In this document: in pieces, positions 1 through 64,000 of the stretch
How the letters are laid out: every line of letters starts with the position of its first letter
Numbering within the stretch: the stretch's first letter is position 1
Assembly (NCBI RefSeq): GCF_030815955.1
Contig: NZ_JAUSXK010000001.1
Span: forward strand, 2,852,001 to 2,916,000
DNA from: Microbacterium murale
GTDB taxonomy: Bacteria > Actinomycetota > Actinomycetes > Actinomycetales > Microbacteriaceae
Length of the DNA stretch: 64,000 bases
Direction: 5' to 3'
Notes under the pieces: model-generated
What the model was told of the DNA's origin: nothing
Databases searched by the model: none
What the model saw: the letters and a program-made list of their open reading frames with translations, nothing else
Program-made: the position numbers and the translations under genes

Positions 1-1
1 C

Positions 2-418
2 GAACGCGTGCGCGCGGCGGGCGATATGGCGCGAGTCGTGAACGTGCATCAACGGGCGGGGGCGGCGGTGGGTGAGATCGCCGCGAGCCGGGCCGTCATC
101 ACGACGTCGCTTCACGGGCTCATCACCGCGGATTCCTACGGCCTCCCCGCGATCTGGACCACGTTGGACCCGCCCCTCGACGGCGGCGAATTCAAGTTCC
201 GCGATTACGAGGCGGCAGTCACTCCCGGCCGCTCGCGGTACCGGGAGTTCGACGCGTCGCAACCGCTCGAGGAACTGGCGGCGACGGCCTGGGCCGCTGA
301 TGCAGAGCGGGTCGCGCGACTCAACGACGGATTGGAAGCGGCGATCGGACGTGCGTCTGGGCTGTCGCTCGGGCAACGGGCATTCCCGGTGGGCATCGTG
401 TCGGCGTTGCGGGGCTGA
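2..418 (+). CDS. Polysaccharide pyruvyl transferase family protein, C-terminal part
   Basis: The reading frame is open to the left edge (phase starts at base 2), so the N-terminal part lies outside the window. The visible 138 residues contain SRAVITTSLHGLITADSYG followed by a Pro-Ala-Ile-Trp stretch, the conserved C-terminal signature of the CsaB/WcaK-type polysaccharide pyruvyl transferase family, in which the Ser-Leu-His-Gly part lines the donor site. Such enzymes add pyruvate ketals from phosphoenolpyruvate to sugars of surface polysaccharides. The gene is convergent with the broken glycosyltransferase next to it, with 16 bases between the two stop codons. Family assignment is fairly safe; the sugar acceptor cannot be told. 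Confidence 0.75.
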   Translation, partial: ERVRAAGDMARVVNVHQRAGAAVGEIAASRAVITTSLHGLITADSYGLPAIWTTLDPPLDGGEFKFRDYEAAVTPGRSRYREFDASQPLEELAATAWAADAERVARLNDGLEAAIGRASGLSLGQRAFPVGIVSALRG

Positions 419-434
419 CGCCGGCGCAACGACG

Positions 435-1289
435 TCACCGGTGGTTGCGGTTGGGCAGCAGCCGCAACCGCTCGCGCACGGCGCGCGACGACGGGAGCAT
501 CGCGCGTGCCACGCGCCACGGCGTCCACCCCGTCGCAGGTACACCGAACTCCTCGGCGATGCCGCGAGTGATGGGCCTGCCGGCGCCGCCCAGCGCGTTG
601 CCGGAGTGGGACTGGCTCGTGCCTACCCTCTAGAGCGCGCCGGGAAACGGTAGCGCTGACAGCGGCAGGTCGTCGTGAATGTGCATGTGCGACCCGAGCC
701 AGCGTTCGAGCAGGTCGCCCTGCTCGTCGTAGAGCTCCTCCTGCGTCGCCGTCACACCGGCCGTGGTCGGCGGCAGCAGGTCTGCACGCACGATGTGCGA
801 CGACCCGCACTGGAGCTGGAAGTCACCGGAGTGGCGGCGGACTGCGCGGCGCTGCAACTGCACGCGCCATCCGTCCGTGATCGTCCAGCCCGGCGCACCG
901 ATCTTCGCAGCGACGAACGCCGTGAGGCGGCGCGAGACGAAGTCGTCGGCATCCACGAACATCACGTAGTCCGCGCCGAGGTCTCTGGCGCGGGCCAGGC
1001 CGATCGCATTCTTCGTGCCCTTGTCTCGCAGCACGGCAGCGATTCCCGTGCGGGGAGTACGCGCATCCGACGGGGGAGGAAACGACACCTGCACCTCGTG
1101 AACGCGATCATCGCGTGGCAGATCGACGAGCCTGTTCGCGACCACGACGATGACGAACCGCGGGTCGCTCTGACCCAGCCACGCCGTCAACGACTCCCGC
1201 AGCATGGCTTCGACTGCCGGGTAGTCGGTGCTGTTGTGCGGATGCCGCATACTCGTGACGAACGCGAGCACGGTGTTCTGCGTGCTCAT
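435..1289 (-). pseudogene. Glycosyltransferase interrupted by an in-frame amber codon
   Basis: From the ATG at 1289 the protein runs 219 residues (GT-A-like, with VMFVDADDFVSRRL as the probable metal-binding aspartate motif) to a TAG at 632-630. The same frame then stays open for a further 64 codons to a TGA at 437-435. This tail reads as natural protein (for example RVGTSQSHSGNALGGAGRP), ending in a basic C-terminus. Restoring the TAG to TAC or TAT would give Gly-Ala-Leu-Tyr-Arg-Val-Gly and an approximately 284-residue enzyme. It may be a point nonsense mutation, a sequencing error or a recently inactivated gene. The short product lacks the tail and may still fold. It overlaps the upstream GT4 gene by four bases (ATGA), so it is the second gene of that operon. 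Confidence 0.7.
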
Positions 1290-2338
1290 CGCACGGCGCT
1301 CCAGATGCGGGCGTGAGCGGCGGCGCTGCGCTCCCAGGTGTACTCGGCGGCGTGCGCGCGGCCGGCCACGAGCATCGAGGCCAGCGTGCTGTCGCCCGAA
1401 GTCGCATCGATGATGCCGCTGGCGATCGCGGCGGCATCCGGTCCGGTGAGGATCGCGTGGCCGCCGGCGACCTCCGGCAGACTGCTCGTGTCCGCCGCCA
1501 CCACGGGGACGTTCGCGGCCATCGCCTCGAGCACAGGCAGCCCGAAGCCCTCGTACAGCGACGGTACGGCGACGACCGCCGCCGCGGCGACGAGGCCAGG
1601 CATGAGCTCGTCCGGCAGTCGCCCCAGCAGGTGCACTCCGGGCTGGCCCTCGAACAGTGCGGTGCGCTCGGGATGCTCTGGCCCCGCGAGAGCGAGTCGC
1701 AGATCTGGCCGCTCACGGCGGATGAGCGGCCACGCCTCGGCGAGGGCGTGCAGGTTCTTGCGGCGGGCGGCGCCGCCGGCGTGCAGCACGTACCGTCCGT
1801 CGAGTCCGAGCCCGTTCAGCAGGGCAGCGGCGAGCGGAGCGGCATCGAAGTAACGAGGGTCGACGCCGTTGGGCACGACGTGCGGATCGGTGATTCCCAG
1901 CAGCTCCTGAGCCTCGGCCGCGGTGAAAGCCGAGACGCAGATGACGGCGGCGCTGCGCCGCAGCTCTTCGGCCGCCGCGGCGACCGGCGCCGACTCATCG
2001 GGAAAGCGCCATGCCACCACGTCGTGCAGGGTCACCACGTCGGCATGCGGGGACGGCGGCAGCTCGAGCGTCATACGGTGCGAGACGTCGTCGCCCCGGT
2101 ACAGCAACCGCCCGACTACGGCCCTCGTCGATGCGGATGCCCTCGCCAGCCGACCCAGCGGCAGACGTCGATCACCCGGCAGCGACGACCTCAGCGAACG
2201 CACCGTGTGCTCGCGCACCGACCAGGGCTCGCCCGTCGCGGCCAGCGCCTCCGCCGCCCGCGACGTGACCTGGCGCTGGTACGCCTGCGCACCCATAGGC
2301 GTATCCGTCGCGATCGTCGTGATGGAGAGCTGGGGCAT
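1286..2338 (-). CDS. Glycosyltransferase family 4 (GT-B fold)
   Basis: 350 residues. The C-terminal half shows the GT4 core: VLHAGGAARRKNLHALAEAW (start of the nucleotide-sugar domain) and SLYEGFGLPVLEAMA, the E-x7-E motif that contacts the donor sugar. The N-terminal half holds the acceptor domain, including TLHDVVAWRFP. It acts at the cytoplasmic face, adding a sugar to a growing lipid-linked oligosaccharide; donor and acceptor are not predictable. The ATG at 2338 is preceded at a 6-base gap by TAGATT, so a leaderless transcript is likely. Its stop overlaps the start of the amber-interrupted glycosyltransferase. Confidence 0.85.
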   Translation of the reverse strand: MPQLSITTIATDTPMGAQAYQRQVTSRAAEALAATGEPWSVREHTVRSLRSSLPGDRRLPLGRLARASASTRAVVGRLLYRGDDVSHRMTLELPPSPHADVVTLHDVVAWRFPDESAPVAAAAEELRRSAAVICVSAFTAAEAQELLGITDPHVVPNGVDPRYFDAAPLAAALLNGLGLDGRYVLHAGGAARRKNLHALAEAWPLIRRERPDLRLALAGPEHPERTALFEGQPGVHLLGRLPDELMPGLVAAAAVVAVPSLYEGFGLPVLEAMAANVPVVAADTSSLPEVAGGHAILTGPDAAAIASGIIDATSGDSTLASMLVAGRAHAAEYTWERSAAAHARIWSAVR

Positions 2339-2344
2339 GGGCTG

Positions 2345-2350
2345 AATCTA
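2345..2350 (-). promoter_or_regulatory. -10 element of a leaderless gene
   Basis: TAGATT on the minus strand, six bases before the ATG at 2338. The expected transcript starts at or next to the A of the start codon. Confidence 0.5.
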
Positions 2351-2373
2351 GCGTGCCGGCGGGTCGCGGTCGC

Positions 2374-2379
2374 TATAGT
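2374..2379 (+). promoter_or_regulatory. Candidate -10 box upstream of the GT2 gene
   Basis: TATAGT in the 106-base divergent gap. It lies about 65 bases before the GT2 start and would give a short leader carrying the AGGGGAG ribosome site at 2429-2435. No convincing -35 is seen. Confidence 0.4.
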
Positions 2380-2444
2380 CGAGGCAGTGCGGGATCAGGG
2401 GAGGTTCTGCGCATCAGGGCAGTTGCACCAGGGGAGTGTGGACG

Positions 2445-3434
2445 ATGGCGCGTCATGCAGTGGTGGTCGTGGCGACGTATCGCCGCCCGGATCACGTTCG
2501 CACGTGCCTGGAGCATCTCGGGCGGCAGACCGTTGAACCCCGGCGCATCGTGGTCGTGGATGCCTCACCGGACGAGAACACCCGTGCCGTCGTCGACGAC
2601 TTCCCCGGGGTCGAGTACCGCCGCAACGACCTCGGCGCCGGTACTCTCGCCGCATCGCGCGCGATCGGCTCGGTCGATGCGACCGAAGACGTCGTCGCCT
2701 TCATCGACGACGACGCGTACGCGGAACCGCAGTGGCTGGCCGAGCTTCTCGCGGCCTACGAGCCTGACGATGTCGGTGCGGTCGGGGGGCGAGCGAGCAA
2801 CGGTCGCGCCGGTGAGGAGCTCGAGGGGCACGACCGCATCGGCAGGTTCCTTCCGAACGGCCGCCTGGCCGGGAACTTCGGTGCCGACCCAGGACGCATC
2901 CTGGATGCCGATCACATGCTCGGCGCCAACATGTCGGTGCGTACCCGCGTGATCGCTGAGATCGGCGGCATCCACGACTACTACCCCGGCACCTGCCTGC
3001 GCGAGGACAGCGATCTTGCGCTGCGCGTGCGCAAGGCCGGGCACCGGATCGTGTTCGCCCCGGATGCCGCTGTGCTGCACGTCGCCGGCGACTACGCCAA
3101 GGGGCGCCGTTTCGATCGGCGGTACCGGTTCTACGGTGCGCGCAACCACGTGCTTCTGCTGCGCACGACGCTCGGGTGGTCGGATCCGCACCTGACGCGC
3201 TATCTCGGCTCGGTCGTCTCCGGCGCCGGGCGCGAAGCCTTCACGGGTGTGCGCGAGTGGGGGTCGAAGGACTCGACGGGCGCGCGGGTGCGCGGCCTCG
3301 GCGGAGGCGTCATCCGCGCGGCGGTGGACCTGGCCGGCACTGCGGCGGGACTGTGGGCGGCCGTGCGACCGGTCGATCGTGCGGCGACGATCAACGCACC
3401 GCTTCGCGCCAGGAGGGGTGTGGACGGTGGGTGA
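2445..3434 (+). CDS. Glycosyltransferase family 2
   Basis: 329 residues, GT-A fold. N-terminal VVVVATYRRPDHVRTCLEHL is the start of the nucleotide-binding domain; VVAFIDDDAY carries the DxD-type metal-binding aspartates; LREDSDLALRVRKAG is the usual catalytic ED segment. A GTG at 2436 is in frame but touches the AGGGGAG ribosome site; the ATG at 2445 has a 9-base spacing and begins right at the domain, so it is preferred. The gene overlaps the next GT2 gene by 8 bases, and both probably work in the same polysaccharide assembly line. The product resembles rhamnosyl- or galactosyl-transferases, but substrate is unknown. Confidence 0.85.
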   Translation: MARHAVVVVATYRRPDHVRTCLEHLGRQTVEPRRIVVVDASPDENTRAVVDDFPGVEYRRNDLGAGTLAASRAIGSVDATEDVVAFIDDDAYAEPQWLAELLAAYEPDDVGAVGGRASNGRAGEELEGHDRIGRFLPNGRLAGNFGADPGRILDADHMLGANMSVRTRVIAEIGGIHDYYPGTCLREDSDLALRVRKAGHRIVFAPDAAVLHVAGDYAKGRRFDRRYRFYGARNHVLLLRTTLGWSDPHLTRYLGSVVSGAGREAFTGVREWGSKDSTGARVRGLGGGVIRAAVDLAGTAAGLWAAVRPVDRAATINAPLRARRGVDGG

Positions 3435-4368
3435 CACGAGTGCGCCCGCTCCGCTCGTCAGTATCGTGCTGGCGCTCGGCCACGACAGCGAGTACCTCGC
3501 CGCCGCACTGCAGGGTGTTCGCGATCAGACGTTCCAGGACTGGGAACTGCTCGTCGTCGACAACGGCGCCGCGCATCCCGAGCGCGTCGAGGCGTTGATC
3601 CAGGACGATCCGCGCATGTCGATGATCACGATCGAGCATTCGGCCACGGCCGGGCTCTCCCGCAACATCGGCGTCGAGCGCACACGTGGGGCTCTGATCA
3701 CGTTCCTCGATGACGATGACATCTGGATGCCGGAACGCCTGGCGGTGCACGCGGCACATCATCTGGAGACGCCGTCGGCACCGGCATCCTTCTCGGGGTA
3801 CCGGCACATCGACGCCGCAGGGGCCGCATTCGGGGCCGACTGGCGATCGCGCCAGACTCCGGCATCCGACATCCTCAGAGGAACGGCACCTACGCCGCTC
3901 GGGCCGACGCTCATGATCAGGCGCGACCAGTTCCTGGCGATCGGCGGGCACAGCCCCGAGATACCGATCCTCGTCGACTTCGAACTCGGTCTGCGCCTGG
4001 CGCTGCGCGGCGACCTCATCTACATCGACGAACTGCTGGTGCGCTACAGACGGCACTCGTCGAACATGACCTCGATGGCACCCGCGAACGTGCGACTGCG
4101 CAGACTGGCGATGGAGGACATGATCGATCGCCAACGGTGGGCAGCACGCGGACGCGGCGCCACGGAGGTCGCGGGGTACTTCACCGAGCGGCTGGAGCGC
4201 TACCGTCGCTCGGAGTCGAGGATCGCCGGCATCGACGCACCGAGGCAACTGCGACGAGGCGACCTCGGCGATGCCGCCCGAAGCGCGGCCTGGGGGCTGC
4301 GTCGGGCGCCGCTCGCATTCCTCGGCGGCGCGATCAGCACGGTCACGGGTCGCGCTCGCCGCAGTTGA
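3427..4368 (+). CDS. Glycosyltransferase family 2
   Basis: 313 residues. LVSIVLALGHDSEYLAAALQ opens the GT-A domain, ALITFLDDDDIWMPERLA holds the DDDD metal-binding stretch and a second region around VDFELGLRLALRGD is typical of the acceptor half. The start was placed at GTG 3427 because AGGAGG at 3411-3416 lies ten bases before it; a longer in-frame reading back to 3247 only runs through the upstream gene and has no ribosome site. It overlaps the preceding GT2 gene by 8 bases (translational coupling). It is strikingly similar in layout to the GT2 gene at 5302, including a shared SG-Y-ID-DG-AFG-WR-RQ-P-DMLRG-type segment, so the two look like paralogues. Confidence 0.85.
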   Translation: MGDTSAPAPLVSIVLALGHDSEYLAAALQGVRDQTFQDWELLVVDNGAAHPERVEALIQDDPRMSMITIEHSATAGLSRNIGVERTRGALITFLDDDDIWMPERLAVHAAHHLETPSAPASFSGYRHIDAAGAAFGADWRSRQTPASDILRGTAPTPLGPTLMIRRDQFLAIGGHSPEIPILVDFELGLRLALRGDLIYIDELLVRYRRHSSNMTSMAPANVRLRRLAMEDMIDRQRWAARGRGATEVAGYFTERLERYRRSESRIAGIDAPRQLRRGDLGDAARSAAWGLRRAPLAFLGGAISTVTGRARRS

Positions 4369-4391
4369 AGACGAACGGGCATGCGCGCTGT

Positions 4392-5234
4392 TCAGTGGAA
4401 TCCGGGCAGCGCTGTCCACCGCGGATCGAGCTGGTGCGCGTCGGTGTGGTCCTCGAGCCTGCTGTGGAACAGCGGCATCACGATCTCGGCATCCGGGCGG
4501 ATCGCGTCTGCCACGTACCCCGCCCAATAGGTGAACGTGGAGTTCGTGCCGATGATGCGCCGTGCGCCGGCCACGCTCAGGAAGTTGCCCACCGGATCGG
4601 GTTCGGCGTACTCGAACCTCGCCGTGGCGGGTGCCAGCGGAGCGACGTTCGCGCGGCACCAGTCGGCGTCATCCGAGACGACGAGCACATCATCGACGCT
4701 CTCGAACTCCGCGAGCGCGGCGCGCAAGTAACCGACCTGATCGAACCCGTACAGTTCACGAAGCTCGGGGCGTGCGTAGTAGTCGCCGCGGCGCACGTTG
4801 ATCACGATGCGCTCGGCGGGGCCTTCGGGAATGCCGTCGGCGATGCACTCGCGCACGAACCGTTGCAGCGACTCGCGGGTGAAGTCGGTGCCGTACACCT
4901 GTCGCCAGTCACGGTCGTTCCACTCGCGACGGTCGTGGAATCGCATCTCTTCGTGCGCGACCGTCAGCGCGCGCAGCCGGGGGAAGGCCTCGAGCCAGGG
5001 CTGCATGCCCGGTGCTGCCAGAACGACTGTAGGGTGGCCGGCAGCGGACTTCTGGTGCGCGTCGAGCCACAGGTACATCCAGTTGCCGAAGCGGAGGCCG
5101 GCGGGCGGCGTCCTGATGACCGTGCGGTCGCCGCGTCGCACCCGATCGACCGCCACGGTGAACGCCCGACGCACGCGCCAGCGGGCGTGTGCGAAGGCCC
5201 GCTCCATGAACGTGGACGGCGTCGTGCGTGGCAT
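4392..5234 (-). CDS. GT11-like alpha-1,2-fucosyltransferase family protein
   Basis: 280 residues. IVINVRRGDYYARPE matches the GT11 donor-binding motif (H-x-R-R-x-D), although the first position is Asn here. RRIIGTNSTFTYWAGYV matches the second family motif (S-N-S-T-F-S-W-W). The N-terminal FGNWMYLWLDA corresponds to the G-N-x-x-F-x-Y start of these enzymes. Family members move fucose from GDP-fucose to galactose in O-antigens and capsules; whether fucose is really the donor is not proven. The start at ATG 5234 fits a leaderless promoter (TAGGCT seven bases before). An internal ATG at 5207 has no better ribosome site. The gene sits alone on the minus strand between two GT2 genes. Confidence 0.75.
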   Translation of the reverse strand: MPRTTPSTFMERAFAHARWRVRRAFTVAVDRVRRGDRTVIRTPPAGLRFGNWMYLWLDAHQKSAAGHPTVVLAAPGMQPWLEAFPRLRALTVAHEEMRFHDRREWNDRDWRQVYGTDFTRESLQRFVRECIADGIPEGPAERIVINVRRGDYYARPELRELYGFDQVGYLRAALAEFESVDDVLVVSDDADWCRANVAPLAPATARFEYAEPDPVGNFLSVAGARRIIGTNSTFTYWAGYVADAIRPDAEIVMPLFHSRLEDHTDAHQLDPRWTALPGFH

Positions 5235-5240
5235 GCTCGA

Positions 5241-5247
5241 TAGCCTA
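5241..5247. promoter_or_regulatory. Overlapping divergent -10 elements
   Basis: TAGCCTA reads TAGCCT on the plus strand (towards the GT2 gene at 5302) and TAGGCT on the minus strand (towards the GT11-like gene, seven bases before its ATG). The two promoters would share the same bases and probably exclude each other. Confidence 0.45.
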
Positions 5248-5301
5248 TGGGTCGTTGACCCGTGACCCGAGTGGTTCATGGTTCGAGCGAGGGGAGCGTG
5301 C

Positions 5302-6186
5302 ATGTCGAAGACGATCAGCGTGATCATCGCGACCAACCGCGGCGGTCCGTACCTCGCCGATACCGTGGACTCCGTGAAGGCGCAGACCTCCGCCGTTCAC
5401 GAGATCATCCTCGTCGACGACGGCGCACCGGACGGCGCCCTGGAGCGCTTCGCCCGCGAGCACGGTCTGCGATATCTGCGCTCGCCGGGGAAGGGCGTCT
5501 CCACCGCGCGGAACGCTGGGGCCGCGGTGGCTTCGGGGGACTGGCTGATCTTCCTCGACGACGACGACGTCTGGCATCCGCGTCGGATCGAGGCGCAGCG
5601 TGCCGCTCTGGATGCCGCGCCGCACGCGATCGCGAGTCACACCGGGGGCTGGTACATCGACGCCGACGGCACGGCCTTCGGGACGGGCTGGCGGGTCAGG
5701 CAGGTGCCCGCACTCGACATGCTCCGCGGTGCCGTTCCGCTGCCGCGCATCACCACACTGCTCGTGCGCCATGACATCTTCGAGGAGATCGGCGGCTTCC
5801 ACCCCGGCATCCGCATCGGCGAGGACAACGAGCTCATCCGCCGGTTGCTGATGCACGGCGAATCAGTGGCCGTTGACGATGCGCTGGTCGGCTACCGCCG
5901 TCACTCCGGCAACGTCAGCAGGCGGATGCTCGACGGACGCCTGAGCGCGCCCCGTTCGGTGCGCCGTCTTCGCGAAGAGGCGCGTGACCGCGGGCAGCAG
6001 TCGATCGTTGCAGCGCTGGACGAGCGTCTGCAGAAGATGCGCCACGAAGCGGCGGACGAGAACCTCGGTGAGCTGATCACGGCTGTACGCCATCGCGACG
6101 GCGCGTACGCCGCACGCCTGGTCGGCTACGTGCTGCTGACGCCGTGGTCGTCAGCTCAGGCCGTGGTGCGGCGCATCCGCTCGTGA
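5302..6186 (+). CDS. Glycosyltransferase family 2
   Basis: 294 residues. ISVIIATNRGGPYLADTVDS begins the GT-A domain; DWLIFLDDDDVWHPRRIEAQ carries the metal-binding aspartates; GIRIGEDNELIRRLLMHGE holds the ED catalytic segment. AGGGGAG at 5290-5296 precedes the ATG at 5302 by five bases, which decides this start over an ATG at 5278. It closely follows the pattern of the GT2 at 3427 (same GW-IDADGTAFGTGWR-type block) and is probably a duplicate with a changed acceptor. The C-terminal 90 residues are helical and basic, likely membrane-associating. Confidence 0.85.
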   Translation: MSKTISVIIATNRGGPYLADTVDSVKAQTSAVHEIILVDDGAPDGALERFAREHGLRYLRSPGKGVSTARNAGAAVASGDWLIFLDDDDVWHPRRIEAQRAALDAAPHAIASHTGGWYIDADGTAFGTGWRVRQVPALDMLRGAVPLPRITTLLVRHDIFEEIGGFHPGIRIGEDNELIRRLLMHGESVAVDDALVGYRRHSGNVSRRMLDGRLSAPRSVRRLREEARDRGQQSIVAALDERLQKMRHEAADENLGELITAVRHRDGAYAARLVGYVLLTPWSSAQAVVRRIRS

Positions 6187-6201
6187 CGGAACATCGCGTG
6201 T

Positions 6202-8004
6202 TCACTCCAGCTTGCCGAGTTCGACGAGGCGCGCGAAGTCAGGGTTCTGCTCCTTGACCTCGTCGAACGTCCCGGCCGCGGCGACAGTGCCCGAGTCGAG
6301 GTAGATGAGCTCGTCCGCGCCGCGCACGGTCGACAGCCGATGCGCCACCACGATGATCGTCATCCGGCCGCGCAGGGTGTTCAGTGTCTGCGCGATCTCG
6401 TGCTCGGTCGCGTTGTCGAGCGCCGAGGTGGCCTCATCGAGCACCAGCACGCTCGGCTCACGGTAGAGCGCCCTGGCGAGACCGACGCGCTGGCGCTGTC
6501 CGCCCGAGAGTCGCACGCCGCGGTCGCCGACGGCGGTGCCGAGGCCTTCGGGGAGCTGGTCGATCAGGTCGCGCAGCTGCGCCATCTCCAATGCAGACCG
6601 GAGGCGCTCGTCGTCGACGTTCTCCGGCGCGACGCCGAAGGCTATGTTCGCGCGCAGGGTGTCGTTCGTGAGGAAGACGTCCTGCGGGACGACGCCCAGT
6701 TCCGCGTACCAGGCGGCGAGATCCTCGTTGATCGGGCGGCCTCCGCTCGTCACGGTTCCGCTCGTCGGCGTGAGCAATCCCAGCACCAGATCGAGCAGCG
6801 TGCTCTTGCCCGCACCGCTCGAGCCGACGAACGCCGTCGTCTGGTCGGCGGGGATTCTCAGGCTCAGGTCATCGATCGTCGGGGCATCCGCATCTTCGTA
6901 GCGGAACGTGACGTTCTGCAACTGGATGTCGCCGAGGAAGCGGCGCTCGTCGCGGCGCTGCTCCTCATGCGGGGCGTCGGCGCTGAGCTCGTCCAGAGTC
7001 TCGGTGAGAATGCGCAGGCCGGCCTGGCCGCTGCGCACCGTGGCGAAGTTCGACGTGATCCGTGTCATTGTCGGCAGTGCGCGCATGGATGCGGCGGCGA
7101 ACAGGCCGAGCACGGGCAGCACCTGTGCGCCCTGTCCGATCGCGGTGAGGACCCAGGCGATTGCGATGATCGCGAGGATGAACGCGACTTCGAGGAAATA
7201 CCGGGGGATCTCGGCGAGGATCGAGCGCGTGCGGTTGAGGTCGGCGCGGTGCAGCTGCGTCGTGCGGAAGCCGTCGACCAGGGTTCCAGCGCTTGAGGCG
7301 AGCCGGGTCTCGCGGAAGCCGTCGAGGGCGGGCATCAGGAACTGCCAGCTCTCCAGGCTCGCCTGCGCGGTCTGCTCGCCGATGCGTAACTGGCGCGGGC
7401 GCAGCACGCGCTGCGTGATCGCGATGAGCAGTCCGAACACGACGACGGTGAGCAGCGTCGCCACGGGCGAGTTCACAGCGAGCACGACGGTGATCGCCGC
7501 GAGCACGAGGAAGTCGCTGAACAGGCTCACCACGCCCAGAAGCACACTGGCGGCCTGCGAGGTGCAGTCGGTGATCTTCCAGTACGTCTCGCTGATCGCG
7601 CGGGAGCGGTGCTTGGCGAAGGGCGAGAGCACGAAGCGCCGCATGAGCTCGGACGAGGCGCGTGCCGACACCCGCGAGGTGCGACCTATCAGCCACCACC
7701 GGAACACCAGGGCTCCGATGCTCTTGAGGATGAACGCCACGGCGACCAGGCCTGCGACGGCGGGCAGCAGCGTGTTGACGTCGGTCGTGCCGAGTACGTC
7801 TGCGGCCGCGTCGATCACGAAGCTGTCGCCGGTCTCGCCGGTGACCAGCTGCATGAGCGGGACCATGGCTGCGACGCCGATGGTGTCGAGCGCGGCCAGG
7901 GCGAGCGAGGCGAACACCGTTCCGGCGATCCAGGCGATCGGGTTGGCGCCGGTCACGACGAGCAGACGGCGCAGCATCGTCGGTATGCCTGGAGAGGTGC
8001 TCAT
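6202..8004 (-). CDS. ABC transporter, fused permease and ATPase (MsbA-like exporter)
   Basis: 600 residues. Residues 1-320 contain six predicted membrane helices; residues 350-600 form the ATPase with Walker A GSSGAGKST, Q-loop VVPQDVF, signature LSGGQRQR, Walker B VLVLDEATSALD and the H-loop VVAHRLST. It is a half-transporter that must dimerise, and its place in the polysaccharide locus suggests export or flipping of a lipid-linked glycan; no Wzx-type flippase is seen in the window. AAAGGTGA eight bases before the ATG supports the start. A lipid, peptide or drug substrate cannot be ruled out. Confidence 0.85.
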   Translation of the reverse strand: MSTSPGIPTMLRRLLVVTGANPIAWIAGTVFASLALAALDTIGVAAMVPLMQLVTGETGDSFVIDAAADVLGTTDVNTLLPAVAGLVAVAFILKSIGALVFRWWLIGRTSRVSARASSELMRRFVLSPFAKHRSRAISETYWKITDCTSQAASVLLGVVSLFSDFLVLAAITVVLAVNSPVATLLTVVVFGLLIAITQRVLRPRQLRIGEQTAQASLESWQFLMPALDGFRETRLASSAGTLVDGFRTTQLHRADLNRTRSILAEIPRYFLEVAFILAIIAIAWVLTAIGQGAQVLPVLGLFAAASMRALPTMTRITSNFATVRSGQAGLRILTETLDELSADAPHEEQRRDERRFLGDIQLQNVTFRYEDADAPTIDDLSLRIPADQTTAFVGSSGAGKSTLLDLVLGLLTPTSGTVTSGGRPINEDLAAWYAELGVVPQDVFLTNDTLRANIAFGVAPENVDDERLRSALEMAQLRDLIDQLPEGLGTAVGDRGVRLSGGQRQRVGLARALYREPSVLVLDEATSALDNATEHEIAQTLNTLRGRMTIIVVAHRLSTVRGADELIYLDSGTVAAAGTFDEVKEQNPDFARLVELGKLE

Positions 8005-8147
8005 TCTTCACCTTTCGATGGCGGGGATCTTCTCGTCAGAACACCCTGTTCCAAAAGGCCGACACTAGGCTAAGATTAGCGCGTCGTCACTCATTCAGTG
8101 CTCTGTGGGAGAGCCCGGGGTGGCGGCGGGGACAATTGGGGAACCTC

Positions 8148-8651
8148 ATGGTTGACAAAGTAGCGACCACTTCGGAGGGCATCAGCCGCCGAACCGTGAC
8201 CAAGGCGATGGCCTGGGCTCTACCGGCGATCGCGATAGCCGCGCCGGTGCCGGCATTCGCGGCATCCGGCGATACGCCCACCATCACACCAGGCGCCGCG
8301 TGCAAGGCGCCGGGCAACAGCTGCGCTCCGATCGTCAAGGGCTACAGTGTGCCCGCGACGGTGAACAATCCGAGCGACAAGACCATCTACGTGACGGCGA
8401 TCGTCATCAACGTCAACACCAGCGGTATCGCGTTCGGGTTGAACCCGATCCCGCCGCTGCCGTGGACGGTTCCAGCCGGCGGCTCACTCAACGTGAACTT
8501 CAACGCCACGAGCGGCAACAGCGCCAACCTCGACTTCCAGCTCGGCTTCAGCGTCACATGGGGCCACGAGATCGACGGTTCCGACATGGAGCACGCACCG
8601 ATTCAGGTCACCGTGACGGTTCCGGCCACACCGCCGGACTGCTGCAAGTAA
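8148..8651 (+). CDS. Small Tat-exported protein with four cysteines, unknown function
   Basis: 167 residues. The N-terminus has a twin-arginine motif (SRRTVTK), a hydrophobic stretch ALPAIAIAAPV and an AFA-A cleavage site near residue 36. The mature part is rich in Asn, Thr, Ser and Val, with YVTAIVINVNTS and SVTWGH segments typical of an all-beta sandwich. It has two cysteines near the new N-terminus (ACKAPGNSC) and a Cys-Cys pair in the last five residues (DCCK), so it may form two disulfides. It has the same plan as the protein at 40486. Four codons upstream a TTG could start it, but the ATG at 8148 is preferred. The protein is not recognised; its place suggests a surface or secreted role linked to the polysaccharide. 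Confidence 0.75.
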   Translation: MVDKVATTSEGISRRTVTKAMAWALPAIAIAAPVPAFAASGDTPTITPGAACKAPGNSCAPIVKGYSVPATVNNPSDKTIYVTAIVINVNTSGIAFGLNPIPPLPWTVPAGGSLNVNFNATSGNSANLDFQLGFSVTWGHEIDGSDMEHAPIQVTVTVPATPPDCCK

Positions 8652-8671
8652 CCAGCACCGCTGTTCGGCAG

Positions 8672-8689
8672 GCTGCCTGATCGGGCAGC
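8672..8689. terminator. Weak stem-loop between convergent genes
   Basis: GCTGCC (8672-8677) pairs with GGCAGC (8684-8689) across a six-base loop, with no T-run. It lies 20 bases after the Tat protein gene and could end both converging transcripts. The surrounding gap also holds three copies of TGCCTGAYC (8675, 8705, 8725). Confidence 0.3.
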
Positions 8690-8751
8690 GGCCTCGCTGG
8701 ATCCTGCCTGACCGCGGCTGCTGTTGCCTGATCAGCCGATCTGCCACGACT

Positions 8752-9855
8752 TCAGCGGATCGACGTCAGGATCTGACCCATCTGACGCACTCGTGCGCTC
8801 CAGTCGATGTCGGCGGCGCTTGCTGACCCCTCCGGCACTGATGACTCGAGCGCAGTTCCCACCGCGTGAGCGAAGTCATCCCCGCCGGCGATCCGGATGC
8901 GCGGGTCCGCGCTATCGCGGAACCCGGCGACCGCGGTCGAGACGACCGGACGTCCGGCAGCCCGGTACTCGTACAGCTTGATCGGATCGAGACTGTCGGT
9001 GAACGTCGTGACCCGGTGCGGCACGATCAGCACGTCGGCATGCTGCAGGAACGCCGGCACATCGTCGCGAGCGACCGATCCGAGGCGCAGCACGCCTGCG
9101 GCGTCGAGCCGGTCGCGGTCGGCCGCGCTGAGTAGATCGGGCCCCGCCAGAACGAGCCGTACCCGGTCTGCGAGCTCATCGGCGACGCGCACGCACAGCT
9201 CCACATCGAGACGGTCGTCATGCAGGGTGCCGAGGTAGAGGGCGACCGGTGCCGGCGGCATGATGCCTGGCCGGGAGGCCTGCGCGCGATATGCCTCGAG
9301 ATCGACGCCGTTGGGCACCAGATGGATGTCGTCGCGCTGCGGGCTCTTTCGACGCACGAGTTCGGGAGAGCACGCGACGACCGCGTCGGCACGATTCAGC
9401 AGCAGAGCCTCGCCTGCGGCGATCCGCTCGAGCTCAGCTGCCGGACGAGCAGCACTCAGCCAGTCGTCAGTGATGTCGTAGAGCGAACGCCAACCGGTGA
9501 GCGCGACGATTCCGGCAGCGGCCGGATCGTTGACCCACAGCAGCGGTGTCGTGAAGCCGAGTTGCGCCGCCGCCCGTCTGATCGCCCGTGCCCTGCGGTC
9601 ATCGCCGCCCGCGTCCCATCGTCGGGGGAGCCACTTCACCGGCCGCAATGTCCAGAGCCGTTCGCCGATGGGCGTCAGCGGGGTACCGAACTGCGGCCCG
9701 CGTCGCCCGCGCAGATCATGCAGCGGATCGTCCGGCGGCTCCACGAACAGCACTCGCAGCATCGGATCGGCGGCGACGAGCCCGGCGATGAGGTGCTGGT
9801 TGCGGCGCCATACGGCATCCCAACGCTCGAGGGAGAGCACGATGAGATCATTCAT
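8752..9855 (-). CDS. Glycosyltransferase family 1/4 (GT-B)
   Basis: 367 residues. The N-terminal half has LIVLSLERWDAVWRRNQHLI and SLYDITDDWL, seen in a group of GT-B enzymes that start with a W-D-x-V-W-R-R-N-Q segment. The C-terminal half has VALYLGTLHDDRLDVELCV (donor-domain start), LVLAGP and SLDPIKLYEYRAAGRPVVST, equivalent to the E-x7-E region. No signal peptide. It is the last gene of a three-gene minus-strand operon (12937-8752) with four-base overlaps, so it probably acts after the two glycosyltransferases encoded ahead of it. Sugar specificity is unknown. Confidence 0.8.
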   Translation of the reverse strand: MNDLIVLSLERWDAVWRRNQHLIAGLVAADPMLRVLFVEPPDDPLHDLRGRRGPQFGTPLTPIGERLWTLRPVKWLPRRWDAGGDDRRARAIRRAAAQLGFTTPLLWVNDPAAAGIVALTGWRSLYDITDDWLSAARPAAELERIAAGEALLLNRADAVVACSPELVRRKSPQRDDIHLVPNGVDLEAYRAQASRPGIMPPAPVALYLGTLHDDRLDVELCVRVADELADRVRLVLAGPDLLSAADRDRLDAAGVLRLGSVARDDVPAFLQHADVLIVPHRVTTFTDSLDPIKLYEYRAAGRPVVSTAVAGFRDSADPRIRIAGGDDFAHAVGTALESSVPEGSASAADIDWSARVRQMGQILTSIR

Positions 9856-10895
9856 GCGAGCCTCCCGGCGATCGCGTCGCGGTACACGGCGTCGGTGCCG
9901 GCGACCTGACGCTCGATCGAGAACTCCGAGAGCGCGCGCTCGCGCGCCGCGGCCGCCAGCCGTCGGCGACGATCCGGATCGTCTGCGAAGGCACGCAGCG
10001 CCGTCGCGGCGTCAGCCACGTCGTCGGGACGGAACAGCGCGCGCTCGTCGAGTCCCTCCAGCAGGTCGAGATGACCGGCCGCACCGGCGGCGATGGGGGC
10101 GAGTCCGAACGACATGGCCTCGAGGACGGCGAGCCCGAGCCCCTCGACCGGGCACGTCGACAGCAACAGGGAAGAGGACTTCAGGAGTTCGGGCACATCG
10201 TCACGGAAGCCGATCAGCAGGGCTGAATCGCGGAGGCCCAGCTCGGCGATGAGCGCTTCGAGTTCGGCGCGGTCGGGTCCTTCACCGAGGATGAGGAGCC
10301 CCCAGTCCTCGGCAGCGAGACCGGATGTCGCGAACGCCCGTACGCCGATCGCGGTGTGCTTCTCGGGCTGCAGCCGCTGCACCATGAGAATGCGGCGCGC
10401 AACGGGGTGACGAGGCTGATCGTCCGAGGTGTTCGTGGCGGCGGGCAGGCCAGGGTGCACCACCGTGCTCGCCATGCCCGTTGCCGCGGCCACGGCCCTG
10501 CTCACCGCGATCTCGGCATCGACTCGGCGGAGGAACGGATCTATCGAAAGGGGACCCGCGTGTGCGCGTCGTCCCGCGAAATGCCGGGTCGACACGAGCG
10601 CGGTCCGGCGGCCGAGCAGGGCGATGGCGGATGCCGCGTCCGCCGCCGTCATGTGCGAATTCACCACATCGGCGGGAGTGCGACGCACTGCTCTCATGAC
10701 GTCGAGCGCGGTGCGCGCGGGGACCGCGTGGACGCCGGCCCGCTCCAGCGTCGAGCTCATGTGCCCGGGGGCACCGCCGGCCACTGTCACATGATGGCCG
10801 TGCTCGGCTTGCGCGGCGGCGAGACGCCTCACGAACTGCTCCACACCCGCGAAGCGGTCGGATGCGATGGTGTGGAGGATGCGCAGCGGCGTCAC
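9852..10895 (-). CDS. Glycosyltransferase family 4
   Basis: 347 residues. PLRILHTIASDRFAGVEQFV is the classic N-terminus of GT4 enzymes; ILMVQRLQPEKHTAIGVRAF begins the donor domain; CPVEGLGLAVLEAMSFG is the E-x7-E donor motif. The GTG at 10895 has AGGAGG six bases upstream; the frame remains open to 11654 but that part only shadows the fusion gene. Both ends overlap neighbours by four bases (ATGA and GTGA), so translation is coupled. Donor sugar is not predictable. Confidence 0.85.
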   Translation of the reverse strand: MTPLRILHTIASDRFAGVEQFVRRLAAAQAEHGHHVTVAGGAPGHMSSTLERAGVHAVPARTALDVMRAVRRTPADVVNSHMTAADAASAIALLGRRTALVSTRHFAGRRAHAGPLSIDPFLRRVDAEIAVSRAVAAATGMASTVVHPGLPAATNTSDDQPRHPVARRILMVQRLQPEKHTAIGVRAFATSGLAAEDWGLLILGEGPDRAELEALIAELGLRDSALLIGFRDDVPELLKSSSLLLSTCPVEGLGLAVLEAMSFGLAPIAAGAAGHLDLLEGLDERALFRPDDVADAATALRAFADDPDRRRRLAAAARERALSEFSIERQVAGTDAVYRDAIAGRLA

Positions 10896-12937
10896 CGTGT
10901 CGCCTCCTGCCCTTCTCCGACCGGGCGTTCGTGGACGGCATCCGGACGGAAGCGCGCCTCGACGTGGATCGGACCCAGTCGGTAGTTCGCCGCGCGACGT
11001 CGCGCCTGGGTGCGGCGTTCTCCGCGCAGCACGGCTGCCCGTGCGAGCGCGCCGGCCCATCCGGAGACGCGGGCGACTGCCCACCCGGCGGTGCCGAAGT
11101 GCTTGCGGAAGTAGCGCTCCTGCGACGCGAAGAAGTATGCCTCGCGGTGCCTCGGATCCGTGCTCGTGCCGCCGGCGATGTGCCGTGCGGTCACTTCGTC
11201 GACGACGCGGTGCCGCCAGCCGAGTCGGTGCGCACGATAGGCCCAGTCGGTCTCCTCCGCGTAGAGGAAGAAGCGCTCGTCGAAGCCGCCCACCTGCGCG
11301 AGCGCCTCGGCACGCAGCAGCAGAACCGACCCGATCACGAAGTGCGCTCCGCGCTGGAAACGTCCGAGGCCCACGGCATCCATGACCGCCCGGTGCGGGG
11401 TGGGGAACGGCCACTCCACTCGAGCACGACGGCCGTCGCCGTCGACCTGGGCCGGCCCGACGCTGGCGAGCGACGGATCGGCGCGGAGCGCCCGCTGCAG
11501 CTGCTCGATGCCTGCCGGGTCGATCTCGGCATCCGGGTTCAGCAGCAGTAGATCGGCGCCGGCGATCAGACGGTCGGTCAGAGCGAGGTTCACCGCCGCA
11601 CCGAATCCGAGATTCGCTCCGGAATCGCGGTAGCGCACGCCGAGATCGCGGCACAGCGCAGCGATCTCAGGCAGCGAGGAGTTGTCGATCACGGTCACGG
11701 CGAGCCCGGCGACGGGCTCGAGCGCTCTGCGCAGCATCTGCGGCGCCCCGTACGCCACGACGATGATCTCGACGGGGCCAGGAACTTCTGCGTTCTCGGC
11801 CACTGGTGAACCGTTCGCGGCACCGCGTACGACCGACCGGTACAGGTCCTGGTACGCGCCGGCCACGCTGTCCCAACTGCACTCCGCGGCGCGCGCCCGC
11901 CCGGCGGTCACCAGCTCGGCGCGTCGGGGACCGGCGGCTTCGACCAGCGCTGCGGCGAGAGCGGTGGGATCCTCTCTCGGCACGACGATGCCCGCACCGC
12001 CGACGACGTCTGGCAGGGCGCCGGCGTCGCTGGAAACCACCGGCACCCCCATCGCCATGGCCTCGACCGCGACGCGGCCGAATTGCTCGGTCCACCCCGG
12101 CCGGGGCACGGACGGCACCGCCAGCACGTCGATGGAACGGTAGAAATCTTCCACCCGTGCGGGATCGACTGCCCCGATCACGGCGACGCGATCCGCGATC
12201 CCGCGCTGTGCCGTCCAGTCGTCCAGGCTGCTCTCGAGTGGCCCGGATCCGCCGATCCGCGCGTGCAGCCGAGGGTCGAGCGCGAGGGCGTCGAGAAGCG
12301 TGGCGATGCCCTTCTCCGGCACCAGGCGCCCGAGCATCCCGACCGTGATGCGGTCGGTGTCTCGGCCATCTGCCGGGTCAGCGCCGGCCGCAGCGACTCC
12401 CGAAGTCGGATCTGCTTCGGAGACCGTGTCCACTCCGAGCGGGATCACTCGAGCGCGACCGGCGAAGCCCTTGGCCTCTGCGATCCGTGCCGCCTCGGTG
12501 TTGCACGCCGAGATGCCGCCGGCGCGGCCGAGCGCCCACCTCTCCAGCCAGCGGAACGGCGCCGGGTAGCGCTTCTGCAGGTTCTGCGCGGTGTAGAGCA
12601 CGACCGGAGCACTGTTTCGCCGCAGCATCCGCACCACGAGCACTTCGGCGGTGCTGAGGGCGAACGGCTCCTCGTGGATGTCGATCACGTCCCATTTCTC
12701 GCCGAGAGCGCGCCACAGCGGCCGTGGGTCATAGACGAACAGCGCCGGATGAGTCCCGAAAGCGCGGGCGGGGATGACGTTCTCGTCAGCGCCAGCATCC
12801 AGCTCGACCCAGACGCCGCCCGCATGCCAGCGCCGTGCAGTGATCAGCGCGACATCATCGCCCCGCCGGCGGAGGGCCCGCTCCCGACCCCGCCATGCGG
12901 CGACCGCGGCGCTGTGCGAAATCCGAAGTACCCGCAC
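10892..12937 (-). CDS. Two-domain glycosyltransferase: GT4 fused to GT2
   Basis: 681 residues. Residues 1-390 are a GT4 enzyme: VRVLRISHSAAVAAWRGRER at the start, ITVGMLGRLVPEKGIATLLD, and EQFGRVAVEAMAMGVPVV as the donor motif. Residues 400-660 are a GT2 enzyme: VEIIVVAYGAPQMLRRALE, DSGANLGFGAAVN, LLLLNPDAEID (metal-binding) and FFLYAEETDWAYRAHRLGW (catalytic ED). This second half resembles rhamnosyltransferases of the WbbL group. One polypeptide could add two sugars in turn. The GTG at 12937 is preceded by GGGGAGG four bases away, which favours it over ATGs up to 13063. First gene of a minus-strand operon with the two genes ending at 9852 and 8752. Confidence 0.85.
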   Translation of the reverse strand: MRVLRISHSAAVAAWRGRERALRRRGDDVALITARRWHAGGVWVELDAGADENVIPARAFGTHPALFVYDPRPLWRALGEKWDVIDIHEEPFALSTAEVLVVRMLRRNSAPVVLYTAQNLQKRYPAPFRWLERWALGRAGGISACNTEAARIAEAKGFAGRARVIPLGVDTVSEADPTSGVAAAGADPADGRDTDRITVGMLGRLVPEKGIATLLDALALDPRLHARIGGSGPLESSLDDWTAQRGIADRVAVIGAVDPARVEDFYRSIDVLAVPSVPRPGWTEQFGRVAVEAMAMGVPVVSSDAGALPDVVGGAGIVVPREDPTALAAALVEAAGPRRAELVTAGRARAAECSWDSVAGAYQDLYRSVVRGAANGSPVAENAEVPGPVEIIVVAYGAPQMLRRALEPVAGLAVTVIDNSSLPEIAALCRDLGVRYRDSGANLGFGAAVNLALTDRLIAGADLLLLNPDAEIDPAGIEQLQRALRADPSLASVGPAQVDGDGRRARVEWPFPTPHRAVMDAVGLGRFQRGAHFVIGSVLLLRAEALAQVGGFDERFFLYAEETDWAYRAHRLGWRHRVVDEVTARHIAGGTSTDPRHREAYFFASQERYFRKHFGTAGWAVARVSGWAGALARAAVLRGERRTQARRRAANYRLGPIHVEARFRPDAVHERPVGEGQEATR

Positions 12938-13034
12938 ATTGCCTCCCCAGGATATGCTCTGTGTGAGCAACACTATCCGTCCATCCATGCGCTGGGGAGT
13001 GCGGGACGGATAGCAGCCTTCTGGGGAGGCAAAC
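12938..13034. promoter_or_regulatory. Palindromic divergent promoter region
   Basis: The gap between the fusion glycosyltransferase (minus) and the GT4 gene (plus) is nearly symmetric. GCCTCCCCAG at the left end mirrors CTGGGGAGGC at the right end; each is the ribosome site of its own gene. Between them CTATCCGTCC (12972-12981) and GGACGGATAG (13003-13012) form a perfect ten-base inverted repeat around a further CTGGGGAG. TATGCT (12953-12958, plus) and TATCCT on the minus strand are -10 candidates. The repeat may be an operator or a leader hairpin. Confidence 0.5.
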
Positions 13035-14237
13035 GTGGGGAACTCGTACTCGAGTGCGCGCACTCTGCGCGTCGTGCATCTCGATCACACCACCGTGCGC
13101 GGCGGCGCCGAGCTCGCTCTCGTGCGCCTGCTCGCCGCAGAGCAGTCCGCCTCGGAACACGCATGGATTCCGGCGGTGCTTGTGCCGGCGATCGACGAGG
13201 ATGACGTGTTCGCCGAGCTGCCATCGTCAGTCATCCGACGCACGCGCGGGGTGCGTCAGAGCGCAGGGGGCAGCGGCTCGTCGCCCCTGCGGCTGGCCGC
13301 GCTCGCCGCACGTCTGCTGTATCAGGCCGTGCTCACCCGAACCCACCCGAATGTCCGAACGGCCGACGTCGTCATCGCGAACAGCACCAGGGCCGCGGCG
13401 TACGCGGCTCTGGCCCTTCAGCTCTCGCGCACGCCGCTGGTCGTGCAGCTGCGCGACATGATCGACGAGGAGAGCCTCGGTGCGCTCGGGTATCGCCTGA
13501 TGACGAAGGTCGTGCTGCCGCGGGCGGATGCCGTGATCGGAAACTCCCGGACCACCCTCGCCGGGGCCCTTCCGTTCCTGCGGCCAGGGGTGGCGGCAGT
13601 CGTCATCCACAGCGCATCCGGACTGACGCTCTCCCTCGGCCGGACGCGGCAGGCGCGACCGGCCGGTCCGCTGCGGATCGGGATGCTGGCACGCATCGAT
13701 CCCTGGAAGGGACAGCTCGAACTGCTCGAGGCGTTCGCTGCGGCGTTCCCGACCGGGACGGCGCAACTCGAACTCGCCGGGGGAGCGCCGTTCGAGCAGG
13801 CCGGGTTCGCCGAGCGGCTCAGCGAGCGCGCTGCAGAACTCGGAATGGCAGACCGCGTGCGCCTGCTCGGGCACGTCGACGACACCGCCGCGCTGCTGGC
13901 GCGCTGGGACATCGCGGTGCAGTACTCCACCCGCGCCGAGCCGATGGGGCAGAACGTGCTGCAGTACCTCGCCGCGGGCGCCGTCACCGTGGTCGCCGCC
14001 GAAGGCGGGCCTGTGGAGTGGGTCGACGACGGTGTCAACGGACGAACCGTACCGCCGCGCAGGGTGGACGAGCTGACCAGGGTGCTGCGTGAGCTGGCCG
14101 ACGATCCCGCGCAGTGCGAGCGTCTGAGCGCTGCGGCTGCGCAGACGCCGGGGCTGCTCGACGATGCCGCCGTCGCCGCGGCACACGCCGAGGTGTTCCA
14201 CGACGTGCGCCGCGTGCGGCCGGGTCGTCGGGCATAA
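13035..14237 (+). CDS. Glycosyltransferase family 4
   Basis: 400 residues. LRVVHLDHTTVRGGAELALV opens the acceptor domain (GGAE is the glycine-rich loop of GT4 enzymes). LRIGMLARIDPWKGQLELLE starts the donor domain and STRAEPMGQNVLQYLAAGAV takes the place of the E-x7-E motif, with Gln where Gly-Leu is usual. The GTG at 13035 has GGGGAGG with a five-base spacing. It is the first plus-strand gene from the palindromic divergent promoter. A nine-base gap follows before the nucleotidyltransferase gene, which has its own leaderless promoter. Confidence 0.85.
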   Translation: MGNSYSSARTLRVVHLDHTTVRGGAELALVRLLAAEQSASEHAWIPAVLVPAIDEDDVFAELPSSVIRRTRGVRQSAGGSGSSPLRLAALAARLLYQAVLTRTHPNVRTADVVIANSTRAAAYAALALQLSRTPLVVQLRDMIDEESLGALGYRLMTKVVLPRADAVIGNSRTTLAGALPFLRPGVAAVVIHSASGLTLSLGRTRQARPAGPLRIGMLARIDPWKGQLELLEAFAAAFPTGTAQLELAGGAPFEQAGFAERLSERAAELGMADRVRLLGHVDDTAALLARWDIAVQYSTRAEPMGQNVLQYLAAGAVTVVAAEGGPVEWVDDGVNGRTVPPRRVDELTRVLRELADDPAQCERLSAAAAQTPGLLDDAAVAAAHAEVFHDVRRVRPGRRA

Positions 14238-14240
14238 GCT
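14235..14240 (+). promoter_or_regulatory. -10 element of a leaderless gene
   Basis: TAAGCT, six bases before the GTG at 14247; it overlaps the stop codon of the GT4 gene. Confidence 0.5.
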
Positions 14241-14246
14241 GACGCC

Positions 14247-15110
14247 GTGGACTCGATGGAGACGACCCCGATCTCACTCGATGTGCGGATCGAGTTCAGC
14301 CGTGCCGCGATCGAGGTGATCGCACGACGCCTCGGCATCCGCGTGCTGCACATCAAGGGGTCGACTCTGGACAGCACTCTGCGCCGACGTAGACGAAGCG
14401 GGACCGACGTCGATGCGATCGTCGATCCGCTCTCGGTTCCGGCCATGCACGATGCGCTGATCGGCCATGACTGGACGCTCTACAGTTCCTTCACCGAGGG
14501 GTCGCCGTTCGGGCATGCGCAGACCTATCATCACGCGGAGTGGGGCTACGTCGACCTGCATCGTCGATTTCCCGGGATCGCTCTGCCCGATCAGGACGCG
14601 TTCGACGTGCTGTGGGCAGGGCACGGCACCCATTTCGCTGCAGGGATCGAATGCGCGGTTCCATCGGTGGATGCGCAGGCGGTGCTGTTCGTGCTCAATG
14701 CCGCGCGCGATCTCGACGTGCTGGGAGAAGAGGCGCGCGCGTTGTGGTCCGCTCAGGGCGAGGAGGCGCGGATCCGCCGGTCGAGGCTGGTGAGGATGCT
14801 GCACGCCGAGGTCGCGTTCGGCGCCGGCCTCGGCGATCTGGAACGATATCGCGATCGGCGGGAGTACCTGCTCTGGAAGACGGTGTCGCAAGGCGGTGGA
14901 CGGCTCGCGGAGTGGTGGGGTCGGATCAAAGCGGCCCCCACCTTCGGAGACGCGCTGCGCACGGCCGCGCAGGCGCCGCGGGTCAACCGTGCAGTGCTCG
15001 CGCACGAACTGGGCCGGGAACCCCGTCCCATCGACGTGCTCTTCGCCTTTGCACGGCGAATCGACGCGGCGTTGCGGAGCATCCGACCGCGACCACGGGG
15101 GCGATCATGA
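14247..15110 (+). CDS. NTP_transf_5-type nucleotidyltransferase family protein
   Basis: 287 residues. LHIKGSTLDSTLRRRRRSGT followed by DVDAIVDPLSVPAMHDAL is the K-G-x-x-L ... S-x-D-x-D pattern of the uncharacterised nucleotidyltransferase family (Pfam NTP_transf_5), with the two aspartates as metal ligands; WGYVDLHRRFPG supplies the third acidic residue. Members are often encoded beside PqqD-like and HPr-kinase-like proteins, in lasso-peptide clusters (such as paeninodin) and in polysaccharide loci; both partners are present here. It starts at GTG 14247 from a leaderless promoter and overlaps the PqqD-like gene by four bases (ATGA). The substrate may be a peptide, a lipid carrier or a sugar; I cannot tell. 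Confidence 0.75.
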   Translation: MDSMETTPISLDVRIEFSRAAIEVIARRLGIRVLHIKGSTLDSTLRRRRRSGTDVDAIVDPLSVPAMHDALIGHDWTLYSSFTEGSPFGHAQTYHHAEWGYVDLHRRFPGIALPDQDAFDVLWAGHGTHFAAGIECAVPSVDAQAVLFVLNAARDLDVLGEEARALWSAQGEEARIRRSRLVRMLHAEVAFGAGLGDLERYRDRREYLLWKTVSQGGGRLAEWWGRIKAAPTFGDALRTAAQAPRVNRAVLAHELGREPRPIDVLFAFARRIDAALRSIRPRPRGRS

Positions 15111-15373
15111 CGCGCTTCGCTCAGGCCCCGGATGTCGGCGTGATAGACGATGGCATCCGCGTGTTCGCTGCGGCCCTTCCCGACGGGCCGGTCGTCGTGC
15201 TCGCCGATATCGCGGCGGCCGTGTGGCGTGCTGCCCCGGGGCGGGACCTGCACGCCCTGGCGGTACGGCTGATCGAAGATGGAATCTGCACGGAAGATGA
15301 CGCGCACTCGGATGCAGTGCTGTTCACGCACGCGCTGATCGACGTGAAACTGCTGCATGAGGAGGAATTCTGA
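15107..15373 (+). CDS. PqqD-like protein
   Basis: 88 residues. VVLADIAAAVWRAAPG followed by DLHALAVRLIEDG is the core of the PqqD/RRE fold, a small winged-helix protein that binds leader peptides of ribosomally made, modified peptides and presents them to modifying enzymes. The usual N-terminal beta-hairpin (VIDDGIRVFAAALPDGPVVV) is present. The gene overlaps the nucleotidyltransferase gene by four bases and the MauE-thioredoxin gene by one base, so the three are made together. In HPr-kinase-associated systems PqqD-like proteins have no proven peptide partner. No short leader-peptide gene was found next to it. Confidence 0.75.
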   Translation: MTRFAQAPDVGVIDDGIRVFAAALPDGPVVVLADIAAAVWRAAPGRDLHALAVRLIEDGICTEDDAHSDAVLFTHALIDVKLLHEEEF

Positions 15374-16401
15374 TGGAACCGGAGTTCATGGCAGCCCCGC
15401 TCATCCTCGCTGGCGTGCTCGTCGCCAGCGGGGTGGCGAAGCTGCGGCAACCGGAAGACGCCGCCGCATGGGAGGAGCTCGGTGTTCCCGCCGTTCTGCG
15501 CCGCGGCTGGCTGATCCGGCTGCACCCGTGGGGAGAGGGGCTGCTGGCCGCCGCGCTGCTGGCCCTCGGCGGGGTGCTGGGCGCGCTCGCGTCGGCATGC
15601 GCCGTCATCCTGTTCGGCGCGTATCTACTGCTCGTGACGCGCCGTCTGGCCGCCGGCGCGGACGCCTCATGCACCTGCTTCGGCGCACGCGAGCCGATCA
15701 CGGCTGTCACCGTGGTGCGCAATGCGTGGTTCCTGCTCCTGGCGGTCTTCGCGACCGCCGTCACCTGGAGCACGCCGCTGCTCGGGGGGCCGCTCGCCGC
15801 ACTCGGAGACCAGTGGTCGTGGCTGGTCGGCATCGCGGCGGGCGCTTTCACAGTCGCGCTCGTGTTGTGGCACCCGGCATCCGTCGCCAGCGCCCTCGAC
15901 GCCGGAGTGCCGACGATCGGAGGCCGGAACACGCAAGGCGCTGAGGGCGCCGCGGGGAGCGATGCCGACCCGGCGGAGTACATCCGCACCCGTACGCCCG
16001 CTGTGCCCGTGACGCTGGCCGACGGCAGCACGGTGAATCTGCGCCAACTCGCCGCGCGGGGCCCGATGCTGCTGCTCGCAGTGAAGGAGGACTGCGGGGC
16101 GTGCCGCCCAGTGATTGAGGCGACGCCGGGCTGGCGCGAGCTGCTGCCGGAGGTGTCGGTGAGGTTCCTGCTGTGGCCGGCTCCGGAGAACAGTGCACTC
16201 ACCGAGCTCACCGAGCCGCAGTCTCTGCACGATCCGTACTTCTACGTGCAGGGCTCGATCGCCGATTGGGCGACGCCGACGGCCGTGCTCATCGGTGCCG
16301 ACGGCTACCTGGCAGGCGGGCCGGTGTCAGGGTTCGACGAGGTCTCCGAGTTCGTCGGCGATATTTACGAGAGCCTGCACGGGGTGCGGCCGCAGCACTG
16401 A
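15373..16401 (+). CDS. MauE-like membrane protein fused to a thioredoxin-like domain
   Basis: 342 residues. Residues 1-160 have four predicted membrane helices. They include the MauE/DoxX-type signature: PLILAGVLVASGVAKLRQPE at the start and a Cys-x-Cys-Phe-Gly (SCTCFG) between helices three and four. Residues 205-340 form a thioredoxin-like domain with a CGAC active site (VKEDCGACRPV) and the cis-proline region WATPTAVLI. MauE helps form disulfides in methylamine dehydrogenase, so this protein probably moves electrons across the membrane to or from a disulfide-containing exported protein. The four-cysteine Tat protein at 8148 is an obvious candidate substrate (inference). The ATG overlaps the PqqD stop; the stop is only four bases from the convergent DUF4012 gene. 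Confidence 0.8.
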   Translation: MEPEFMAAPLILAGVLVASGVAKLRQPEDAAAWEELGVPAVLRRGWLIRLHPWGEGLLAAALLALGGVLGALASACAVILFGAYLLLVTRRLAAGADASCTCFGAREPITAVTVVRNAWFLLLAVFATAVTWSTPLLGGPLAALGDQWSWLVGIAAGAFTVALVLWHPASVASALDAGVPTIGGRNTQGAEGAAGSDADPAEYIRTRTPAVPVTLADGSTVNLRQLAARGPMLLLAVKEDCGACRPVIEATPGWRELLPEVSVRFLLWPAPENSALTELTEPQSLHDPYFYVQGSIADWATPTAVLIGADGYLAGGPVSGFDEVSEFVGDIYESLHGVRPQH

Positions 16402-16405
16402 AGCG

Positions 16406-18265
16406 TCAGCCGCAGCCTTCTGCGGTGAGCTGCTCGCTTACGGTACGCACCATCGGGGTGTGCTGGATGTCGAGCGGACCGTACTCGCCGGCGGCGCCGG
16501 TGAAGGTCGCCTCGACCGTGTGGGTCTGAGCCGGCAGGTTCTCGACGGCGATCTTGACCGCGCCGCGGCCGAGGTGCTGAACCCCGCCGACCTCCACCGG
16601 CTGTCCGTCGACCGTCGCACCCGTGAACGTCGAACCCACCGGCCCGTAGAACACCAGATACGTGGCGACGGTGCCCTTGGTGAAGTAGTTTCCTGGGGCG
16701 ATCGGACGTGGAAGTTCCGGCGCCTGCTCCGGTGTCACGGTGTTCGTCAGCGTCGCCGTCGTGGTGAACGTCGGGCTGTCGGGTGCGGTGCACTGGGTCG
16801 ACGACGCTGCGACATCGAGCTGCATGTAGTAGTCGAGCTTGCTCTGCGTGAAGTCGTTCACATAGACGCCGACCAGCGTGCGCTCCTCGTTGGTACTGGG
16901 CAGCCGGCCCGACAGCTTCGACTCGCCGACGAGCGCGGCTTCAGCCTCTGTGGCGGGGGAATACAGCAGGCGGTTCTCGTCGACCGCGTGGGCGAGGCTG
17001 TCCACAAGTGCCTTGGGATCCGCGCTGCCCGATGTGATGATGTCGAAGATCGATCGTGCGGCCGCGGCGAAGACGGCGTCCTGCTGATACCCCTCGGGGA
17101 ACATCCAGTACACCTCATTCAGTAGCAGCGGCACAGCGTTCTCGCTCGTGAGGGTGATCGGCTCGTCGAGCAACTGCACGGTCTCCCCGTCGATCTCGAA
17201 CGGCTCCGCGGGGATAACGGCGGGACCTGTGGCCTGCAGAAGGTAGCTGAGGGCCACCGGGTCGAACGACACGACGGCATCCACCGGCGTGCCGAAGGCC
17301 TCGGCCCAGTACGCGCGGATGACTTCGACCGACTCGCTGAAGTCGGGGCTCATCGTGGTGTCGGAGATCCAGCGGCCGACCTTGTCGCCGTACAGGGCTT
17401 CCAGTTCGGGGTTCAGCGCGGTGACCGGCTCTGGGCGTCCGTTGGCGAAATCGGCGCTTGACGCCTGCTGGGTGATACTGATCCGGCCCTGGTCGGCGGT
17501 GATCATCACGATCGCGGCCGGGTTACCGCCGGTGCCGCGTGACTCGGCGTTGTTCTGGAAGACCATCAGATAGTTGCGCGGTGCCTCTGCGCCGAGTGCG
17601 GTCGGCAGGATGCCGATGATGTCCTTGGCCGGTCCCAGCAGCGGCTGCATCTCGTCGACCGCATCGGTCAGCTGCGTGAGCGCGCCACCCACCTGGGGGA
17701 TGAGCGCGTCCCGATCGACCGAGTCGAGATCGGTCGCGGCCTTCTCGACGGCATCCGCCGCCTGTGTCACGGCCGCCTGCATGTCGGTGATCGCCGCGAG
17801 GTTGATGGCACCGTCCACCGGGGTGAGCGCCTTGAGGCTCAGGCTCGTCGCCGGCGTCAGGGCGTCGTTGACCAGATCATCGGTGACGACGGCCGCGGTG
17901 CGCACCGCGTGGAGGTTGGGTCCGACGAACGGCACCCACTCGAGGTTCTTCCACATCTCGTCATCGGTCTGCTTCCGAGCATCCGCGGTGAGTGCCGACA
18001 GCGTTGCCGCGGTCGCACTCGCGCCTTCTGAATCGCCGGCGAGGATCTGGTCCTTGGCGGTCGATGCGAGCGGCAGCGCCTGCTCGAGCGAGTCCTTGGC
18101 AGCCATCGCCCGGTCATAGAGACGATTGCCGACGAGAAGACCGACGACGGCGATCACGATCAGCAGCAGAACGATGCCCACTGGAACCCACAGACGGAAG
18201 CTGCGAAGCAGGGGGCGGCGCGGTCGGTCGGCGCGGCGGGCGCGCTCGGCTGCTCTGGTCGTCAT
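16406..18265 (-). CDS. DUF4012 membrane protein
   Basis: 619 residues: a basic N-terminus, one membrane helix at about residues 26-48, then a large outside domain. APRNYLMVFQNNAESRGTGG, about residue 225, is the hallmark of DUF4012, whose genes sit in polysaccharide loci of actinobacteria; the fold is related to LytR-CpsA-Psr-like proteins in some annotations, but catalysis has not been shown to my knowledge. A C-terminal beta-rich part (about 490-600) has one cysteine pair candidate (Cys 496 region and the final ECG). The start is an ATG with TACGAT six bases before it (leaderless). Probably handles glycan at the outer membrane face. Confidence 0.8.
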   Translation of the reverse strand: MTTRAAERARRADRPRRPLLRSFRLWVPVGIVLLLIVIAVVGLLVGNRLYDRAMAAKDSLEQALPLASTAKDQILAGDSEGASATAATLSALTADARKQTDDEMWKNLEWVPFVGPNLHAVRTAAVVTDDLVNDALTPATSLSLKALTPVDGAINLAAITDMQAAVTQAADAVEKAATDLDSVDRDALIPQVGGALTQLTDAVDEMQPLLGPAKDIIGILPTALGAEAPRNYLMVFQNNAESRGTGGNPAAIVMITADQGRISITQQASSADFANGRPEPVTALNPELEALYGDKVGRWISDTTMSPDFSESVEVIRAYWAEAFGTPVDAVVSFDPVALSYLLQATGPAVIPAEPFEIDGETVQLLDEPITLTSENAVPLLLNEVYWMFPEGYQQDAVFAAAARSIFDIITSGSADPKALVDSLAHAVDENRLLYSPATEAEAALVGESKLSGRLPSTNEERTLVGVYVNDFTQSKLDYYMQLDVAASSTQCTAPDSPTFTTTATLTNTVTPEQAPELPRPIAPGNYFTKGTVATYLVFYGPVGSTFTGATVDGQPVEVGGVQHLGRGAVKIAVENLPAQTHTVEATFTGAAGEYGPLDIQHTPMVRTVSEQLTAEGCG

Positions 18266-18271
18266 GAACTC

Positions 18272-18277
18272 ATCGTA
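18272..18277 (-). promoter_or_regulatory. -10 element of a leaderless gene
   Basis: TACGAT on the minus strand, six bases before the ATG at 18265 of the DUF4012 gene. Confidence 0.5.
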
Positions 18278-18310
18278 CGAGCACGAGGCAGGTCGTTCCT
18301 GCGGGAGTGC

Positions 18311-19885
18311 TCAATACGCCCCCCGTCGCTGCAGCACCACGCGCAAGGTCCGCCACAGAATCGCCACATCGCTTGTCAGCGACCGGTTCTCGACGTAGTA
18401 GAGGTCGAGGCGGATGCTGTCATCCCACGACAGATCGGACCGGCCGCTGATCTGCCACAGGCCAGTGATCCCCGGTTTGACGAGCAGCCGCCGCTGCACC
18501 CACTTCTCGTACGTGTCTACCTCGCTCATGAGCGGAGGGCGCGGCCCCACCAGCGACATGTCGCCGCGCAGCACGTTGACCAGTTGAGGCAGCTCATCCA
18601 GGCTGAGCTGCCTGAGCTTCTGCCCGAGACTGGTCACCCGCGGATCGCTGCGCATCTTGAAGAGCACGCCGTTGCCTTCGGATGCGGCGAGCAGATCGGG
18701 CAGGCGCTGCTCGGCATCGGTCACCATCGTGCGGAACTTGAGCATCGTGAAGCGCCGTCCCTCGAGCCCGACCCTGCGTTGACGGAATAGTGCCGGGCCG
18801 CCGTCACGCCGCACCATCACGGCGAGCACCAGGAACAGCGGGCTCAGCGCGACCAGCGCCAGCGAGGAGACGACGACGTCGAACGCGCGCTTGGCCGCGT
18901 ACCGCGAACCGGTGAAGGCCGGGTAGTCGACGTGGATCAGCGAGAGTCCTGCGACAGGCCTGGCATGGATGCGGGGACCGGCGATGTCGGTGAGTGCGGC
19001 GGCGACGATGAGGTCGACATTGCGCGACTGCAGATCCCAGCCGAACTGTCGTAGCTGTGCCGGGCTGATCAGATCGGAACCGCTGTAGACCACGGCATCC
19101 ACGCCGACGAGTTCAGTGCCGGCGATGGCATCCTCAAGGCTGCCGACGACGGGGATGCCCGGCAGCAGCTCCACGCCCGGTCCTCGTTCGGTGAGCGCAC
19201 CGGTGATCACGAGTCCTGAGGTGCTGTCGCGCTGCATCTCCCGAGCGATGTGCAGAGATTTGGCGTGCTCGCCGACGATCACCGCGTGAGAGAGGAATCG
19301 GCCCTCATCGCGCTGGGCGGCCAGCCAGCGCCGCCACAGCCAGCGGCTGCCCACGAGCGCCGTCACGCCTGCGGGCAGAGCCAGTAGCAGGTACGCGCGT
19401 GCGACGTCGATGTGCAGCAGGAAGGCGAAGATCGCCAGCAGGCCGAACACGCGGATGCTGGCATCGACGACTCGGCGGTACTCCGCCCAGCCGCTGCCGA
19501 CGACCTTGGCGTCCCTGGTGTCATACAGACGCAGCCCGCAGATCCACGCGAGCACGAACACCGCAGAGACAGCCGTGTATGCGACGTCGAAACCCGCACC
19601 AGTGACGCCTGGGATGTACAGGTCGGCGTTGCTCTGGCCGAAGCGCAGGGCCTGGGCACCGAACACGACCCCCACGATGATCAGCGAGTCCGTCAGCAGC
19701 AGGCGCCATGCGTAATCACGCTGCCATCTCCCGGCCTGCGCCGCGACGACGGCGCTTTCCGCTGTCGTCGGCACCGCTCGAGTGAGAGGCGGTGCCGCGG
19801 CGATCGCCGTCGGCAATGCCCCAGTTGTGCTTCTGTTCTGCCTCCGCAGTCGCGGCGTCAGAATGGCTTCCCCAGATAATGCCAC
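18311..19885 (-). CDS. Polyprenyl-phosphate sugar-1-phosphate transferase (initiating enzyme)
   Basis: 524 residues. The N-terminal half has four to five membrane helices and a soluble CoA-binding-like domain, as in WbaP/CpsE. The C-terminal catalytic part has KRAFDVVVSSLALVALSP (re-entrant helix), KFRTMVTDAEQ, LRQLSLDELPQLVNVLRGDM and VGPRPPLMSEVDTYEKW, then KPGITGLWQISGRSDLSWDD, all conserved in this family. It moves a sugar-phosphate from a UDP-sugar to undecaprenyl phosphate and starts the repeat unit built by the surrounding glycosyltransferases. GTG 19885 has GGGAGGG three bases upstream; the frame remains open to 19927 without a better site. Shares a divergent promoter region with the HPr-kinase-like gene. 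Confidence 0.88.
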   Translation of the reverse strand: MALSGEAILTPRLRRQNRSTTGALPTAIAAAPPLTRAVPTTAESAVVAAQAGRWQRDYAWRLLLTDSLIIVGVVFGAQALRFGQSNADLYIPGVTGAGFDVAYTAVSAVFVLAWICGLRLYDTRDAKVVGSGWAEYRRVVDASIRVFGLLAIFAFLLHIDVARAYLLLALPAGVTALVGSRWLWRRWLAAQRDEGRFLSHAVIVGEHAKSLHIAREMQRDSTSGLVITGALTERGPGVELLPGIPVVGSLEDAIAGTELVGVDAVVYSGSDLISPAQLRQFGWDLQSRNVDLIVAAALTDIAGPRIHARPVAGLSLIHVDYPAFTGSRYAAKRAFDVVVSSLALVALSPLFLVLAVMVRRDGGPALFRQRRVGLEGRRFTMLKFRTMVTDAEQRLPDLLAASEGNGVLFKMRSDPRVTSLGQKLRQLSLDELPQLVNVLRGDMSLVGPRPPLMSEVDTYEKWVQRRLLVKPGITGLWQISGRSDLSWDDSIRLDLYYVENRSLTSDVAILWRTLRVVLQRRGAY

Positions 19886-20127
19886 AATCCCTCCCCAGAG
19901 AATGCGCGCCCCAGTTGCTCCCGACAACGTCGGAAGCTGCCTCCTGCAGAACAGGAGACGATGTCAGCGTTGCCCCAGCAAACGCCGCTTTCCCCCGGTT
20001 CGCACCGGAGGCCCAGACCCGCAGTCTAGCCCCGGAGCCGGGATTGCGATACCCGCAGATCGCACCCGCCGAAGCAGTGCTCCTGTCTGTAGTACCGTTG
20101 GGCGTGATTCTGGGGGAGGGTGCCGTG
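19886..20127. promoter_or_regulatory. Divergent regulatory region with repeated CCCCAG motifs and small hairpins
   Basis: 242 bases between the sugar-phosphate transferase (minus) and the HPr-kinase-like gene (plus). It contains CCCCAG at about 19892, 19909 and 19975, the same core as in the ribosome-site region of both genes (CTGGGGAGG or CTGGGGGAGG). CCGAC/GTCGG (19921-19933) and CTCCT/AGGAG (19941-19957) are two adjacent small inverted repeats. TACCGT at 20093-20098 is a -10 candidate for the plus-strand gene. No open reading frame of its own was found. Confidence 0.4.
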
Positions 20128-21219
20128 GTGACGAGGTCGACGCTCGCCGTGTCAGCGCTGGGTGCCCGCATCGAGCTGGCGTTCGACGAAGAGGTTCCGG
20201 AGGACGTGGTCGCCCGCATCCGGCGGTCGTGGTCAGGCGCCGCGATCGAACCCGGTTCCGCTGCCGCTGCGTCGGCTGCCGACCCGGCCTCCGATGCGCG
20301 GATCGACGTCGACACGAGCGGTGATGTCGAACGGCGCTTGGAGTCCTTGTCGACCAGAGTGACTCTCGATGCGCTCGCCCACAACCGCGGCCGCCTGATG
20401 ATGCTGCACGCCGCGGGCATCGCGCTCGACGACGGACGCGTGATCGCTTTCGTCGGGCCGTCCGGCCGGGGCAAGACCACCCTCAGCCGCACACTCGCGC
20501 AGCGATTCGGCTACGTGTCGGACGAGACGATCGCCTTCGACCACGAACTCCGTGTGCTGCCGTACCGCAAGCCGCTCTCGGTCGTGCGCGCGGGCGCGCC
20601 GAAGGATCAGGTCGCGCCTGCGGATGCGGGACTGCGTGAACTTCCGGACGCAGAGCTGACACTCGCGGCGATCGTGCTGCTCGACCGTGATCCGAGCGCG
20701 ATCGAGCCCGTGGTCGAGCATCTGCACTTCGCCGATGCCGCGCCGCTGCTCGCCGCGCAGTCCAGCTACCTGCTCGAGTACGACGGGACGGTGTGCGCTC
20801 TCGCCGAGCTCTGCGATCGTGTCGGCGGCGTGCGTCTGCTGCGATATGCGGAGGCTGCCGACGTGCCCGCGATGATCGATCGGCTGCTCGCATCTGAGCC
20901 GGAGCCCGCGCACTGGACGCGGATGCGGATGCATCCGATCGACGCCGATGGGGCGTCGACGACAGCGGACGCCGTCGACTACGGCGACGCCGTGGTGGCG
21001 TTCTCCGACAGCACGCTGCGTGTGCTCGAGGGCATTGCTCCCGCAGTGCTGCGCGCCGCGAACGAGTCCGCTGATTTCGACCGAGTGGTGAGCGCCGTGC
21101 TCGACAGTCACGGTACGCCGCCCAGCGGAGACGCATCCGGGGCGGTGCGCGAAGTTCTCGTGGAGCTCGCCGACGCTGGGCTCGTGTCGGCATCCGTCAT
21201 TCCGGTGCCGCGCTCGTAA
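20128..21219 (+). CDS. HPr-kinase-like P-loop protein
   Basis: 363 residues. VIAFVGPSGRGKTTLSRTLA (about residue 110-130) is a Walker A loop like that of HPr kinase/phosphorylase, followed by VSDETIAFD, the acidic segment of this family. No second HPr-kinase motif (the 203-212-type signature) is evident, so it belongs to the HprK-related group rather than true HprK. Relatives are found with PqqD-like and NTP_transf_5 proteins and one, in lasso-peptide clusters, phosphorylates a C-terminal serine. GTG 20128 follows GGGGGAGGG by seven bases; GTG 20104 would suit a leaderless start. The last 100 residues may be a PqqD-like or winged-helix domain (VREVLVELADAGLVSAS). Confidence 0.7.
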   Translation: MTRSTLAVSALGARIELAFDEEVPEDVVARIRRSWSGAAIEPGSAAAASAADPASDARIDVDTSGDVERRLESLSTRVTLDALAHNRGRLMMLHAAGIALDDGRVIAFVGPSGRGKTTLSRTLAQRFGYVSDETIAFDHELRVLPYRKPLSVVRAGAPKDQVAPADAGLRELPDAELTLAAIVLLDRDPSAIEPVVEHLHFADAAPLLAAQSSYLLEYDGTVCALAELCDRVGGVRLLRYAEAADVPAMIDRLLASEPEPAHWTRMRMHPIDADGASTTADAVDYGDAVVAFSDSTLRVLEGIAPAVLRAANESADFDRVVSAVLDSHGTPPSGDASGAVREVLVELADAGLVSASVIPVPRS

Positions 21220-21241
21220 CACGAGCCACCGCGCCGTGCGG

Positions 21242-21739
21242 TCAGGCCGCCCGATTCCGCTGTTCGCTCACGTCGGGCGGGGGAGTGTCGTGCTCGTACC
21301 GCGCGGTGGAAGCGGGCGTCGTCGCGAGCCGCCCGATGACGCGCACGAAGAGGCAGCCGACGACCGCGCCCGCGGTGTTCGCGACCAGGTCGGAGACCGT
21401 CGAGAAGCGCGTGGGCAGGAAGAGCTGCACGAACTCGATCGCGCCGCTGGTCACCAGACCGAGCAGGGCCAGATGCCAGGTCTTCAGCCGGGACCAACCA
21501 AGGGCGAGCAGCAGTCCGAACGGGATGAACAGCGCGATGTTCGCGAGGAACTCCAGCACCGTGTAGGTGTAAAGGAAAGATATGTCCAGCCGGTGGGCGA
21601 GCGATCGCGCGAGCCGTCCGACGATGCCCGTCACGCGGCTCGCCTGATCACCGGGCAGCCACACGATCAACGCCAGAGCGATCGTGTAGGGGATGAGGAT
21701 GATGCGCGAGATCACCGCGAGCATCGACACTTTGGGCAC
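21242..21739 (-). CDS. VanZ-like membrane protein
   Basis: 165 residues with four predicted helices. VLEFLANIALFIPFGLLLAL and SGAIEFVQLFLPTRFSTVSD are the VanZ family signatures. VanZ itself gives weak teicoplanin resistance; most relatives in actinobacterial polysaccharide loci have no known function. GTG 21739 is chosen because TACGCT lies six bases before it (leaderless), and a longer reading to 21892 would run into the stop region of the esterase gene. The C-terminus is polar and charged. Confidence 0.7.
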   Translation of the reverse strand: MPKVSMLAVISRIILIPYTIALALIVWLPGDQASRVTGIVGRLARSLAHRLDISFLYTYTVLEFLANIALFIPFGLLLALGWSRLKTWHLALLGLVTSGAIEFVQLFLPTRFSTVSDLVANTAGAVVGCLFVRVIGRLATTPASTARYEHDTPPPDVSEQRNRAA

Positions 21740-21745
21740 AGGGAG

Positions 21746-21751
21746 AGCGTA
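21746..21751 (-). promoter_or_regulatory. -10 element of a leaderless gene
   Basis: TACGCT on the minus strand, six bases before the GTG at 21739 (VanZ-like gene). Confidence 0.45.
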
Positions 21752-21797
21752 CCGAGGCGGGCTGTGCGTCGGCTCGGTGTCATCGGGGTCGGCGTGA

Positions 21798-22772
21798 TCA
21801 GATGCGCTCAGCCAGCCAGCGCGTCTGGCGCAACCACTGCTCGGTCTGACCGCTCTCGTGCCCGTTGTACGGGTACACCTCGATCTCGGCATCCGTCGAC
21901 GCCAGTCGGTTGTATGCCGCGAACACGCTGGAGGGCAGCACGATGCCGTCCATCAGCGCGACGGAGAACAGGGCCGGCATGCGAATTCGCCTGGCGAAGT
22001 TCACACCGTCGAAGTACGAGAGGGTGCGGAAGACATCGTCGACCCGATTGCGGTGCACCGCCAGATATCGTTCGATCTCGCGGTACGGATGATCGGGCGT
22101 GCGATCCACCGACCAGCGGAAATGGCAGAGGAACGGCACGTCAGGCATGACCGCGAACACATCGGGGTGCAGCGCCGCGGCCGCCAGCGAGATGCCGCCG
22201 CCCTGGCTGGAGCCCGTGACGCTCACGCGATTGCCATCGACGAAATCGAACTCGCGCACGGTGTCGACCGCCCGCACGGCGTCGGTGAAGACGCGCCGGT
22301 AGTAGTACTCGTCGGGGCGTGAGATGCCCCTGGTCATGAATCCCGTCGACGCGGAATCGGAGCCGTGCGGGTCGGGGGTGTCGCCGCCGCTGCCCCAGTT
22401 CGAGCCCTGGCCGCGCGTGTCCATGAGTACATGCACGTATCCGGCTGCCGCCCACTGCAGCCGCTCGCCGGCGATCCCCCGGCCCCCGCCGTAGCCGATG
22501 AATTCGACGACGGCTGGGCGCGGCGCTGCATCAGCCGCATCGCGAGGACGGGTGACCCAGGCGCGGATCGGTTCTCCGCCGAAACCGCTGAAGATCAGGT
22601 CTTCGATCACGAGCTGGTCTATCGGCGTCTCGGCCGGGGTCAGCGTCGGCGGGCTCGAGAGCGCACGGGCCTCATCGATCGTTCGACGCCAGAATGCGTC
22701 GAAATCGTCAGGCTCCGCCACGTCGGGCCGGAAGGTGCGGAGGTCATCCAGAGGAAGGTCGGTAAGGGCCAC
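21798..22772 (-). CDS. CE7-family acetyl esterase (acetylxylan esterase/cephalosporin deacetylase type)
   Basis: 324 residues, the usual length of CE7. RGQGSNWGSGGDT is the RGQ motif, GSSQGGG (about residue 187) holds the catalytic serine, MDGIVLPS the aspartate and NGHESGQ the histidine. CE7 enzymes are cytoplasmic and remove acetyl groups from xylo- and other oligosaccharides; there is no signal peptide here. GTG 22772 has TACGGT six bases before it, so it is probably leaderless; a reading extended to 23759 only shadows the GH43 gene. A LacI-type palindrome at 22795 lies just upstream and should control it together with the divergent GH43 gene. Confidence 0.88.
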   Translation of the reverse strand: MALTDLPLDDLRTFRPDVAEPDDFDAFWRRTIDEARALSSPPTLTPAETPIDQLVIEDLIFSGFGGEPIRAWVTRPRDAADAAPRPAVVEFIGYGGGRGIAGERLQWAAAGYVHVLMDTRGQGSNWGSGGDTPDPHGSDSASTGFMTRGISRPDEYYYRRVFTDAVRAVDTVREFDFVDGNRVSVTGSSQGGGISLAAAALHPDVFAVMPDVPFLCHFRWSVDRTPDHPYREIERYLAVHRNRVDDVFRTLSYFDGVNFARRIRMPALFSVALMDGIVLPSSVFAAYNRLASTDAEIEVYPYNGHESGQTEQWLRQTRWLAERI

Positions 22773-22778
22773 CGGAAC

Positions 22779-22784
22779 ACCGTA
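22779..22784 (-). promoter_or_regulatory. -10 element of a leaderless gene
   Basis: TACGGT on the minus strand, six bases before the esterase GTG; the LacI-type site at 22795 falls in the spacer and -35 zone. Confidence 0.5.
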
Positions 22785-22794
22785 GCGCACCTCA

Positions 22795-22808
22795 TCGAAA
22801 CGCTTCGC
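22795..22808. promoter_or_regulatory. LacI-type operator
   Basis: TCGAAACGCTTCGC, one of four near-palindromes with the core CGAARCGNTTCG in this locus. It lies upstream of the -10 of the esterase gene. Confidence 0.6.
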
Positions 22809-22848
22809 CGATTGGCCTTGCACCTTCGGCTGATTGGCTCTATCGTGA

Positions 22849-22862
22849 TCGAAGCGTTTCGA
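22849..22862. promoter_or_regulatory. LacI-type operator
   Basis: TCGAAGCGTTTCGA, an almost perfect palindrome 31 bases before the -10 of the GH43 gene. Confidence 0.65.
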
Positions 22863-22892
22863 CGCGATCTCAGTGCCCGAGGTCGCCGCGCG

Positions 22893-22898
22893 TATTCC
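22893..22898 (+). promoter_or_regulatory. -10 element of a leaderless gene
   Basis: TATTCC, six bases before the ATG at 22905 (GH43 gene). Confidence 0.4.
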
Positions 22899-22904
22899 GA
22901 CCCG

Positions 22905-24440
22905 ATGATGAGTGGAGCGACAGTGCCGAACGACCGCCAGCCCGCTGCCCCCACCGCTCTCGTCGATGCCGCTCGGCATCCGATCATCCCGGGCTTCTAC
23001 CCCGATCCCACCATCTGCCGAGTGGGTGATGACCACTACATCGCGCAGTCGTCGTTCGAGTACTCGCCTGGCGTACCGCTGTGGCACAGCAGTGATCTGC
23101 TGGAGTGGCGCCAGGTCGGACACGCACTCGACGGCGATCCGCTCTTCCCGGCCGGGCGTGCCCGAGCCAGCGGTGGCGTGTACGCGCCGACTCTGAGGCA
23201 TCATGACGGCCGCTTCTGGATGATCACGACCGATGTCTCCGGCGATGCCGGTCAGCTGCTCACCACCGCGCCGGCGATCGAAGGCCCGTGGGGGCCCGCG
23301 CTGCTGATCGAAGGCATCCGCGGGATCGACCCCGACATCGCGTGGGACGATCGCGGCAACTGCTACGTCACGTTCAGCTCGAACGATCCGAGGGTCACCG
23401 GGATCGGCCAGGTACGGATCGATCCCGAACGCGGCATCGCTCTGGAGGACCCCCGTCCGATCACACGCGGCACCGGACTGGCGCACCCCGAGGCTCCGCA
23501 CCTCTTCCGACGCGGCGACTGGTGGTACCTGCTCTACGCCGAGGGCGGCACCGAACGCGGCCACTGCGTCAGTGTCGGCCGCTCCGCCTCGCCGACCGGG
23601 CCGTTCGAGCTGTTCGACGGCAACCCGATCTTCACGAGGCGCAGCACGGTGTTCCCGGTGCAGAACGCGGGCCACGGAGACCTTGTCGAGCGCGCTGACG
23701 GCACCTGGGCCATGGTGTATCTCGGTGTCCGCCCGCACGGCGGTACGCCGCTGTATCACGTGAACGGACGCGAGACCTTCCTCGCCGGGGTCGATTGGCA
23801 GGACGACTGGCCGGTCGTCGTCCCTGACCGGTTCCGCATCCCGCCACCGGAGACTGCGTTTACCGACCGCTTCGACCAGCCCGATCTCGATGTGCGCTGG
23901 GTCTCACCCGGCGCGGCGCCGGACGCGATCGCGATTCCCCTGCCAGGTGGCGGCATCGAGATCCGGCCCGATGCGATCACGGATGCAGGGCAGGCGGAGG
24001 CTGCGCCGTCACTGTTGGCGGTGCGCGCCAGGGATCGCACCTGGCGCTTCGAGGCCGATGCCTCCGGTCTCGACGGTGCGGCGCTGCGCGTGCGCATGGA
24101 CGATCGGCACTGGGCGGAACTGCGGCTCGTCGACGGTCATGCCGAGGTGGAGCTGGCCATCGGGCCAGTGCGGCAGGTGCTCGCCATCTCGCAGCCTTTG
24201 GCGGCTCCCGTCACGTTGCGCACCGAGGCAGTGGATGGCACGTTCGGCGGTCCCGATGACCTTGTGTTCTCGGTCGCGGATGCGGCCGGGGAGCAGGAGC
24301 TCGTCCGGATCGATGGACGCTACCTCTCCACGGAGGTCGCGAGCGGATTCGTCGGACGCGTGATTGGTCTGCGCGCCACGATCTCGCCCGTGCGATTCGC
24401 AGAAGTGCGATACGCCCCGACCGCGCACAGCGCCCACTGA
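22905..24440 (+). CDS. GH43-family glycoside hydrolase (beta-xylosidase/arabinofuranosidase type)
   Basis: 511 residues. A five-bladed propeller domain (about 20-310) holds the three acidic residues of GH43: Asp34 in FYPDPT, Asp144 in GIDPDIAWDD and Glu196 in AHPEAPHLF. A C-terminal beta-sandwich (about 330-505) follows, as in two-domain GH43 xylosidases. No signal peptide, so it works inside the cell on imported oligosaccharides. The start at ATG 22905 agrees with a leaderless promoter; GTG 22923 with a weak GGAG is an alternative. It is divergent from the esterase and shares its operators. Xylose or arabinose specificity cannot be decided by eye. Confidence 0.88.
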   Translation: MMSGATVPNDRQPAAPTALVDAARHPIIPGFYPDPTICRVGDDHYIAQSSFEYSPGVPLWHSSDLLEWRQVGHALDGDPLFPAGRARASGGVYAPTLRHHDGRFWMITTDVSGDAGQLLTTAPAIEGPWGPALLIEGIRGIDPDIAWDDRGNCYVTFSSNDPRVTGIGQVRIDPERGIALEDPRPITRGTGLAHPEAPHLFRRGDWWYLLYAEGGTERGHCVSVGRSASPTGPFELFDGNPIFTRRSTVFPVQNAGHGDLVERADGTWAMVYLGVRPHGGTPLYHVNGRETFLAGVDWQDDWPVVVPDRFRIPPPETAFTDRFDQPDLDVRWVSPGAAPDAIAIPLPGGGIEIRPDAITDAGQAEAAPSLLAVRARDRTWRFEADASGLDGAALRVRMDDRHWAELRLVDGHAEVELAIGPVRQVLAISQPLAAPVTLRTEAVDGTFGGPDDLVFSVADAAGEQELVRIDGRYLSTEVASGFVGRVIGLRATISPVRFAEVRYAPTAHSAH

Positions 24441-24473
24441 TCATGGCCGTCGCAGTGAATGCCGAACGGAGGA

Positions 24474-24489
24474 TTGGGAGCGCTCCCAA
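24474..24489. promoter_or_regulatory. CebR-type operator
   Basis: TTGGGAGCGCTCCCAA, a perfect 16-base palindrome containing TGGGAGCGCTCCCA, the consensus of the cello-oligosaccharide regulator CebR of Streptomyces. It lies 29 bases before the -35 of the transporter promoter. No CebR gene is in this window. Confidence 0.75.
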
Positions 24490-24517
24490 CCCGGACCGCC
24501 GCGCCACTGCGACGCAT

Positions 24518-24548
24518 TTGACGGATGGGTGTACGGATGATTTATGCT
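24518..24548 (+). promoter_or_regulatory. Promoter of the sugar ABC transporter operon
   Basis: TTGACG (24518-24523) and TATGCT (24543-24548), separated by 19 bases. An operator follows at once (24550). This is the best vegetative-type promoter in the window. Confidence 0.6.
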
Positions 24549-24549
24549 A

Positions 24550-24563
24550 TCGAAGCGGTTCGA
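24550..24563. promoter_or_regulatory. LacI-type operator at the transcription start
   Basis: TCGAAGCGGTTCGA, one base after the -10 box, covering the probable transcription start, so a bound repressor would block initiation. Confidence 0.65.
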
Positions 24564-24678
24564 TGATTTCTTTTGGAATCCCCGGGACCGCGTCGGAACC
24601 ACGAGGGAGTGAGATGCGACGAAACGACGCCGAGCACGAGGCGGCTCGGACGACTCAGACGCGGCACGCAGGTGCGGC

Positions 24679-25677
24679 GTGGTGATCGCGACCTCGGTGA
24701 CCGCAACGGTCGCCGATCAGATCGAAGAGCGTACAGAAGGGGGCAGGCGCGACAAGCGCCGCCACGAGAAGCAGGCGCAGGGGCGCCGGTCGTACCGGAT
24801 GTTCCTGTGCATCGTGCCCTTCCTCGTGCTCGTGTTCCTGTTCTCGTACTTCCCGCTCTACGGCTGGATCTACGCGCTCTTCGACTACAAGCCCGCGCTC
24901 GGCCTCGGCGGCAGCGAGTTCGTCGGCCTGCAGTGGTTCGAGCTGCTGGTCAGTTCGCCGACCCAGCTCGCCCAGATCGGCCAGGTGCTGTTGAACACCC
25001 TGGCGATCAGCTTCCTCGGCATCGCGACCTCGGTTCTTCCCCTCGCGTTCGCGATCTTCCTCAACGAGGTGAAGACGCCGTGGTTCCGCAACGCGGTGCA
25101 GACGCTCACGACCCTGCCGAACTTCATCTCGTGGGTGCTGGTCTACATGATCGCGTTCTCGCTGTTCTCGAGCTCTGGCCTCGTCAACAACGTGCTCGCC
25201 GACTTCGGACTGATCACCGCGCCGATCAAGTTCCTCGACAGCGACCAGAACGTCTGGATCACCATGACGCTCTGGAGCATCTGGAAAGGCCTCGGCTGGG
25301 GAGCGATCATCTACCTCGCCGCGATCAGCGGCATCGACCCCGCACTGCACGAGTCGGCACGCATGGACGGAGCCGGCCGCTTTCAGACCATGTGGTACAT
25401 CACGCTGCCGCAGCTGATGCCCACGTACCTCGTGCTGCTGCTGCTGTCTGTCGCGAACCTGCTGAACAACGGGATGGAGCAGTACTTCGTGTTCCAGAAC
25501 GCGTTCAACAAAGAGTCGATCCAGGTGCTCGACCTGTACGTCTACAACATCGGCATGACGGGCAACAGCCTGTCGATGGCCACCGCGATCGGCATGCTCA
25601 AGAGCATCATCTCGGTCGTCCTCCTGTTCACCGTCAACGGCATCGCCAAGCGTGTGCGCGGCGAATCGATCGTCTGA
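24679..25677 (+). CDS. Sugar ABC transporter permease (LplB type)
   Basis: 332 residues with six membrane helices after a charged N-terminus. EAA-loop: IDPALHESARMDGAGRFQTM. The LplB/YtcP-like group uses large lipoprotein binding proteins and often imports plant oligosaccharides. GTG 24679 or the next GTG at 24682 start the protein; AGGTG lies a few bases before. The leader of about 125 bases from the promoter at 24518 contains the operator. First gene of the operon with the second permease and the binding protein; no ATPase gene is nearby, so a shared MsiK-like ATPase is expected (known for such actinobacterial systems). Confidence 0.88.
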   Translation: MVIATSVTATVADQIEERTEGGRRDKRRHEKQAQGRRSYRMFLCIVPFLVLVFLFSYFPLYGWIYALFDYKPALGLGGSEFVGLQWFELLVSSPTQLAQIGQVLLNTLAISFLGIATSVLPLAFAIFLNEVKTPWFRNAVQTLTTLPNFISWVLVYMIAFSLFSSSGLVNNVLADFGLITAPIKFLDSDQNVWITMTLWSIWKGLGWGAIIYLAAISGIDPALHESARMDGAGRFQTMWYITLPQLMPTYLVLLLLSVANLLNNGMEQYFVFQNAFNKESIQVLDLYVYNIGMTGNSLSMATAIGMLKSIISVVLLFTVNGIAKRVRGESIV

Positions 25678-25690
25678 GAGGGGATCCGAC

Positions 25691-26665
25691 ATGACTGCCA
25701 TCTCCACTTCTCGTCCCCCGCTGCACACGCCGCGACCCCCGAAGCCCGCGCCTCGCCCGGTGCGCAAGACAGAGCGCTCACCCGGCGACTACGCCTTCGC
25801 GATCGTCAACTACACGGTCTTCACGCTCCTCGTGGTGATCTGTGCGTACCCGTTCTACTTCCTGGTGATCAACTCGGTCAGCGCGAACGACGTCTCGGCG
25901 CTCGGCGATGTTCGCCTGTGGCCGATCGGCTTCCAGCTCGAGAACTATCGGCAGGTCTTCGAGCTGAACGGCCTCGGCACTGCCGCGGTGGTCAGCGTCG
26001 CACGCACCGTGATCGGCACAGTGGCCACGGTGCTGGCATCCGCCTTCCTCGGTTTTATGTTCACGCAGAGCCGCATGTGGGCGCGGCAGTTCTGGTATCG
26101 CTTCGTGATCGTGACGATGTACTTCAGTGCGGGGCTGATCCCGGTTTTCATCGTCATGAAGAACCTGGGGCTGACGAACAACTTCTGGGTGTACGTGCTG
26201 CCGTTCATGGTGCAGCCGTTCTACATCATCCTCGTGAAGACCTATGTCGAGTCGATGCCGGAATCTCTTCAGGAGGCCGCTGAGCTCGACGGTGCCAACA
26301 TCGTGCAGATCTTCTTCCGCGTATATCTGCCGAACATGACGCCGATCCTCGCGACCGTCGCGATCTTCTCGGCAGTGGCGCAGTGGAACAGCTTCCAGGA
26401 CACCCTGATCTACATCACCGATCAGAGCCTGTACACGCTGCAGTACCTCCTCTACATGTTCATCAACCAGGCATCGAGCCTCGCCCAAGCCGCGCAGAAC
26501 GCCGGCGGTGACCTCGGCGCGATCGTGGGCGCGGCGACATCGCAGACGCCGACCTCCATCCGCATGACCGTGTCGGTGGTCGTCGTGCTGCCGATCATCT
26601 TCATCTACCCCCTGTTCCAGCGCTTCTTCGTGAAGGGCATCATGCTGGGCGCCGTCAAGGGCTGA
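25691..26665 (+). CDS. Sugar ABC transporter permease (LplC/YtcP type)
   Basis: 324 residues. A proline-rich cytoplasmic N-terminus (about 1-30) precedes six helices; the EAA loop is SLQEAAELDGANIVQIFFRV. A C-terminal segment with QNAGGDLGAIVGAATSQTP is the extra loop of the CUT1-like LplC group. GAGAGGGG lies seven bases before the ATG. It pairs with the permease encoded 13 bases upstream to form the channel for the lipoprotein encoded next. Confidence 0.9.
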   Translation: MTAISTSRPPLHTPRPPKPAPRPVRKTERSPGDYAFAIVNYTVFTLLVVICAYPFYFLVINSVSANDVSALGDVRLWPIGFQLENYRQVFELNGLGTAAVVSVARTVIGTVATVLASAFLGFMFTQSRMWARQFWYRFVIVTMYFSAGLIPVFIVMKNLGLTNNFWVYVLPFMVQPFYIILVKTYVESMPESLQEAAELDGANIVQIFFRVYLPNMTPILATVAIFSAVAQWNSFQDTLIYITDQSLYTLQYLLYMFINQASSLAQAAQNAGGDLGAIVGAATSQTPTSIRMTVSVVVVLPIIFIYPLFQRFFVKGIMLGAVKG

Positions 26666-26718
26666 CGCGCCTTCGCATTCATCAAGTGCGTCTGCGCACC
26701 TACAAAGTAAGGAAAGCA

Positions 26719-28476
26719 ATGAAGCTGAAGCGGAAAATCGCAGCGGGCGTCGCCGCCCTGCTCACGGTCGGACTGCTCACGTCCTGCACCGGCGGTGGAG
26801 ACACCGACACGAACACCGAGGCCATCGACTCGTTCCCCACGAAGTGGGAGGACGAGATCACGATCGACGTGTTCGACGGGCTCGCCAACTACATGGGCAT
26901 GCAGGAGGGCTGGTTCGGCAAGATCGTGAAGGACAAGTTCAACATGAACTTGAACATCATCGCGCCGAACGTCGCCGGTGGCGGTGACACGCTCTACAAC
27001 ACCAGGGTCTCCGCCGGTGACCTCGGCGACCTCATCATCACCGACAAGGGTGAGAAGCTCGACCAGCTCATCGAGGGCGGACTCGTCGCGGATTCTGCGG
27101 CCTACTACCCGGCGATGGAGAACACCGGTCGTTTCGACGCTGCCGTGGAGAAGCTCAACGAGGAGAAGGATGGCACGTACGCGTTCCCGACCTCGGTCTC
27201 CAGCCTCCTTCCGACGGAGCCGTCGGAGGGGATCGACTCGACGTTCGGGCCGTTCCTGCGCTGGGATCTCTACGCGGAACTCGGCTACCCGGAGATCGAC
27301 ACCCTTGAGGACCTGCTGCCGATCCTGAAGCAGATGCAGGACCTCGAGCCGACTGCGCCGAACGGCCAGAAGGTCTACGCCCTGTCGCTGTTCAAGGACT
27401 GGGACGGCAACTTCATGAACAACGCCAAGCAGCCGATCACCTACTACGGGTACGACGAGGTGCAGTTCGCGCTGGCGAAGGCGGACGGCTCCGATTACGA
27501 GGGCATCCTCGATGACGGGGGTCAGTACGAGCGGGTGCTGAACTTCTTCCACGAGGCGAACGAGCTCGGTCTCGTCGACCCCGAGTCGACGACGCAGAAC
27601 TACGACACGCTGTTCTCGAAGATGCAGAACGGTCAGGTGCTGTTCACCTGGTGGCCGTGGCTGGGCCAGTCGGCCTACAACACCGAGGAGAACATGGCCC
27701 AGGGCAAGGGGTTCATGATCGCCCCGCTCAAGGATCAGGAGATCTTCTCGTACGGCGCGGAGGCGTACGGCGGCAAGCAGGTGCTCGCGATCGGTTCGCA
27801 GGCGGAAGACCCCGAGCGCATCGCGGCGTTCATCGACTGGCTGTACACGGCCGAAGGATCGCTCGCCAACAGCAGCCAGACGATGGGGGCTGCCGGCCCG
27901 CAGGGACTGACCTGGGACATGAACAGCGCCGGCGAGCCCGAGCTGACCGATTTCGGCAAGGAGGTCTTCCTCAACGGCGATGCGACGGTGCCGGAGGAGT
28001 GGGGTGGCGGCAGCTACATCGACGGCGTCTCCACTCTGAACGTCAGCGTGGTGCTGCCGATCGAGACCGACCCCGACACGGGATTCCCCTACAGCTACAA
28101 GCTCTGGGACTCGTACAAGGAACTGACGGCGAACCCGCTGACCGATGACTGGTCCGCGCACATGGGCGGCGCGACGACGACCATGGAGTATCTGGAGAAC
28201 AACGACCAGCTGCTCGTGGCACCGGGTGCCAGCTACACGATCCCCACGGACGATTCCGAGATCGAGACGCTGCGCAACCAGGTCAAGGCGATCATCGTGC
28301 AGTACTCGTGGCAGGCGGTCTTCGCCGAGAGCGATGCGAAGTTCGACTCGCTCTTCGCCGAGTTGCAGGAGAAGGCCAGTGGCCTCGGCTACGACAAGGT
28401 GCTCGAGGTCGACCTCGCCACTGCGAAGGATCAGAACAAGCAGCGCGAGGCAGTGGCGGAGGAGTTCGCCGAGTGA
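26719..28476 (+). CDS. Extracellular oligosaccharide-binding lipoprotein (LipO-like)
   Basis: 585 residues. Lipobox LLTSCTGG with the lipid-bearing Cys near residue 25, then a Gly/Asp/Thr-rich linker. The mature part is a large type-1 solute-binding protein, longer than the usual 400 residues, as in LipO/YtcQ proteins that bind long or branched glycans. AAGGAAAG five bases before ATG 26719 sets the start. It would hold the oligosaccharide outside the membrane and hand it to the two permeases. The ligand is inferred from the locus (xyloglucan-type oligosaccharides). Confidence 0.88.
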   Translation: MKLKRKIAAGVAALLTVGLLTSCTGGGDTDTNTEAIDSFPTKWEDEITIDVFDGLANYMGMQEGWFGKIVKDKFNMNLNIIAPNVAGGGDTLYNTRVSAGDLGDLIITDKGEKLDQLIEGGLVADSAAYYPAMENTGRFDAAVEKLNEEKDGTYAFPTSVSSLLPTEPSEGIDSTFGPFLRWDLYAELGYPEIDTLEDLLPILKQMQDLEPTAPNGQKVYALSLFKDWDGNFMNNAKQPITYYGYDEVQFALAKADGSDYEGILDDGGQYERVLNFFHEANELGLVDPESTTQNYDTLFSKMQNGQVLFTWWPWLGQSAYNTEENMAQGKGFMIAPLKDQEIFSYGAEAYGGKQVLAIGSQAEDPERIAAFIDWLYTAEGSLANSSQTMGAAGPQGLTWDMNSAGEPELTDFGKEVFLNGDATVPEEWGGGSYIDGVSTLNVSVVLPIETDPDTGFPYSYKLWDSYKELTANPLTDDWSAHMGGATTTMEYLENNDQLLVAPGASYTIPTDDSEIETLRNQVKAIIVQYSWQAVFAESDAKFDSLFAELQEKASGLGYDKVLEVDLATAKDQNKQREAVAEEFAE

Positions 28477-28496
28477 TCCGCTGACCGTGTCATGCG

Positions 28497-28528
28497 GCGG
28501 GCCCCGGGACTTCGGTTTCGGGGCCCGC
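28497..28528. terminator. Bidirectional terminator hairpin
   Basis: GCGGGCCCCG (28497-28506) pairs fully with CGGGGCCCGC (28519-28528), with a 12-base loop, followed by CTTTCAC. It separates the binding-protein gene and the convergent YesL-like gene. Confidence 0.75.
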
Positions 28529-28530
28529 TT

Positions 28531-29139
28531 TCACGCGGCCCGGCGGCGCTCGAAGACCTTGCGGAACAGGAAGGCTGAGACGTAGGCGCCGATGGAGCAT
28601 CCGATGGTGGCGAGGATGATGCCGAACACCGGAACGGCGATCGTGATGCACACGACGGCGATCGGAATGAGCACGACTCCGAGCGTGCGCACCGGCTCGG
28701 CCAGGGGCAGCAGGAAAGCGTTCTTCAACGTCTGGCGGAACGTGTTCGCATAGGTCGCGGTGAGCGCCATCGCATACAGGAACGCCGCGAACACATATGC
28801 TGCGGCGATGATCGCCAGCACCATGGCAGCGCCGGCGATGACACTCGGATGGCCCGACCAGAACACGGCGCCGACGACGAGCAGCAGAAACGGCACGAGC
28901 AGGGCGAGCCACAGCATGGTCGCGCGCAGGAAATTGCGTCCGAATGCAGGGAAGTAGTCCTTCAACGGCCGTCCGCTCTCGTCGTCCGAGTAGCGGATCA
29001 TCACCTCGTACAGCGCACTCGTCGCGGCTCCGATGGTCACGATCGGCAGGCACGTGATCAGGTAGAGCACGTTCAGGGCGATCAGGCCCAGAAACGACGT
29101 CATCCCCTGGAGGTTGCGGTTCTCCGGGTTGATCTTCAC
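28531..29139 (-). CDS. YesL-like (DUF624) membrane protein
   Basis: 202 residues with five to six membrane helices: LIALNVLYLITCLPIVTIGAA is the family's N-terminal signature. YesL-like proteins are encoded with LplB/LplC transporters and rhamnogalacturonan or other plant-glycan loci; their role is unknown, perhaps an accessory to transport. It is the last gene of the minus-strand operon with GH95 and LacI, four bases after the LacI stop. The start at ATG 29139 uses the LacI end as its ribosome-site region (GGCGTGAC). Confidence 0.85.
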   Translation of the reverse strand: MKINPENRNLQGMTSFLGLIALNVLYLITCLPIVTIGAATSALYEVMIRYSDDESGRPLKDYFPAFGRNFLRATMLWLALLVPFLLLVVGAVFWSGHPSVIAGAAMVLAIIAAAYVFAAFLYAMALTATYANTFRQTLKNAFLLPLAEPVRTLGVVLIPIAVVCITIAVPVFGIILATIGCSIGAYVSAFLFRKVFERRRAA

Positions 29140-29143
29140 GGTG

Positions 29144-30100
29144 TCACGCCTGGGAGTTCAGCTTCGGCGGGAGCAGCTGCACGTGCGCCTGCTCTTCGCC
29201 TCCGAGCAGCCCGAGCACGGCGCGGGTGGCCGCCACGCCGATGTCCTCGGCCGGCACATCGATGCTGTCGGCGAGTCCTGCCACTGACTGCGCGACATCG
29301 GCGGGGCACAAGGCGATGACGTCGCGTCCGTCGACGAGTCGCGCTGCGACATGCGGCAGCGCACCCTCGTTGTGGAACAGGATGCCGGTGATGCCTGGCG
29401 CTTCGGCCAGCACGCCGTCGACCACCGCGGTGGCCTCGGCGTTGCTGGGGACCGGATGCACGGTGCCGTCGACGCCGTGCGCATCGCAGGCGGTGAGGAA
29501 GCCGCGCACCAACCGGTCGGCGTACGAGGTGTGGCGGGCCAGCACCTCGGCCGGCGCGCCGAACAGCGCGATGCGCGAGTGGCCGAGAGCGACGAGACGC
29601 TCAACGGCGAGCCGGCCCGCGGCCTCGAAGTCGAAGTCGACGCAGTACACCGACTCCGCGCCGGCGGGTAGACCGATCAGGACGCTCGGCATGTCCAGCT
29701 GCGCGAGCGTTCCGAGGCGCGGGTCATCCGACTCGACGTCCATCACGAGCAGGGCGTCGACGCGCGACGCCCTCGCAGCGAGTGTGAGACCGGCGTCATC
29801 CCCGGTGAGCAGCAGGATGTCGTAGGCGTGCTCGCGTGCCTCTCGGACCACCCCGGTGACGATCTCCATGACGACGTGCACATCGACGCCGGAGCGCAAC
29901 GGCGCCTGCAGCCCGATGACGCTCGTGGAACGCGACGCCAGTGAGCGTGCACTGGCGTGCGGGCTGTAGCGCAGCTCGGCGATCGCGCGCTCGACGCGCT
30001 CCTTCGTGTCCTGCGAGATGGTGCGCTTGCCGCTCATCACGTAGGACACGGTGGAGATGGACACTCCTGCCGCGTTGGCGACATCGGCGATCGTGGTCAT
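29144..30100 (-). CDS. LacI-family transcriptional regulator
   Basis: 318 residues. TTIADVANAAGVSISTVSYV is the helix-turn-helix, followed by a hinge helix ASARSLASRSTSV and a periplasmic-binding-type ligand domain. Slightly shorter than LacI. AAGGAGC lies four bases before the ATG at 30100, which overlaps the GH95 stop by four bases. It is likely the repressor that binds the CGAARCGNTTCG palindromes at 22795, 22849, 24550 and 32448, and the operon's own promoter is one of these targets, so it would control itself. The inducer is probably an oligosaccharide released from the imported glycan (inference). Confidence 0.9.
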   Translation of the reverse strand: MTTIADVANAAGVSISTVSYVMSGKRTISQDTKERVERAIAELRYSPHASARSLASRSTSVIGLQAPLRSGVDVHVVMEIVTGVVREAREHAYDILLLTGDDAGLTLAARASRVDALLVMDVESDDPRLGTLAQLDMPSVLIGLPAGAESVYCVDFDFEAAGRLAVERLVALGHSRIALFGAPAEVLARHTSYADRLVRGFLTACDAHGVDGTVHPVPSNAEATAVVDGVLAEAPGITGILFHNEGALPHVAARLVDGRDVIALCPADVAQSVAGLADSIDVPAEDIGVAATRAVLGLLGGEEQAHVQLLPPKLNSQA

Positions 30101-32427
30101 CCGGGCTCCTTCGGCTCGATGATCGTGGGCTCACCGGGAGCGACCCGGTGGAGCTGTTCGCGCATACCGGGTGCGCTCAGGTGGATGCGACGCGATTCAG
30201 TGCTGCGCAATGCTATCCGAGTGACGAGTCCCGACGCCCAGGCCACGTCGACAGTGACGCCCGCGCGCGTGCGGATGCCGCGAACCGATCCGTCGGGCCA
30301 TCCGGGCGGCAGCGACGGCAGCACGCGGATGCTGTCTTCCTGCGACTGCACCAGCGCTTCGGCGATCGCAGCGGTGAGACCGAGGTTGCCGTCGATCTGG
30401 AACGGCGGATGCGCGCTGAACATGTTGCGGTACAGGCCGCCACGATGCTCTGTGCTTCCGGCATCCGCCGCCGAGCGCAGTGCCATGCGCACCTGCTGAT
30501 GCACGCGCTCGCCATCGCCGAGCCGTGCCCACATCGCCGCCCGCCACGCAAGAGCCCAGCCGGTCGACTCGGCTCCGCGACCGATGATCGATGCGGCGGC
30601 GGCCGCGGCCAGCTCCGGCGCGCTCTCCGGCGTGATCTGCATGAACGGGAACAGCCCGATCAGGTGCGAGAGGTGCCGGTGATGCGGGTCGGCGTCCTCT
30701 CGGCGATCCGCCCACTCCTGCAGCATCCCGCGCTCGGAGACGCGCGGATCCGGCAGCAACGCCGCCAGTGAGGCCAGTTCGCGTACCCAGGCGTCGTCGT
30801 GCCCGAGGATCGTCGAGATGCGCGTGCACGCGTCGGCGAGCTCGCGCAGCAGCATCACGTCCATGGTGGATGAGACGCCGACACCCCGCGGCGTGCCGTC
30901 GGCATCGAGATACTGATTCTCGGGCGAGGTCGACGGTGATGTCCAGGCGCGCCGGCCGTCGGATCGGACCCAACTCAGCGCGAAGCGCGCGGTCTGCTCG
31001 AACACCGGCCAGTCCTCGGCGAGCCGGCGCAGGTCGCCGCCGAAGCGATGGCGCTCCCACAGGTGCAGCACCAGCCATACCCCGCCGAGCGGCCAGAACG
31101 CCCATGCCGGATCGCCGTGACCATCGCCGACCGGGGCCGCATGGCCCCAGATGTCGGAGTTGTGGTGCATGACCCAGCCGTCTGCGCCGTACAGCTCTCG
31201 CGCTACGGCGTGCCCGCTCGTGCGCGAGACGTCGCCGATGAACTGCAGCAGTGGCAGATGGCATTCGGCGAGGCTCGTCACCTCGGCCGGCCAGTACGCC
31301 ATCTGAAGGTTGATGTTGGTCGTGTAGGCGCTCGACCAGGGGCCGGGCAGTTCGGCGTTCCAGATGCCCTGCAGGTTCGCGGGAGGTCCGCCGGGCCGGG
31401 ACGATGACATCAGCAGGTACCGGCCGTAGTGGAACGCGAGAGCGGCGAGGCCGGGGTCAGGATGCTGCTCGGCACGCCGGATGCGCTCGTCGGTGTCGAG
31501 GTCGAGGGCATCAGTGGGGGAGGGCAGCTCGAGCATGCAGCGGGAGTACAGCTCTCGGTGCGCGGAGATGTGCGCCGCGCGCAGCGCCTCGGCATCGCCC
31601 CTGGCGTTCGCCGCTGCCGTGGCGGCATCCGCCGAAGCGGTCCCATCCGCCGAAGACGTCGCCGTCCCGATCGTGAATGTGTGCTCTGCGGATGCGGCGG
31701 TGCGCAGCATCCCGTCGACCAGCGTGCTGGGAGCGGAGGAATGGATGGCGACCGCACCGATCCGTCCGCGTTCGACGTCGTAGCGGATCGGCTCGGGCGG
31801 ATGCTCGTGACCCGGTGCCACATCGACGGGGAGGAACCACTCGGCGCTGAGCACGCCGTTCCGTACGCTCGGCCCGCTGCGCCGCCGCAACAGGCTGTCG
31901 ATGCGCACGCTCACGCGCACCGGTGCGTCGGCGATCACTCGATGCACGATCACGCCGGTGACGGCATCCGCCCAGGTCTCATGCCTCACGCGGCCCGCAG
32001 CGGCGGCGTAGGCGTGCGTGGCGATGCCGGTGGTCAGATCCAGCGTGCGGAGCAGATCGTCGTCGTCCGCAGCATCCGCGTCGACTTCGAGATCGAGAGT
32101 CGCCAGCGGCAGATAGGCCTGCGCCCACGTGCTCTGCTGGCGGCGCAGGAGCTGCTCGGCGGTGGCGATGTCGTCGGCATCCACAGCCTCGCGAACCGCA
32201 TCCAGCGCGTCCGGACCACGGTCATCGATACCCTTCATCGGGTCGGAATCGGGCACCCCCGACCATGCCGTCGCGTCGTTCAGCCAGAGTCGCTCGCCAC
32301 CGACCAGCCCGGCGGACATCGCACCACGAAGACCGTTTCCGACCGGCAAAGCGTCGGTCCACAGGCGCGACGGGCTCCGGTATCGCAGAGCGTGGAGAGC
32401 GTCGTGGGTCTCCGTGGACAACAGCAC
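30097..32427 (-). CDS. GH95-family alpha-L-fucosidase or related hydrolase
   Basis: 776 residues, the family's usual length. An N-terminal beta domain (LRYRSPSRLWTDALPVGNG) leads to an alpha/alpha-barrel with LQGIWNAELPGPW, TTNINLQMAYWPAE (the two Asn that hold the water), TSPSTSPENQYLD (Glu acid) and FQIDGNLGLTAAI (Asp). All catalytic residues of GH95 1,2-alpha-L-fucosidase are present; the usual M-N-Y-W is M-A-Y-W. GH95 also includes alpha-L-galactosidases. No signal peptide, so it is cytoplasmic. GTG 32427 follows TATACT by six bases (leaderless), just beside the operator at 32448. Confidence 0.85.
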   Translation of the reverse strand: MLLSTETHDALHALRYRSPSRLWTDALPVGNGLRGAMSAGLVGGERLWLNDATAWSGVPDSDPMKGIDDRGPDALDAVREAVDADDIATAEQLLRRQQSTWAQAYLPLATLDLEVDADAADDDDLLRTLDLTTGIATHAYAAAAGRVRHETWADAVTGVIVHRVIADAPVRVSVRIDSLLRRRSGPSVRNGVLSAEWFLPVDVAPGHEHPPEPIRYDVERGRIGAVAIHSSAPSTLVDGMLRTAASAEHTFTIGTATSSADGTASADAATAAANARGDAEALRAAHISAHRELYSRCMLELPSPTDALDLDTDERIRRAEQHPDPGLAALAFHYGRYLLMSSSRPGGPPANLQGIWNAELPGPWSSAYTTNINLQMAYWPAEVTSLAECHLPLLQFIGDVSRTSGHAVARELYGADGWVMHHNSDIWGHAAPVGDGHGDPAWAFWPLGGVWLVLHLWERHRFGGDLRRLAEDWPVFEQTARFALSWVRSDGRRAWTSPSTSPENQYLDADGTPRGVGVSSTMDVMLLRELADACTRISTILGHDDAWVRELASLAALLPDPRVSERGMLQEWADRREDADPHHRHLSHLIGLFPFMQITPESAPELAAAAAASIIGRGAESTGWALAWRAAMWARLGDGERVHQQVRMALRSAADAGSTEHRGGLYRNMFSAHPPFQIDGNLGLTAAIAEALVQSQEDSIRVLPSLPPGWPDGSVRGIRTRAGVTVDVAWASGLVTRIALRSTESRRIHLSAPGMREQLHRVAPGEPTIIEPKEPG

Positions 32428-32433
32428 GTCGCT

Positions 32434-32439
32434 AGTATA
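32434..32439 (-). promoter_or_regulatory. -10 element of a leaderless gene
   Basis: TATACT on the minus strand, six bases before the GH95 GTG; the operator at 32448 lies in the spacer. Confidence 0.55.
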
Positions 32440-32447
32440 TGTTCTCG

Positions 32448-32467
32448 TTGTTGAAACGCTTCGACAA
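32448..32467. promoter_or_regulatory. LacI-type operator between GH95 and GH42 operons
   Basis: TTGTTGAAACGCTTCGACAA, a 20-base near-perfect palindrome and the longest of the four sites. It lies between two divergent promoters and could silence both. Confidence 0.7.
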
Positions 32468-32490
32468 TCCGATCCGGAGAACCTGCATTC

Positions 32491-34551
32491 ATGTCATCGA
32501 CGACTACTGCGCGACGCGCTTTCGACGAACTCACCGCCGACCGCGGCATCCTCTTCGGCGGCGACTACAACCCGGAGCAGTGGGAGCGTGAGGTCTGGCG
32601 CGAAGACGTCGCCCTCATGCAGCAGGCCGGGGTGAACTTCGTGACCGTCGGCGTCTTCAGCTGGGCGCTGATCGAGCCGACCCCGGGTGCTCGTGAGTTC
32701 GGGTGGCTGGATGAGGTGCTCGATCTGCTTCACGACGCCGGTATCTCGGTCGATCTCGCGACCCCGACGGCATCACCGCCGCCGTGGCTCGGCATCCGTC
32801 ACCCCGACACGCTGCCCGTCGATCGCGACGGAGTGCGCCTGGTCGCCGGCTCCCGCAACCAGTTCTCGCCGTCGTCCACGGTCTACCGTGAGCATGCGCT
32901 CGCGATCACCCGCGACCTCGCCGCCCGATACGCCGCGCATCCGGCGGTGCGGATGTGGCACGTCGGCAACGAGTACGGTCAGATCGACCATGGCGAAGAG
33001 GCCGCGAGGGAGTTCCGCGCCTGGCTGCGTGCGCGCTACGCCACGATCGATGCGCTCAACACGGCGTGGGGCACGGCGTTCTGGTCGCAGCGATATGCCG
33101 AGTTCGAGGAGATTCTTCCGCCTCGTCGGATGCCGTATCTCGTGAACCCCACCCAATCGCTGGATTTCCGCCGCTTCACATCCGATCAGATGCTCGTCTG
33201 CTACCGCGAGCTGCGTGACGCGATCCGCGACGCAGGCGCCCTGCAGCCGATCACGACGAACTTCATGGGGTTCTTCGCCCACGTCGACTACCGATCCTGG
33301 GCCGACGACGTGGATGTCATCGCCGATGACCAGTACCCGGACCCGGCATCAGCGGAGTCTCCGGTCGAGACGGCGCTCATCCAGGACCTGATGCGCTCGC
33401 TCGGCGACGGCCGCAGCTGGATGCTGATGGAACAGGCGATCAGCGCGACGTCGTGGCGCCCCCGCAATCTGCCCAAGACGCCCCAGCGTGCGCGCCGCGA
33501 TTCTCTGCAGGCCGTCGCTCGCGGTGCTGACGGCATCTGCTACTTCCAGTGGCGCCAGGCCAGGGCGGGCGCAGAGCGGTTCCACTCGGCGATGCTGCCG
33601 CACGCCGGCGCGGACTCCGAAGTATTCCGCGGCGTCATGCGGCAGGGAGAGGAGCTGCGTCGGCTCAGCAGCGTGCTCGGTGCCCGTGTCGGCGCGAGCG
33701 TGGCGGTGCTGTTCGATTGGGCGTCGTGGTGGGCCGGGGAAGAACCCGCACGGCCGACCGAGCGGCTCGACACGATGGAGCAGACCACCCGGTGGTACCG
33801 CCAGCTATGGCGTCGCGGTGTCGCTGCCGATGTCGTGGGTGCGGCATCCGATCTCGATGGATACGACGTCGTGCTCGTCCCGCATGCGTACATCCTCCGG
33901 CCGGAGACAGCGGAGGCATTGCGCCGTGCGGCCGAGCGCGGTGCGCACATCGTCGTGGGGCCGTTCAGCGGGGTCGCAGACGAGAACGCGCAGGTGCTGC
34001 AGGGCCGCGCGCCCGTCCTGCTGCGCGATCTGGTCGGCGTGAGCGGCGAGGAATGGGGCGGGATGCCGGACGAGCCGACCGCGCTCATCGGAAGCGGCAC
34101 TGCCGGGGGCGAGTGGACGGATGCCACGGCATCAGTGCACACCGCCGGCATCCTCGCGGAGCGGCTGCGCGCCGAGGGCGCAGAGGTGCTGCTCTCCTAT
34201 GCGGACGGCGATCTGACGGGCCTCCCCGCTGTGACGCGCAATCGCGTCGGCGAGGGCGCGGCCTGGTATCTCGGCACGGTCGTGTCCGACTCCGCACTGT
34301 CGCTCGTGATCGGCGGCGCACTCGCCGCGACCGGAGTGGAGGGCGTGCTCGGCGGCTCGGCCGAACTGCCCGAAGGGCTGGAGGCCGTGCGCCGCGGCGA
34401 GGTGCTCTTCCTGTTGAACCATTCCGCAGCATCCATCGACGTCCCGGTTCCGTCGGGTCTCGTAGACCTGCTCACCGAAGAGAAGACCGGATCCGTCGTG
34501 GCGCTCGCCGCCGGCGATGTACGAGCACTTAGCGAAAGGCACGACAGGTGA
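32491..34551 (+). CDS. GH42-family beta-galactosidase
   Basis: 686 residues, family length. ILFGGDYNPEQWEREVWRED is the N-terminal signature; MWHVGNEYG holds the acid/base Glu161; SWMLMEQA the nucleophile Glu314. The trimerisation domain (about 400-600) and a short C-terminal beta domain are present. GH42 removes beta-galactose from galactosides; in this locus it would trim galactose from xyloglucan side chains. GGAGAA lies 11 bases before the ATG at 32491. The gene overlaps the GH31 gene by four bases (GTGA). Confidence 0.92.
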   Translation: MSSTTTARRAFDELTADRGILFGGDYNPEQWEREVWREDVALMQQAGVNFVTVGVFSWALIEPTPGAREFGWLDEVLDLLHDAGISVDLATPTASPPPWLGIRHPDTLPVDRDGVRLVAGSRNQFSPSSTVYREHALAITRDLAARYAAHPAVRMWHVGNEYGQIDHGEEAAREFRAWLRARYATIDALNTAWGTAFWSQRYAEFEEILPPRRMPYLVNPTQSLDFRRFTSDQMLVCYRELRDAIRDAGALQPITTNFMGFFAHVDYRSWADDVDVIADDQYPDPASAESPVETALIQDLMRSLGDGRSWMLMEQAISATSWRPRNLPKTPQRARRDSLQAVARGADGICYFQWRQARAGAERFHSAMLPHAGADSEVFRGVMRQGEELRRLSSVLGARVGASVAVLFDWASWWAGEEPARPTERLDTMEQTTRWYRQLWRRGVAADVVGAASDLDGYDVVLVPHAYILRPETAEALRRAAERGAHIVVGPFSGVADENAQVLQGRAPVLLRDLVGVSGEEWGGMPDEPTALIGSGTAGGEWTDATASVHTAGILAERLRAEGAEVLLSYADGDLTGLPAVTRNRVGEGAAWYLGTVVSDSALSLVIGGALAATGVEGVLGGSAELPEGLEAVRRGEVLFLLNHSAASIDVPVPSGLVDLLTEEKTGSVVALAAGDVRALSERHDR

Positions 34552-36866
34552 AGTTCACCGACGGCTACTGGCTGACCCGACCGGGGCTGACCCCGTTGTA
34601 CGCGACCGAGGTCGATGACATCCGCATCGACGAGGCCGCCGGCACGATGACCGTGTATGCGCCGACCACCGTGGTCCGCCACCGCGGCGACACTCTGAAT
34701 CGGCCGATGATCACCGTCACGTTCTCTTCGCCCGCACCAGGGGTCGTCAAGGTTGCGGTCATGCGGCACGCCGGCGCTGTGCATCGCGGACCCGATTTCG
34801 AGATCGTGCCCGAGGAAGGATTCGTCCCCACAGTGTCGTCGAACGACGAAGGCGCGGTGCTCGCGACAGGCGACCTGCGCGTGCGCGTGGCGAAGGGCTC
34901 GTGGGACGTGGCTTTCGAACAGGACGGCCGCGTGCTCACCCGGTCTCTGCCCCGTTCGGTCGCGCACGTCACGTCTTCATCAGATGATTCCGAGACGTGG
35001 GTGCATCAGCAGCTGTCGCTCGAACCGGGGGAGCGCGTCTACGGATTCGGCGAGCGGTTCGGTGCGTTCGTGAAGAACGGCCAGGTGATCGAGAGCTGGA
35101 ACGCCGACGGCGGCACGGCCAGTGAGCAGGCGTACAAGTCGGTGCCGTTCTATCTCAGCAGCCGCGGCTACGGCGTGCTGGTCGATTCTCCCGACCAGGT
35201 CTCGTTCGAGGTCGGCTCCGAGGTCAACTCTCGCGTGCAGTTCTCGGTTCCGGGGGAGAGCGTGGCGTACTACCTGTTCGCCGGCCCCACACCGAAAGAC
35301 GTGCTGCGCCGGTACACCGCGCTCACCGGCCGCCCTGCGCGTGTACCCGCCTGGTCGTTCGGTCTGTGGCTGACGACGTCGTTCACCGCCGAGTACGACG
35401 AAGCGACCGTGAACTCGTTCATCGACGGCATGGCCGAGCGCGACCTGCCGCTCAGCGTGTTCCACTTCGATTGCTTCTGGATGCGCGAGTACCAGTGGAC
35501 CGACTTCGAGTGGGACCCGCGCACGTTCCCCGATCCTGAGGGGCAGCTCGCACGGCTGCACGAGCGCGGGCTGAAGGTGTCGGCGTGGATCAACCCGTAC
35601 ATCGCGCAGCGCTCGCGGCTGTTCTCCGAGGCCGTGGAGAAGGGGTATCTGCTCAAGCGCACCGACGGCAACGTGTGGCAGTGGGACCTCTGGCAGGCCG
35701 GAATGGGTATCGTCGATTTCACGAATCCGGATGCTGCGGCCTGGTACACCGGCCACCTCGAACGACTGATGGATCAGGGCGTCGACACGTTCAAGACCGA
35801 CTTCGGCGAGCGGATCCCCGCCGATGGCGTCGAGTGGTTCGACGGCTCGGATCCGAAGCGGATGCACAACTACTACCCGCAGCTGTACAACGAGATCGTC
35901 TTCCGAACCCTCGAACGGCGACGAGGAAGCGGAGAGGCCGTGCTCTTCGCGCGTTCGGCAACGGCCGGCGGCCAGCAGTTCCCTGTGCATTGGGGCGGCG
36001 ACAGCGATTCGACGTTCCCCTCGATGGCGGAGTCGCTGCGCGGCGGTCTGTCGCTGGCGATGAGCGGCTTCGGGTACTGGAGCCACGACATCGGCGGCTT
36101 CGAGGGCACCCCGGATGCCGGGCTCTTCAAGCGCTGGCTCGCCTTCGGTCTGCTCTCCTCGCACTCGCGGCTGCACGGCTCATCCACCTTCCGGGTGCCG
36201 TGGGCGTTCGATGAGGAATCGGTCGAGGTCACTCGGCTGTTCACCAACCTGAAGATGCGGCTGATGCCGTATCTGGCCGGCGTCGCCGAGCAGGCGCACA
36301 CCGACGGCATCCCGATGATGCGACCGATGGCTCTCGAGTTCCCCGCGGATCGCAGCGGCTTCGACGCCGACACGCAGTACATGCTCGGCGATGCGCTGCT
36401 GGTCGCCCCGGTGTTCACTGCGGAGGGCGACGTGGAGTACTACCTGCCGGAGGGGGCCTGGAGCTCTCTGCTCGACGGCAGCGTCGTCGAAGGCAGCCGA
36501 TGGCCGAGGGAGAACCACGACTATCGCAGCCTGCCGTTGCGCGTGCGCCCAGGAACGGTGCTGCCGTGGGGCGCACGGGACGACCGACCCGACTACGAGT
36601 GGGCGGACGGCGTGACGCTGCGGTGCTTCGCGCTGCCTGACGGCTACGACGGCGTGACGGTCGTGCCTGGGCTGTCGGGTGCGGATGCCACGACCTTCCG
36701 GGTGCGCCGCGAGGGCAGCACCGTGAGGGCGACGACCGACGACGCCACAGCAGGCTGGTCGCTGCAGGTGGGGTCGGCCACGGTGTCCGCTCCGGGCGCC
36801 GGCACCGTCTCGATCGAGTTGACCTCTACCGAGCTGCCTTCTATCGAGCTGGAGGATTCCAAATGA
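34548..36866 (+). CDS. GH31-family alpha-xylosidase (YicI type)
   Basis: 772 residues. VYGFGERFGAFVKNGQ and DTFKTDFGERIP are YicI-type motifs: the nucleophile is Asp418 (Asp416 in E. coli YicI) and Asp485 in HWGGDSDSTF is the acid (Asp482 in YicI). The near-identical numbering and FHFDCFWMREYQWTDFEWD favour alpha-xylosidase over alpha-glucosidase. It would release xylose from xyloglucan oligosaccharides (isoprimeverose units). GTG 34548 overlaps the GH42 stop; AAAGG lies about eight bases before. No signal peptide. Confidence 0.92.
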   Translation: MKFTDGYWLTRPGLTPLYATEVDDIRIDEAAGTMTVYAPTTVVRHRGDTLNRPMITVTFSSPAPGVVKVAVMRHAGAVHRGPDFEIVPEEGFVPTVSSNDEGAVLATGDLRVRVAKGSWDVAFEQDGRVLTRSLPRSVAHVTSSSDDSETWVHQQLSLEPGERVYGFGERFGAFVKNGQVIESWNADGGTASEQAYKSVPFYLSSRGYGVLVDSPDQVSFEVGSEVNSRVQFSVPGESVAYYLFAGPTPKDVLRRYTALTGRPARVPAWSFGLWLTTSFTAEYDEATVNSFIDGMAERDLPLSVFHFDCFWMREYQWTDFEWDPRTFPDPEGQLARLHERGLKVSAWINPYIAQRSRLFSEAVEKGYLLKRTDGNVWQWDLWQAGMGIVDFTNPDAAAWYTGHLERLMDQGVDTFKTDFGERIPADGVEWFDGSDPKRMHNYYPQLYNEIVFRTLERRRGSGEAVLFARSATAGGQQFPVHWGGDSDSTFPSMAESLRGGLSLAMSGFGYWSHDIGGFEGTPDAGLFKRWLAFGLLSSHSRLHGSSTFRVPWAFDEESVEVTRLFTNLKMRLMPYLAGVAEQAHTDGIPMMRPMALEFPADRSGFDADTQYMLGDALLVAPVFTAEGDVEYYLPEGAWSSLLDGSVVEGSRWPRENHDYRSLPLRVRPGTVLPWGARDDRPDYEWADGVTLRCFALPDGYDGVTVVPGLSGADATTFRVRREGSTVRATTDDATAGWSLQVGSATVSAPGAGTVSIELTSTELPSIELEDSK

Positions 36867-39376
36867 CTGACGAGCTTTCACACGAGACCGAGCCGTTCCG
36901 CCGCACCGATCTGTCAGTGCAGGAGCGCGCAGCAGACCTGCTCTCGCGGCTCACCGCTGACGAGCGCGTGGCGATGCTGCACCAGGCGATGCCCGCGATC
37001 GAACGGTGGGGCGTAGCTGAGGCTCGCACCGGCGCCGAGACGCTGCACGGGGTCGCGTGGTTGGGTGAAGCCACGGTGTTCCCGCAGCCGGTCGGCCTGG
37101 CCGCGACCTGGGACACGGAGCTCATCGAGGCGGTCGGCAGCGTGACCTCGACGGAGCTGCGCGCGAAGCGCGCCGAGAACCCCCTGGTCAGCCTGAACGT
37201 GTGGGCACCGGTCGTGAACACGCTGCGGCATCCGCTGTGGGGGCGCAATGAGGAGGGGTACTCGGAGGATCCGCATCTGACCGGTCAGTTCGGTGCGGCA
37301 TATGCGAAGGGGCTGCGCGGCGACGACGAGCGGGTCTGGAAGACCGTGCCGGCGCTGAAGCACTTCCTCGCCTACAGCAACGAGACCGACCGCTCGGCGA
37401 CGTCATCCGAGATGTCGCTGCGCACGCTTCATGAAGAGGAACTGGCCGCATTCCGCCCCGCCATCGAACAGCAGGTGGCGGGCAGCATGATGCTGGCGTA
37501 CAACCAGGTCAACGGCATCCCCGCGCACACTCAACCCGAACTCGTCGCCGAAGCGCGCAGTTGGACGGACGGCTCGCTCGCGATCGTGTCGGACGCCGGC
37601 GCCCCGACGTTCGTGGTCACGGTGCAGGGTGCGCAACCTGACAGCGTGCATGCTGCTGCGGCGCTCGTGCGCAGCGGTATGGATTCCTTCACGGACAACG
37701 ACGCCGACGCCCAACCGACGATCACGAACCTGAACCGCGCGCTCGAACAGGGACTTCTCACCAGAGGGGACATCGACCGCGCGGTCAGCCACATCCTCGA
37801 GATGCGCGTGCGCACCGGCGAGTTCGACGGCGACGCCGATCTCTATGCCGGAATCGGCATAGACGCGATCGACGCCCCCGGTGCGCGTGAGCTCGCTCGC
37901 GAGGTCGCCGGACGCTCGGTCGTCGTGCTGCGCAATGACGCGGGGGTCTTGCCGCTCGTCGCTCCCGCGCGGATCGCGGTCGTGGGCCCGATGGCGGAGG
38001 TCGTGCTGACCGACTGGTACGCCGGCACGCCGCCGTACGCGGTCGGCATCGCGCAGGGGCTCGCCGAGCGGTATCCGTCAGCGAGAGTAGAGACGGTGAC
38101 CGGTGCGGACACGATCACGCTGCGTGCGGCCGACGGACGCTACGTCGTCTCGAACTCCGACGGTTCGAAGGTGGCAGCGGTCGGCGATGAGGCAGGCGAC
38201 GACGCCCTGTTCGACGTCACGGACTGGGGCGATGGGCTGCTGACGCTGCGCTCGCACGCGAGCGGCCGTCTGCTCACGGGCGGTGCCTGGCCGATGAAGA
38301 CGGATGCCGAGCGCGTCGGCGGCTGGGTCGTGCAGGAGAGCTTCCGCAGGCACCTGCACGCCGACGGCAGCTGGTCGCTGCTTCATCTCGGGTCCGGCCG
38401 CTGGGTGCGGGCGTCGCGCGAAGTGGGTCTGCTGCTCGCCGAGGGCGTCACTCTCGATGATGCCGAGCATTTCAGCGTCGAGATCGTGCGCTCCGGTGCG
38501 GACGCGGTCGCAGCTGCCGCGGCATCCGTCGACGTCGTGATCGTCGCCGTCGGCAACGATCCGCACCTCGCGGGCCGGGAGACCGCTGACCGTCCGCACA
38601 TGCTGCTGCCTGAGGCCTTCACGGATCTCTGGCGCATCGCACACGAGGCGAACGAGCGCACGGTGCTGCAGATCGTGTCGAGCTATCCGTACGTGCTCGC
38701 CGGGGCCGTCGCGGCGGCGACCGTGGTGTGGTCGAGTCATGGCGGGCAGGAGCTCGGCCACGGCATCGCTGACGTGCTGAGCGGCGATCGCGAGCCGACC
38801 GGACGCCTCGCGCAGTCGTGGCCGGCCGATCCCACGCAGGCCGGCGATCTGTTCGACTACGACACGCAACGGCAGCAGGCGACGTACCGGCACCAGCCGG
38901 CGCCGTACGCCTTCGCGTTCGGTCATGGGTTGACGTATTCGACCGTCGAGTATCGCGGTGTCACGCTGGTCGCGGATCAGGTGGATGCGCCGGCGCCCAC
39001 GCACCGGCACCCGGCCCTCGGGGTGGTGGGGGAGAGCGCGGTCACGGCCGTCGTCACCGTTGCCAATACCGGCGAGCGCGTCGCGGAGGAGCTCGTGCAG
39101 TTGTACTCGATCGCTCCTGAGCTGCCGATCACCGCACCGCGACGGCTGCTGGTCGGATACCGCCGCGTGCGACTCGAGCCAGGGGAGCAGCAGCAGGTCG
39201 AGATCACGTTCGACGTCGCGCGCCTGTCGGTCTGGGATGGCGCGCTGCGACTCGACGGTGCTGCCGAGGACTGGCTGCATGAGGGGGCGCTGCGCGTGCA
39301 GCCCGGTTCTTATCGGGTCGCGGCCGGCCCCTCCGCCGACGACCTGCCGGTTCTGGCCGAGTTGACCGTTTCATAG
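36863..39376 (+). CDS. GH3-family beta-glucosidase/beta-xylosidase with a beta-trefoil-like insert
   Basis: 837 residues. The N-terminal barrel holds AEARTGAETLHGVAWLG, LKHFLAYSNE (Lys-His) and LAIVSDAGAP with the nucleophile Asp244. The second domain starts near 345 and a fibronectin-III-like end (about 700-800) follows. Between about 412 and 545 an inserted repeat-bearing stretch (TLRAADGRYVVSNSDG, LTLRSHASGRLLTGG, SLLHLGSGRWVRASR) looks like a fascin/ricin-type beta-trefoil rather than the PA14 insert known in other GH3. Last gene of the operon, with an ATGA overlap with GH31. It likely removes terminal glucose or xylose from the trimmed backbone. Confidence 0.88.
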   Translation: MTDELSHETEPFRRTDLSVQERAADLLSRLTADERVAMLHQAMPAIERWGVAEARTGAETLHGVAWLGEATVFPQPVGLAATWDTELIEAVGSVTSTELRAKRAENPLVSLNVWAPVVNTLRHPLWGRNEEGYSEDPHLTGQFGAAYAKGLRGDDERVWKTVPALKHFLAYSNETDRSATSSEMSLRTLHEEELAAFRPAIEQQVAGSMMLAYNQVNGIPAHTQPELVAEARSWTDGSLAIVSDAGAPTFVVTVQGAQPDSVHAAAALVRSGMDSFTDNDADAQPTITNLNRALEQGLLTRGDIDRAVSHILEMRVRTGEFDGDADLYAGIGIDAIDAPGARELAREVAGRSVVVLRNDAGVLPLVAPARIAVVGPMAEVVLTDWYAGTPPYAVGIAQGLAERYPSARVETVTGADTITLRAADGRYVVSNSDGSKVAAVGDEAGDDALFDVTDWGDGLLTLRSHASGRLLTGGAWPMKTDAERVGGWVVQESFRRHLHADGSWSLLHLGSGRWVRASREVGLLLAEGVTLDDAEHFSVEIVRSGADAVAAAAASVDVVIVAVGNDPHLAGRETADRPHMLLPEAFTDLWRIAHEANERTVLQIVSSYPYVLAGAVAAATVVWSSHGGQELGHGIADVLSGDREPTGRLAQSWPADPTQAGDLFDYDTQRQQATYRHQPAPYAFAFGHGLTYSTVEYRGVTLVADQVDAPAPTHRHPALGVVGESAVTAVVTVANTGERVAEELVQLYSIAPELPITAPRRLLVGYRRVRLEPGEQQQVEITFDVARLSVWDGALRLDGAAEDWLHEGALRVQPGSYRVAAGPSADDLPVLAELTVS

Positions 39377-39408
39377 GCGGCGGCCGCGCTGGTCGTACGT
39401 CCGACAGG

Positions 39409-39471
39409 TACGGATGGCTGTCGATTTGCACGGATGGCCGTCGAGACAGACGAATTCGACGGCCATCCGTG
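39409..39471. terminator. Strong terminator hairpin with an extra half copy
   Basis: CACGGATGGCCGTCGA (39429-39444) pairs with TCGACGGCCATCCGTG (39456-39471): a perfect 16-base stem with an 11-base loop. TACGGATGGCTGTCGA at 39409-39424 is a near copy of the left arm and could form an alternative pair. It separates the GH3 gene from the convergent ppx/gppA gene. Confidence 0.75.
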
Positions 39472-39505
39472 TTCACCCACTGACAAGTGTGCCGGGGTAC
39501 TCGCG

Positions 39506-40447
39506 CTAGACCCCGACGCCGCCCCAGCTGAGCGACTCGGTGTACCGCAGCAGTACGCCCTCGCGCAGCGCCCATGGCGACACCTCGAGCTCATCGATGT
39601 CGAGCATCTTCATGGCGGTGTGCAGCGAGACGGCTGCCGCGACGATCTGGAACGTGCGGTCGGGTGTGATCCCCGGCAGCTCCTGGCGAGCGGATGCCGG
39701 AATCCGGGCGAGCCGCGGAATCCATGACTTCAACGACGAGCGCGAGAGCACCGTGCGGTCGAAGCCGAGCCCGGAGACCTCTCGGCCGGCGAGGTTCGCC
39801 AGCGAGCGGATGGCCTTCGACGAGCCCACCGTGTGATCCGGGTAGGGGAGGGCGTTGAGCCTCTCGGCCACGGGAGCGAGCACTTCGGCGGCGTGCGCAC
39901 GCAGCTGCTCGACGGCATCCTCACCCGGCGGGTCCTCCGGCAGGAACTGGACGGTCATGCGGCCGGCGCCGAGCGGGACGGATGCCGCGACCTCCGGCGC
40001 TTCGTCGCCACCGGCCGCGAACTCGAACGACCCGCCGCCGATGTCGAGCAGCAGAATGCGTCCGGCATCCCACCCGAACCAGCGCCGCACGGCGAGGAAG
40101 GTGAGCTCGGCCTCTTCCACGCCGGTGAGCACCTGCAGCGGCTGGCCGAGCGCCGCCTCGATTCGAGCGATGACCTCTTCGCCGTTGAGGGCTTCGCGGA
40201 CGGCACTTGTCGCGGTCGCCAGCAGCGTCTCGACGCGCTCGGTCTCCGCGATCCGGCGTGCGCGGGTGACGGCGGCCTCCAGCGCCTGCACGCCCTCTTC
40301 GCTGATCGCGCCCTCAGGCGTGAGGAAGCGCATCAGGCGCACCACCGTGCGATCACTCGTCGTCGCCAGGGGACGACCGCCCGGCCTGGCATCCGCAGCG
40401 AGCAGGTGGACGGTGTTCGAACCGATGTCGAGGATTCCGAGGCGCAC
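39506..40447 (-). CDS. ppx: Ppx/GppA-family exopolyphosphatase
   Basis: 313 residues. LGILDIGSNTVHLLAADARP is the phosphate-1 loop of the ASKHA fold, ATSAVREALNGEEV the second part and LLLDIGGGSFEFA the phosphate-2 loop. The enzyme cuts polyphosphate or pppGpp. The short, two-domain length fits the actinobacterial Ppx1/2 group without the HD tail. GTG 40447 has TAGTCT six bases before it, hence leaderless. It lies downstream of the Tat-protein gene but has its own promoter. Confidence 0.9.
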   Translation of the reverse strand: MRLGILDIGSNTVHLLAADARPGGRPLATTSDRTVVRLMRFLTPEGAISEEGVQALEAAVTRARRIAETERVETLLATATSAVREALNGEEVIARIEAALGQPLQVLTGVEEAELTFLAVRRWFGWDAGRILLLDIGGGSFEFAAGGDEAPEVAASVPLGAGRMTVQFLPEDPPGEDAVEQLRAHAAEVLAPVAERLNALPYPDHTVGSSKAIRSLANLAGREVSGLGFDRTVLSRSSLKSWIPRLARIPASARQELPGITPDRTFQIVAAAVSLHTAMKMLDIDELEVSPWALREGVLLRYTESLSWGGVGV

Positions 40448-40453
40448 GGGATG

Positions 40454-40459
40454 AGACTA
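40454..40459 (-). promoter_or_regulatory. -10 element of a leaderless gene
   Basis: TAGTCT on the minus strand, six bases before the ppx GTG. Confidence 0.55.
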
Positions 40460-40485
40460 CGCGTGTGCGGGGTCGCTCACGGACG

Positions 40486-40935
40486 TCAGACGAACTCGAC
40501 CTGAACCGTCGGTGTCGCGGCCGCGTAGCCGGGTGCCGATGCGATGAACGAGATCGTCGTCGCGCGGATGGAGGGGTGGTTCGAGGCGTACGCGGTGTTG
40601 AACGAGACGCCCGTCGCGTGCGCGGCCAGCGTCGTGGTGAACGAGGCGGTGTCGTTGCCGAACGAGTACGTCCAGGCGTTCGGGGTGGCCGAGCGGAACG
40701 TCGCATCGGTCGGAAAACGAGGGCACACCACCGTAACGGTCAGCGGTGCATCCGAAGGGTTGCTTGTGGAGAAACGCAGGTGCACGAATGAGGGCGAGGC
40801 GCTGATCACGCCCAGGTTGACATCGAGTGCTGCTGTCGAGGCAGCTGCCAAGGGCGTCGCTACCGCGACGGCGATCACGGGAACGGACCATGCGGCCGCT
40901 GTCAGCACTGTCCTGCGGCCGATTCCATTCGTCAT
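40486..40935 (-). CDS. Small Tat-exported protein, unknown function
   Basis: 149 residues. GRRTVLTAAAWSVPVIAVAV is a twin-arginine signal followed by a hydrophobic stretch and an AAAST cleavage region. The mature part (VNLGVISASPSFVHLRFSTS, TVTVVCPRFP and other beta-strand-rich pieces) looks like a small immunoglobulin-like sandwich with a single cysteine. Same overall plan as the protein at 8148 (R-R-T-V, a hydrophobic W-x-x-P-x-I-A-x-A segment), so they may be distant paralogues, but this one has no cysteine pairs. Leaderless start: CACAAT six bases before the ATG. Not recognised. Confidence 0.7.
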   Translation of the reverse strand: MTNGIGRRTVLTAAAWSVPVIAVAVATPLAAASTAALDVNLGVISASPSFVHLRFSTSNPSDAPLTVTVVCPRFPTDATFRSATPNAWTYSFGNDTASFTTTLAAHATGVSFNTAYASNHPSIRATTISFIASAPGYAAATPTVQVEFV

Positions 40936-40941
40936 GCCGTC

Positions 40942-40947
40942 ATTGTG
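40942..40947 (-). promoter_or_regulatory. -10 element of a leaderless gene
   Basis: CACAAT on the minus strand, six bases before the ATG at 40935. Confidence 0.4.
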
Positions 40948-41060
40948 GCAGACCGCCGGGGCCCTGCGTTCTCGTGCCCTCCGCTGGCGGCGTCAGTGTC
41001 GGTGGTGAGGCCCGAAGGTCGTTCGTGACGCCGCCAGCACCCTGCTCCTCGGCGCGCCGA

Positions 41061-41066
41061 TACGAT
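41061..41066 (+). promoter_or_regulatory. -10 element of coaA
   Basis: TACGAT overlaps an ATG at 41065, so that ATG cannot be the start of this transcript; the GTG seven bases downstream (41074) is then the leaderless start. Confidence 0.55.
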
Positions 41067-41073
41067 GGATGCC

Positions 41074-42018
41074 GTGACCACCGCCGACCCCACGCTGCCC
41101 CTGTCGCCGTATCGAGAGATCGGACGCGCGGAATGGGCGCGATTGGCTGCCGGTCTCGATCAGCCACTGAGCGAGACCGAGGTCGTCGAACTCCGGGGCC
41201 TCGGTGACCGCCTGAGCCTGGACGAGGTGCGCGAGGTCTATCTGCCGCTGAGCCGCCTGCTCAGCCTCTATGCGACGTCGACCAAGCAGCTCGGCGCGGC
41301 GACGAGTTCCTTCCTGCAGGAGGATGACACCACCACCCCGTTCGTCGTCGGGGTCGCGGGGTCCGTCGCGGTGGGCAAGTCGACCATCGCACGCCTCCTG
41401 CGCGAGCTGATGAGCCGCTGGCCGGGTACCCCGCGGGTCGAACTCGTCACCACCGACGGATTCCTGTATCCGAATGCCGAACTCGAGCGCCGCGGCCTCA
41501 TGGAACGCAAGGGATTCCCGGAGTCGTACGACCGCCGCTCGTTGCTGTCGTTCCTCACGGAGGTGAAGTCGGGAGCGCCGGAGGTGCGCGCCCCGTTCTA
41601 TTCGCACATGCGGTACGACATCGTGCCGGATGCCCACGTCGTCGTGCGCCGCCCGGATGTCGTCATCGTCGAAGGTCTCAACGTGCTGCAGCCCCCGCCA
41701 GTGCCGAACGACGTCGCCGTCAGCGACCTGTTCGATTTCTCGGTCTTCGTCGACGCCGACAGCTCGCACATCGAGAAATGGTACGTCGACCGATTCCTCG
41801 CGCTGCGCAAGGGCGCGTTCAGCAATCCTTCGTCGTACTTCAACGTGTTCGCGCATCTCACCGACGAAGAAGCAGTCACCACGGCCCTGGGCTATTGGAA
41901 CGACATCAACATGCCCAACCTCATCGAGAACGTGATGCCCACCCGGCACCGTGCGAGCCTCGTGCTGAACAAGGGCGCCGACCACAACGTGGAGAGCGTG
42001 CTGCTGCGCAAGTTGTGA
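41074..42018 (+). CDS. coaA: Type I pantothenate kinase
   Basis: 314 residues. [16 protein letters not shown] is the family N-terminus, [20 protein letters not shown] the P-loop, [14 protein letters not shown] the pantothenate-binding segment, [13 protein letters not shown] a conserved loop and [20 protein letters not shown] the C-terminal end. It phosphorylates pantothenate, the first step to coenzyme A. GTG 41074 is chosen over ATG 41065 because TACGAT overlaps the latter (leaderless). It stands alone before glmS. Confidence 0.95.
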
Positions 42019-42071
42019 GCGCGGCGGGTGGGCCCGCAGGTTCGTTCGGGACCCTCGCAAAATTCGCCGCT

Positions 42072-42077
42072 TATTCT
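42072..42077 (+). promoter_or_regulatory. -10 element of glmS
   Basis: TATTCT, seven bases before the ATG at 42085; a leaderless transcript is likely. Confidence 0.5.
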
Positions 42078-42084
42078 TGAGACC

Positions 42085-43926
<1,842 letters not shown>

Positions 43927-43957
43927 GGCCTCGTTCGCTGAGACCCCGTCTTCCTGC

Positions 43958-43997
43958 CGAGACCCCGTCGTATTGACGTCAATACGACGGGGTCTCG
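43958..43997. terminator. Perfect 40-base palindrome after glmS
   Basis: CGAGACCCCGTCGTATTGAC (43958-43977) followed directly by its reverse complement (43978-43997), without spacer. Further copies of the arm lie on both sides: GAGACCCCGTC at about 43940 and GGGGTCTCG at about 44008. It could act as terminator for glmS and as a cruciform or protein-binding site. Confidence 0.7.
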
Positions 43998-44082
43998 ACA
44001 TTTACCTGGGGTCTCGCGGCTTCGCACCGGTCCCTGTAACCGTGCACGCGGACGTCCAGCCAACCGTGCGGGGCGGCCCGAG

Positions 44083-44088
44083 TAGGCT
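44083..44088 (+). promoter_or_regulatory. -10 element of the acpS-alr operon
   Basis: TAGGCT, six bases before the GTG at 44095. Confidence 0.55.
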
Positions 44089-44094
44089 GGAGCA

Positions 44095-44454
44095 GTGATC
44101 ATCGGGACCGGCATCGACCTCGTCGACATACCGCGATTCGAGCGCACCATGTCGCGAACACCGCGGCTCATGGAGCGACTCTTCGCCCCGTCCGAGCGCA
44201 CTCTGCGGCTCCCGTCCCTTGCCGCGCGCTACGCCGCGAAAGAGGCGCTGATCAAGGCCCTCGGCGGATCCGACGGCGTGCACTGGACCGAGATCGAGAT
44301 CGCTTCAGAGCCCTCCGGCCGGCCGCACTTCCTGCTCACCGGTACCACCGCAGAGGCTGTCAAGGACAAGGGCATCCTGAACCTCCACCTGACCATGTCG
44401 CACGATGCAGGCCTCGCCACCGCCTTCGTCGTCGCCGAGGGAGCGCCGCTGTGA
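44095..44454 (+). CDS. acpS: Holo-[acyl-carrier-protein] synthase
   Basis: 119 residues. IIGTGIDLVDIPRFER is the N-terminal motif with the Mg-binding Asp; SLAARYAAKEALIKALGG holds the second signature. It attaches 4'-phosphopantetheine from CoA to acyl carrier protein. First gene of a tightly overlapping chain acpS-alr-tsaE; leaderless GTG start. The link to coaA nearby is functional only (CoA supply). Confidence 0.95.
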   Translation: MIIGTGIDLVDIPRFERTMSRTPRLMERLFAPSERTLRLPSLAARYAAKEALIKALGGSDGVHWTEIEIASEPSGRPHFLLTGTTAEAVKDKGILNLHLTMSHDAGLATAFVVAEGAPL

Positions 44455-45566
44455 GCACGCCGACCGTCCCGTTCCGGGAGGCCACGATCGAGATGGCGGC
44501 CATCGCCGACAACACCCGGCACATCCGCCGCCTCACCGGGGTCGATGTCATCGCGGTCGTCAAGGCCAACGCATACGGTCACGGCGCGGCATCCGCCGCC
44601 GTGGCAGCACTGTCGGGCGGGGCCACCCGTCTCGGCGTCGCCGAGATCGCTGAGGCCGTCGACCTGCGCAGGCAGGGCATCAACGCCCCGATCGTCGCCT
44701 GGCTGCACGAGCCCGGCCAGCGATTCGAGCAGGCCGCGGCCGACCGCATCGAGGTGGGCATCTCGTCGTTCGACCAGCTCGAAGCGGCCGGAGCCGCAGC
44801 AGGCAGCAGCGGCCCCGTCGGAGTGCACCTGAAGCTCGAGACCGGGCTCTCGCGCAACGGCGTCGCACCCGGCGACTGGGGGCGTGTCTTCGCCGAAGCC
44901 GCGCGGCTCGAGAGAATCGGGCGTCTCCGCATCATCGGCCTGTTCAGTCACCTCTCCAACGCGTCGCGCGCCGATGATCTCGAAGCCCTCGCGAAGTTCG
45001 AAGAGGGGACTGCGGCCGCAGCATCCGCCGGCATCCGGCCCGAGATCCGGCACATCGCCGCGACGGCCGCCGCGATCGACCACCCGGAGACTCGAATGGA
45101 TGCCGTGCGCATCGGGATCGGCATCTACGGGCTCTCGCCGTTCGATGACCGCTCGTCCGCCGACCTCGGGCTGCGCCCGGCGATGACCCTCCGCGCAGCC
45201 GTCGCCGCTGTGCGTCGAGTGCCGGCCGGCGCGGGAGTCTCATACGGCTACGACCACCGTGCCGACCATGACACGACGCTCGCTCTGATCCCGCTCGGTT
45301 ATGCGGACGGCATCCCGCGTCAGGCATCCGGTCGCGGACCGGTCATGATCAACGGCCGCAGGTTCACAGTCGCCGGACGCGTCGCGATGGACCAGTTCGT
45401 CGTCGATGTCGGCGACGCCCATGTGGCGGTGGGCGACGAGGCCGTGGTGTTCGGCGATCCGACGCTGGGCGCGCCCTCGGCGACGGAGTGGGCGAACGCC
45501 GCGAGAACCATCAACTATGAGATCGTCACCCGCATCGGCAACCGCGTGCCCCGGCGGGGCGCATGA
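44451..45566 (+). CDS. alr: Alanine racemase
   Basis: 371 residues. DVIAVVKANAYGHGAASAAV carries the PLP-binding lysine; VSYGYDHRADHDTTLALIPLGYADGI includes the catalytic tyrosine segment and FTVAGRVAMDQFVVDVGD the C-terminal domain. It makes D-alanine for peptidoglycan. Four-base overlaps with acpS (GTGA) and tsaE (ATGA). Confidence 0.95.
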   Translation: MSTPTVPFREATIEMAAIADNTRHIRRLTGVDVIAVVKANAYGHGAASAAVAALSGGATRLGVAEIAEAVDLRRQGINAPIVAWLHEPGQRFEQAAADRIEVGISSFDQLEAAGAAAGSSGPVGVHLKLETGLSRNGVAPGDWGRVFAEAARLERIGRLRIIGLFSHLSNASRADDLEALAKFEEGTAAAASAGIRPEIRHIAATAAAIDHPETRMDAVRIGIGIYGLSPFDDRSSADLGLRPAMTLRAAVAAVRRVPAGAGVSYGYDHRADHDTTLALIPLGYADGIPRQASGRGPVMINGRRFTVAGRVAMDQFVVDVGDAHVAVGDEAVVFGDPTLGAPSATEWANAARTINYEIVTRIGNRVPRRGA

Positions 45567-46045
45567 TCGATCCCGCTTTTCTCGGGCGTCGTGAGATCGC
45601 CACATCGGATGCCATGGAGCACCTCGGGCTCGTGATCGGCGAACAGCTGGAACCGGGCGATCTACTCGTGCTGACGGGTCCGCTCGGTGCGGGGAAGACG
45701 ACGTTCACCCGCGGCCTCGCGTCGGGGCTGGGCGTGCGCGGTCCGGTGCAGAGCCCGACGTTCGTGATCGCGCGCACGCATCCGTCGCTCGTCGGCCGTG
45801 CGCCGCTCGTGCACGTCGACGCGTACCGGCTGGGATCTGCCGCCGAACTCGACGATCTCGACATCGACTTCGCCCGGTCGGTCGTGGTGATCGAGTGGGG
45901 GCGGGAGATGGCCCCGTCGATCGCGGATGCCTGGTGGGACATCGAACTCGAACGGCCCGTGGGCGCAGCGGGTGACGAAGTGGCGGACGAGGACCTGGAT
46001 GCTGACGCCCCCCGCGTCTTGACGATCGAGCGCGTCGCGCGCTGA
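45563..46045 (+). CDS. tsaE: tRNA threonylcarbamoyladenosine biosynthesis ATPase TsaE
   Basis: 160 residues. LLVLTGPLGAGKTTFTRGLA is the P-loop, VQSPTFVIARTH the switch and LVHVDAYRLGSAAELDDLD the Walker-B-like part. With TsaB and TsaD it makes t6A37 in tRNAs that read ANN codons; TsaE energises and resets the TsaBD complex. It overlaps alr by four bases; tsaB follows after a 67-base gap with its own promoter. Confidence 0.93.
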   Translation: MIDPAFLGRREIATSDAMEHLGLVIGEQLEPGDLLVLTGPLGAGKTTFTRGLASGLGVRGPVQSPTFVIARTHPSLVGRAPLVHVDAYRLGSAAELDDLDIDFARSVVVIEWGREMAPSIADAWWDIELERPVGAAGDEVADEDLDADAPRVLTIERVAR

Positions 46046-46100
46046 GACGCGGCCCCCTGCGGTGCAGGACGGACCTGAGCGATCAGGGCGCGCGGCCGAC

Positions 46101-46106
46101 TACCCT
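46101..46106 (+). promoter_or_regulatory. -10 element of tsaB
   Basis: TACCCT, six bases before the GTG at 46113. Confidence 0.5.
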
Positions 46107-46112
46107 GGAGAG

Positions 46113-46733
46113 GTGATTCTCGCTGTCGACACCTCCCTGGGCACGGCCGTCGCGATCGTCGACGCCGTCGGTCGTCGCCGTGCCGACGCGTCCAGTCCTG
46201 ACGCGCTCGGACATGCCGAGGTCATCGGCGGTCTGCTGCAGCGGGCTCTGGCCGAAGCGGGCGATGAGATCACGCATGTCGTCGCCGGGATGGGCCCCGG
46301 CCCATTCACCGGCCTGCGGATCGGCATCGCCACCGCGCGCGCGTTCGCGCTCGGTCGCAGCATCCCGGTGATCGCCGTGCCCAGCCACTTCGGCGCAGCC
46401 CTCGGCATCATCGAGGAGGATCCCGACATCGGCACCTTCGCGGTCGTCACGGATGCTCGTCGTCGCGAGGTCGCGATCAGTGTGTTCCACGGGCTCGATG
46501 CCGACGGCATCCCGCACCTCAGATCCGACACCGTACTTGTGCCGCGCAGCGGAGCCGAGGCGTATCTCGACGGCCTTCACGCGCGCGAAGTCACGATCCT
46601 CGATGCCGCGGCCCTGGGCAGAGTAGGCATCCGTGCCGCGAACGCCGGACGAGAGCTCGCCGGCGCCGAACCTCTCTACCTGCGCCAGCCCGACGTCACG
46701 GTTCCAGGCGCGCCGAAGCGGGTGGGCGTGTGA
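46113..46733 (+). CDS. tsaB: tRNA threonylcarbamoyladenosine biosynthesis protein TsaB
   Basis: 206 residues. VILAVDTSLGTAVAIVD is the phosphate-1-like loop of the inactive ASKHA fold and VVAGMGPGPFTGLRIGIATA is the family signature. It is the scaffold that dimerises with TsaD. The GTG at 46113 is chosen for the leaderless promoter six bases ahead; an upstream in-frame start at 46062 would add 17 residues unlike the family. GTGA overlap with rimI. Confidence 0.93.
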   Translation: MILAVDTSLGTAVAIVDAVGRRRADASSPDALGHAEVIGGLLQRALAEAGDEITHVVAGMGPGPFTGLRIGIATARAFALGRSIPVIAVPSHFGAALGIIEEDPDIGTFAVVTDARRREVAISVFHGLDADGIPHLRSDTVLVPRSGAEAYLDGLHAREVTILDAAALGRVGIRAANAGRELAGAEPLYLRQPDVTVPGAPKRVGV

Positions 46734-47242
46734 CCATACGCATCGCGACTCCCGCCGACCTCGACGCGATCATGATGATCGAGAACGCCTCGTTCCCGAC
46801 CGACGCGTGGAGCGCCGAGTCGATGGCGGCGGAACTCGCGACGGAGTACAGCCACTACCTCGTCGACGAGGACGCCGGCGAGATCATCGGATACGCCGGG
46901 CTCCGTTCGATCCGTGGAAACGCGGATGCTGACATTCAGACCATCGCGCTCGTCGAAACCCGCCGAGGCGAGGGGCGCGGACGCGCGATGCTGCGGACAC
47001 TGCTCGCCGAAGCATCCGCTCGCGGTGCTCGCGAGGTCTTCCTCGAGGTGCGCGCCGACAACCCCGGTGCGGAGGGGCTCTACATCTCCGAGGGATTCGA
47101 GGAACTCGCCCGCCGGCCGAGGTACTACCAACCGGATGACGTCGACGCGATAGTGATGAAGCTCGACCTGCGGCGGTGGGCGGATGCCGCCACTCCGGAT
47201 GCCGCCACTCCGGATTCCGCCACGAAGGAAGCCACAGCATGA
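46730..47242 (+). CDS. rimI: Ribosomal-protein-alanine N-acetyltransferase
   Basis: 170 residues. A GNAT domain (about 1-145) with [21 protein letters not shown] (acetyl-CoA-binding R-x-x-G-x-G/A) and [24 protein letters not shown] (tyrosine acid). RimI acetylates the N-terminal alanine of ribosomal protein S18; between tsaB and tsaD it is a usual neighbour. The C-terminal tail is an unusual low-complexity stretch made of 15-base tandem copies (see separate entry). Overlaps both neighbours by four bases. Confidence 0.9.
47183..47224 (+). repeat. 15-base tandem repeat in the rimI tail
   Basis: GATGCCGCCACTCCG twice (47183-47197, 47198-47212), then a partial third copy GATTCCGCCACG. It encodes [14 protein letters not shown], in frame with rimI. 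Confidence 0.8.
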
Positions 47243-48315
47243 GCGAACCGCTGGTCCTCGGCATCGAGACGAGCTGCGACGAGACCGGTATCGGCATCGT
47301 CCGCGGCCGCACACTGCTGTCGAACACGATCGCCTCCAGCATGGACGAGCACGCCCGCTACGGAGGCGTCATCCCCGAGGTCGCCGCCCGTGCGCACCTC
47401 GAAGCACTGCAGCCGTCGATCGAGGCGGCGCTCGCCGAGGCGCAGGTGCAGCTGGACGACCTCGACGCCATCGCCGTGACCAGCGGCCCCGGCCTCGCCG
47501 GTGCGCTCATGGTCGGCGTCGGTGCGGCCAAAGGGCTGGCGGTCTCGCTCGGCAAGCCGCTGTACGCAGTGAACCACCTTGTCGGGCACATCGCCGCCGA
47601 CATCGTCACACCGGACTCCGACCCGCTCGAGTACCCGACGATCGCGCTGCTCGTCTCCGGTGGACACACCTCTCTGCTGCACGTGCGTGATCTCACCACC
47701 GACGTCGAGTTGCTCGGCGAGACCATGGATGACGCGGCGGGGGAGGCCTTCGACAAGGTCGCCCGTCTGCTCTCGCTGCCGTATCCGGGCGGTCCGGAGA
47801 TCGACCGCGCGGCCGCCGACGGCGACCCGAAGGCGATCCGCTTCCCGCGCGGACTCTCGAAGGCGCCCGACATGGAGAAGCACCGCTACGACTTCTCGTT
47901 CTCCGGCCTCAAGACGGCCGTCGCCCGCTGGGTCGAACGGTGCGAAGCCTCGGGTGAGCAGGTGCCGGTGGCGGATGTCGCGGCGAGCTTCCGCGAAGCC
48001 GTGGTCGATGTTCTCGTCACCAAGGCGCTTGCCGCCTGCGCAGACCTCGGGGTGCCCCGCCTGCTGCTCGGCGGCGGCGTGATCGCCAACAAGCGGCTGC
48101 GTGACGTCGCGATCGAGCGGGCTGCGGCCGCCGGTGTGACCGTGCGGATCCCGCCGCTGTCGCTGTGCACCGACAACGGGGCGATGATCGCCGCGCTCGC
48201 CGCCGAGCTGATCAGCTCGGGTCGCCGGCCGTCGACCCTCGCGTTCGGCGCCGACTCGACGCTGCCCGTCACCGAGATCCAGATCGCCGAGTCGCCGATG
48301 GAGGATGCCGCATGA
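47239..48315 (+). CDS. tsaD: tRNA N6-adenosine threonylcarbamoyltransferase
   Basis: 358 residues. [16 protein letters not shown] is the ASKHA loop; [15 protein letters not shown] carries the H-x-x-x-H iron/zinc ligands; [13 protein letters not shown] and [20 protein letters not shown] complete the fold. It transfers the threonylcarbamoyl group to A37. The ATG at 47239 overlaps rimI by four bases; the upstream in-frame stretch from 47176 lies within rimI and is not used. Confidence 0.96.
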
Positions 48316-48824
48316 CCGATCAGCGCGGCATGAGCGAACCCGGCGCACCGGGTGATCCCGGTCGCGCGAGCAACGCGGACGAGCGGCCGAAACTGGAGAA
48401 GCCGTCGGCCGAGGTCGAACGACCGGCGGGTGCGACGCGGCTGCCCGGCGCTCCCCGTGACAGCTACACGAAGATGCCCACCGGCCCGGTCGGCGTCGAA
48501 CCGGTCGTCGCCAGCGGTCCTGCCGACACCGCCGGGATGCCGGCCGTGCAGTGGGCGCCCGACGACGGCACCGTAGCCGAGGACAACACCCGCCTCGCCC
48601 CGTGGGCCCTGCTGGCCGCGATCGTCGCCCTGTGCGCATCGTTCTTCGTCGGCTGGGGGATTCCGCTCGCGATCGTCGCGGTGGTCGCCGCGATCATGTC
48701 GCTGCGACGCCCGGTCGAGAGCCGCGGGATCGCCCTCTGGGCGCTGATCCTCGGCCTTGCCGCGACGATCTATAGCCTGGGCTGGCTCATCTGGGCGGGT
48801 ATGCAGTTCGAGAATCTGGGGTAG
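48312..48824 (+). CDS. DUF4190-like small membrane protein
   Basis: 170 residues. Residues 1-95 are disordered, rich in Gly, Pro, Ala and charged residues. Two or three hydrophobic segments follow: [37 protein letters not shown] and [19 protein letters not shown], resembling DUF4190 proteins. The role is unknown. The ATG overlaps the tsaD stop by four bases, so it is co-translated with the t6A genes, but a functional tie is unproven. Confidence 0.75.
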
Positions 48825-48863
48825 CGGATGCTGTCGCTGCTGATGCGTTCGCGAGACGAGTGA

Positions 48864-48869
48864 CAGGAT
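48864..48869 (+). promoter_or_regulatory. -10-like element
   Basis: CAGGAT, seven bases before the ATG at 48877, in the pattern of the other leaderless genes. Confidence 0.35.
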
Positions 48870-48876
48870 CGAACGG

Positions 48877-50048
48877 ATGCTGAACGAATCTGAATCCGCA
48901 GAGCTGCGGATGCTGCAGGCCAAGGCGTACGGGCGCGGTGGTGGACTGTCCGCCGCGGAGGTCGAACGCCTTCAAGAGCTGGAGCCGGCACGCGGCGCGC
49001 CGCAATCGTGGAACTCGCGACGACCCCGGTTGCCGAGGCCGCGAAAGGCCAGGGCACCGACCTGGGCGGATCGTCACCGGATGCGGTGGCCGAGATGGGT
49101 GCAGCGGGCGAGAATGCGGCGTCCGACGCCGAGGCGTCGGAGTCTGAAACGCCGCCCTCGACGGGTTCATCCGGCCGGTCCGAGGCTGTTGTCCGCCGCC
49201 GATGGCCCGTCTTGGCTGCGGCATCCGCTGCGATCCTCGCGATCGGACTCGGCATCGGCTGGGGGGTCTGGGGCTGGGATGCGGAAGCGTACGCGCTCGC
49301 CACCGCTCACGCAGACCAACGCGCGGAACTCGAAGCGGACGATGTCTACGACTCTGGGACGGTCATCCCGGTGGCAGAGCAGTACGGTGTCGTCATCTGG
49401 CGTGCGGAGCGCTCGGACGGTGACGAGGTGTGCGTGATCGTCACCGGCACGGAGCGGGCGCAGAACGGCTGCATACCGTCCAAGGAGCTGGAGAATTCAG
49501 TGTGGCCGAACGCGACCGCGACCATTCCGGAAGGAGAGGACAAGGCGGGTCAGCAGCTCGTCGCCGGACTCATCCCCACGCTGACCGGCGAACTGGTGCC
49601 GTTCATCCAGGTCTGGGACCAGGGGCCCTCCGGTTGGGAATCGCAGTACAGCGACGGGGAGCTCGCGCAGCTGCGCGAACTCGAAGCCGCCGGTTACGTG
49701 GGCAGCGCGCTCAGCATCATCGGATACGACGGCGAGCATGTGGTCTGGGGCAATTGGGAACAGGGCGGCCTCTGCGTCATCGCACCCGCTGACGGCGGCG
49801 TCATCGAGGCGTGCTCCGAGGATGCTGAGGCCGAGCTCACGATCGTCGCAGTCGTGGACGGCGTCCCAACAGAATACGTCGTGCGGCAGACCGAGATGCG
49901 CGGCCCCCAGCTCACGATCATCCGGCACGCGGATGCTACGGATGTCAGAGTCGACCCCGAGACCGACGATCCGATCGAGTTCACGTTCGACGACCTGGTC
50001 GGCGGCGAGACCGGCGAGACCGGTACGACCGACGAGACCGGCGGCTGA
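48877..50048 (+). pseudogene. Membrane protein gene with a probable frameshift
   Basis: From ATG 48877 the frame codes a natural-looking N-terminus (ESAELRMLQAKAYGRGGGLS, then AAEVERLQELEPARGA). Near 49000 the reading degenerates into Arg/Pro-rich noise, while the -1 frame becomes good coding sequence without interruption to 50048. That second part (about 346 residues from GTG 49008) has an acidic linker, one membrane helix near residues 65-85 (WPVLAAASAAILAIGLGIGW) and a secreted domain ending in Glu-Thr-Gly repeats. GTG 49008 has no ribosome site or -10. I read this as one gene with a one-base shift, either a true mutation or a sequencing error. Function unknown. Confidence 0.6.
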
Positions 50049-50049
50049 G

Positions 50050-51309
50050 TCACACCCGATCGGCGAGGATCGCCATCCGCCGGTCCCCGACGCGCGTGAG
50101 GATCAGCGTCGCGGTCTGCGAGCCCTTCAGGCTCAGCTTCTTGCGGAACGCCGCCGGATCGATGTCCATGCCGCGCTTCTTGATCTCGATCGTGCCGATG
50201 TCGTTGGCTCGAAGCACCTGGCTGATCGCCTTGGGATTCGCGGCCATCACCTCGCGCACCCTGAACGACTGCACGAACGGGGTCGTCAACGCGGCATCGC
50301 CGGTGAGATAGGCGATCTTCCTGTCCAGCATCCCCGCGTCGATGCTCCGTGCGACGTCGCCGATCAGTCGTGCGCGGATGACGGCGCCATCGGGCTCGTG
50401 CAGGAAGGCGCCGAGCTCGCGGACGTCGGCATCCTCGGCATCCGCCCCCGCCGTGAGCTCGTGAGATTCTTCGCCGCGGATCACGAGCGCCGCACGCCGC
50501 ACGCCCTCGCGCGCGAGCACTCCAGACCACAGCACGAGTTCGACGACGCTGCCGTCCGCACTGACCCACTGCGCTTCCGCGTCCGCGGGGAGCGACTCAC
50601 GGTCGTGACCCGGCCCGAGTTTGATGCCGGTCGGGATCCGGGCAGCGAGTTCGAAAGCCCAATCGAGCGAGGGGGAGTAATCGGATGCTGCGACTCGCCG
50701 CGTCTCGTTATGACCCGTCGTACGGCGCGCAGGGTCGAGCCAGATCGCCGTACGCTTCGATCGCAGATGTGCAGCATCTTCGGAGGAATCAGCCGAATTC
50801 GTGCGCGGGTCGTGCACATCTGCGAAGTTCGCGCTCACGAAGTTCTCGGCCGTGCCGTGCTGCACGGTGGCATCCGCACCGAACGGGGCCAGGTTGTATG
50901 CGGCGATCGCGGCGGTGACCTCATCGGCATCCACGGCCACGACGTTGAGGCCGGCGCCTGCGAATGCGAGGGCGTCGCCGCCGATGCCGCAGCCCAGATC
51001 CGTCACCCGCTCGATGCCTGCCCGTCGCATGCGTCCCGCGTGGCGTGCCGCGACGCCGAGGCGCGTGGCCTGCTCGACACCGGCCCTGGTGAACAGCATC
51101 CGCTCGGCGAAGCCGCCGAACTTCGACGCGGCCTTCGTGCGGAGGTGCGCCTGGCCGACCACAGCAGAGACGAGATCGGGGGAGTGGCCGGCTGCGCGCA
51201 GCCTCGACACGGCGCTGGCGACTTCTGCCGCGGACGCGATCGTGCCCACCTCGTCGAGCAGCCGAAGGCCCTCGGGGGTGAGCAGCGCGGTCAGCTCGGA
51301 CATCTCCAC
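50050..51309 (-). CDS. SAM-dependent methyltransferase with a THUMP-like C-terminal domain
   Basis: 419 residues. VTDLGCGIGGDALAFAGAGL (about residue 103) is the Rossmann methyltransferase motif I, VVAVDADEVTAAIAAYNLA motif II and AIWLDPARRTTGH a D-P-A-R variant of the D/N-P-P-Y motif. The end, SQVLRANDIGTIEIKKRGMD, matches the THUMP-like domain of these proteins. A nucleic-acid substrate is likely (inference from the domain); the target is unknown. GTG 51309 lies six bases after TAGGCT (leaderless). The stop is two bases from the convergent frameshifted gene. Confidence 0.85.
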   Translation of the reverse strand: MEMSELTALLTPEGLRLLDEVGTIASAAEVASAVSRLRAAGHSPDLVSAVVGQAHLRTKAASKFGGFAERMLFTRAGVEQATRLGVAARHAGRMRRAGIERVTDLGCGIGGDALAFAGAGLNVVAVDADEVTAAIAAYNLAPFGADATVQHGTAENFVSANFADVHDPRTNSADSSEDAAHLRSKRTAIWLDPARRTTGHNETRRVAASDYSPSLDWAFELAARIPTGIKLGPGHDRESLPADAEAQWVSADGSVVELVLWSGVLAREGVRRAALVIRGEESHELTAGADAEDADVRELGAFLHEPDGAVIRARLIGDVARSIDAGMLDRKIAYLTGDAALTTPFVQSFRVREVMAANPKAISQVLRANDIGTIEIKKRGMDIDPAAFRKKLSLKGSQTATLILTRVGDRRMAILADRV

Positions 51310-51315
51310 CGGTTC

Positions 51316-51321
51316 AGCCTA
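51316..51321 (-). promoter_or_regulatory. -10 element of a leaderless gene
   Basis: TAGGCT on the minus strand, six bases before the GTG at 51309. Confidence 0.55.
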
Positions 51322-51332
51322 CGCGGCCCGAA

Positions 51333-51359
51333 CTGGCACTCGCATTGCATGAGTGCCAG
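51333..51359. promoter_or_regulatory. CIRCE-like operator (upstream copy)
   Basis: CTGGCACTC, nine bases, GAGTGCCAG: a perfect inverted repeat with the CIRCE spacing. It overlaps the -35 candidate TTGCAT (51345-51350) of groES. Confidence 0.75.
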
Positions 51360-51368
51360 CCGACGCCC

Positions 51369-51374
51369 TACACT
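51369..51374 (+). promoter_or_regulatory. -10 element of groES
   Basis: TACACT, 18 bases after TTGCAT and just before the second CIRCE. Confidence 0.5.
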
Positions 51375-51379
51375 TGTGA

Positions 51380-51406
51380 TTAGCACTCTCGGGTTGAGAG
51401 TGCGAA
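51380..51406. promoter_or_regulatory. CIRCE operator (HrcA site)
   Basis: TTAGCACTC, nine bases, GAGTGCGAA: close to the consensus TTAGCACTC-N9-GAGTGCTAA. It covers the expected transcription start, so HrcA binding would repress groES except under heat stress. Confidence 0.88.
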
Positions 51407-51446
51407 CAAGTCTTTCGTGTCAGCGTCAAGAAAGAAGAGGTAGACC

Positions 51447-51743
51447 GTGTCGGTTTCCATCAAGCCGCTCGAGGACCGCATCGTCATCCAGCAGGTCGAG
51501 GCAGAGCAGACCACCGCTAGTGGACTGGTCATCCCGGACACTGCCAAGGAGAAGCCCCAGGAGGGCGAGGTCGTGGCCGTCGGCCCCGGCCGCATCGACG
51601 ACAACGGCAACCGCGTTCCGCTCGACGTCTCCGTCGGCGACCGCGTCCTGTACAGCAAGTACGGCGGCACCGAGATCAAGTTCGGCGCCGATGAGTACCT
51701 GGTGCTCTCGGCTCGCGACGTCCTCGCCGTCGTCGTTCGCTGA
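51447..51743 (+). CDS. groES: Co-chaperonin GroES
   Basis: 98 residues. [40 protein letters not shown] (the mobile loop), [18 protein letters not shown] and [14 protein letters not shown] cover the whole family. GroES caps GroEL and closes the folding chamber. AGAAGAGG lies seven bases before the GTG at 51447. There is no groEL downstream; a hairpin terminator ends the gene after 20 bases, so groEL must be elsewhere. Confidence 0.97.
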
Positions 51744-51763
51744 GCAACTCGACAACAGCGTAG

Positions 51764-51793
51764 AAGGCCCGGATGCTACGGCATCCGGGCCTT
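51764..51793 (+). terminator. groES terminator
   Basis: AAGGCCCGGATGC (51764-51776) pairs with GCATCCGGGCCTT (51781-51793), four-base loop, followed by TTTCGC. The loop is closed by GGATGC/GCATCC. Confidence 0.9.
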
Positions 51794-51881
51794 TTCGCAT
51801 CCCTGCCGCGCAACGCCGGACACCCACCGCTCGTTTCCTGCCAACATCCGTCCCTCGGCGCTCGGCGTCTGCAGCCGGCAA

Positions 51882-51887
51882 TAGTGT
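51882..51887 (+). promoter_or_regulatory. -10 element of a leaderless gene
   Basis: TAGTGT, six bases before the GTG at 51894. Confidence 0.5.
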
Positions 51888-51893
51888 TGTTCA

Positions 51894-52817
51894 GTGATAC
51901 CAGAGCGCAGCAACCAGCCCGCAGGAGTCGCCTACTCGGTCGGTGCCTATCTGCTCTGGGGGTTCCTGCCGCTGTACTTCCTGCTGCTGGTGCCGACCGG
52001 CCCGTGGGAGGTCGTGGCGGCGCGGGTCGTCTTCTCGCTCGTCTTCTGCCTGCTGCTGCTCACCGTCGCGCGCGGGTGGCGCCGGATCATGGTGATCATC
52101 CGGCAGCCGCGACTGCTCGGGTGGACGGCGCTCGCCGGGCTGCTGATCTACATCAATTGGCAGGTGTTCCTGATCGGAACACTCAGCGGCCACGTCGTCG
52201 AGACGGCGCTGGGCTACTTCATCAACCCCATCACCACGGTGCTGCTCGGCGTCTTCGTGCTGCGCGAGCGCATCCGCCGGTTGCAATGGGTGGCGATCGG
52301 CATCGCGCTCATCGCCGTCGTCGTCATCGTCGTGGCATACCGTTCGTTCCCCTGGATCGCGCTGTCGCTGACCGCATCCTTCGGCACGTACGGATTGATC
52401 AAGAAGAAGATCGGGCCATCGGTGGATGCCGTGAGCGGGCTCACCCTCGAATCGTTCTGGCTGATGCCCATCGCCATCGTGCAGCTCATCATCGTCGCGC
52501 AGACCACGGGCATCACCTTCGGAACGGTGAGCACGTGGCACACGGTGCTCATGCTGTTCGCCGGCGTCGCAACGGCCGTGCCTCTGCTGCTGTTCGCCGC
52601 CGGCGCCCGTCGCATCAATCTCACGGTCATCGGCATGATCCAATTCATCACGCCGATCATGCAGTTCCTCACCGGCGTGCTGCTGCTTCACGAGCCGATG
52701 CCGCCCGAGCGATGGATCGGGTTCATCATCGTATGGATCGCGGTAGCAGTGTTCGTGATCGACCTGGTGCGTGCGGGGCGGCGCGGGCGGCGCACACGCG
52801 TGGCTCCGGTCGTGTGA
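51894..52817 (+). CDS. rarD: RarD/EamA-type permease
   Basis: 307 residues with ten predicted helices. AGVAYSVGAYLLWGFLPLYF is the RarD N-terminus, NWQVFLIGTLSGHVVETALG and YFINPITTVLLGVFVLRERI the central loop, and FITPIMQFLTGVLLLHEPMP the second repeat. RarD was named for chloramphenicol sensitivity in Pseudomonas; its substrate is unknown. The C-terminus is basic. Confidence 0.88.
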   Translation: MIPERSNQPAGVAYSVGAYLLWGFLPLYFLLLVPTGPWEVVAARVVFSLVFCLLLLTVARGWRRIMVIIRQPRLLGWTALAGLLIYINWQVFLIGTLSGHVVETALGYFINPITTVLLGVFVLRERIRRLQWVAIGIALIAVVVIVVAYRSFPWIALSLTASFGTYGLIKKKIGPSVDAVSGLTLESFWLMPIAIVQLIIVAQTTGITFGTVSTWHTVLMLFAGVATAVPLLLFAAGARRINLTVIGMIQFITPIMQFLTGVLLLHEPMPPERWIGFIIVWIAVAVFVIDLVRAGRRGRRTRVAPVV

Positions 52818-52971
52818 ACGGCGCGCGACCCCAGTCGTGGCGGGGGCGCTGCGAACCGTCATCAATGCGAAACAAGATCGTTAGCGCACCGAGACCCGGC
52901 AAAAGCGCGCTCACCATAAGGTGGGATCATCCGGGCATGTATCGCCATGCCTGTCGTCGCAAAGGAGCATT

Positions 52972-54225
52972 ATGAACCGCACGCAGACGCGTACGAAGTG
53001 GCTTGCCGGCATCGCGCTGGTAGGTGCCTCGGCGCTTGTGATCACGGGCTGCAGCACGCCCGCCCCCGAGTCGACTGAGGGCACCGGGGGCTCCGACCGC
53101 CCGGCCGACGTCGACCTGACGCTTCAGCTGGGCTCGCTGCTTCCCTCCACCGGATCACTGTCCTTCCTCGGCGCCCCGATGGAGGCCGGTGTGCAGCTCG
53201 CCGTCTCCGAGATCAACGAGGCAGACGCCGGTATCCAGGTAGAGCTCACGTCCGAAGACGAGGGCGACCTCGACAACAAGGCGTACGAGACCTCGATCAC
53301 GAACCTGCAGAGCGCCGGCGTCACCGCGATGGTGGGAGCGGCATCCTCGAGCGTGACGAAGCTGATCCTCGACGGCAACGCCGGATCAGGCATCCTCACC
53401 GTCTCGCCGTCGAACACATCGGCAGACTTCACGGGAATCAACCCGCTGTACTTCCGCACGGCTCCCAGTGACAACCTGCAGGGCGAGGTCCTCGGCAACG
53501 AGATCGCCGAGGACGGGCACAAGACCCTCGGGATCATCTACCAGAACGACCCGTACGGCACAGGTCTGTTCGAGGCCATCAAGGCCACGTTCGAGGGTAC
53601 CGGTGGCGAGGTCGTCGCCGAGGCGTCGTACAACCAGGGTGACGGACAGTTCAACGCCCAGGTGCAGACGATCGCCGCCGCGAACCCGGATGCTGTCGCC
53701 ATCGTGTCGTACGACCAGTTCGCGACGATCGCACCGCTGCTCGGCAACGCCGGCGTCGACACCGGGGCGCTGTACCTCGTCGACGGAAACCTGAAGGACT
53801 GGCCTGACCTCGGAGTGAGCCTTGAAGGTTCGAAGGGCACTCGTGCCGGCGCTGAGCTGCCGGACGACTTCATCGACCAGCTGAACGAGGTCTGGACCGC
53901 TGAGGGCAACGAGCCGATCGATGCTTTGACCTACTCCGCCGAGGCCTACGACGCCACGATCCTCATCGCCCTCGCGGCGCTGCAGGCCGTGTCCGTCGAG
54001 GGTGAGGACATCGCAGGCTCCATGCAGCAGGTCTCCGGCGGTTCGGGCGAGGGTGAGAAGTGCACCAGCTTCGCCGAGTGCGCCGAGATCATCAACGGTG
54101 GCGGCACCGCCGACTACGACGGCTACTCCGGCGAGGTCACGTTCGATGACGACAACGACCCCGCAGGCGCTGCGATCGGCGTCTACGAGTTCGACGCGGA
54201 GAACGTGCAGACCCGTATCAAGTAA
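52972..54225 (+). CDS. Branched-chain amino-acid-type ABC transporter substrate-binding lipoprotein (LivJ-like)
   Basis: 417 residues. Lipobox VITGCST with the lipid-bearing Cys near residue 27. The mature protein has DLTLQLGSLLPSTGSLSFLG (the type-I ligand-binding core), GAASSSVTKLILDGNAG and GIIYQNDPYGTGLFEAIKATF, all seen in LivJ-like proteins. AAAGGAG lies five bases before ATG 52972. The matching permease and ATPase genes lie beyond the convergent epimerase on the other strand. The ligand may be amino acids, urea or others; it cannot be told. Confidence 0.88.
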   Translation: MNRTQTRTKWLAGIALVGASALVITGCSTPAPESTEGTGGSDRPADVDLTLQLGSLLPSTGSLSFLGAPMEAGVQLAVSEINEADAGIQVELTSEDEGDLDNKAYETSITNLQSAGVTAMVGAASSSVTKLILDGNAGSGILTVSPSNTSADFTGINPLYFRTAPSDNLQGEVLGNEIAEDGHKTLGIIYQNDPYGTGLFEAIKATFEGTGGEVVAEASYNQGDGQFNAQVQTIAAANPDAVAIVSYDQFATIAPLLGNAGVDTGALYLVDGNLKDWPDLGVSLEGSKGTRAGAELPDDFIDQLNEVWTAEGNEPIDALTYSAEAYDATILIALAALQAVSVEGEDIAGSMQQVSGGSGEGEKCTSFAECAEIINGGGTADYDGYSGEVTFDDDNDPAGAAIGVYEFDAENVQTRIK

Positions 54226-54233
54226 CACTGTTC

Positions 54234-54275
54234 AAGAAGGGGGCTCCGGATGCTGGCATCCGGAGCCCCCTTCTT
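54234..54275. terminator. Terminator after the binding-protein gene
   Basis: AAGAAGGGGGCTCCGGATGC (54234-54253) pairs perfectly with 54256-54275 (ending CCCCCTTCTT), two bases between the arms. Also serves the convergent epimerase gene. Loop end again GGATGC/GCATCC. Confidence 0.92.
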
Positions 54276-54293
54276 CGTGCGCGCCGCGCCTGG

Positions 54294-55286
54294 TTATCTG
54301 CCGGCAGCCGTGGCGTACGTGGCGAGACGATCGAACTGGGCGTCGCGGTCGGAGTCGACGATCTGAGCCTCAGGATGGCTGTCGTAGTGGGTGAGAATTC
54401 GACGCGCCCCCTCATCGAACGTGATCGTCGTCGCGAACTCCGGCACCAGGGCCTGCACCTTCGAATTGTCGAACACGATCGAGTGGGCCTTGTCGCCGAG
54501 CAGGGTCGGGCCGATCTCGGGCGCGAGCGCCGCGATCGTGTCGGATGCGACATGCACGAGTTCCGGCGCAGCAACCCCTGCCGCGTCTGCGAGCCACCCG
54601 TAGATCTGGTTCCAGGTCGGCGCATGCGAGCCCGTGATCGTGTACGCCTCGCCGATCGTCTCCGAGCGGCCGACGAGCCCGGTGAAGGCGACGGCGAAGT
54701 CGTCCGAGTGCGTGATGGTCCACAGGCTCGTGCCATCGCCGTGCACGATGACCGGCCGACCGGCGCGCATGCGGGCGATGTCGGTCCAGCCTCCGAGCGT
54801 CGGGATCGACTGCTCGTCATAGGTGTGGGACGGCCGCACCACCGTGATGGGCAGACCACGCTGGCGGTGGGCATCGAACAGCAGATCCTCGCACGCGATC
54901 TTGTCGCGTGAGTACTGCCAGAACGGGTTATCCAGCGGCGTCTGCTCAGTGATCGGCAACTGCGCCGGTGGCTTCTGATACGCGGACGCCGAACTGATGA
55001 AGACGTACTGTCCGGTGCGACCTTCGAAGACACCGAGATTGCGCTCGACGTCGGCGGGGGAGAATGAGAGGAAGTCGGCGACCGCATCGAACTCGCGGCC
55101 GCCGAGTGCTGATCTCAGCGCCGCGGCATCGCGGATGTCGGCGGAGACGACGGTGACCTCGTCCGGGAGCGCACGCCGTGCACTGCCCCGATTGACGACG
55201 GTCACGTCGTGTCCGCGTTCGATCGAGCGACGAACGCACGCCGCGCTGATGGTTCCGGTGCCGCCCAGATACAGGATGCTCGTCAT
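54294..55286 (-). CDS. NAD-dependent epimerase/dehydratase (short-chain dehydrogenase type)
   Basis: 330 residues. ILYLGGTGTISAACVRRSIE is the Rossmann loop, here G-G-T-G-x-I-S. VFISSASAYQKPPAQ and QYSRDKIACED give the catalytic Ser, Tyr and Lys, though the Tyr-x-x-x-Lys is read as Y-S-R-D-K. The C-terminal half has HAPTWNQIYGWLADAAG. The protein resembles NAD-epimerases of uncertain sugar substrates. The leaderless start at ATG 55286 has TAGGCT six bases before it. It does not overlap the livF gene and may not be part of that operon. Confidence 0.8.
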   Translation of the reverse strand: MTSILYLGGTGTISAACVRRSIERGHDVTVVNRGSARRALPDEVTVVSADIRDAAALRSALGGREFDAVADFLSFSPADVERNLGVFEGRTGQYVFISSASAYQKPPAQLPITEQTPLDNPFWQYSRDKIACEDLLFDAHRQRGLPITVVRPSHTYDEQSIPTLGGWTDIARMRAGRPVIVHGDGTSLWTITHSDDFAVAFTGLVGRSETIGEAYTITGSHAPTWNQIYGWLADAAGVAAPELVHVASDTIAALAPEIGPTLLGDKAHSIVFDNSKVQALVPEFATTITFDEGARRILTHYDSHPEAQIVDSDRDAQFDRLATYATAAGR

Positions 55287-55292
55287 GGGACG

Positions 55293-55298
55293 AGCCTA
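55293..55298 (-). promoter_or_regulatory. -10 element of a leaderless gene
   Basis: TAGGCT on the minus strand, six bases before the ATG at 55286; it lies inside the 21-base gap to livF. Confidence 0.55.
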
Positions 55299-55307
55299 CG
55301 GCGTCGG

Positions 55308-56069
55308 CTACGCGGCGTCACCGAGCGTGCCGAGGTACAGACCGATCACCTTCGGATCGTTCAGCAGATCGCGTCCGGTGCCCTCATGCGCGTCACGGCC
55401 CTGGTCGAGCACATAGCCGCGGTCGCAGATCTGCAGGCAGCGGCGGGCGTTCTGCTCGACCATGATCGTCGTGACCCCGGCCTTGTTGATGTCGGAGACG
55501 CGGATGAACGCGTCATCCTGTCGTACGGGGCTCAGCCCCGCAGAGGGCTCATCCAGCAGGAGTACAGACGGGTCCATCATCAGCGCCCGCGACATCGCCA
55601 CCATCTGGCGCTCACCACCGGATAGGGAGCCGGCGCGCTGCTTCAGCCTGGTGCCGAGTTCCGCGAAGATGCTGCTGACGAACTCCAGTCGCTCGGTGTA
55701 GATCTTGGGGTTCTGATAGAGCCCCATCTGCAGGTTCTCCTCGATCGTCAGCGAAGGGAAGACGTTGTTCGTCTGCGGTACGAAAGCCACACCGCGCCTG
55801 ACCAGCCGGTCGGCCTTCAGCCCCAGGATGCTCTCGCCGTTCACAGTGATCTCGCCGCTGCGCACCTGCACCATGCCGAAGATCGCCTTCAGCAGTGTCG
55901 ACTTCCCGGCGCCGTTGGGGCCGATGATGCCGATCAGTTCGCCCTTGCGTGCGATGAGATTCGCGCCGTTGAGGATGTTGACTCCTGGCAGGTAGCCGGC
56001 GTGCACATCCGTCATCTCGACGACGACGTCACGCGAGTCGACGGAGGAAAGGGGGGCGTTGTCCGTCAT
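55308..56069 (-). CDS. livF: Branched-chain amino-acid-type ABC transporter ATPase (LivF-like)
   Basis: 253 residues. Walker A GPNGAGKST, signature SGGERQMVAMSRALM, Walker B VLLLDEPSAGLSP and an H-loop in VEQNAR. Length and SGGERQM fit LivF. ATGA overlap with livG upstream. With LivG it powers LivH-LivM. Confidence 0.92.
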   Translation of the reverse strand: MTDNAPLSSVDSRDVVVEMTDVHAGYLPGVNILNGANLIARKGELIGIIGPNGAGKSTLLKAIFGMVQVRSGEITVNGESILGLKADRLVRRGVAFVPQTNNVFPSLTIEENLQMGLYQNPKIYTERLEFVSSIFAELGTRLKQRAGSLSGGERQMVAMSRALMMDPSVLLLDEPSAGLSPVRQDDAFIRVSDINKAGVTTIMVEQNARRCLQICDRGYVLDQGRDAHEGTGRDLLNDPKVIGLYLGTLGDAA

Positions 56070-57061
56070 GACTTCTCCTCTTGAATGCCGGGGTTCTCGA
56101 TCTCGGCTTCGGCCTCGGCCTCGATCTGCTCACGCAACTCCGCGGCCGCGGCATCCGAGATCACAGGCAGACGTCCTGTCACGGCGCCCAGATCCACGTC
56201 CTGGTGGGCGCCGAGGTACGCGTCGATGACGGCCGGGTCTTCCATGACCGTGCTCGGCGGCCCCTCGGCGACGACGCGGCCCTCGGCCATCACGACCACC
56301 CAGTCGGCGATGTGACGCACCATGTGCATGTCGTGCTCGACGAAGAGCACGGTCATGCCGAGGTCCTTCAGGTCGAGGATGTGATCGAGCAGCGACTGCG
56401 TCAGCGCCGGGTTGACGCCGGCCATCGGCTCGTCGAGCATCACCAGGGTGGGGTCGCTCATCAGCGCGCGCGCCATCTCGAGCAGCTTGCGCTGCCCGCC
56501 GGAGAGTGAGGCCGCGAAGTCCTTCTCCTTGGCGTCGAGCTTGAAGCGCACGAGCAGATCACGCGCCCGTTCTTCGATCTCGGCCTCCTGTGGTCGCCAC
56601 AGGAATGGGAAGAGTCCAGCCCAGAAGCCCTCACCCCGCTGGTTCGGTGCGCCGAGTTTCATGTTCTCGAGCACGGTCAGCAACGACAGCGACTTGGTGA
56701 GCTGGAACGTGCGCACCTGGCCCATGCGAGCGACCTTGAACGACGGCACTCCTGACAGATTCGTGCCGTCGAAAGACCACGTGCCGGCGTTGGGCTTGTC
56801 GAAGCCGCACAGCAGGTTGAACAGGGTCGTCTTTCCTGCGCCGTTCGGCCCGATCAGCGCCGTGATGGCGCCGCGAGGAATCTCGAGGTGTTCGACATCG
56901 ACCGCGGTCAGACCACCGAAATGACGCTTCACGCCGTCTGCGGTGAGGATCGGATCGACCTTCGCGACACCCGGCTCTGCCGGTCCCTTCGCAAGGCCGG
57001 TGGTCTTGGGACGAGTGACGCTGCCCGTCGCCGGAGCGTCGGGGACGTTGTTACTTGACAA
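56066..57061 (-). CDS. livG: Branched-chain amino-acid-type ABC transporter ATPase (LivG-like)
   Basis: 331 residues, longer than the usual 255 because of about 35 extra residues at the start and an acidic tail of about 45 residues (EQIEAEAEAEIENPG). Walker A GPNGAGKTT, signature SLSGGQRKLLEMARALM, Walker B VMLDEPMAGVNP, H-loop VEHDMHMV. The TTG at 57061 overlaps the end of livM by 11 bases; the next possible start lies further in. Confidence 0.9.
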   Translation of the reverse strand: MSSNNVPDAPATGSVTRPKTTGLAKGPAEPGVAKVDPILTADGVKRHFGGLTAVDVEHLEIPRGAITALIGPNGAGKTTLFNLLCGFDKPNAGTWSFDGTNLSGVPSFKVARMGQVRTFQLTKSLSLLTVLENMKLGAPNQRGEGFWAGLFPFLWRPQEAEIEERARDLLVRFKLDAKEKDFAASLSGGQRKLLEMARALMSDPTLVMLDEPMAGVNPALTQSLLDHILDLKDLGMTVLFVEHDMHMVRHIADWVVVMAEGRVVAEGPPSTVMEDPAVIDAYLGAHQDVDLGAVTGRLPVISDAAAAELREQIEAEAEAEIENPGIQEEKS

Positions 57062-58028
57062 AGGTCATCTCCCTCTTGTTTCCGAGGATGCCCTGCGGGC
57101 GGAAGATCACGATGAGCATCAGCACGATGCCGATCACGATGTAGCGCACCACGTCGGCCTGGTTCGTGGTCATCGGCAGAGCGCCGATGCGAGCCATCTC
57201 CGGCAGCAGACCGCCGAGGAAGGCGAACACGACCCAGAACAGCACTGCACCCAGCGTCGGACCGAGGACGGTCGCCGCGCCTCCCAGCAGCAGGATCGTC
57301 CAGAGGAAGAACGTCAGCGAGGTGGAGTAGCTGCCGGGGATCACGGCCGACGGCAGCACGAACACGATGCCGCCGAGCGCTCCGATGACACCACCGACCA
57401 CGAGTGCCTGCATCTTGTAGGCGAAGACGTTCTTGCCGAGCGAGCGCACCGCATCCTCGTCCTCGCGGATGCCCTTGAGCACACGACCCCACGGGCTGCG
57501 CATCAGCGCCCACACCAGCAGCACCGACAGCGCGAGAACGAGAAGACCGAACACGCGCACCCAGAGATCGTTCTCGTTGTACGTCCACGGGCCGAAACCG
57601 TAGATTCCGGGTGGGAAGGGATTCATGTCGCGGAAGCTCTGGTGATATCCGGAGAGACCGCCGGCCGAGTTCGTCCATTCTCGGAACAGCTCGGTGAGGA
57701 AGAGCAGCCGCACCACCTCGGCGGCCGCGATCGTCGCGATCGCGAGGTAATCGGCACGCAGACGCAGCGTCGGGATGCCGAGCACCAGCGCGAACAGTGC
57801 ACCGGCGAGGACGCCTACGAGTACACCAGCCCACCACGGGAACCCGAAACTGAGGATCGAGATGGCGTAGCCGTAGCCGCCGACAGCCATGAACGCGGCC
57901 ATGCCGAAGTTGAGCAGGCCGGCGTAGCCGAAGTGCACAGCGAGTCCGGTCGCCGCGAGCGCGTATGCGATCGTGGTGGGACTCAGCAGGTATGAGGCCG
58001 TGTTGCCGAAGATATTGCCGAAGTCCAT
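57051..58028 (-). CDS. livM: Branched-chain amino-acid-type ABC transporter permease (LivM-like)
   Basis: 325 residues with about eight to nine helices: GYAGLLNFGMAAFMAVGGYG is the LivM signature and GVLKGIREDEDAVRSLGKNV the cytoplasmic coupling loop. It pairs with LivH. The ATG at 58028 follows livH by three bases. Confidence 0.92.
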   Translation of the reverse strand: MDFGNIFGNTASYLLSPTTIAYALAATGLAVHFGYAGLLNFGMAAFMAVGGYGYAISILSFGFPWWAGVLVGVLAGALFALVLGIPTLRLRADYLAIATIAAAEVVRLLFLTELFREWTNSAGGLSGYHQSFRDMNPFPPGIYGFGPWTYNENDLWVRVFGLLVLALSVLLVWALMRSPWGRVLKGIREDEDAVRSLGKNVFAYKMQALVVGGVIGALGGIVFVLPSAVIPGSYSTSLTFFLWTILLLGGAATVLGPTLGAVLFWVVFAFLGGLLPEMARIGALPMTTNQADVVRYIVIGIVLMLIVIFRPQGILGNKREMTFVK

Positions 58029-58031
58029 GCG

Positions 58032-59348
58032 TCAACCCAACCTTTCCCTGCGCCCGAGCAGACCCTGCGGCCTGACGAGCAGGATCACGATCAGTGCGAC
58101 CAGCGCGGTGGCGTACTTGAGATCCGATGGCACGCCCAGCAGCGTCGAGACCTCGACGGCGAGACCGACGATGATCGATCCGATGAGCGCGCCGATCGCG
58201 GAGCCGAGACCGCCCAGCGTGATGGCGCAGAAGATGAGCAGCAGCATCTGCATGCCCATGTCCCATTTCACCCCTGGCCGGAAGTAGGCCCACAGGACGC
58301 CGGAGATCGCGGCGAGCATTCCGGCGAGGACCCAGACGATGCGCACGACCTTGTCGACGTCGATGCCGGATGCCGCTGCCAGCTGCGGATTGTCGGATAT
58401 GGCCCTGGTGGCCTTTCCGACCCTGGTGCGCGTGAGGAAGTACGCCACTCCGAGGATGACGACGATGCTCGTCCCCATGCCGATCAGATCGATGTACGAC
58501 AGCGAGACCGGACCGAACTTGATCGGCGTAGGACTCGCGCCCTGCAACTGGTAGGTGCTGCCGCCGATCATGTACTGCAGGACGTAGCGCAGGGCGAGCG
58601 AGAGCCCGATACTGACGATCATCAGCTGCACGATTCCGAGCCCCCGTCGTCGCAACGGGCGCCAGAGACCGGCATCCAGAGCCAATCCCAGTGCGCCGCC
58701 GCCGATGACCGCCGCGATGATGCCGACCCAGAGCGGCAGATGCCAGAACGATGTGAAGAGCAGGGCGACGACGGCGCCCCAGGTGACCATCTCACCGTGG
58801 GCGAAGTTCGACAGGCGCGTCGTGCCGTAGATGAGCGCCGCGCCCATGGACGCGAGCCCCAGCAGAAGGCCGAAGTTCAGCCCGCCGACGATGCGCGAGA
58901 GCAACTGATCGATGAACGACGTCGTCTCCCGCACGCCTTCGCCGAGGAAGAGGTTCACGATCTTCGTGTTCGTGAGCGCGAACTCCACCTCCTGCGACGC
59001 GGAGTCACCCTCGACGATCACACCTTCGGGGAGCGTCTCCTCGTCGACGGTGAGGGTGTACGCGTCCTTCTCGGGAACGTAGAGTCGCCACTTGCCCTCG
59101 GCATCCGTCTCGGTCTCGGCCTCGAAGCCGTTTCCTTCGATCTGGACTGTGACCTCGGGCACCGGTTCGTCATCGAATGTGATGACTCCGGCGAAGTAGA
59201 AATCGGTGACCTCCTGGCCGTCGTCCGTCTCGTCTGCGAGAGCGGATGCCGGCGGTTGGAGCACCAGGGCTGATAGAGCGATCAGCACGCCGAGGAGTGC
59301 GACCAACCATGGCCGGACGCGACGGACGGCTGTAGACGTGGGTCCCAC
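58032..59348 (-). CDS. livH: LivH-like permease with an N-terminal signal peptide and beta domain
   Basis: 438 residues, about 140 more than usual LivH. Residues 1-37 look like a signal peptide (VRPWLVALLGVLIALSALVL, then ASALA). Residues 38-115 form a beta-sandwich like the carboxypeptidase-regulatory/SpaA group (GVITFDDEPVPEVTVQIEGN, TDAEGKWRLYVPEKDAYTLT). The permease follows: GLLLGLASMGAALIYGTTRL and NFAHGEMVTWGAVVAL are LivH motifs. GTG 59348 has GGAGG four bases upstream and removes 50 residues of non-natural sequence from the longer reading. The beta domain would sit outside, near the binding protein. Confidence 0.88.
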   Translation of the reverse strand: MGPTSTAVRRVRPWLVALLGVLIALSALVLQPPASALADETDDGQEVTDFYFAGVITFDDEPVPEVTVQIEGNGFEAETETDAEGKWRLYVPEKDAYTLTVDEETLPEGVIVEGDSASQEVEFALTNTKIVNLFLGEGVRETTSFIDQLLSRIVGGLNFGLLLGLASMGAALIYGTTRLSNFAHGEMVTWGAVVALLFTSFWHLPLWVGIIAAVIGGGALGLALDAGLWRPLRRRGLGIVQLMIVSIGLSLALRYVLQYMIGGSTYQLQGASPTPIKFGPVSLSYIDLIGMGTSIVVILGVAYFLTRTRVGKATRAISDNPQLAAASGIDVDKVVRIVWVLAGMLAAISGVLWAYFRPGVKWDMGMQMLLLIFCAITLGGLGSAIGALIGSIIVGLAVEVSTLLGVPSDLKYATALVALIVILLVRPQGLLGRRERLG

Positions 59349-61093
<1,745 letters not shown>

Positions 61094-61105
61094 GGGTTTG
61101 TTTGC

Positions 61106-61137
61106 GAAGGGGCGGATGCTGCGGCATCCGCCCCTTC
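61106..61137 (+). terminator. guaB terminator
   Basis: GAAGGGGCGGATGC (61106-61119) pairs perfectly with GCATCCGCCCCTTC (61124-61137), loop of four. GGATGC/GCATCC close the loop. Confidence 0.9.
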
Positions 61138-61157
61138 CGTCTGTCGCTGGCCCGGCG

Positions 61158-61163
61158 TAGCGT
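61158..61163 (+). promoter_or_regulatory. -10 element of a leaderless gene
   Basis: TAGCGT, six bases before the ATG at 61170. Confidence 0.45.
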
Positions 61164-61169
61164 GCTGGC

Positions 61170-61484
61170 ATGTGCCGCAACATCGTCCCCCTGAACAACC
61201 TGAAGCCCGCCGCGACTGACGAGGAATGTCATGATGCGGCGGTGCAGTTCGTGCGCAAGATCTCCGGAACGAACGCGCCCTCGCGCGCCAATCAGGCAGT
61301 CTTCGACCGGGCGGTCGCCGAGATCGAGCGGGCGACCCGCCACCTGCTCGACGACCTCGTCACCTCCGCGCCGCCGAAGAACCGAGAGCAGGAGGCTTCC
61401 AAGCGCCAGGCTCGCTCCGCTGAGCGTTATGAGGCGATCCGGGTCTATCAGGAGCAGAAGCGCGCTGCCCGCGCCACCGCCTAG
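61170..61484 (+). CDS. DUF2277 protein
   Basis: 104 residues. MCRNIVPLNNLKPAATDEEC and FVRKISGTNAPSRANQAVF are the DUF2277 signatures; the Met-Cys-Arg-Asn-Ile start is conserved, which secures the start. The C-terminus is a charged helix ending in Lys/Arg/Ala. A small cytoplasmic protein of unknown role, also known near metal- or nucleotide-related genes. Leaderless. Confidence 0.85.
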   Translation: MCRNIVPLNNLKPAATDEECHDAAVQFVRKISGTNAPSRANQAVFDRAVAEIERATRHLLDDLVTSAPPKNREQEASKRQARSAERYEAIRVYQEQKRAARATA

Positions 61485-61539
61485 ACACGTGATGTGACGG
61501 CGGATGACGGCATCCTTCGTCGCAGACCGCCGGCGCCGT

Positions 61540-61545
61540 TATCGT
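61540..61545 (+). promoter_or_regulatory. -10 element of a leaderless gene
   Basis: TATCGT, six bases before the ATG at 61552. Confidence 0.45.
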
Positions 61546-61551
61546 CGCGTC

Positions 61552-62103
61552 ATGACTCTTCTCCAGGACCAGACCGTACCCGTCGCCGACGTCACCTCGG
61601 CTGAGCGCGCGCAGCGCCTCACCGATGCTGGAACCGCATGGAACGAGCGCGTCGCTGCCGATGCGAAGAATGCCGAGCTCACCTACAAGGTGGTCGGCCG
61701 CGGCATCGGGTCGGTGGCCACCGAGGTGCGCGCCGGGAAGCATCGCTTCCTGGTCGATGAGCCGGGCGCGCTCGCCGGCGACGATTCCGCAGCGAGCCCC
61801 GTCGAATACGCGCTCGGCGCTCTCGTCTCGTGCCAGGTCGTCGTGTTCCGCCTCTACGCCCAGGCGCTCGGCCTCACCATCGACGAGATCGAGATCACCG
61901 CTGAGGGGGATCTCAATGTGCAGAAGCTCTTCGGGATCGACGAGTCCGGTCGCGCCGGCTTCCACGATGTCCGTCTGAGTGTCGACATCTCGGGCCCGAA
62001 CAGCGCCGAGGAGTACGCGAACCTCCGCGCGGTCGTCGACGAGCACTGCCCGGTGCTGGACCTCTTCTCGAACGCCGTGCCGACCTCGAGCGCTCTCGTC
62101 TGA
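61552..62103 (+). CDS. OsmC-family protein
   Basis: 183 residues. The fold has two redox-active cysteines: one in ALGALVSCQVVVF and one in VVDEHCPVLDLF, both at the conserved positions of OsmC/Ohr. OsmC-like proteins reduce organic hydroperoxides with help of a dithiol donor. An extra 35 residues at the start precede the first strand. The leaderless ATG 61552 agrees with TATCGT six bases ahead. Confidence 0.9.
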   Translation: MTLLQDQTVPVADVTSAERAQRLTDAGTAWNERVAADAKNAELTYKVVGRGIGSVATEVRAGKHRFLVDEPGALAGDDSAASPVEYALGALVSCQVVVFRLYAQALGLTIDEIEITAEGDLNVQKLFGIDESGRAGFHDVRLSVDISGPNSAEEYANLRAVVDEHCPVLDLFSNAVPTSSALV

Positions 62104-62169
62104 GGAATCCGTCCCACGGAACTGATAGCCTGATCGGCTCGGCATACGGGCGGAAGGACGGCTTCACCC

Positions 62170-63858
62170 GTGGGCTACATCGACATCTCGGCCATCTCGC
62201 TGACTCTGCCGGACGGCAGACCCCTCCTCGACGAGGTGACGTTCCGGGTCGGATCCGGGTCGACGAGCGCGCTCATCGGTCCGAACGGCGCCGGCAAGAC
62301 GACGCTGCTGCGAATCATCCGCGGCGACCAGGCACCGGATGCCGGTGTCATCACGATCGACGGCGGGCTCGGCGTCATGGACCAGTTCGTCGGACACGGC
62401 GAGGCGGGCCGCACGGTGCAGGAGCTTCTGGTGCGTGTCGCGCCGCGACGTATCCGCACAGCAGCGCTCGCACTCGAAGCCGCCGAGAACGCGCTGATCG
62501 AGCGCGACGAGCACGATACGCAGATGCGCTACGCCACGGCCCTCGCCGAGTACGCGGACGCCGGCGGTTACGAGCACGAGACCGTGTGGGACCAGTGCAC
62601 AGTCGCCGCACTCGGGGTGCCGTACGAACGGGCGCGTTATCGCGAGCTAGTCACGCTGTCCGGTGGCGAGCAGAAGAGACTCGCGTTGGAAGCGCTGCTG
62701 CGCGGTCCCGATGACGTGCTGCTTCTCGACGAGCCGGACAACTACCTCGACGTCCCGGCGAAGCGATGGCTCGAGCAACAACTGCGCGAGACGCCCAAGA
62801 CGGTCCTGCTGGTCTCGCACGACCGCGAGCTGCTCGCCCGCGCTGCGGATCGCATCGTCACGCTCGAGCCGGGAGGAGCGGGCGCTTCTGCCTGGGTGCA
62901 TGGTGGTGGCTTCGGCACGTACCACCAGGCCAGAACCGACCGGATGGACCGACTCGACGAACTGCGACGTCGGTGGGATGAGCAGCACGAGAAGCTGAAG
63001 ACCCTCGTGGCGAACCTCAAGGTGAAGGCCGAGGCGAACGACGGCTTCGCCTCGAGGTATCGCGCAGCCCAGACCCGACTGCGGAAGTTCGAGGAGGCCG
63101 GCCCGCCGGAGGAGCGTCCTCCCGCGCAGGAGTTCGACATGCGGCTGCGCGGTGCGCGAACCGGAAAGCGCGCAGTGGTCGCAGAGCGGCTCGAGCTGAC
63201 CGGTCTGATGCGTGCCTTCGACGCGGAGATCTGGTACGGCGACCGGATCGGAGTGCTCGGCTCGAACGGCTCCGGCAAGTCGCACTTCTTGAGACTGCTC
63301 GCTCGCGGTGGAACGGATCCGGATCCGACGCTCGGGCACGTGACGTCGACCGGCGAGCAGGTGGATGCTGTGGCACACACCGGAGCAGCGACCCTCGGTG
63401 CCCGTGTGGTGCCCGGCCTGTTCGCACAGACCCATGCGCACCCGGAGTTCATCGGACGCACGCTGCTGGAGGTGCTGCACCGCGGCGACGAGCGCAGAGC
63501 GGGGATGCCGCGTGAAGCCGCGAGCTCCGCCCTCGACCGCTACGGGCTCGTGCGACAGGCGCAGCAGACGTTCGATTCGCTCTCGGGAGGCCAGCAGGCG
63601 CGGTTCCAGGTGCTGCTGCTCGAGCTCTCCGGCGCGACGCTGCTGCTTCTCGACGAGCCGACGGACAACCTCGACCTCGAGTCGGCCGAGGCCTTGGAGG
63701 AGGCGCTGACGCAGTTCGAGGGCACGGTGCTCGCCGTCACGCACGACCGCTGGTTCGCGCGATCCTTCGACCGCTTCCTGGTGTTCGGCACCGAGGGCGA
63801 CGTCTACGAGGCCGATGCTCCGGTCTGGGACGAACGACGGGTCGTGCGCACGCGCTGA
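62170..63858 (+). CDS. ABC-F family ATPase
   Basis: 562 residues with two ATPase domains joined by a charged linker (about 240-330). First domain: GPNGAGKTTLLRI, LSGGEQKRLALEALL, VLLLDEPDNYLD. Second domain: GSNGSGKSHFLRL, LSGGQQARFQVLLL, LLLLDEPTDNLDLES. The second Walker A has His where Thr or Ser is usual. ABC-F proteins act on ribosomes (translation factors or antibiotic resistance). It starts at GTG 62170 after GGAAGGA, with TAGCCT (62126-62131) as -10 candidate. The sub-family is not clear to me. Confidence 0.88.
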   Translation: MGYIDISAISLTLPDGRPLLDEVTFRVGSGSTSALIGPNGAGKTTLLRIIRGDQAPDAGVITIDGGLGVMDQFVGHGEAGRTVQELLVRVAPRRIRTAALALEAAENALIERDEHDTQMRYATALAEYADAGGYEHETVWDQCTVAALGVPYERARYRELVTLSGGEQKRLALEALLRGPDDVLLLDEPDNYLDVPAKRWLEQQLRETPKTVLLVSHDRELLARAADRIVTLEPGGAGASAWVHGGGFGTYHQARTDRMDRLDELRRRWDEQHEKLKTLVANLKVKAEANDGFASRYRAAQTRLRKFEEAGPPEERPPAQEFDMRLRGARTGKRAVVAERLELTGLMRAFDAEIWYGDRIGVLGSNGSGKSHFLRLLARGGTDPDPTLGHVTSTGEQVDAVAHTGAATLGARVVPGLFAQTHAHPEFIGRTLLEVLHRGDERRAGMPREAASSALDRYGLVRQAQQTFDSLSGGQQARFQVLLLELSGATLLLLDEPTDNLDLESAEALEEALTQFEGTVLAVTHDRWFARSFDRFLVFGTEGDVYEADAPVWDERRVVRTR

Positions 63859-63886
63859 GCGCTGAGAGTCACCGGGGCCGGTCGGC

Positions 63887-64000
63887 TCAGCGCAGCCGGA
63901 ACGGCTCTGCGGCGCGCGCTCCCGCGTCGAGGGCGAGGTCCGCGAGGACGGCGCCGACTCCGGTGGCGAACTTGAAACCGTGCCCGGAGAAGCCGGCGCC
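63887..64000 (-). CDS. Sarcosine-oxidase-like FAD-dependent oxidoreductase, C-terminal end
   Basis: Only the last 37 residues are inside the window. They read GFSGHGFKFATGVGAVLADL and then LALDAGARAAEPFRLR, the end of monomeric sarcosine oxidase/N-methyltryptophan oxidase-like flavoproteins, where G-x-S-G-H-G-F-K-F is the C-terminal flavin-binding motif. The gene runs off the right edge and converges with the ABC-F gene. Confidence 0.8.
   Translation of the reverse strand, partial: GAGFSGHGFKFATGVGAVLADLALDAGARAAEPFRLR

Follow-up and report, generated by a model that had tools for sequence, protein, structure and literature searches.

We propose that the HprK-like kinase, the NTP_transf_5-like nucleotidyltransferase (NTP5) and the PqqD-like RRE protein encoded in a 64 000-nucleotide stretch of the Microbacterium murale genome (the window) make up a single maturation machine serving a group of exported proteins recognizable by their signature Tat signal (T), a reading whose probability we estimate at about two in three. 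The features concerned are collected in Table 1.

Table 1. Features of the window that bear on the proposed maturation machine, with positions counted from the first nucleotide of the window.
Feature	Position	Strand	Basis
NTP_transf_5-like nucleotidyltransferase (NTP5)	14247..15110	+	Pfam, family comparison
Stand-alone PqqD-like RRE protein	15107..15373	+	Profile, fold
MauE membrane domain with thioredoxin-like part; proposed disulfide catalyst	15373..16401	+	Pfam and by eye
HprK-like kinase (PEPCK/HprK fold)	20125..21219	+	Start inferred from relatives
C-terminal PqqD-like (RRE) domain of the kinase	20914..21219	+	Profile
Tat-signal protein (167 aa); proposed substrate	8148..8651	+	
Signature Tat signal of the 8148 protein	8175..8270	+	
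Second protein with the same Tat signal	40486..40935	-	
MsbA/PglK-like ABC exporter adjoining the Tat gene; context	6202..7977	-	
Glycosyltransferases; context	8752..14237	8752-12937 on -, 13035-14237 on +	
DUF4012 protein; context, not module-specific	16406..18181	-	Pfam, 118-genome distribution
Polyprenyl-phosphate sugar-1-phosphate transferase; context, not module-specific	18311..19774	-	

All four module genes, three of them an overlapping trio, lie where the first-pass annotation of this DNA had placed them; the NTP5, PqqD-like and MauE genes overlap by 4 and 1 bases, in that order. In a Pfam scan the window NTP5 matched PF14907 with an E-value of 9e-6 and 25.8 bits, against a gathering score of 31.2, and 23 of the 24 members of its family match PF14907 at 1e-3; its DxD...D motif is complete, and a PDB search gave no match. 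The open reading frame of the kinase begins at 19792, with a start near the tabulated position favoured by relatives, and the protein displays the HprK/PEPCK fold and a P-loop with a downstream acidic pair. The first-pass annotation had recognized it as an HprK-like P-loop protein and overlooked the PqqD-like domain fused to its C-terminus. The MauE half of what had been described as a membrane redox fusion was confirmed by Pfam (PF07291, 3.7e-16), and the thioredoxin-like C-terminal part, for which the Pfam scan gave no match, was recognized by eye from its CGAC motif.

The window PqqD-like protein alone reached only E = 0.11 against PF05402, and a Pfam PqqD search of its own genome found nothing; the family is too distant for Pfam, and profiles were therefore needed. 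The family profile matched the lasso RRE protein TbiB1 (E = 2.7e-12) and PqqD (2.5e-7). The structure model, for which a missing peptide-binding surface had been named beforehand as an argument against the module, shows an RRE fold, with TbiB1 and TfuB1, leader bound, as the nearest folds (TM scores of 0.83 and 0.78) at weak Foldseek E-values (best 1.5e-3). Ten of 25 family members match the B1-type model lasso_PqqD_Bac, the window member being without an NCBIfam match; fold and profile similarity taken together mark an RRE/PqqD-like domain. In two RRE proteins adjoining NTP5 at other loci (L216 and L223) the middle helices are absent. The structure alignment of the kinase spanned model residues 1-301, and its C-terminus was therefore assessed by profile, which identified a fused RRE with a probability of 97.9%. 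Some NTP5 proteins carry a shortened RRE-like N-terminus (profile probability 93%), and the profiles of this segment and of the kinase C-terminus gave no mutual match (9.9%).

The T signal has the consensus RRTVxKGAAWSxPVIxxAxxxPxAAAS, represented in the 8148 protein by R14 and R15, W23 (codon at 8214), P26 (8223), I28 (8229), P35 (8250) and S40 (8265). A twin arginine (frequencies of 0.99 for R5 and 1.00 for R6 in 156 signals) precedes a hydrophobic stretch and an AxA site, as in Tat signals, export itself being predicted. An aromatic-xx-P-x-[ILVM] motif is present in 113 of 114 T signals, and a search model blind to the tryptophan, the proline and column 19 still recovered W in 165 and P in 166 of 168 matches. 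The resulting W(-17)xxP(-14)x[IVL](-12) is in register with the YxxPxL of lasso leaders, W replacing Y at the same spacing. In the lasso literature, the BsfA leader has YxxPxL at -17 to -12, phosphorylation of BsfA by the lasso kinase BsfK is accelerated by the RRE protein BsfB1, and PsmN attaches a hexose to phosphoserine. The RR-to-W spacing is likewise fixed; a variant (L307), seen in a noisy regular-expression scan, alters it and keeps the W-to-Ser distance at 17, and we therefore build no claim on spacing.

Conservation in the T proteins reaches the cleavage site and ends after the +1 residue, which is serine in 103 of 114; with a search model lacking the serine, it was still found in 153 of 172 matches, with threonine in nine. 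The serine could mirror a preference of signal peptidase. A control on the residue following AxA in ordinary signals was discarded, as its 'first AxA' rule fails on the T set itself. This conservation pattern, together with a signal peptidase I gene (PF10502) within about 10 kb of HprK in 49 of 79 loci, would suit a dedicated signal peptidase or special Tat component that reads the signal while the kinase, NTP5 and RRE proteins work elsewhere. We regard that as quite improbable: a peptidase site would not be expected to include W and P at 17 and 14 residues before the cut, the agreement in register with lasso leaders would have to be chance, and the Pfam scan of 20 window proteins revealed no signal peptidase I, an enzyme so general that its presence is not assessable by profile.

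The mature proteins have a median length of 152 aa (n = 114), and their genes are dispersed, with ten at eight places in the M. murale genome, 14 in another genome (G205) and up to 40 elsewhere. A gene adjoining many T genes was considered as a module component and dropped as an AraC-type regulator. The kinase, nucleotidyltransferase and B1-like RRE correspond to a lasso tailoring set and an ABC exporter is nearby, as might be seen in a degenerate or unrecognized lasso-type RiPP cluster producing a small peptide. Such a cluster is hard to reconcile with as many as 40 T genes per genome and products of this length. Moreover, a Pfam scan of 20 window proteins revealed neither the Asn-synthetase-like cyclase (C) nor the transglutaminase-like leader peptidase (B2), both already reported missing in the first-pass annotation, and neither was seen in the first 25 of 78 families among 68 HprK neighbours in relatives. 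We consider this explanation very improbable.

In actinobacteria, genomes that acquire or lose the signal tend to acquire or lose the machine as well. Among 118 genomes, T occurs in 34, a strong HprK match in 32 and NTP5 in 31 (three further genomes with weak HprK matches were left aside in this tally); all three are present in 30, none in 83 and a mixture in five, namely HprK only (G003), T with HprK (G020, 99% complete), T only (G023), T with NTP5 (G030) and a weak T match (G081). Every NTP5-bearing genome in this set has T. Random loss of the module amid retained polysaccharide genes, cited in advance as evidence against it, is not what was found, since kinase, NTP5 and T are jointly present or jointly absent in 113 of the 118. 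Fisher tests gave 2e-25 for T-NTP5, 7e-24 for T-HprK and 2e-24 for NTP5-HprK, values that overstate independence because the genomes are related. Class-wide, 246 genomes yielded 12 with T and 11 with strong HprK, the overlap being ten; all 11 also have NTP5, and in the one HprK genome outside the overlap a variant T gene adjoins HprK. Seven of the 18 NTP5 genomes in the class set lack both strong HprK and T, and two genomes (G081 and G346) have a single weak T match each. A search through named loci in 46 genomes with HprK found T in every one, in 1-40 copies. Within about 10 kb of 79 HprK loci, T lies in 53, NTP5 in 52 and both in 42; 16 loci have neither in reach, of which nine are Rathayibacter-type, and a search for T in those nine genomes located it elsewhere in every one.

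The module is situated among exopolysaccharide (EPS) genes: the 79 HprK loci include a Wzz/P-loop (tyrosine-kinase-like) gene in 66, an LMW phosphatase in 45 and a sugar transferase in 28, the first two family names each confirmed on one member. The module might accordingly serve the polysaccharide by phosphorylating or nucleotidylating a carrier or glycan enzyme, with the Tat proteins as co-inherited cargo of the EPS locus. This seems unlikely to us given the dispersal of the T genes, and a carrier would leave the W-xx-P-x-[IVL] signal unexplained. Some HprK genes, furthermore, adjoin argS and a lysA-like gene (L068, and L082 by clustering); the idea that these loci form an unrelated family was dropped, as their genomes also carry the Tat signal. 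The EPS markers do not follow the module in their distribution, DUF4012 occurring in 86 and the sugar transferase in 105 of the 118 genomes and in 55 and 73, respectively, of the 84 that are T-negative. The first-pass proposal of glycan control through a phosphorylated carrier found no direct support, EPS genes being this common where T is absent.

MauE was demoted from a core to an optional part because it is present in only 12 of the 118 genomes. At least two cysteines are present in 31 of 38 T proteins whose locus includes MauE, compared with 17 of 76 whose locus does not; the four cysteines noted previously in the 8148 protein were confirmed in its mature part (ACKAPGNSC ... PPDCCK). The earlier suggestion that an exported protein of this kind is matured by the module gains support from co-inheritance, the lasso-leader-like motif and the MauE-cysteine association.

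For the proposed maturation machine, we envisage that W-x-x-P-x-[IVL] would be bound in the cytoplasm by the RRE protein and by the kinase's own RRE domain, as YxxPxL is by lasso RREs, that the kinase would phosphorylate a hydroxyl residue, with the conserved +1 Ser/Thr as the most probable target, and that NTP5 would place a nucleotidyl or sugar group on the phosphate. The folded, modified protein would then be exported by Tat and cleaved by signal peptidase between AxA and S, and in MauE-bearing loci its cysteines may be joined outside the cell. More tentatively, and with considerable doubt, the Tat signal may double as a RiPP-type leader and a phosphosugar on Ser +1 might provide an N-terminal handle tying the protein to polysaccharide, which would make it the N-terminal equivalent of sortase, exosortase or lipobox anchoring for dozens of surface proteins. 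If the maturation machine is real, lasso-type leader recognition and phospho-tailoring extend to entire exported proteins, of which a genome encodes many, and a second message can ride on a Tat signal. For Microbacterium and relatives, the proposal specifies substrates, enzymes, the motif to be bound and a candidate residue, so that the role of kinase/nucleotidyltransferase/PqqD sets close to EPS loci can be tested directly.

The individual parts are familiar, and in their arrangement they match none of the established types compared here; a literature search, with subscription journals and preprints outside its scope, returned no paper combining them. The HPr-rel-A set (NCBIfam TIGR04352, HprK_rel_A; TIGR04353, PqqD_rel_X) contains distant relatives of the kinase and PqqD-like families, with 38 of 46 kinase members matching TIGR04352 at 0.001 and seven of 25 PqqD-like members matching TIGR04353 at 0.01. 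However, the window kinase barely touches HprK_rel_A (22.9 bits against a curated cut-off of 200), the window PqqD-like protein is without a match and NTP5 is matched by no NCBIfam model. MauE/MauD-type disulfide systems share the MauE domain and, as judged by eye, the CGAC thioredoxin-like part, whereas here one protein holds both and is linked to cysteine-containing T proteins.

The PEP-CTERM/exosortase (EpsH) system (PMC1569441) likewise has one machine serving many dispersed substrates with a common short signal, a patchy distribution and ties to EPS loci; it differs from the present system in that a C-terminal membrane segment is found in 0 of 114 T proteins and the signal here is N-terminal and of the Tat type. 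The phosphorylated or glycosylated lasso peptide clusters of paeninodin, pseudomycoidin and bsf (PMC10368454, PMC9266682) likewise combine an HprK-like kinase, a nucleotidyltransferase and a B1-type RRE, and their leaders likewise have aromatic-xx-P-x-aliphatic at -17/-14/-12 relative to the cut. Apart from the cyclase and leader peptidase discussed above, the present system differs from them in that its proposed substrates are entire proteins with a Tat signal, of which each genome may have many, that the Tat signal would itself be the leader and that the kinase carries a fused RRE domain.

The Tat-signal protein encoded at 8148 is the key to a module consisting of an NTP_transf_5-like protein (NTP5), a PqqD-like protein, a MauE-thioredoxin-like protein (MauE) and an HprK-like kinase (HprK). 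The first-pass annotation had placed these four proteins inside an exopolysaccharide locus, and its gene observations were borne out in the 64-kb window, which derives from a complete genome of 4.11 Mb: the first three genes form a trio in which the end of each overlaps the start of the next, an HprK-like ORF follows, and DUF4012 and sugar-1-phosphate transferase genes lie nearby. NTP5 scores slightly below the PF14907 cut-off, library models are only remotely related to the PqqD-like and HprK-like proteins, and the thioredoxin-like domain of MauE gave no Pfam match.

Features of the module, its surroundings and related genes elsewhere
Feature	Position	Remark
Tat-signal protein	8148–8651 (+)	
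NTP5	14247–15110	
PqqD-like protein	15107–15373	
MauE	15373–16401	
HprK	20125–21219	ORF open from 19792; start in relatives near 20125
ABC exporter, glycosyltransferases, DUF4012, sugar-1-phosphate transferase, VanZ		Surroundings of module genes
Another gene carrying this Tat signal	40486–40935	About 19 kb from the module
Second NTP5, MauE and Tat-signal set, own genome, outside the window	G000:C1:2833373-2836304	About 24–27 kb to the left of the Tat gene at 8148
Shortened PqqD-like protein, locus L216	2815–3024	69 aa; no middle helices; still after NTP5
Shortened PqqD-like protein, locus L223	1551–1769	72 aa; no middle helices; still after NTP5

Forty regions around HprK and NTP5 matches were fetched, and 8148-like Tat-signal proteins are present in 16 of the 41 regions obtained when the window is counted. 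The signal was modelled from 19 rows (A1) and sought, like the enzymes, in a set of 118 genomes that includes the source genome. The signal, hereafter T (as are proteins carrying it), was found in 34 genomes, NTP5 in 31 and HprK, at the threshold fixed beforehand, in 35. Setting aside three weak HprK matches (G021, G094 and G110) leaves 32 HprK genomes and an association with T of P = 7e-24 (1e-20 with them included). All three components occur in 30 genomes and none in 83, the mixed cases being G003, G020, G023, G030 and G081; four other families (f10, f12, f13 and f18) each include both positive and negative genomes. Of the controls, DUF4012 occurs in 86 of the 118 genomes (55 of the 84 T-negative ones) and the sugar transferase in 105 (73 of the 84).

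Across 246 genomes of the class, HprK was detected in 32 at 1e-8, with a gap in E-value between 8e-73 and 9e-29, and all 11 strong-HprK genomes contain NTP5. T was found in 12 of the 246, and the identical 12 came back from a wider 45-row model run at a less strict threshold: ten of the strong-HprK genomes together with G081 and G346, each of these two with a single weak match. In the eleventh strong-HprK genome, G327, a T variant adjoins HprK. Seven of the 18 NTP5 genomes of this set have neither strong HprK nor T. In family f45, none of whose sequences went into A1, five of the six strong-HprK genomes carry T, with up to 14 copies. T was also present, in 1–40 copies, in all 46 genomes searched via named HprK loci (46 of 79 loci); the genome sets are not independent, since the 45-row model holds signals from some named loci and some loci belong to genomes of the first set.

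Conservation among 156 signals is high at R5 (0.99), R6 (1.00), A13 (0.95), W14 (0.98), P17 (0.99), P26 (0.99) and S31 (0.88), and stops thereafter. An aromatic-xx-P-x-[ILVM] motif occurs in 113 of 114 non-redundant T proteins; of the 114, 103 have Ser and six have Thr at residue +1. The conservation is not an artefact of the search model: when W14, P17 and column 19 were masked, W was recovered in 165 and P in 166 of 168 matches, and with the signal end cut off, Ser was found in 153 and Thr in nine of 172. The matches were drawn from loci picked for HprK, NTP5 or T. The mature parts of the 114 proteins are mostly short (median 152 aa, maximum 732), with many Thr, Ser and Asn and few Lys, Arg and Glu residues. 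None has a C-terminal membrane segment, one has an LPxTG-like motif, and ten that were examined gave no Pfam domain above cut-off. At locus L082, a 912-residue T protein composed of RCC1 repeats adjoins HprK.

A profile built from 25 PqqD-like proteins matched the lasso leader-binding domain (RRE) TbiB1 (2.7e-12), a lasso PqqD chaperone (3.5e-12), PqqD (2.5e-7) and TfuB1 (1.3e-6) in the PDB. Modelled at pLDDT 95, the window's own PqqD-like protein superposes on TbiB1 and TfuB1, both of which contain leader peptide in their structures, with TM scores of 0.83 and 0.78, though with weak Foldseek E-values of 1.5e-3 and 1.4e-2. The kinase model (pLDDT 93) has the PEPCK/HprK fold, and its final 100 residues form a second RRE (97.9% against the PqqD-like family by profile–profile comparison; 3e-4 to TbiB1). 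A shortened RRE-like stretch forms the N-terminus of some NTP5 proteins (profile comparison 93%) and gave no direct match to the kinase RRE (9.9%); K37, G38, D54, D56 and D103 are kept in all 24 rows of the NTP5 alignment.

If T is cut at A30|S31, an assumed site, W(-17), P(-14) and [IVL](-12) fall in the register of the YxxPxL motif at -17 to -12 of the bsf lasso leader, as described in PMC10368454, which also describes faster phosphorylation of Ser3 by the HprK-like BsfK with the RRE BsfB1. For pseudomycoidin, the account in PMC9266682 has the kinase PsmK phosphorylating Ser and the nucleotidyltransferase-like PsmN adding hexoses, directly or after nucleotidylation. From this shared register and these precedents we infer that the RREs would hold the Tat signal while the kinase and NTP5 modify the protein, which Tat would then export folded. 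The leading candidate for the modification site is Ser +1.

MauE is an optional part. At least two Cys occur in 31 of 38 T proteins in MauE loci versus 17 of 76 without MauE (P = 1.4e-9), and, when only T genes directly adjoining MauE are counted, in ten of 14 (P = 6e-4), kinship being ignored in both. A CK-x-PG motif is common to ten of 114 T proteins, including the 8148 protein, from Microbacterium and Agromyces loci and one locus of another family (L085). The pattern fits a role for MauE as disulfide catalyst for some T substrates.

The 79 HprK loci, some of them truncated where a contig ends, come from Microbacterium, Agromyces, Rathayibacter, Pseudoclavibacter, Herbiconiux, Leucobacter, Arthrobacter and others. 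Within about 10 kb of HprK, T lies in 53, NTP5 in 52, both in 42 and neither in 16; a Wzz/P-loop gene is present in 66, signal peptidase I in 49 and MauE in 25. Provided that the searched contig is the L210 record, Microbacterium sp. AK031 shares the window's arrangement, with T some 11.9 kb upstream of HprK. Neither NTP5 nor T lies within 10 kb in nine Rathayibacter-type HprK loci (L226, L244, L249, L254, L257, L260, L264, L265 and L276); conserved thymidine kinase and response-regulator-like genes lie upstream, with radical SAM in seven (names from L226 alone), and all nine genomes carry 8–37 T genes elsewhere. In a Microbacterium group (L068, L074, L075, L082–L084, L086, L093 and L094), HprK stands by itself next to argS and further housekeeping genes; in some of these genomes, long open frames of about 700–2000 codons nearby bear T signals. 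A Microbacterium-like HprK/T/NTP5 locus on a contig titled Stenotrophomonas maltophilia P13 (L243) is probably contamination in that assembly.

A literature search for this combination of parts found nothing, and a word search of the main text of two RRE papers (PMC12710340 and PMC7470986) returned no HPr, kinase, nucleotidyltransferase or twin-arginine. The nearest idea, as presented in PMC1569441, is PEP-CTERM/EpsH. Membership in the lasso, HPr-rel-A and PEP-CTERM classes was tested, and for each a defining feature was not found here, for lasso systems among the 20 window proteins scanned. By analogy, the module would work like a lasso tailoring set coupled to a many-substrate sorting signal.
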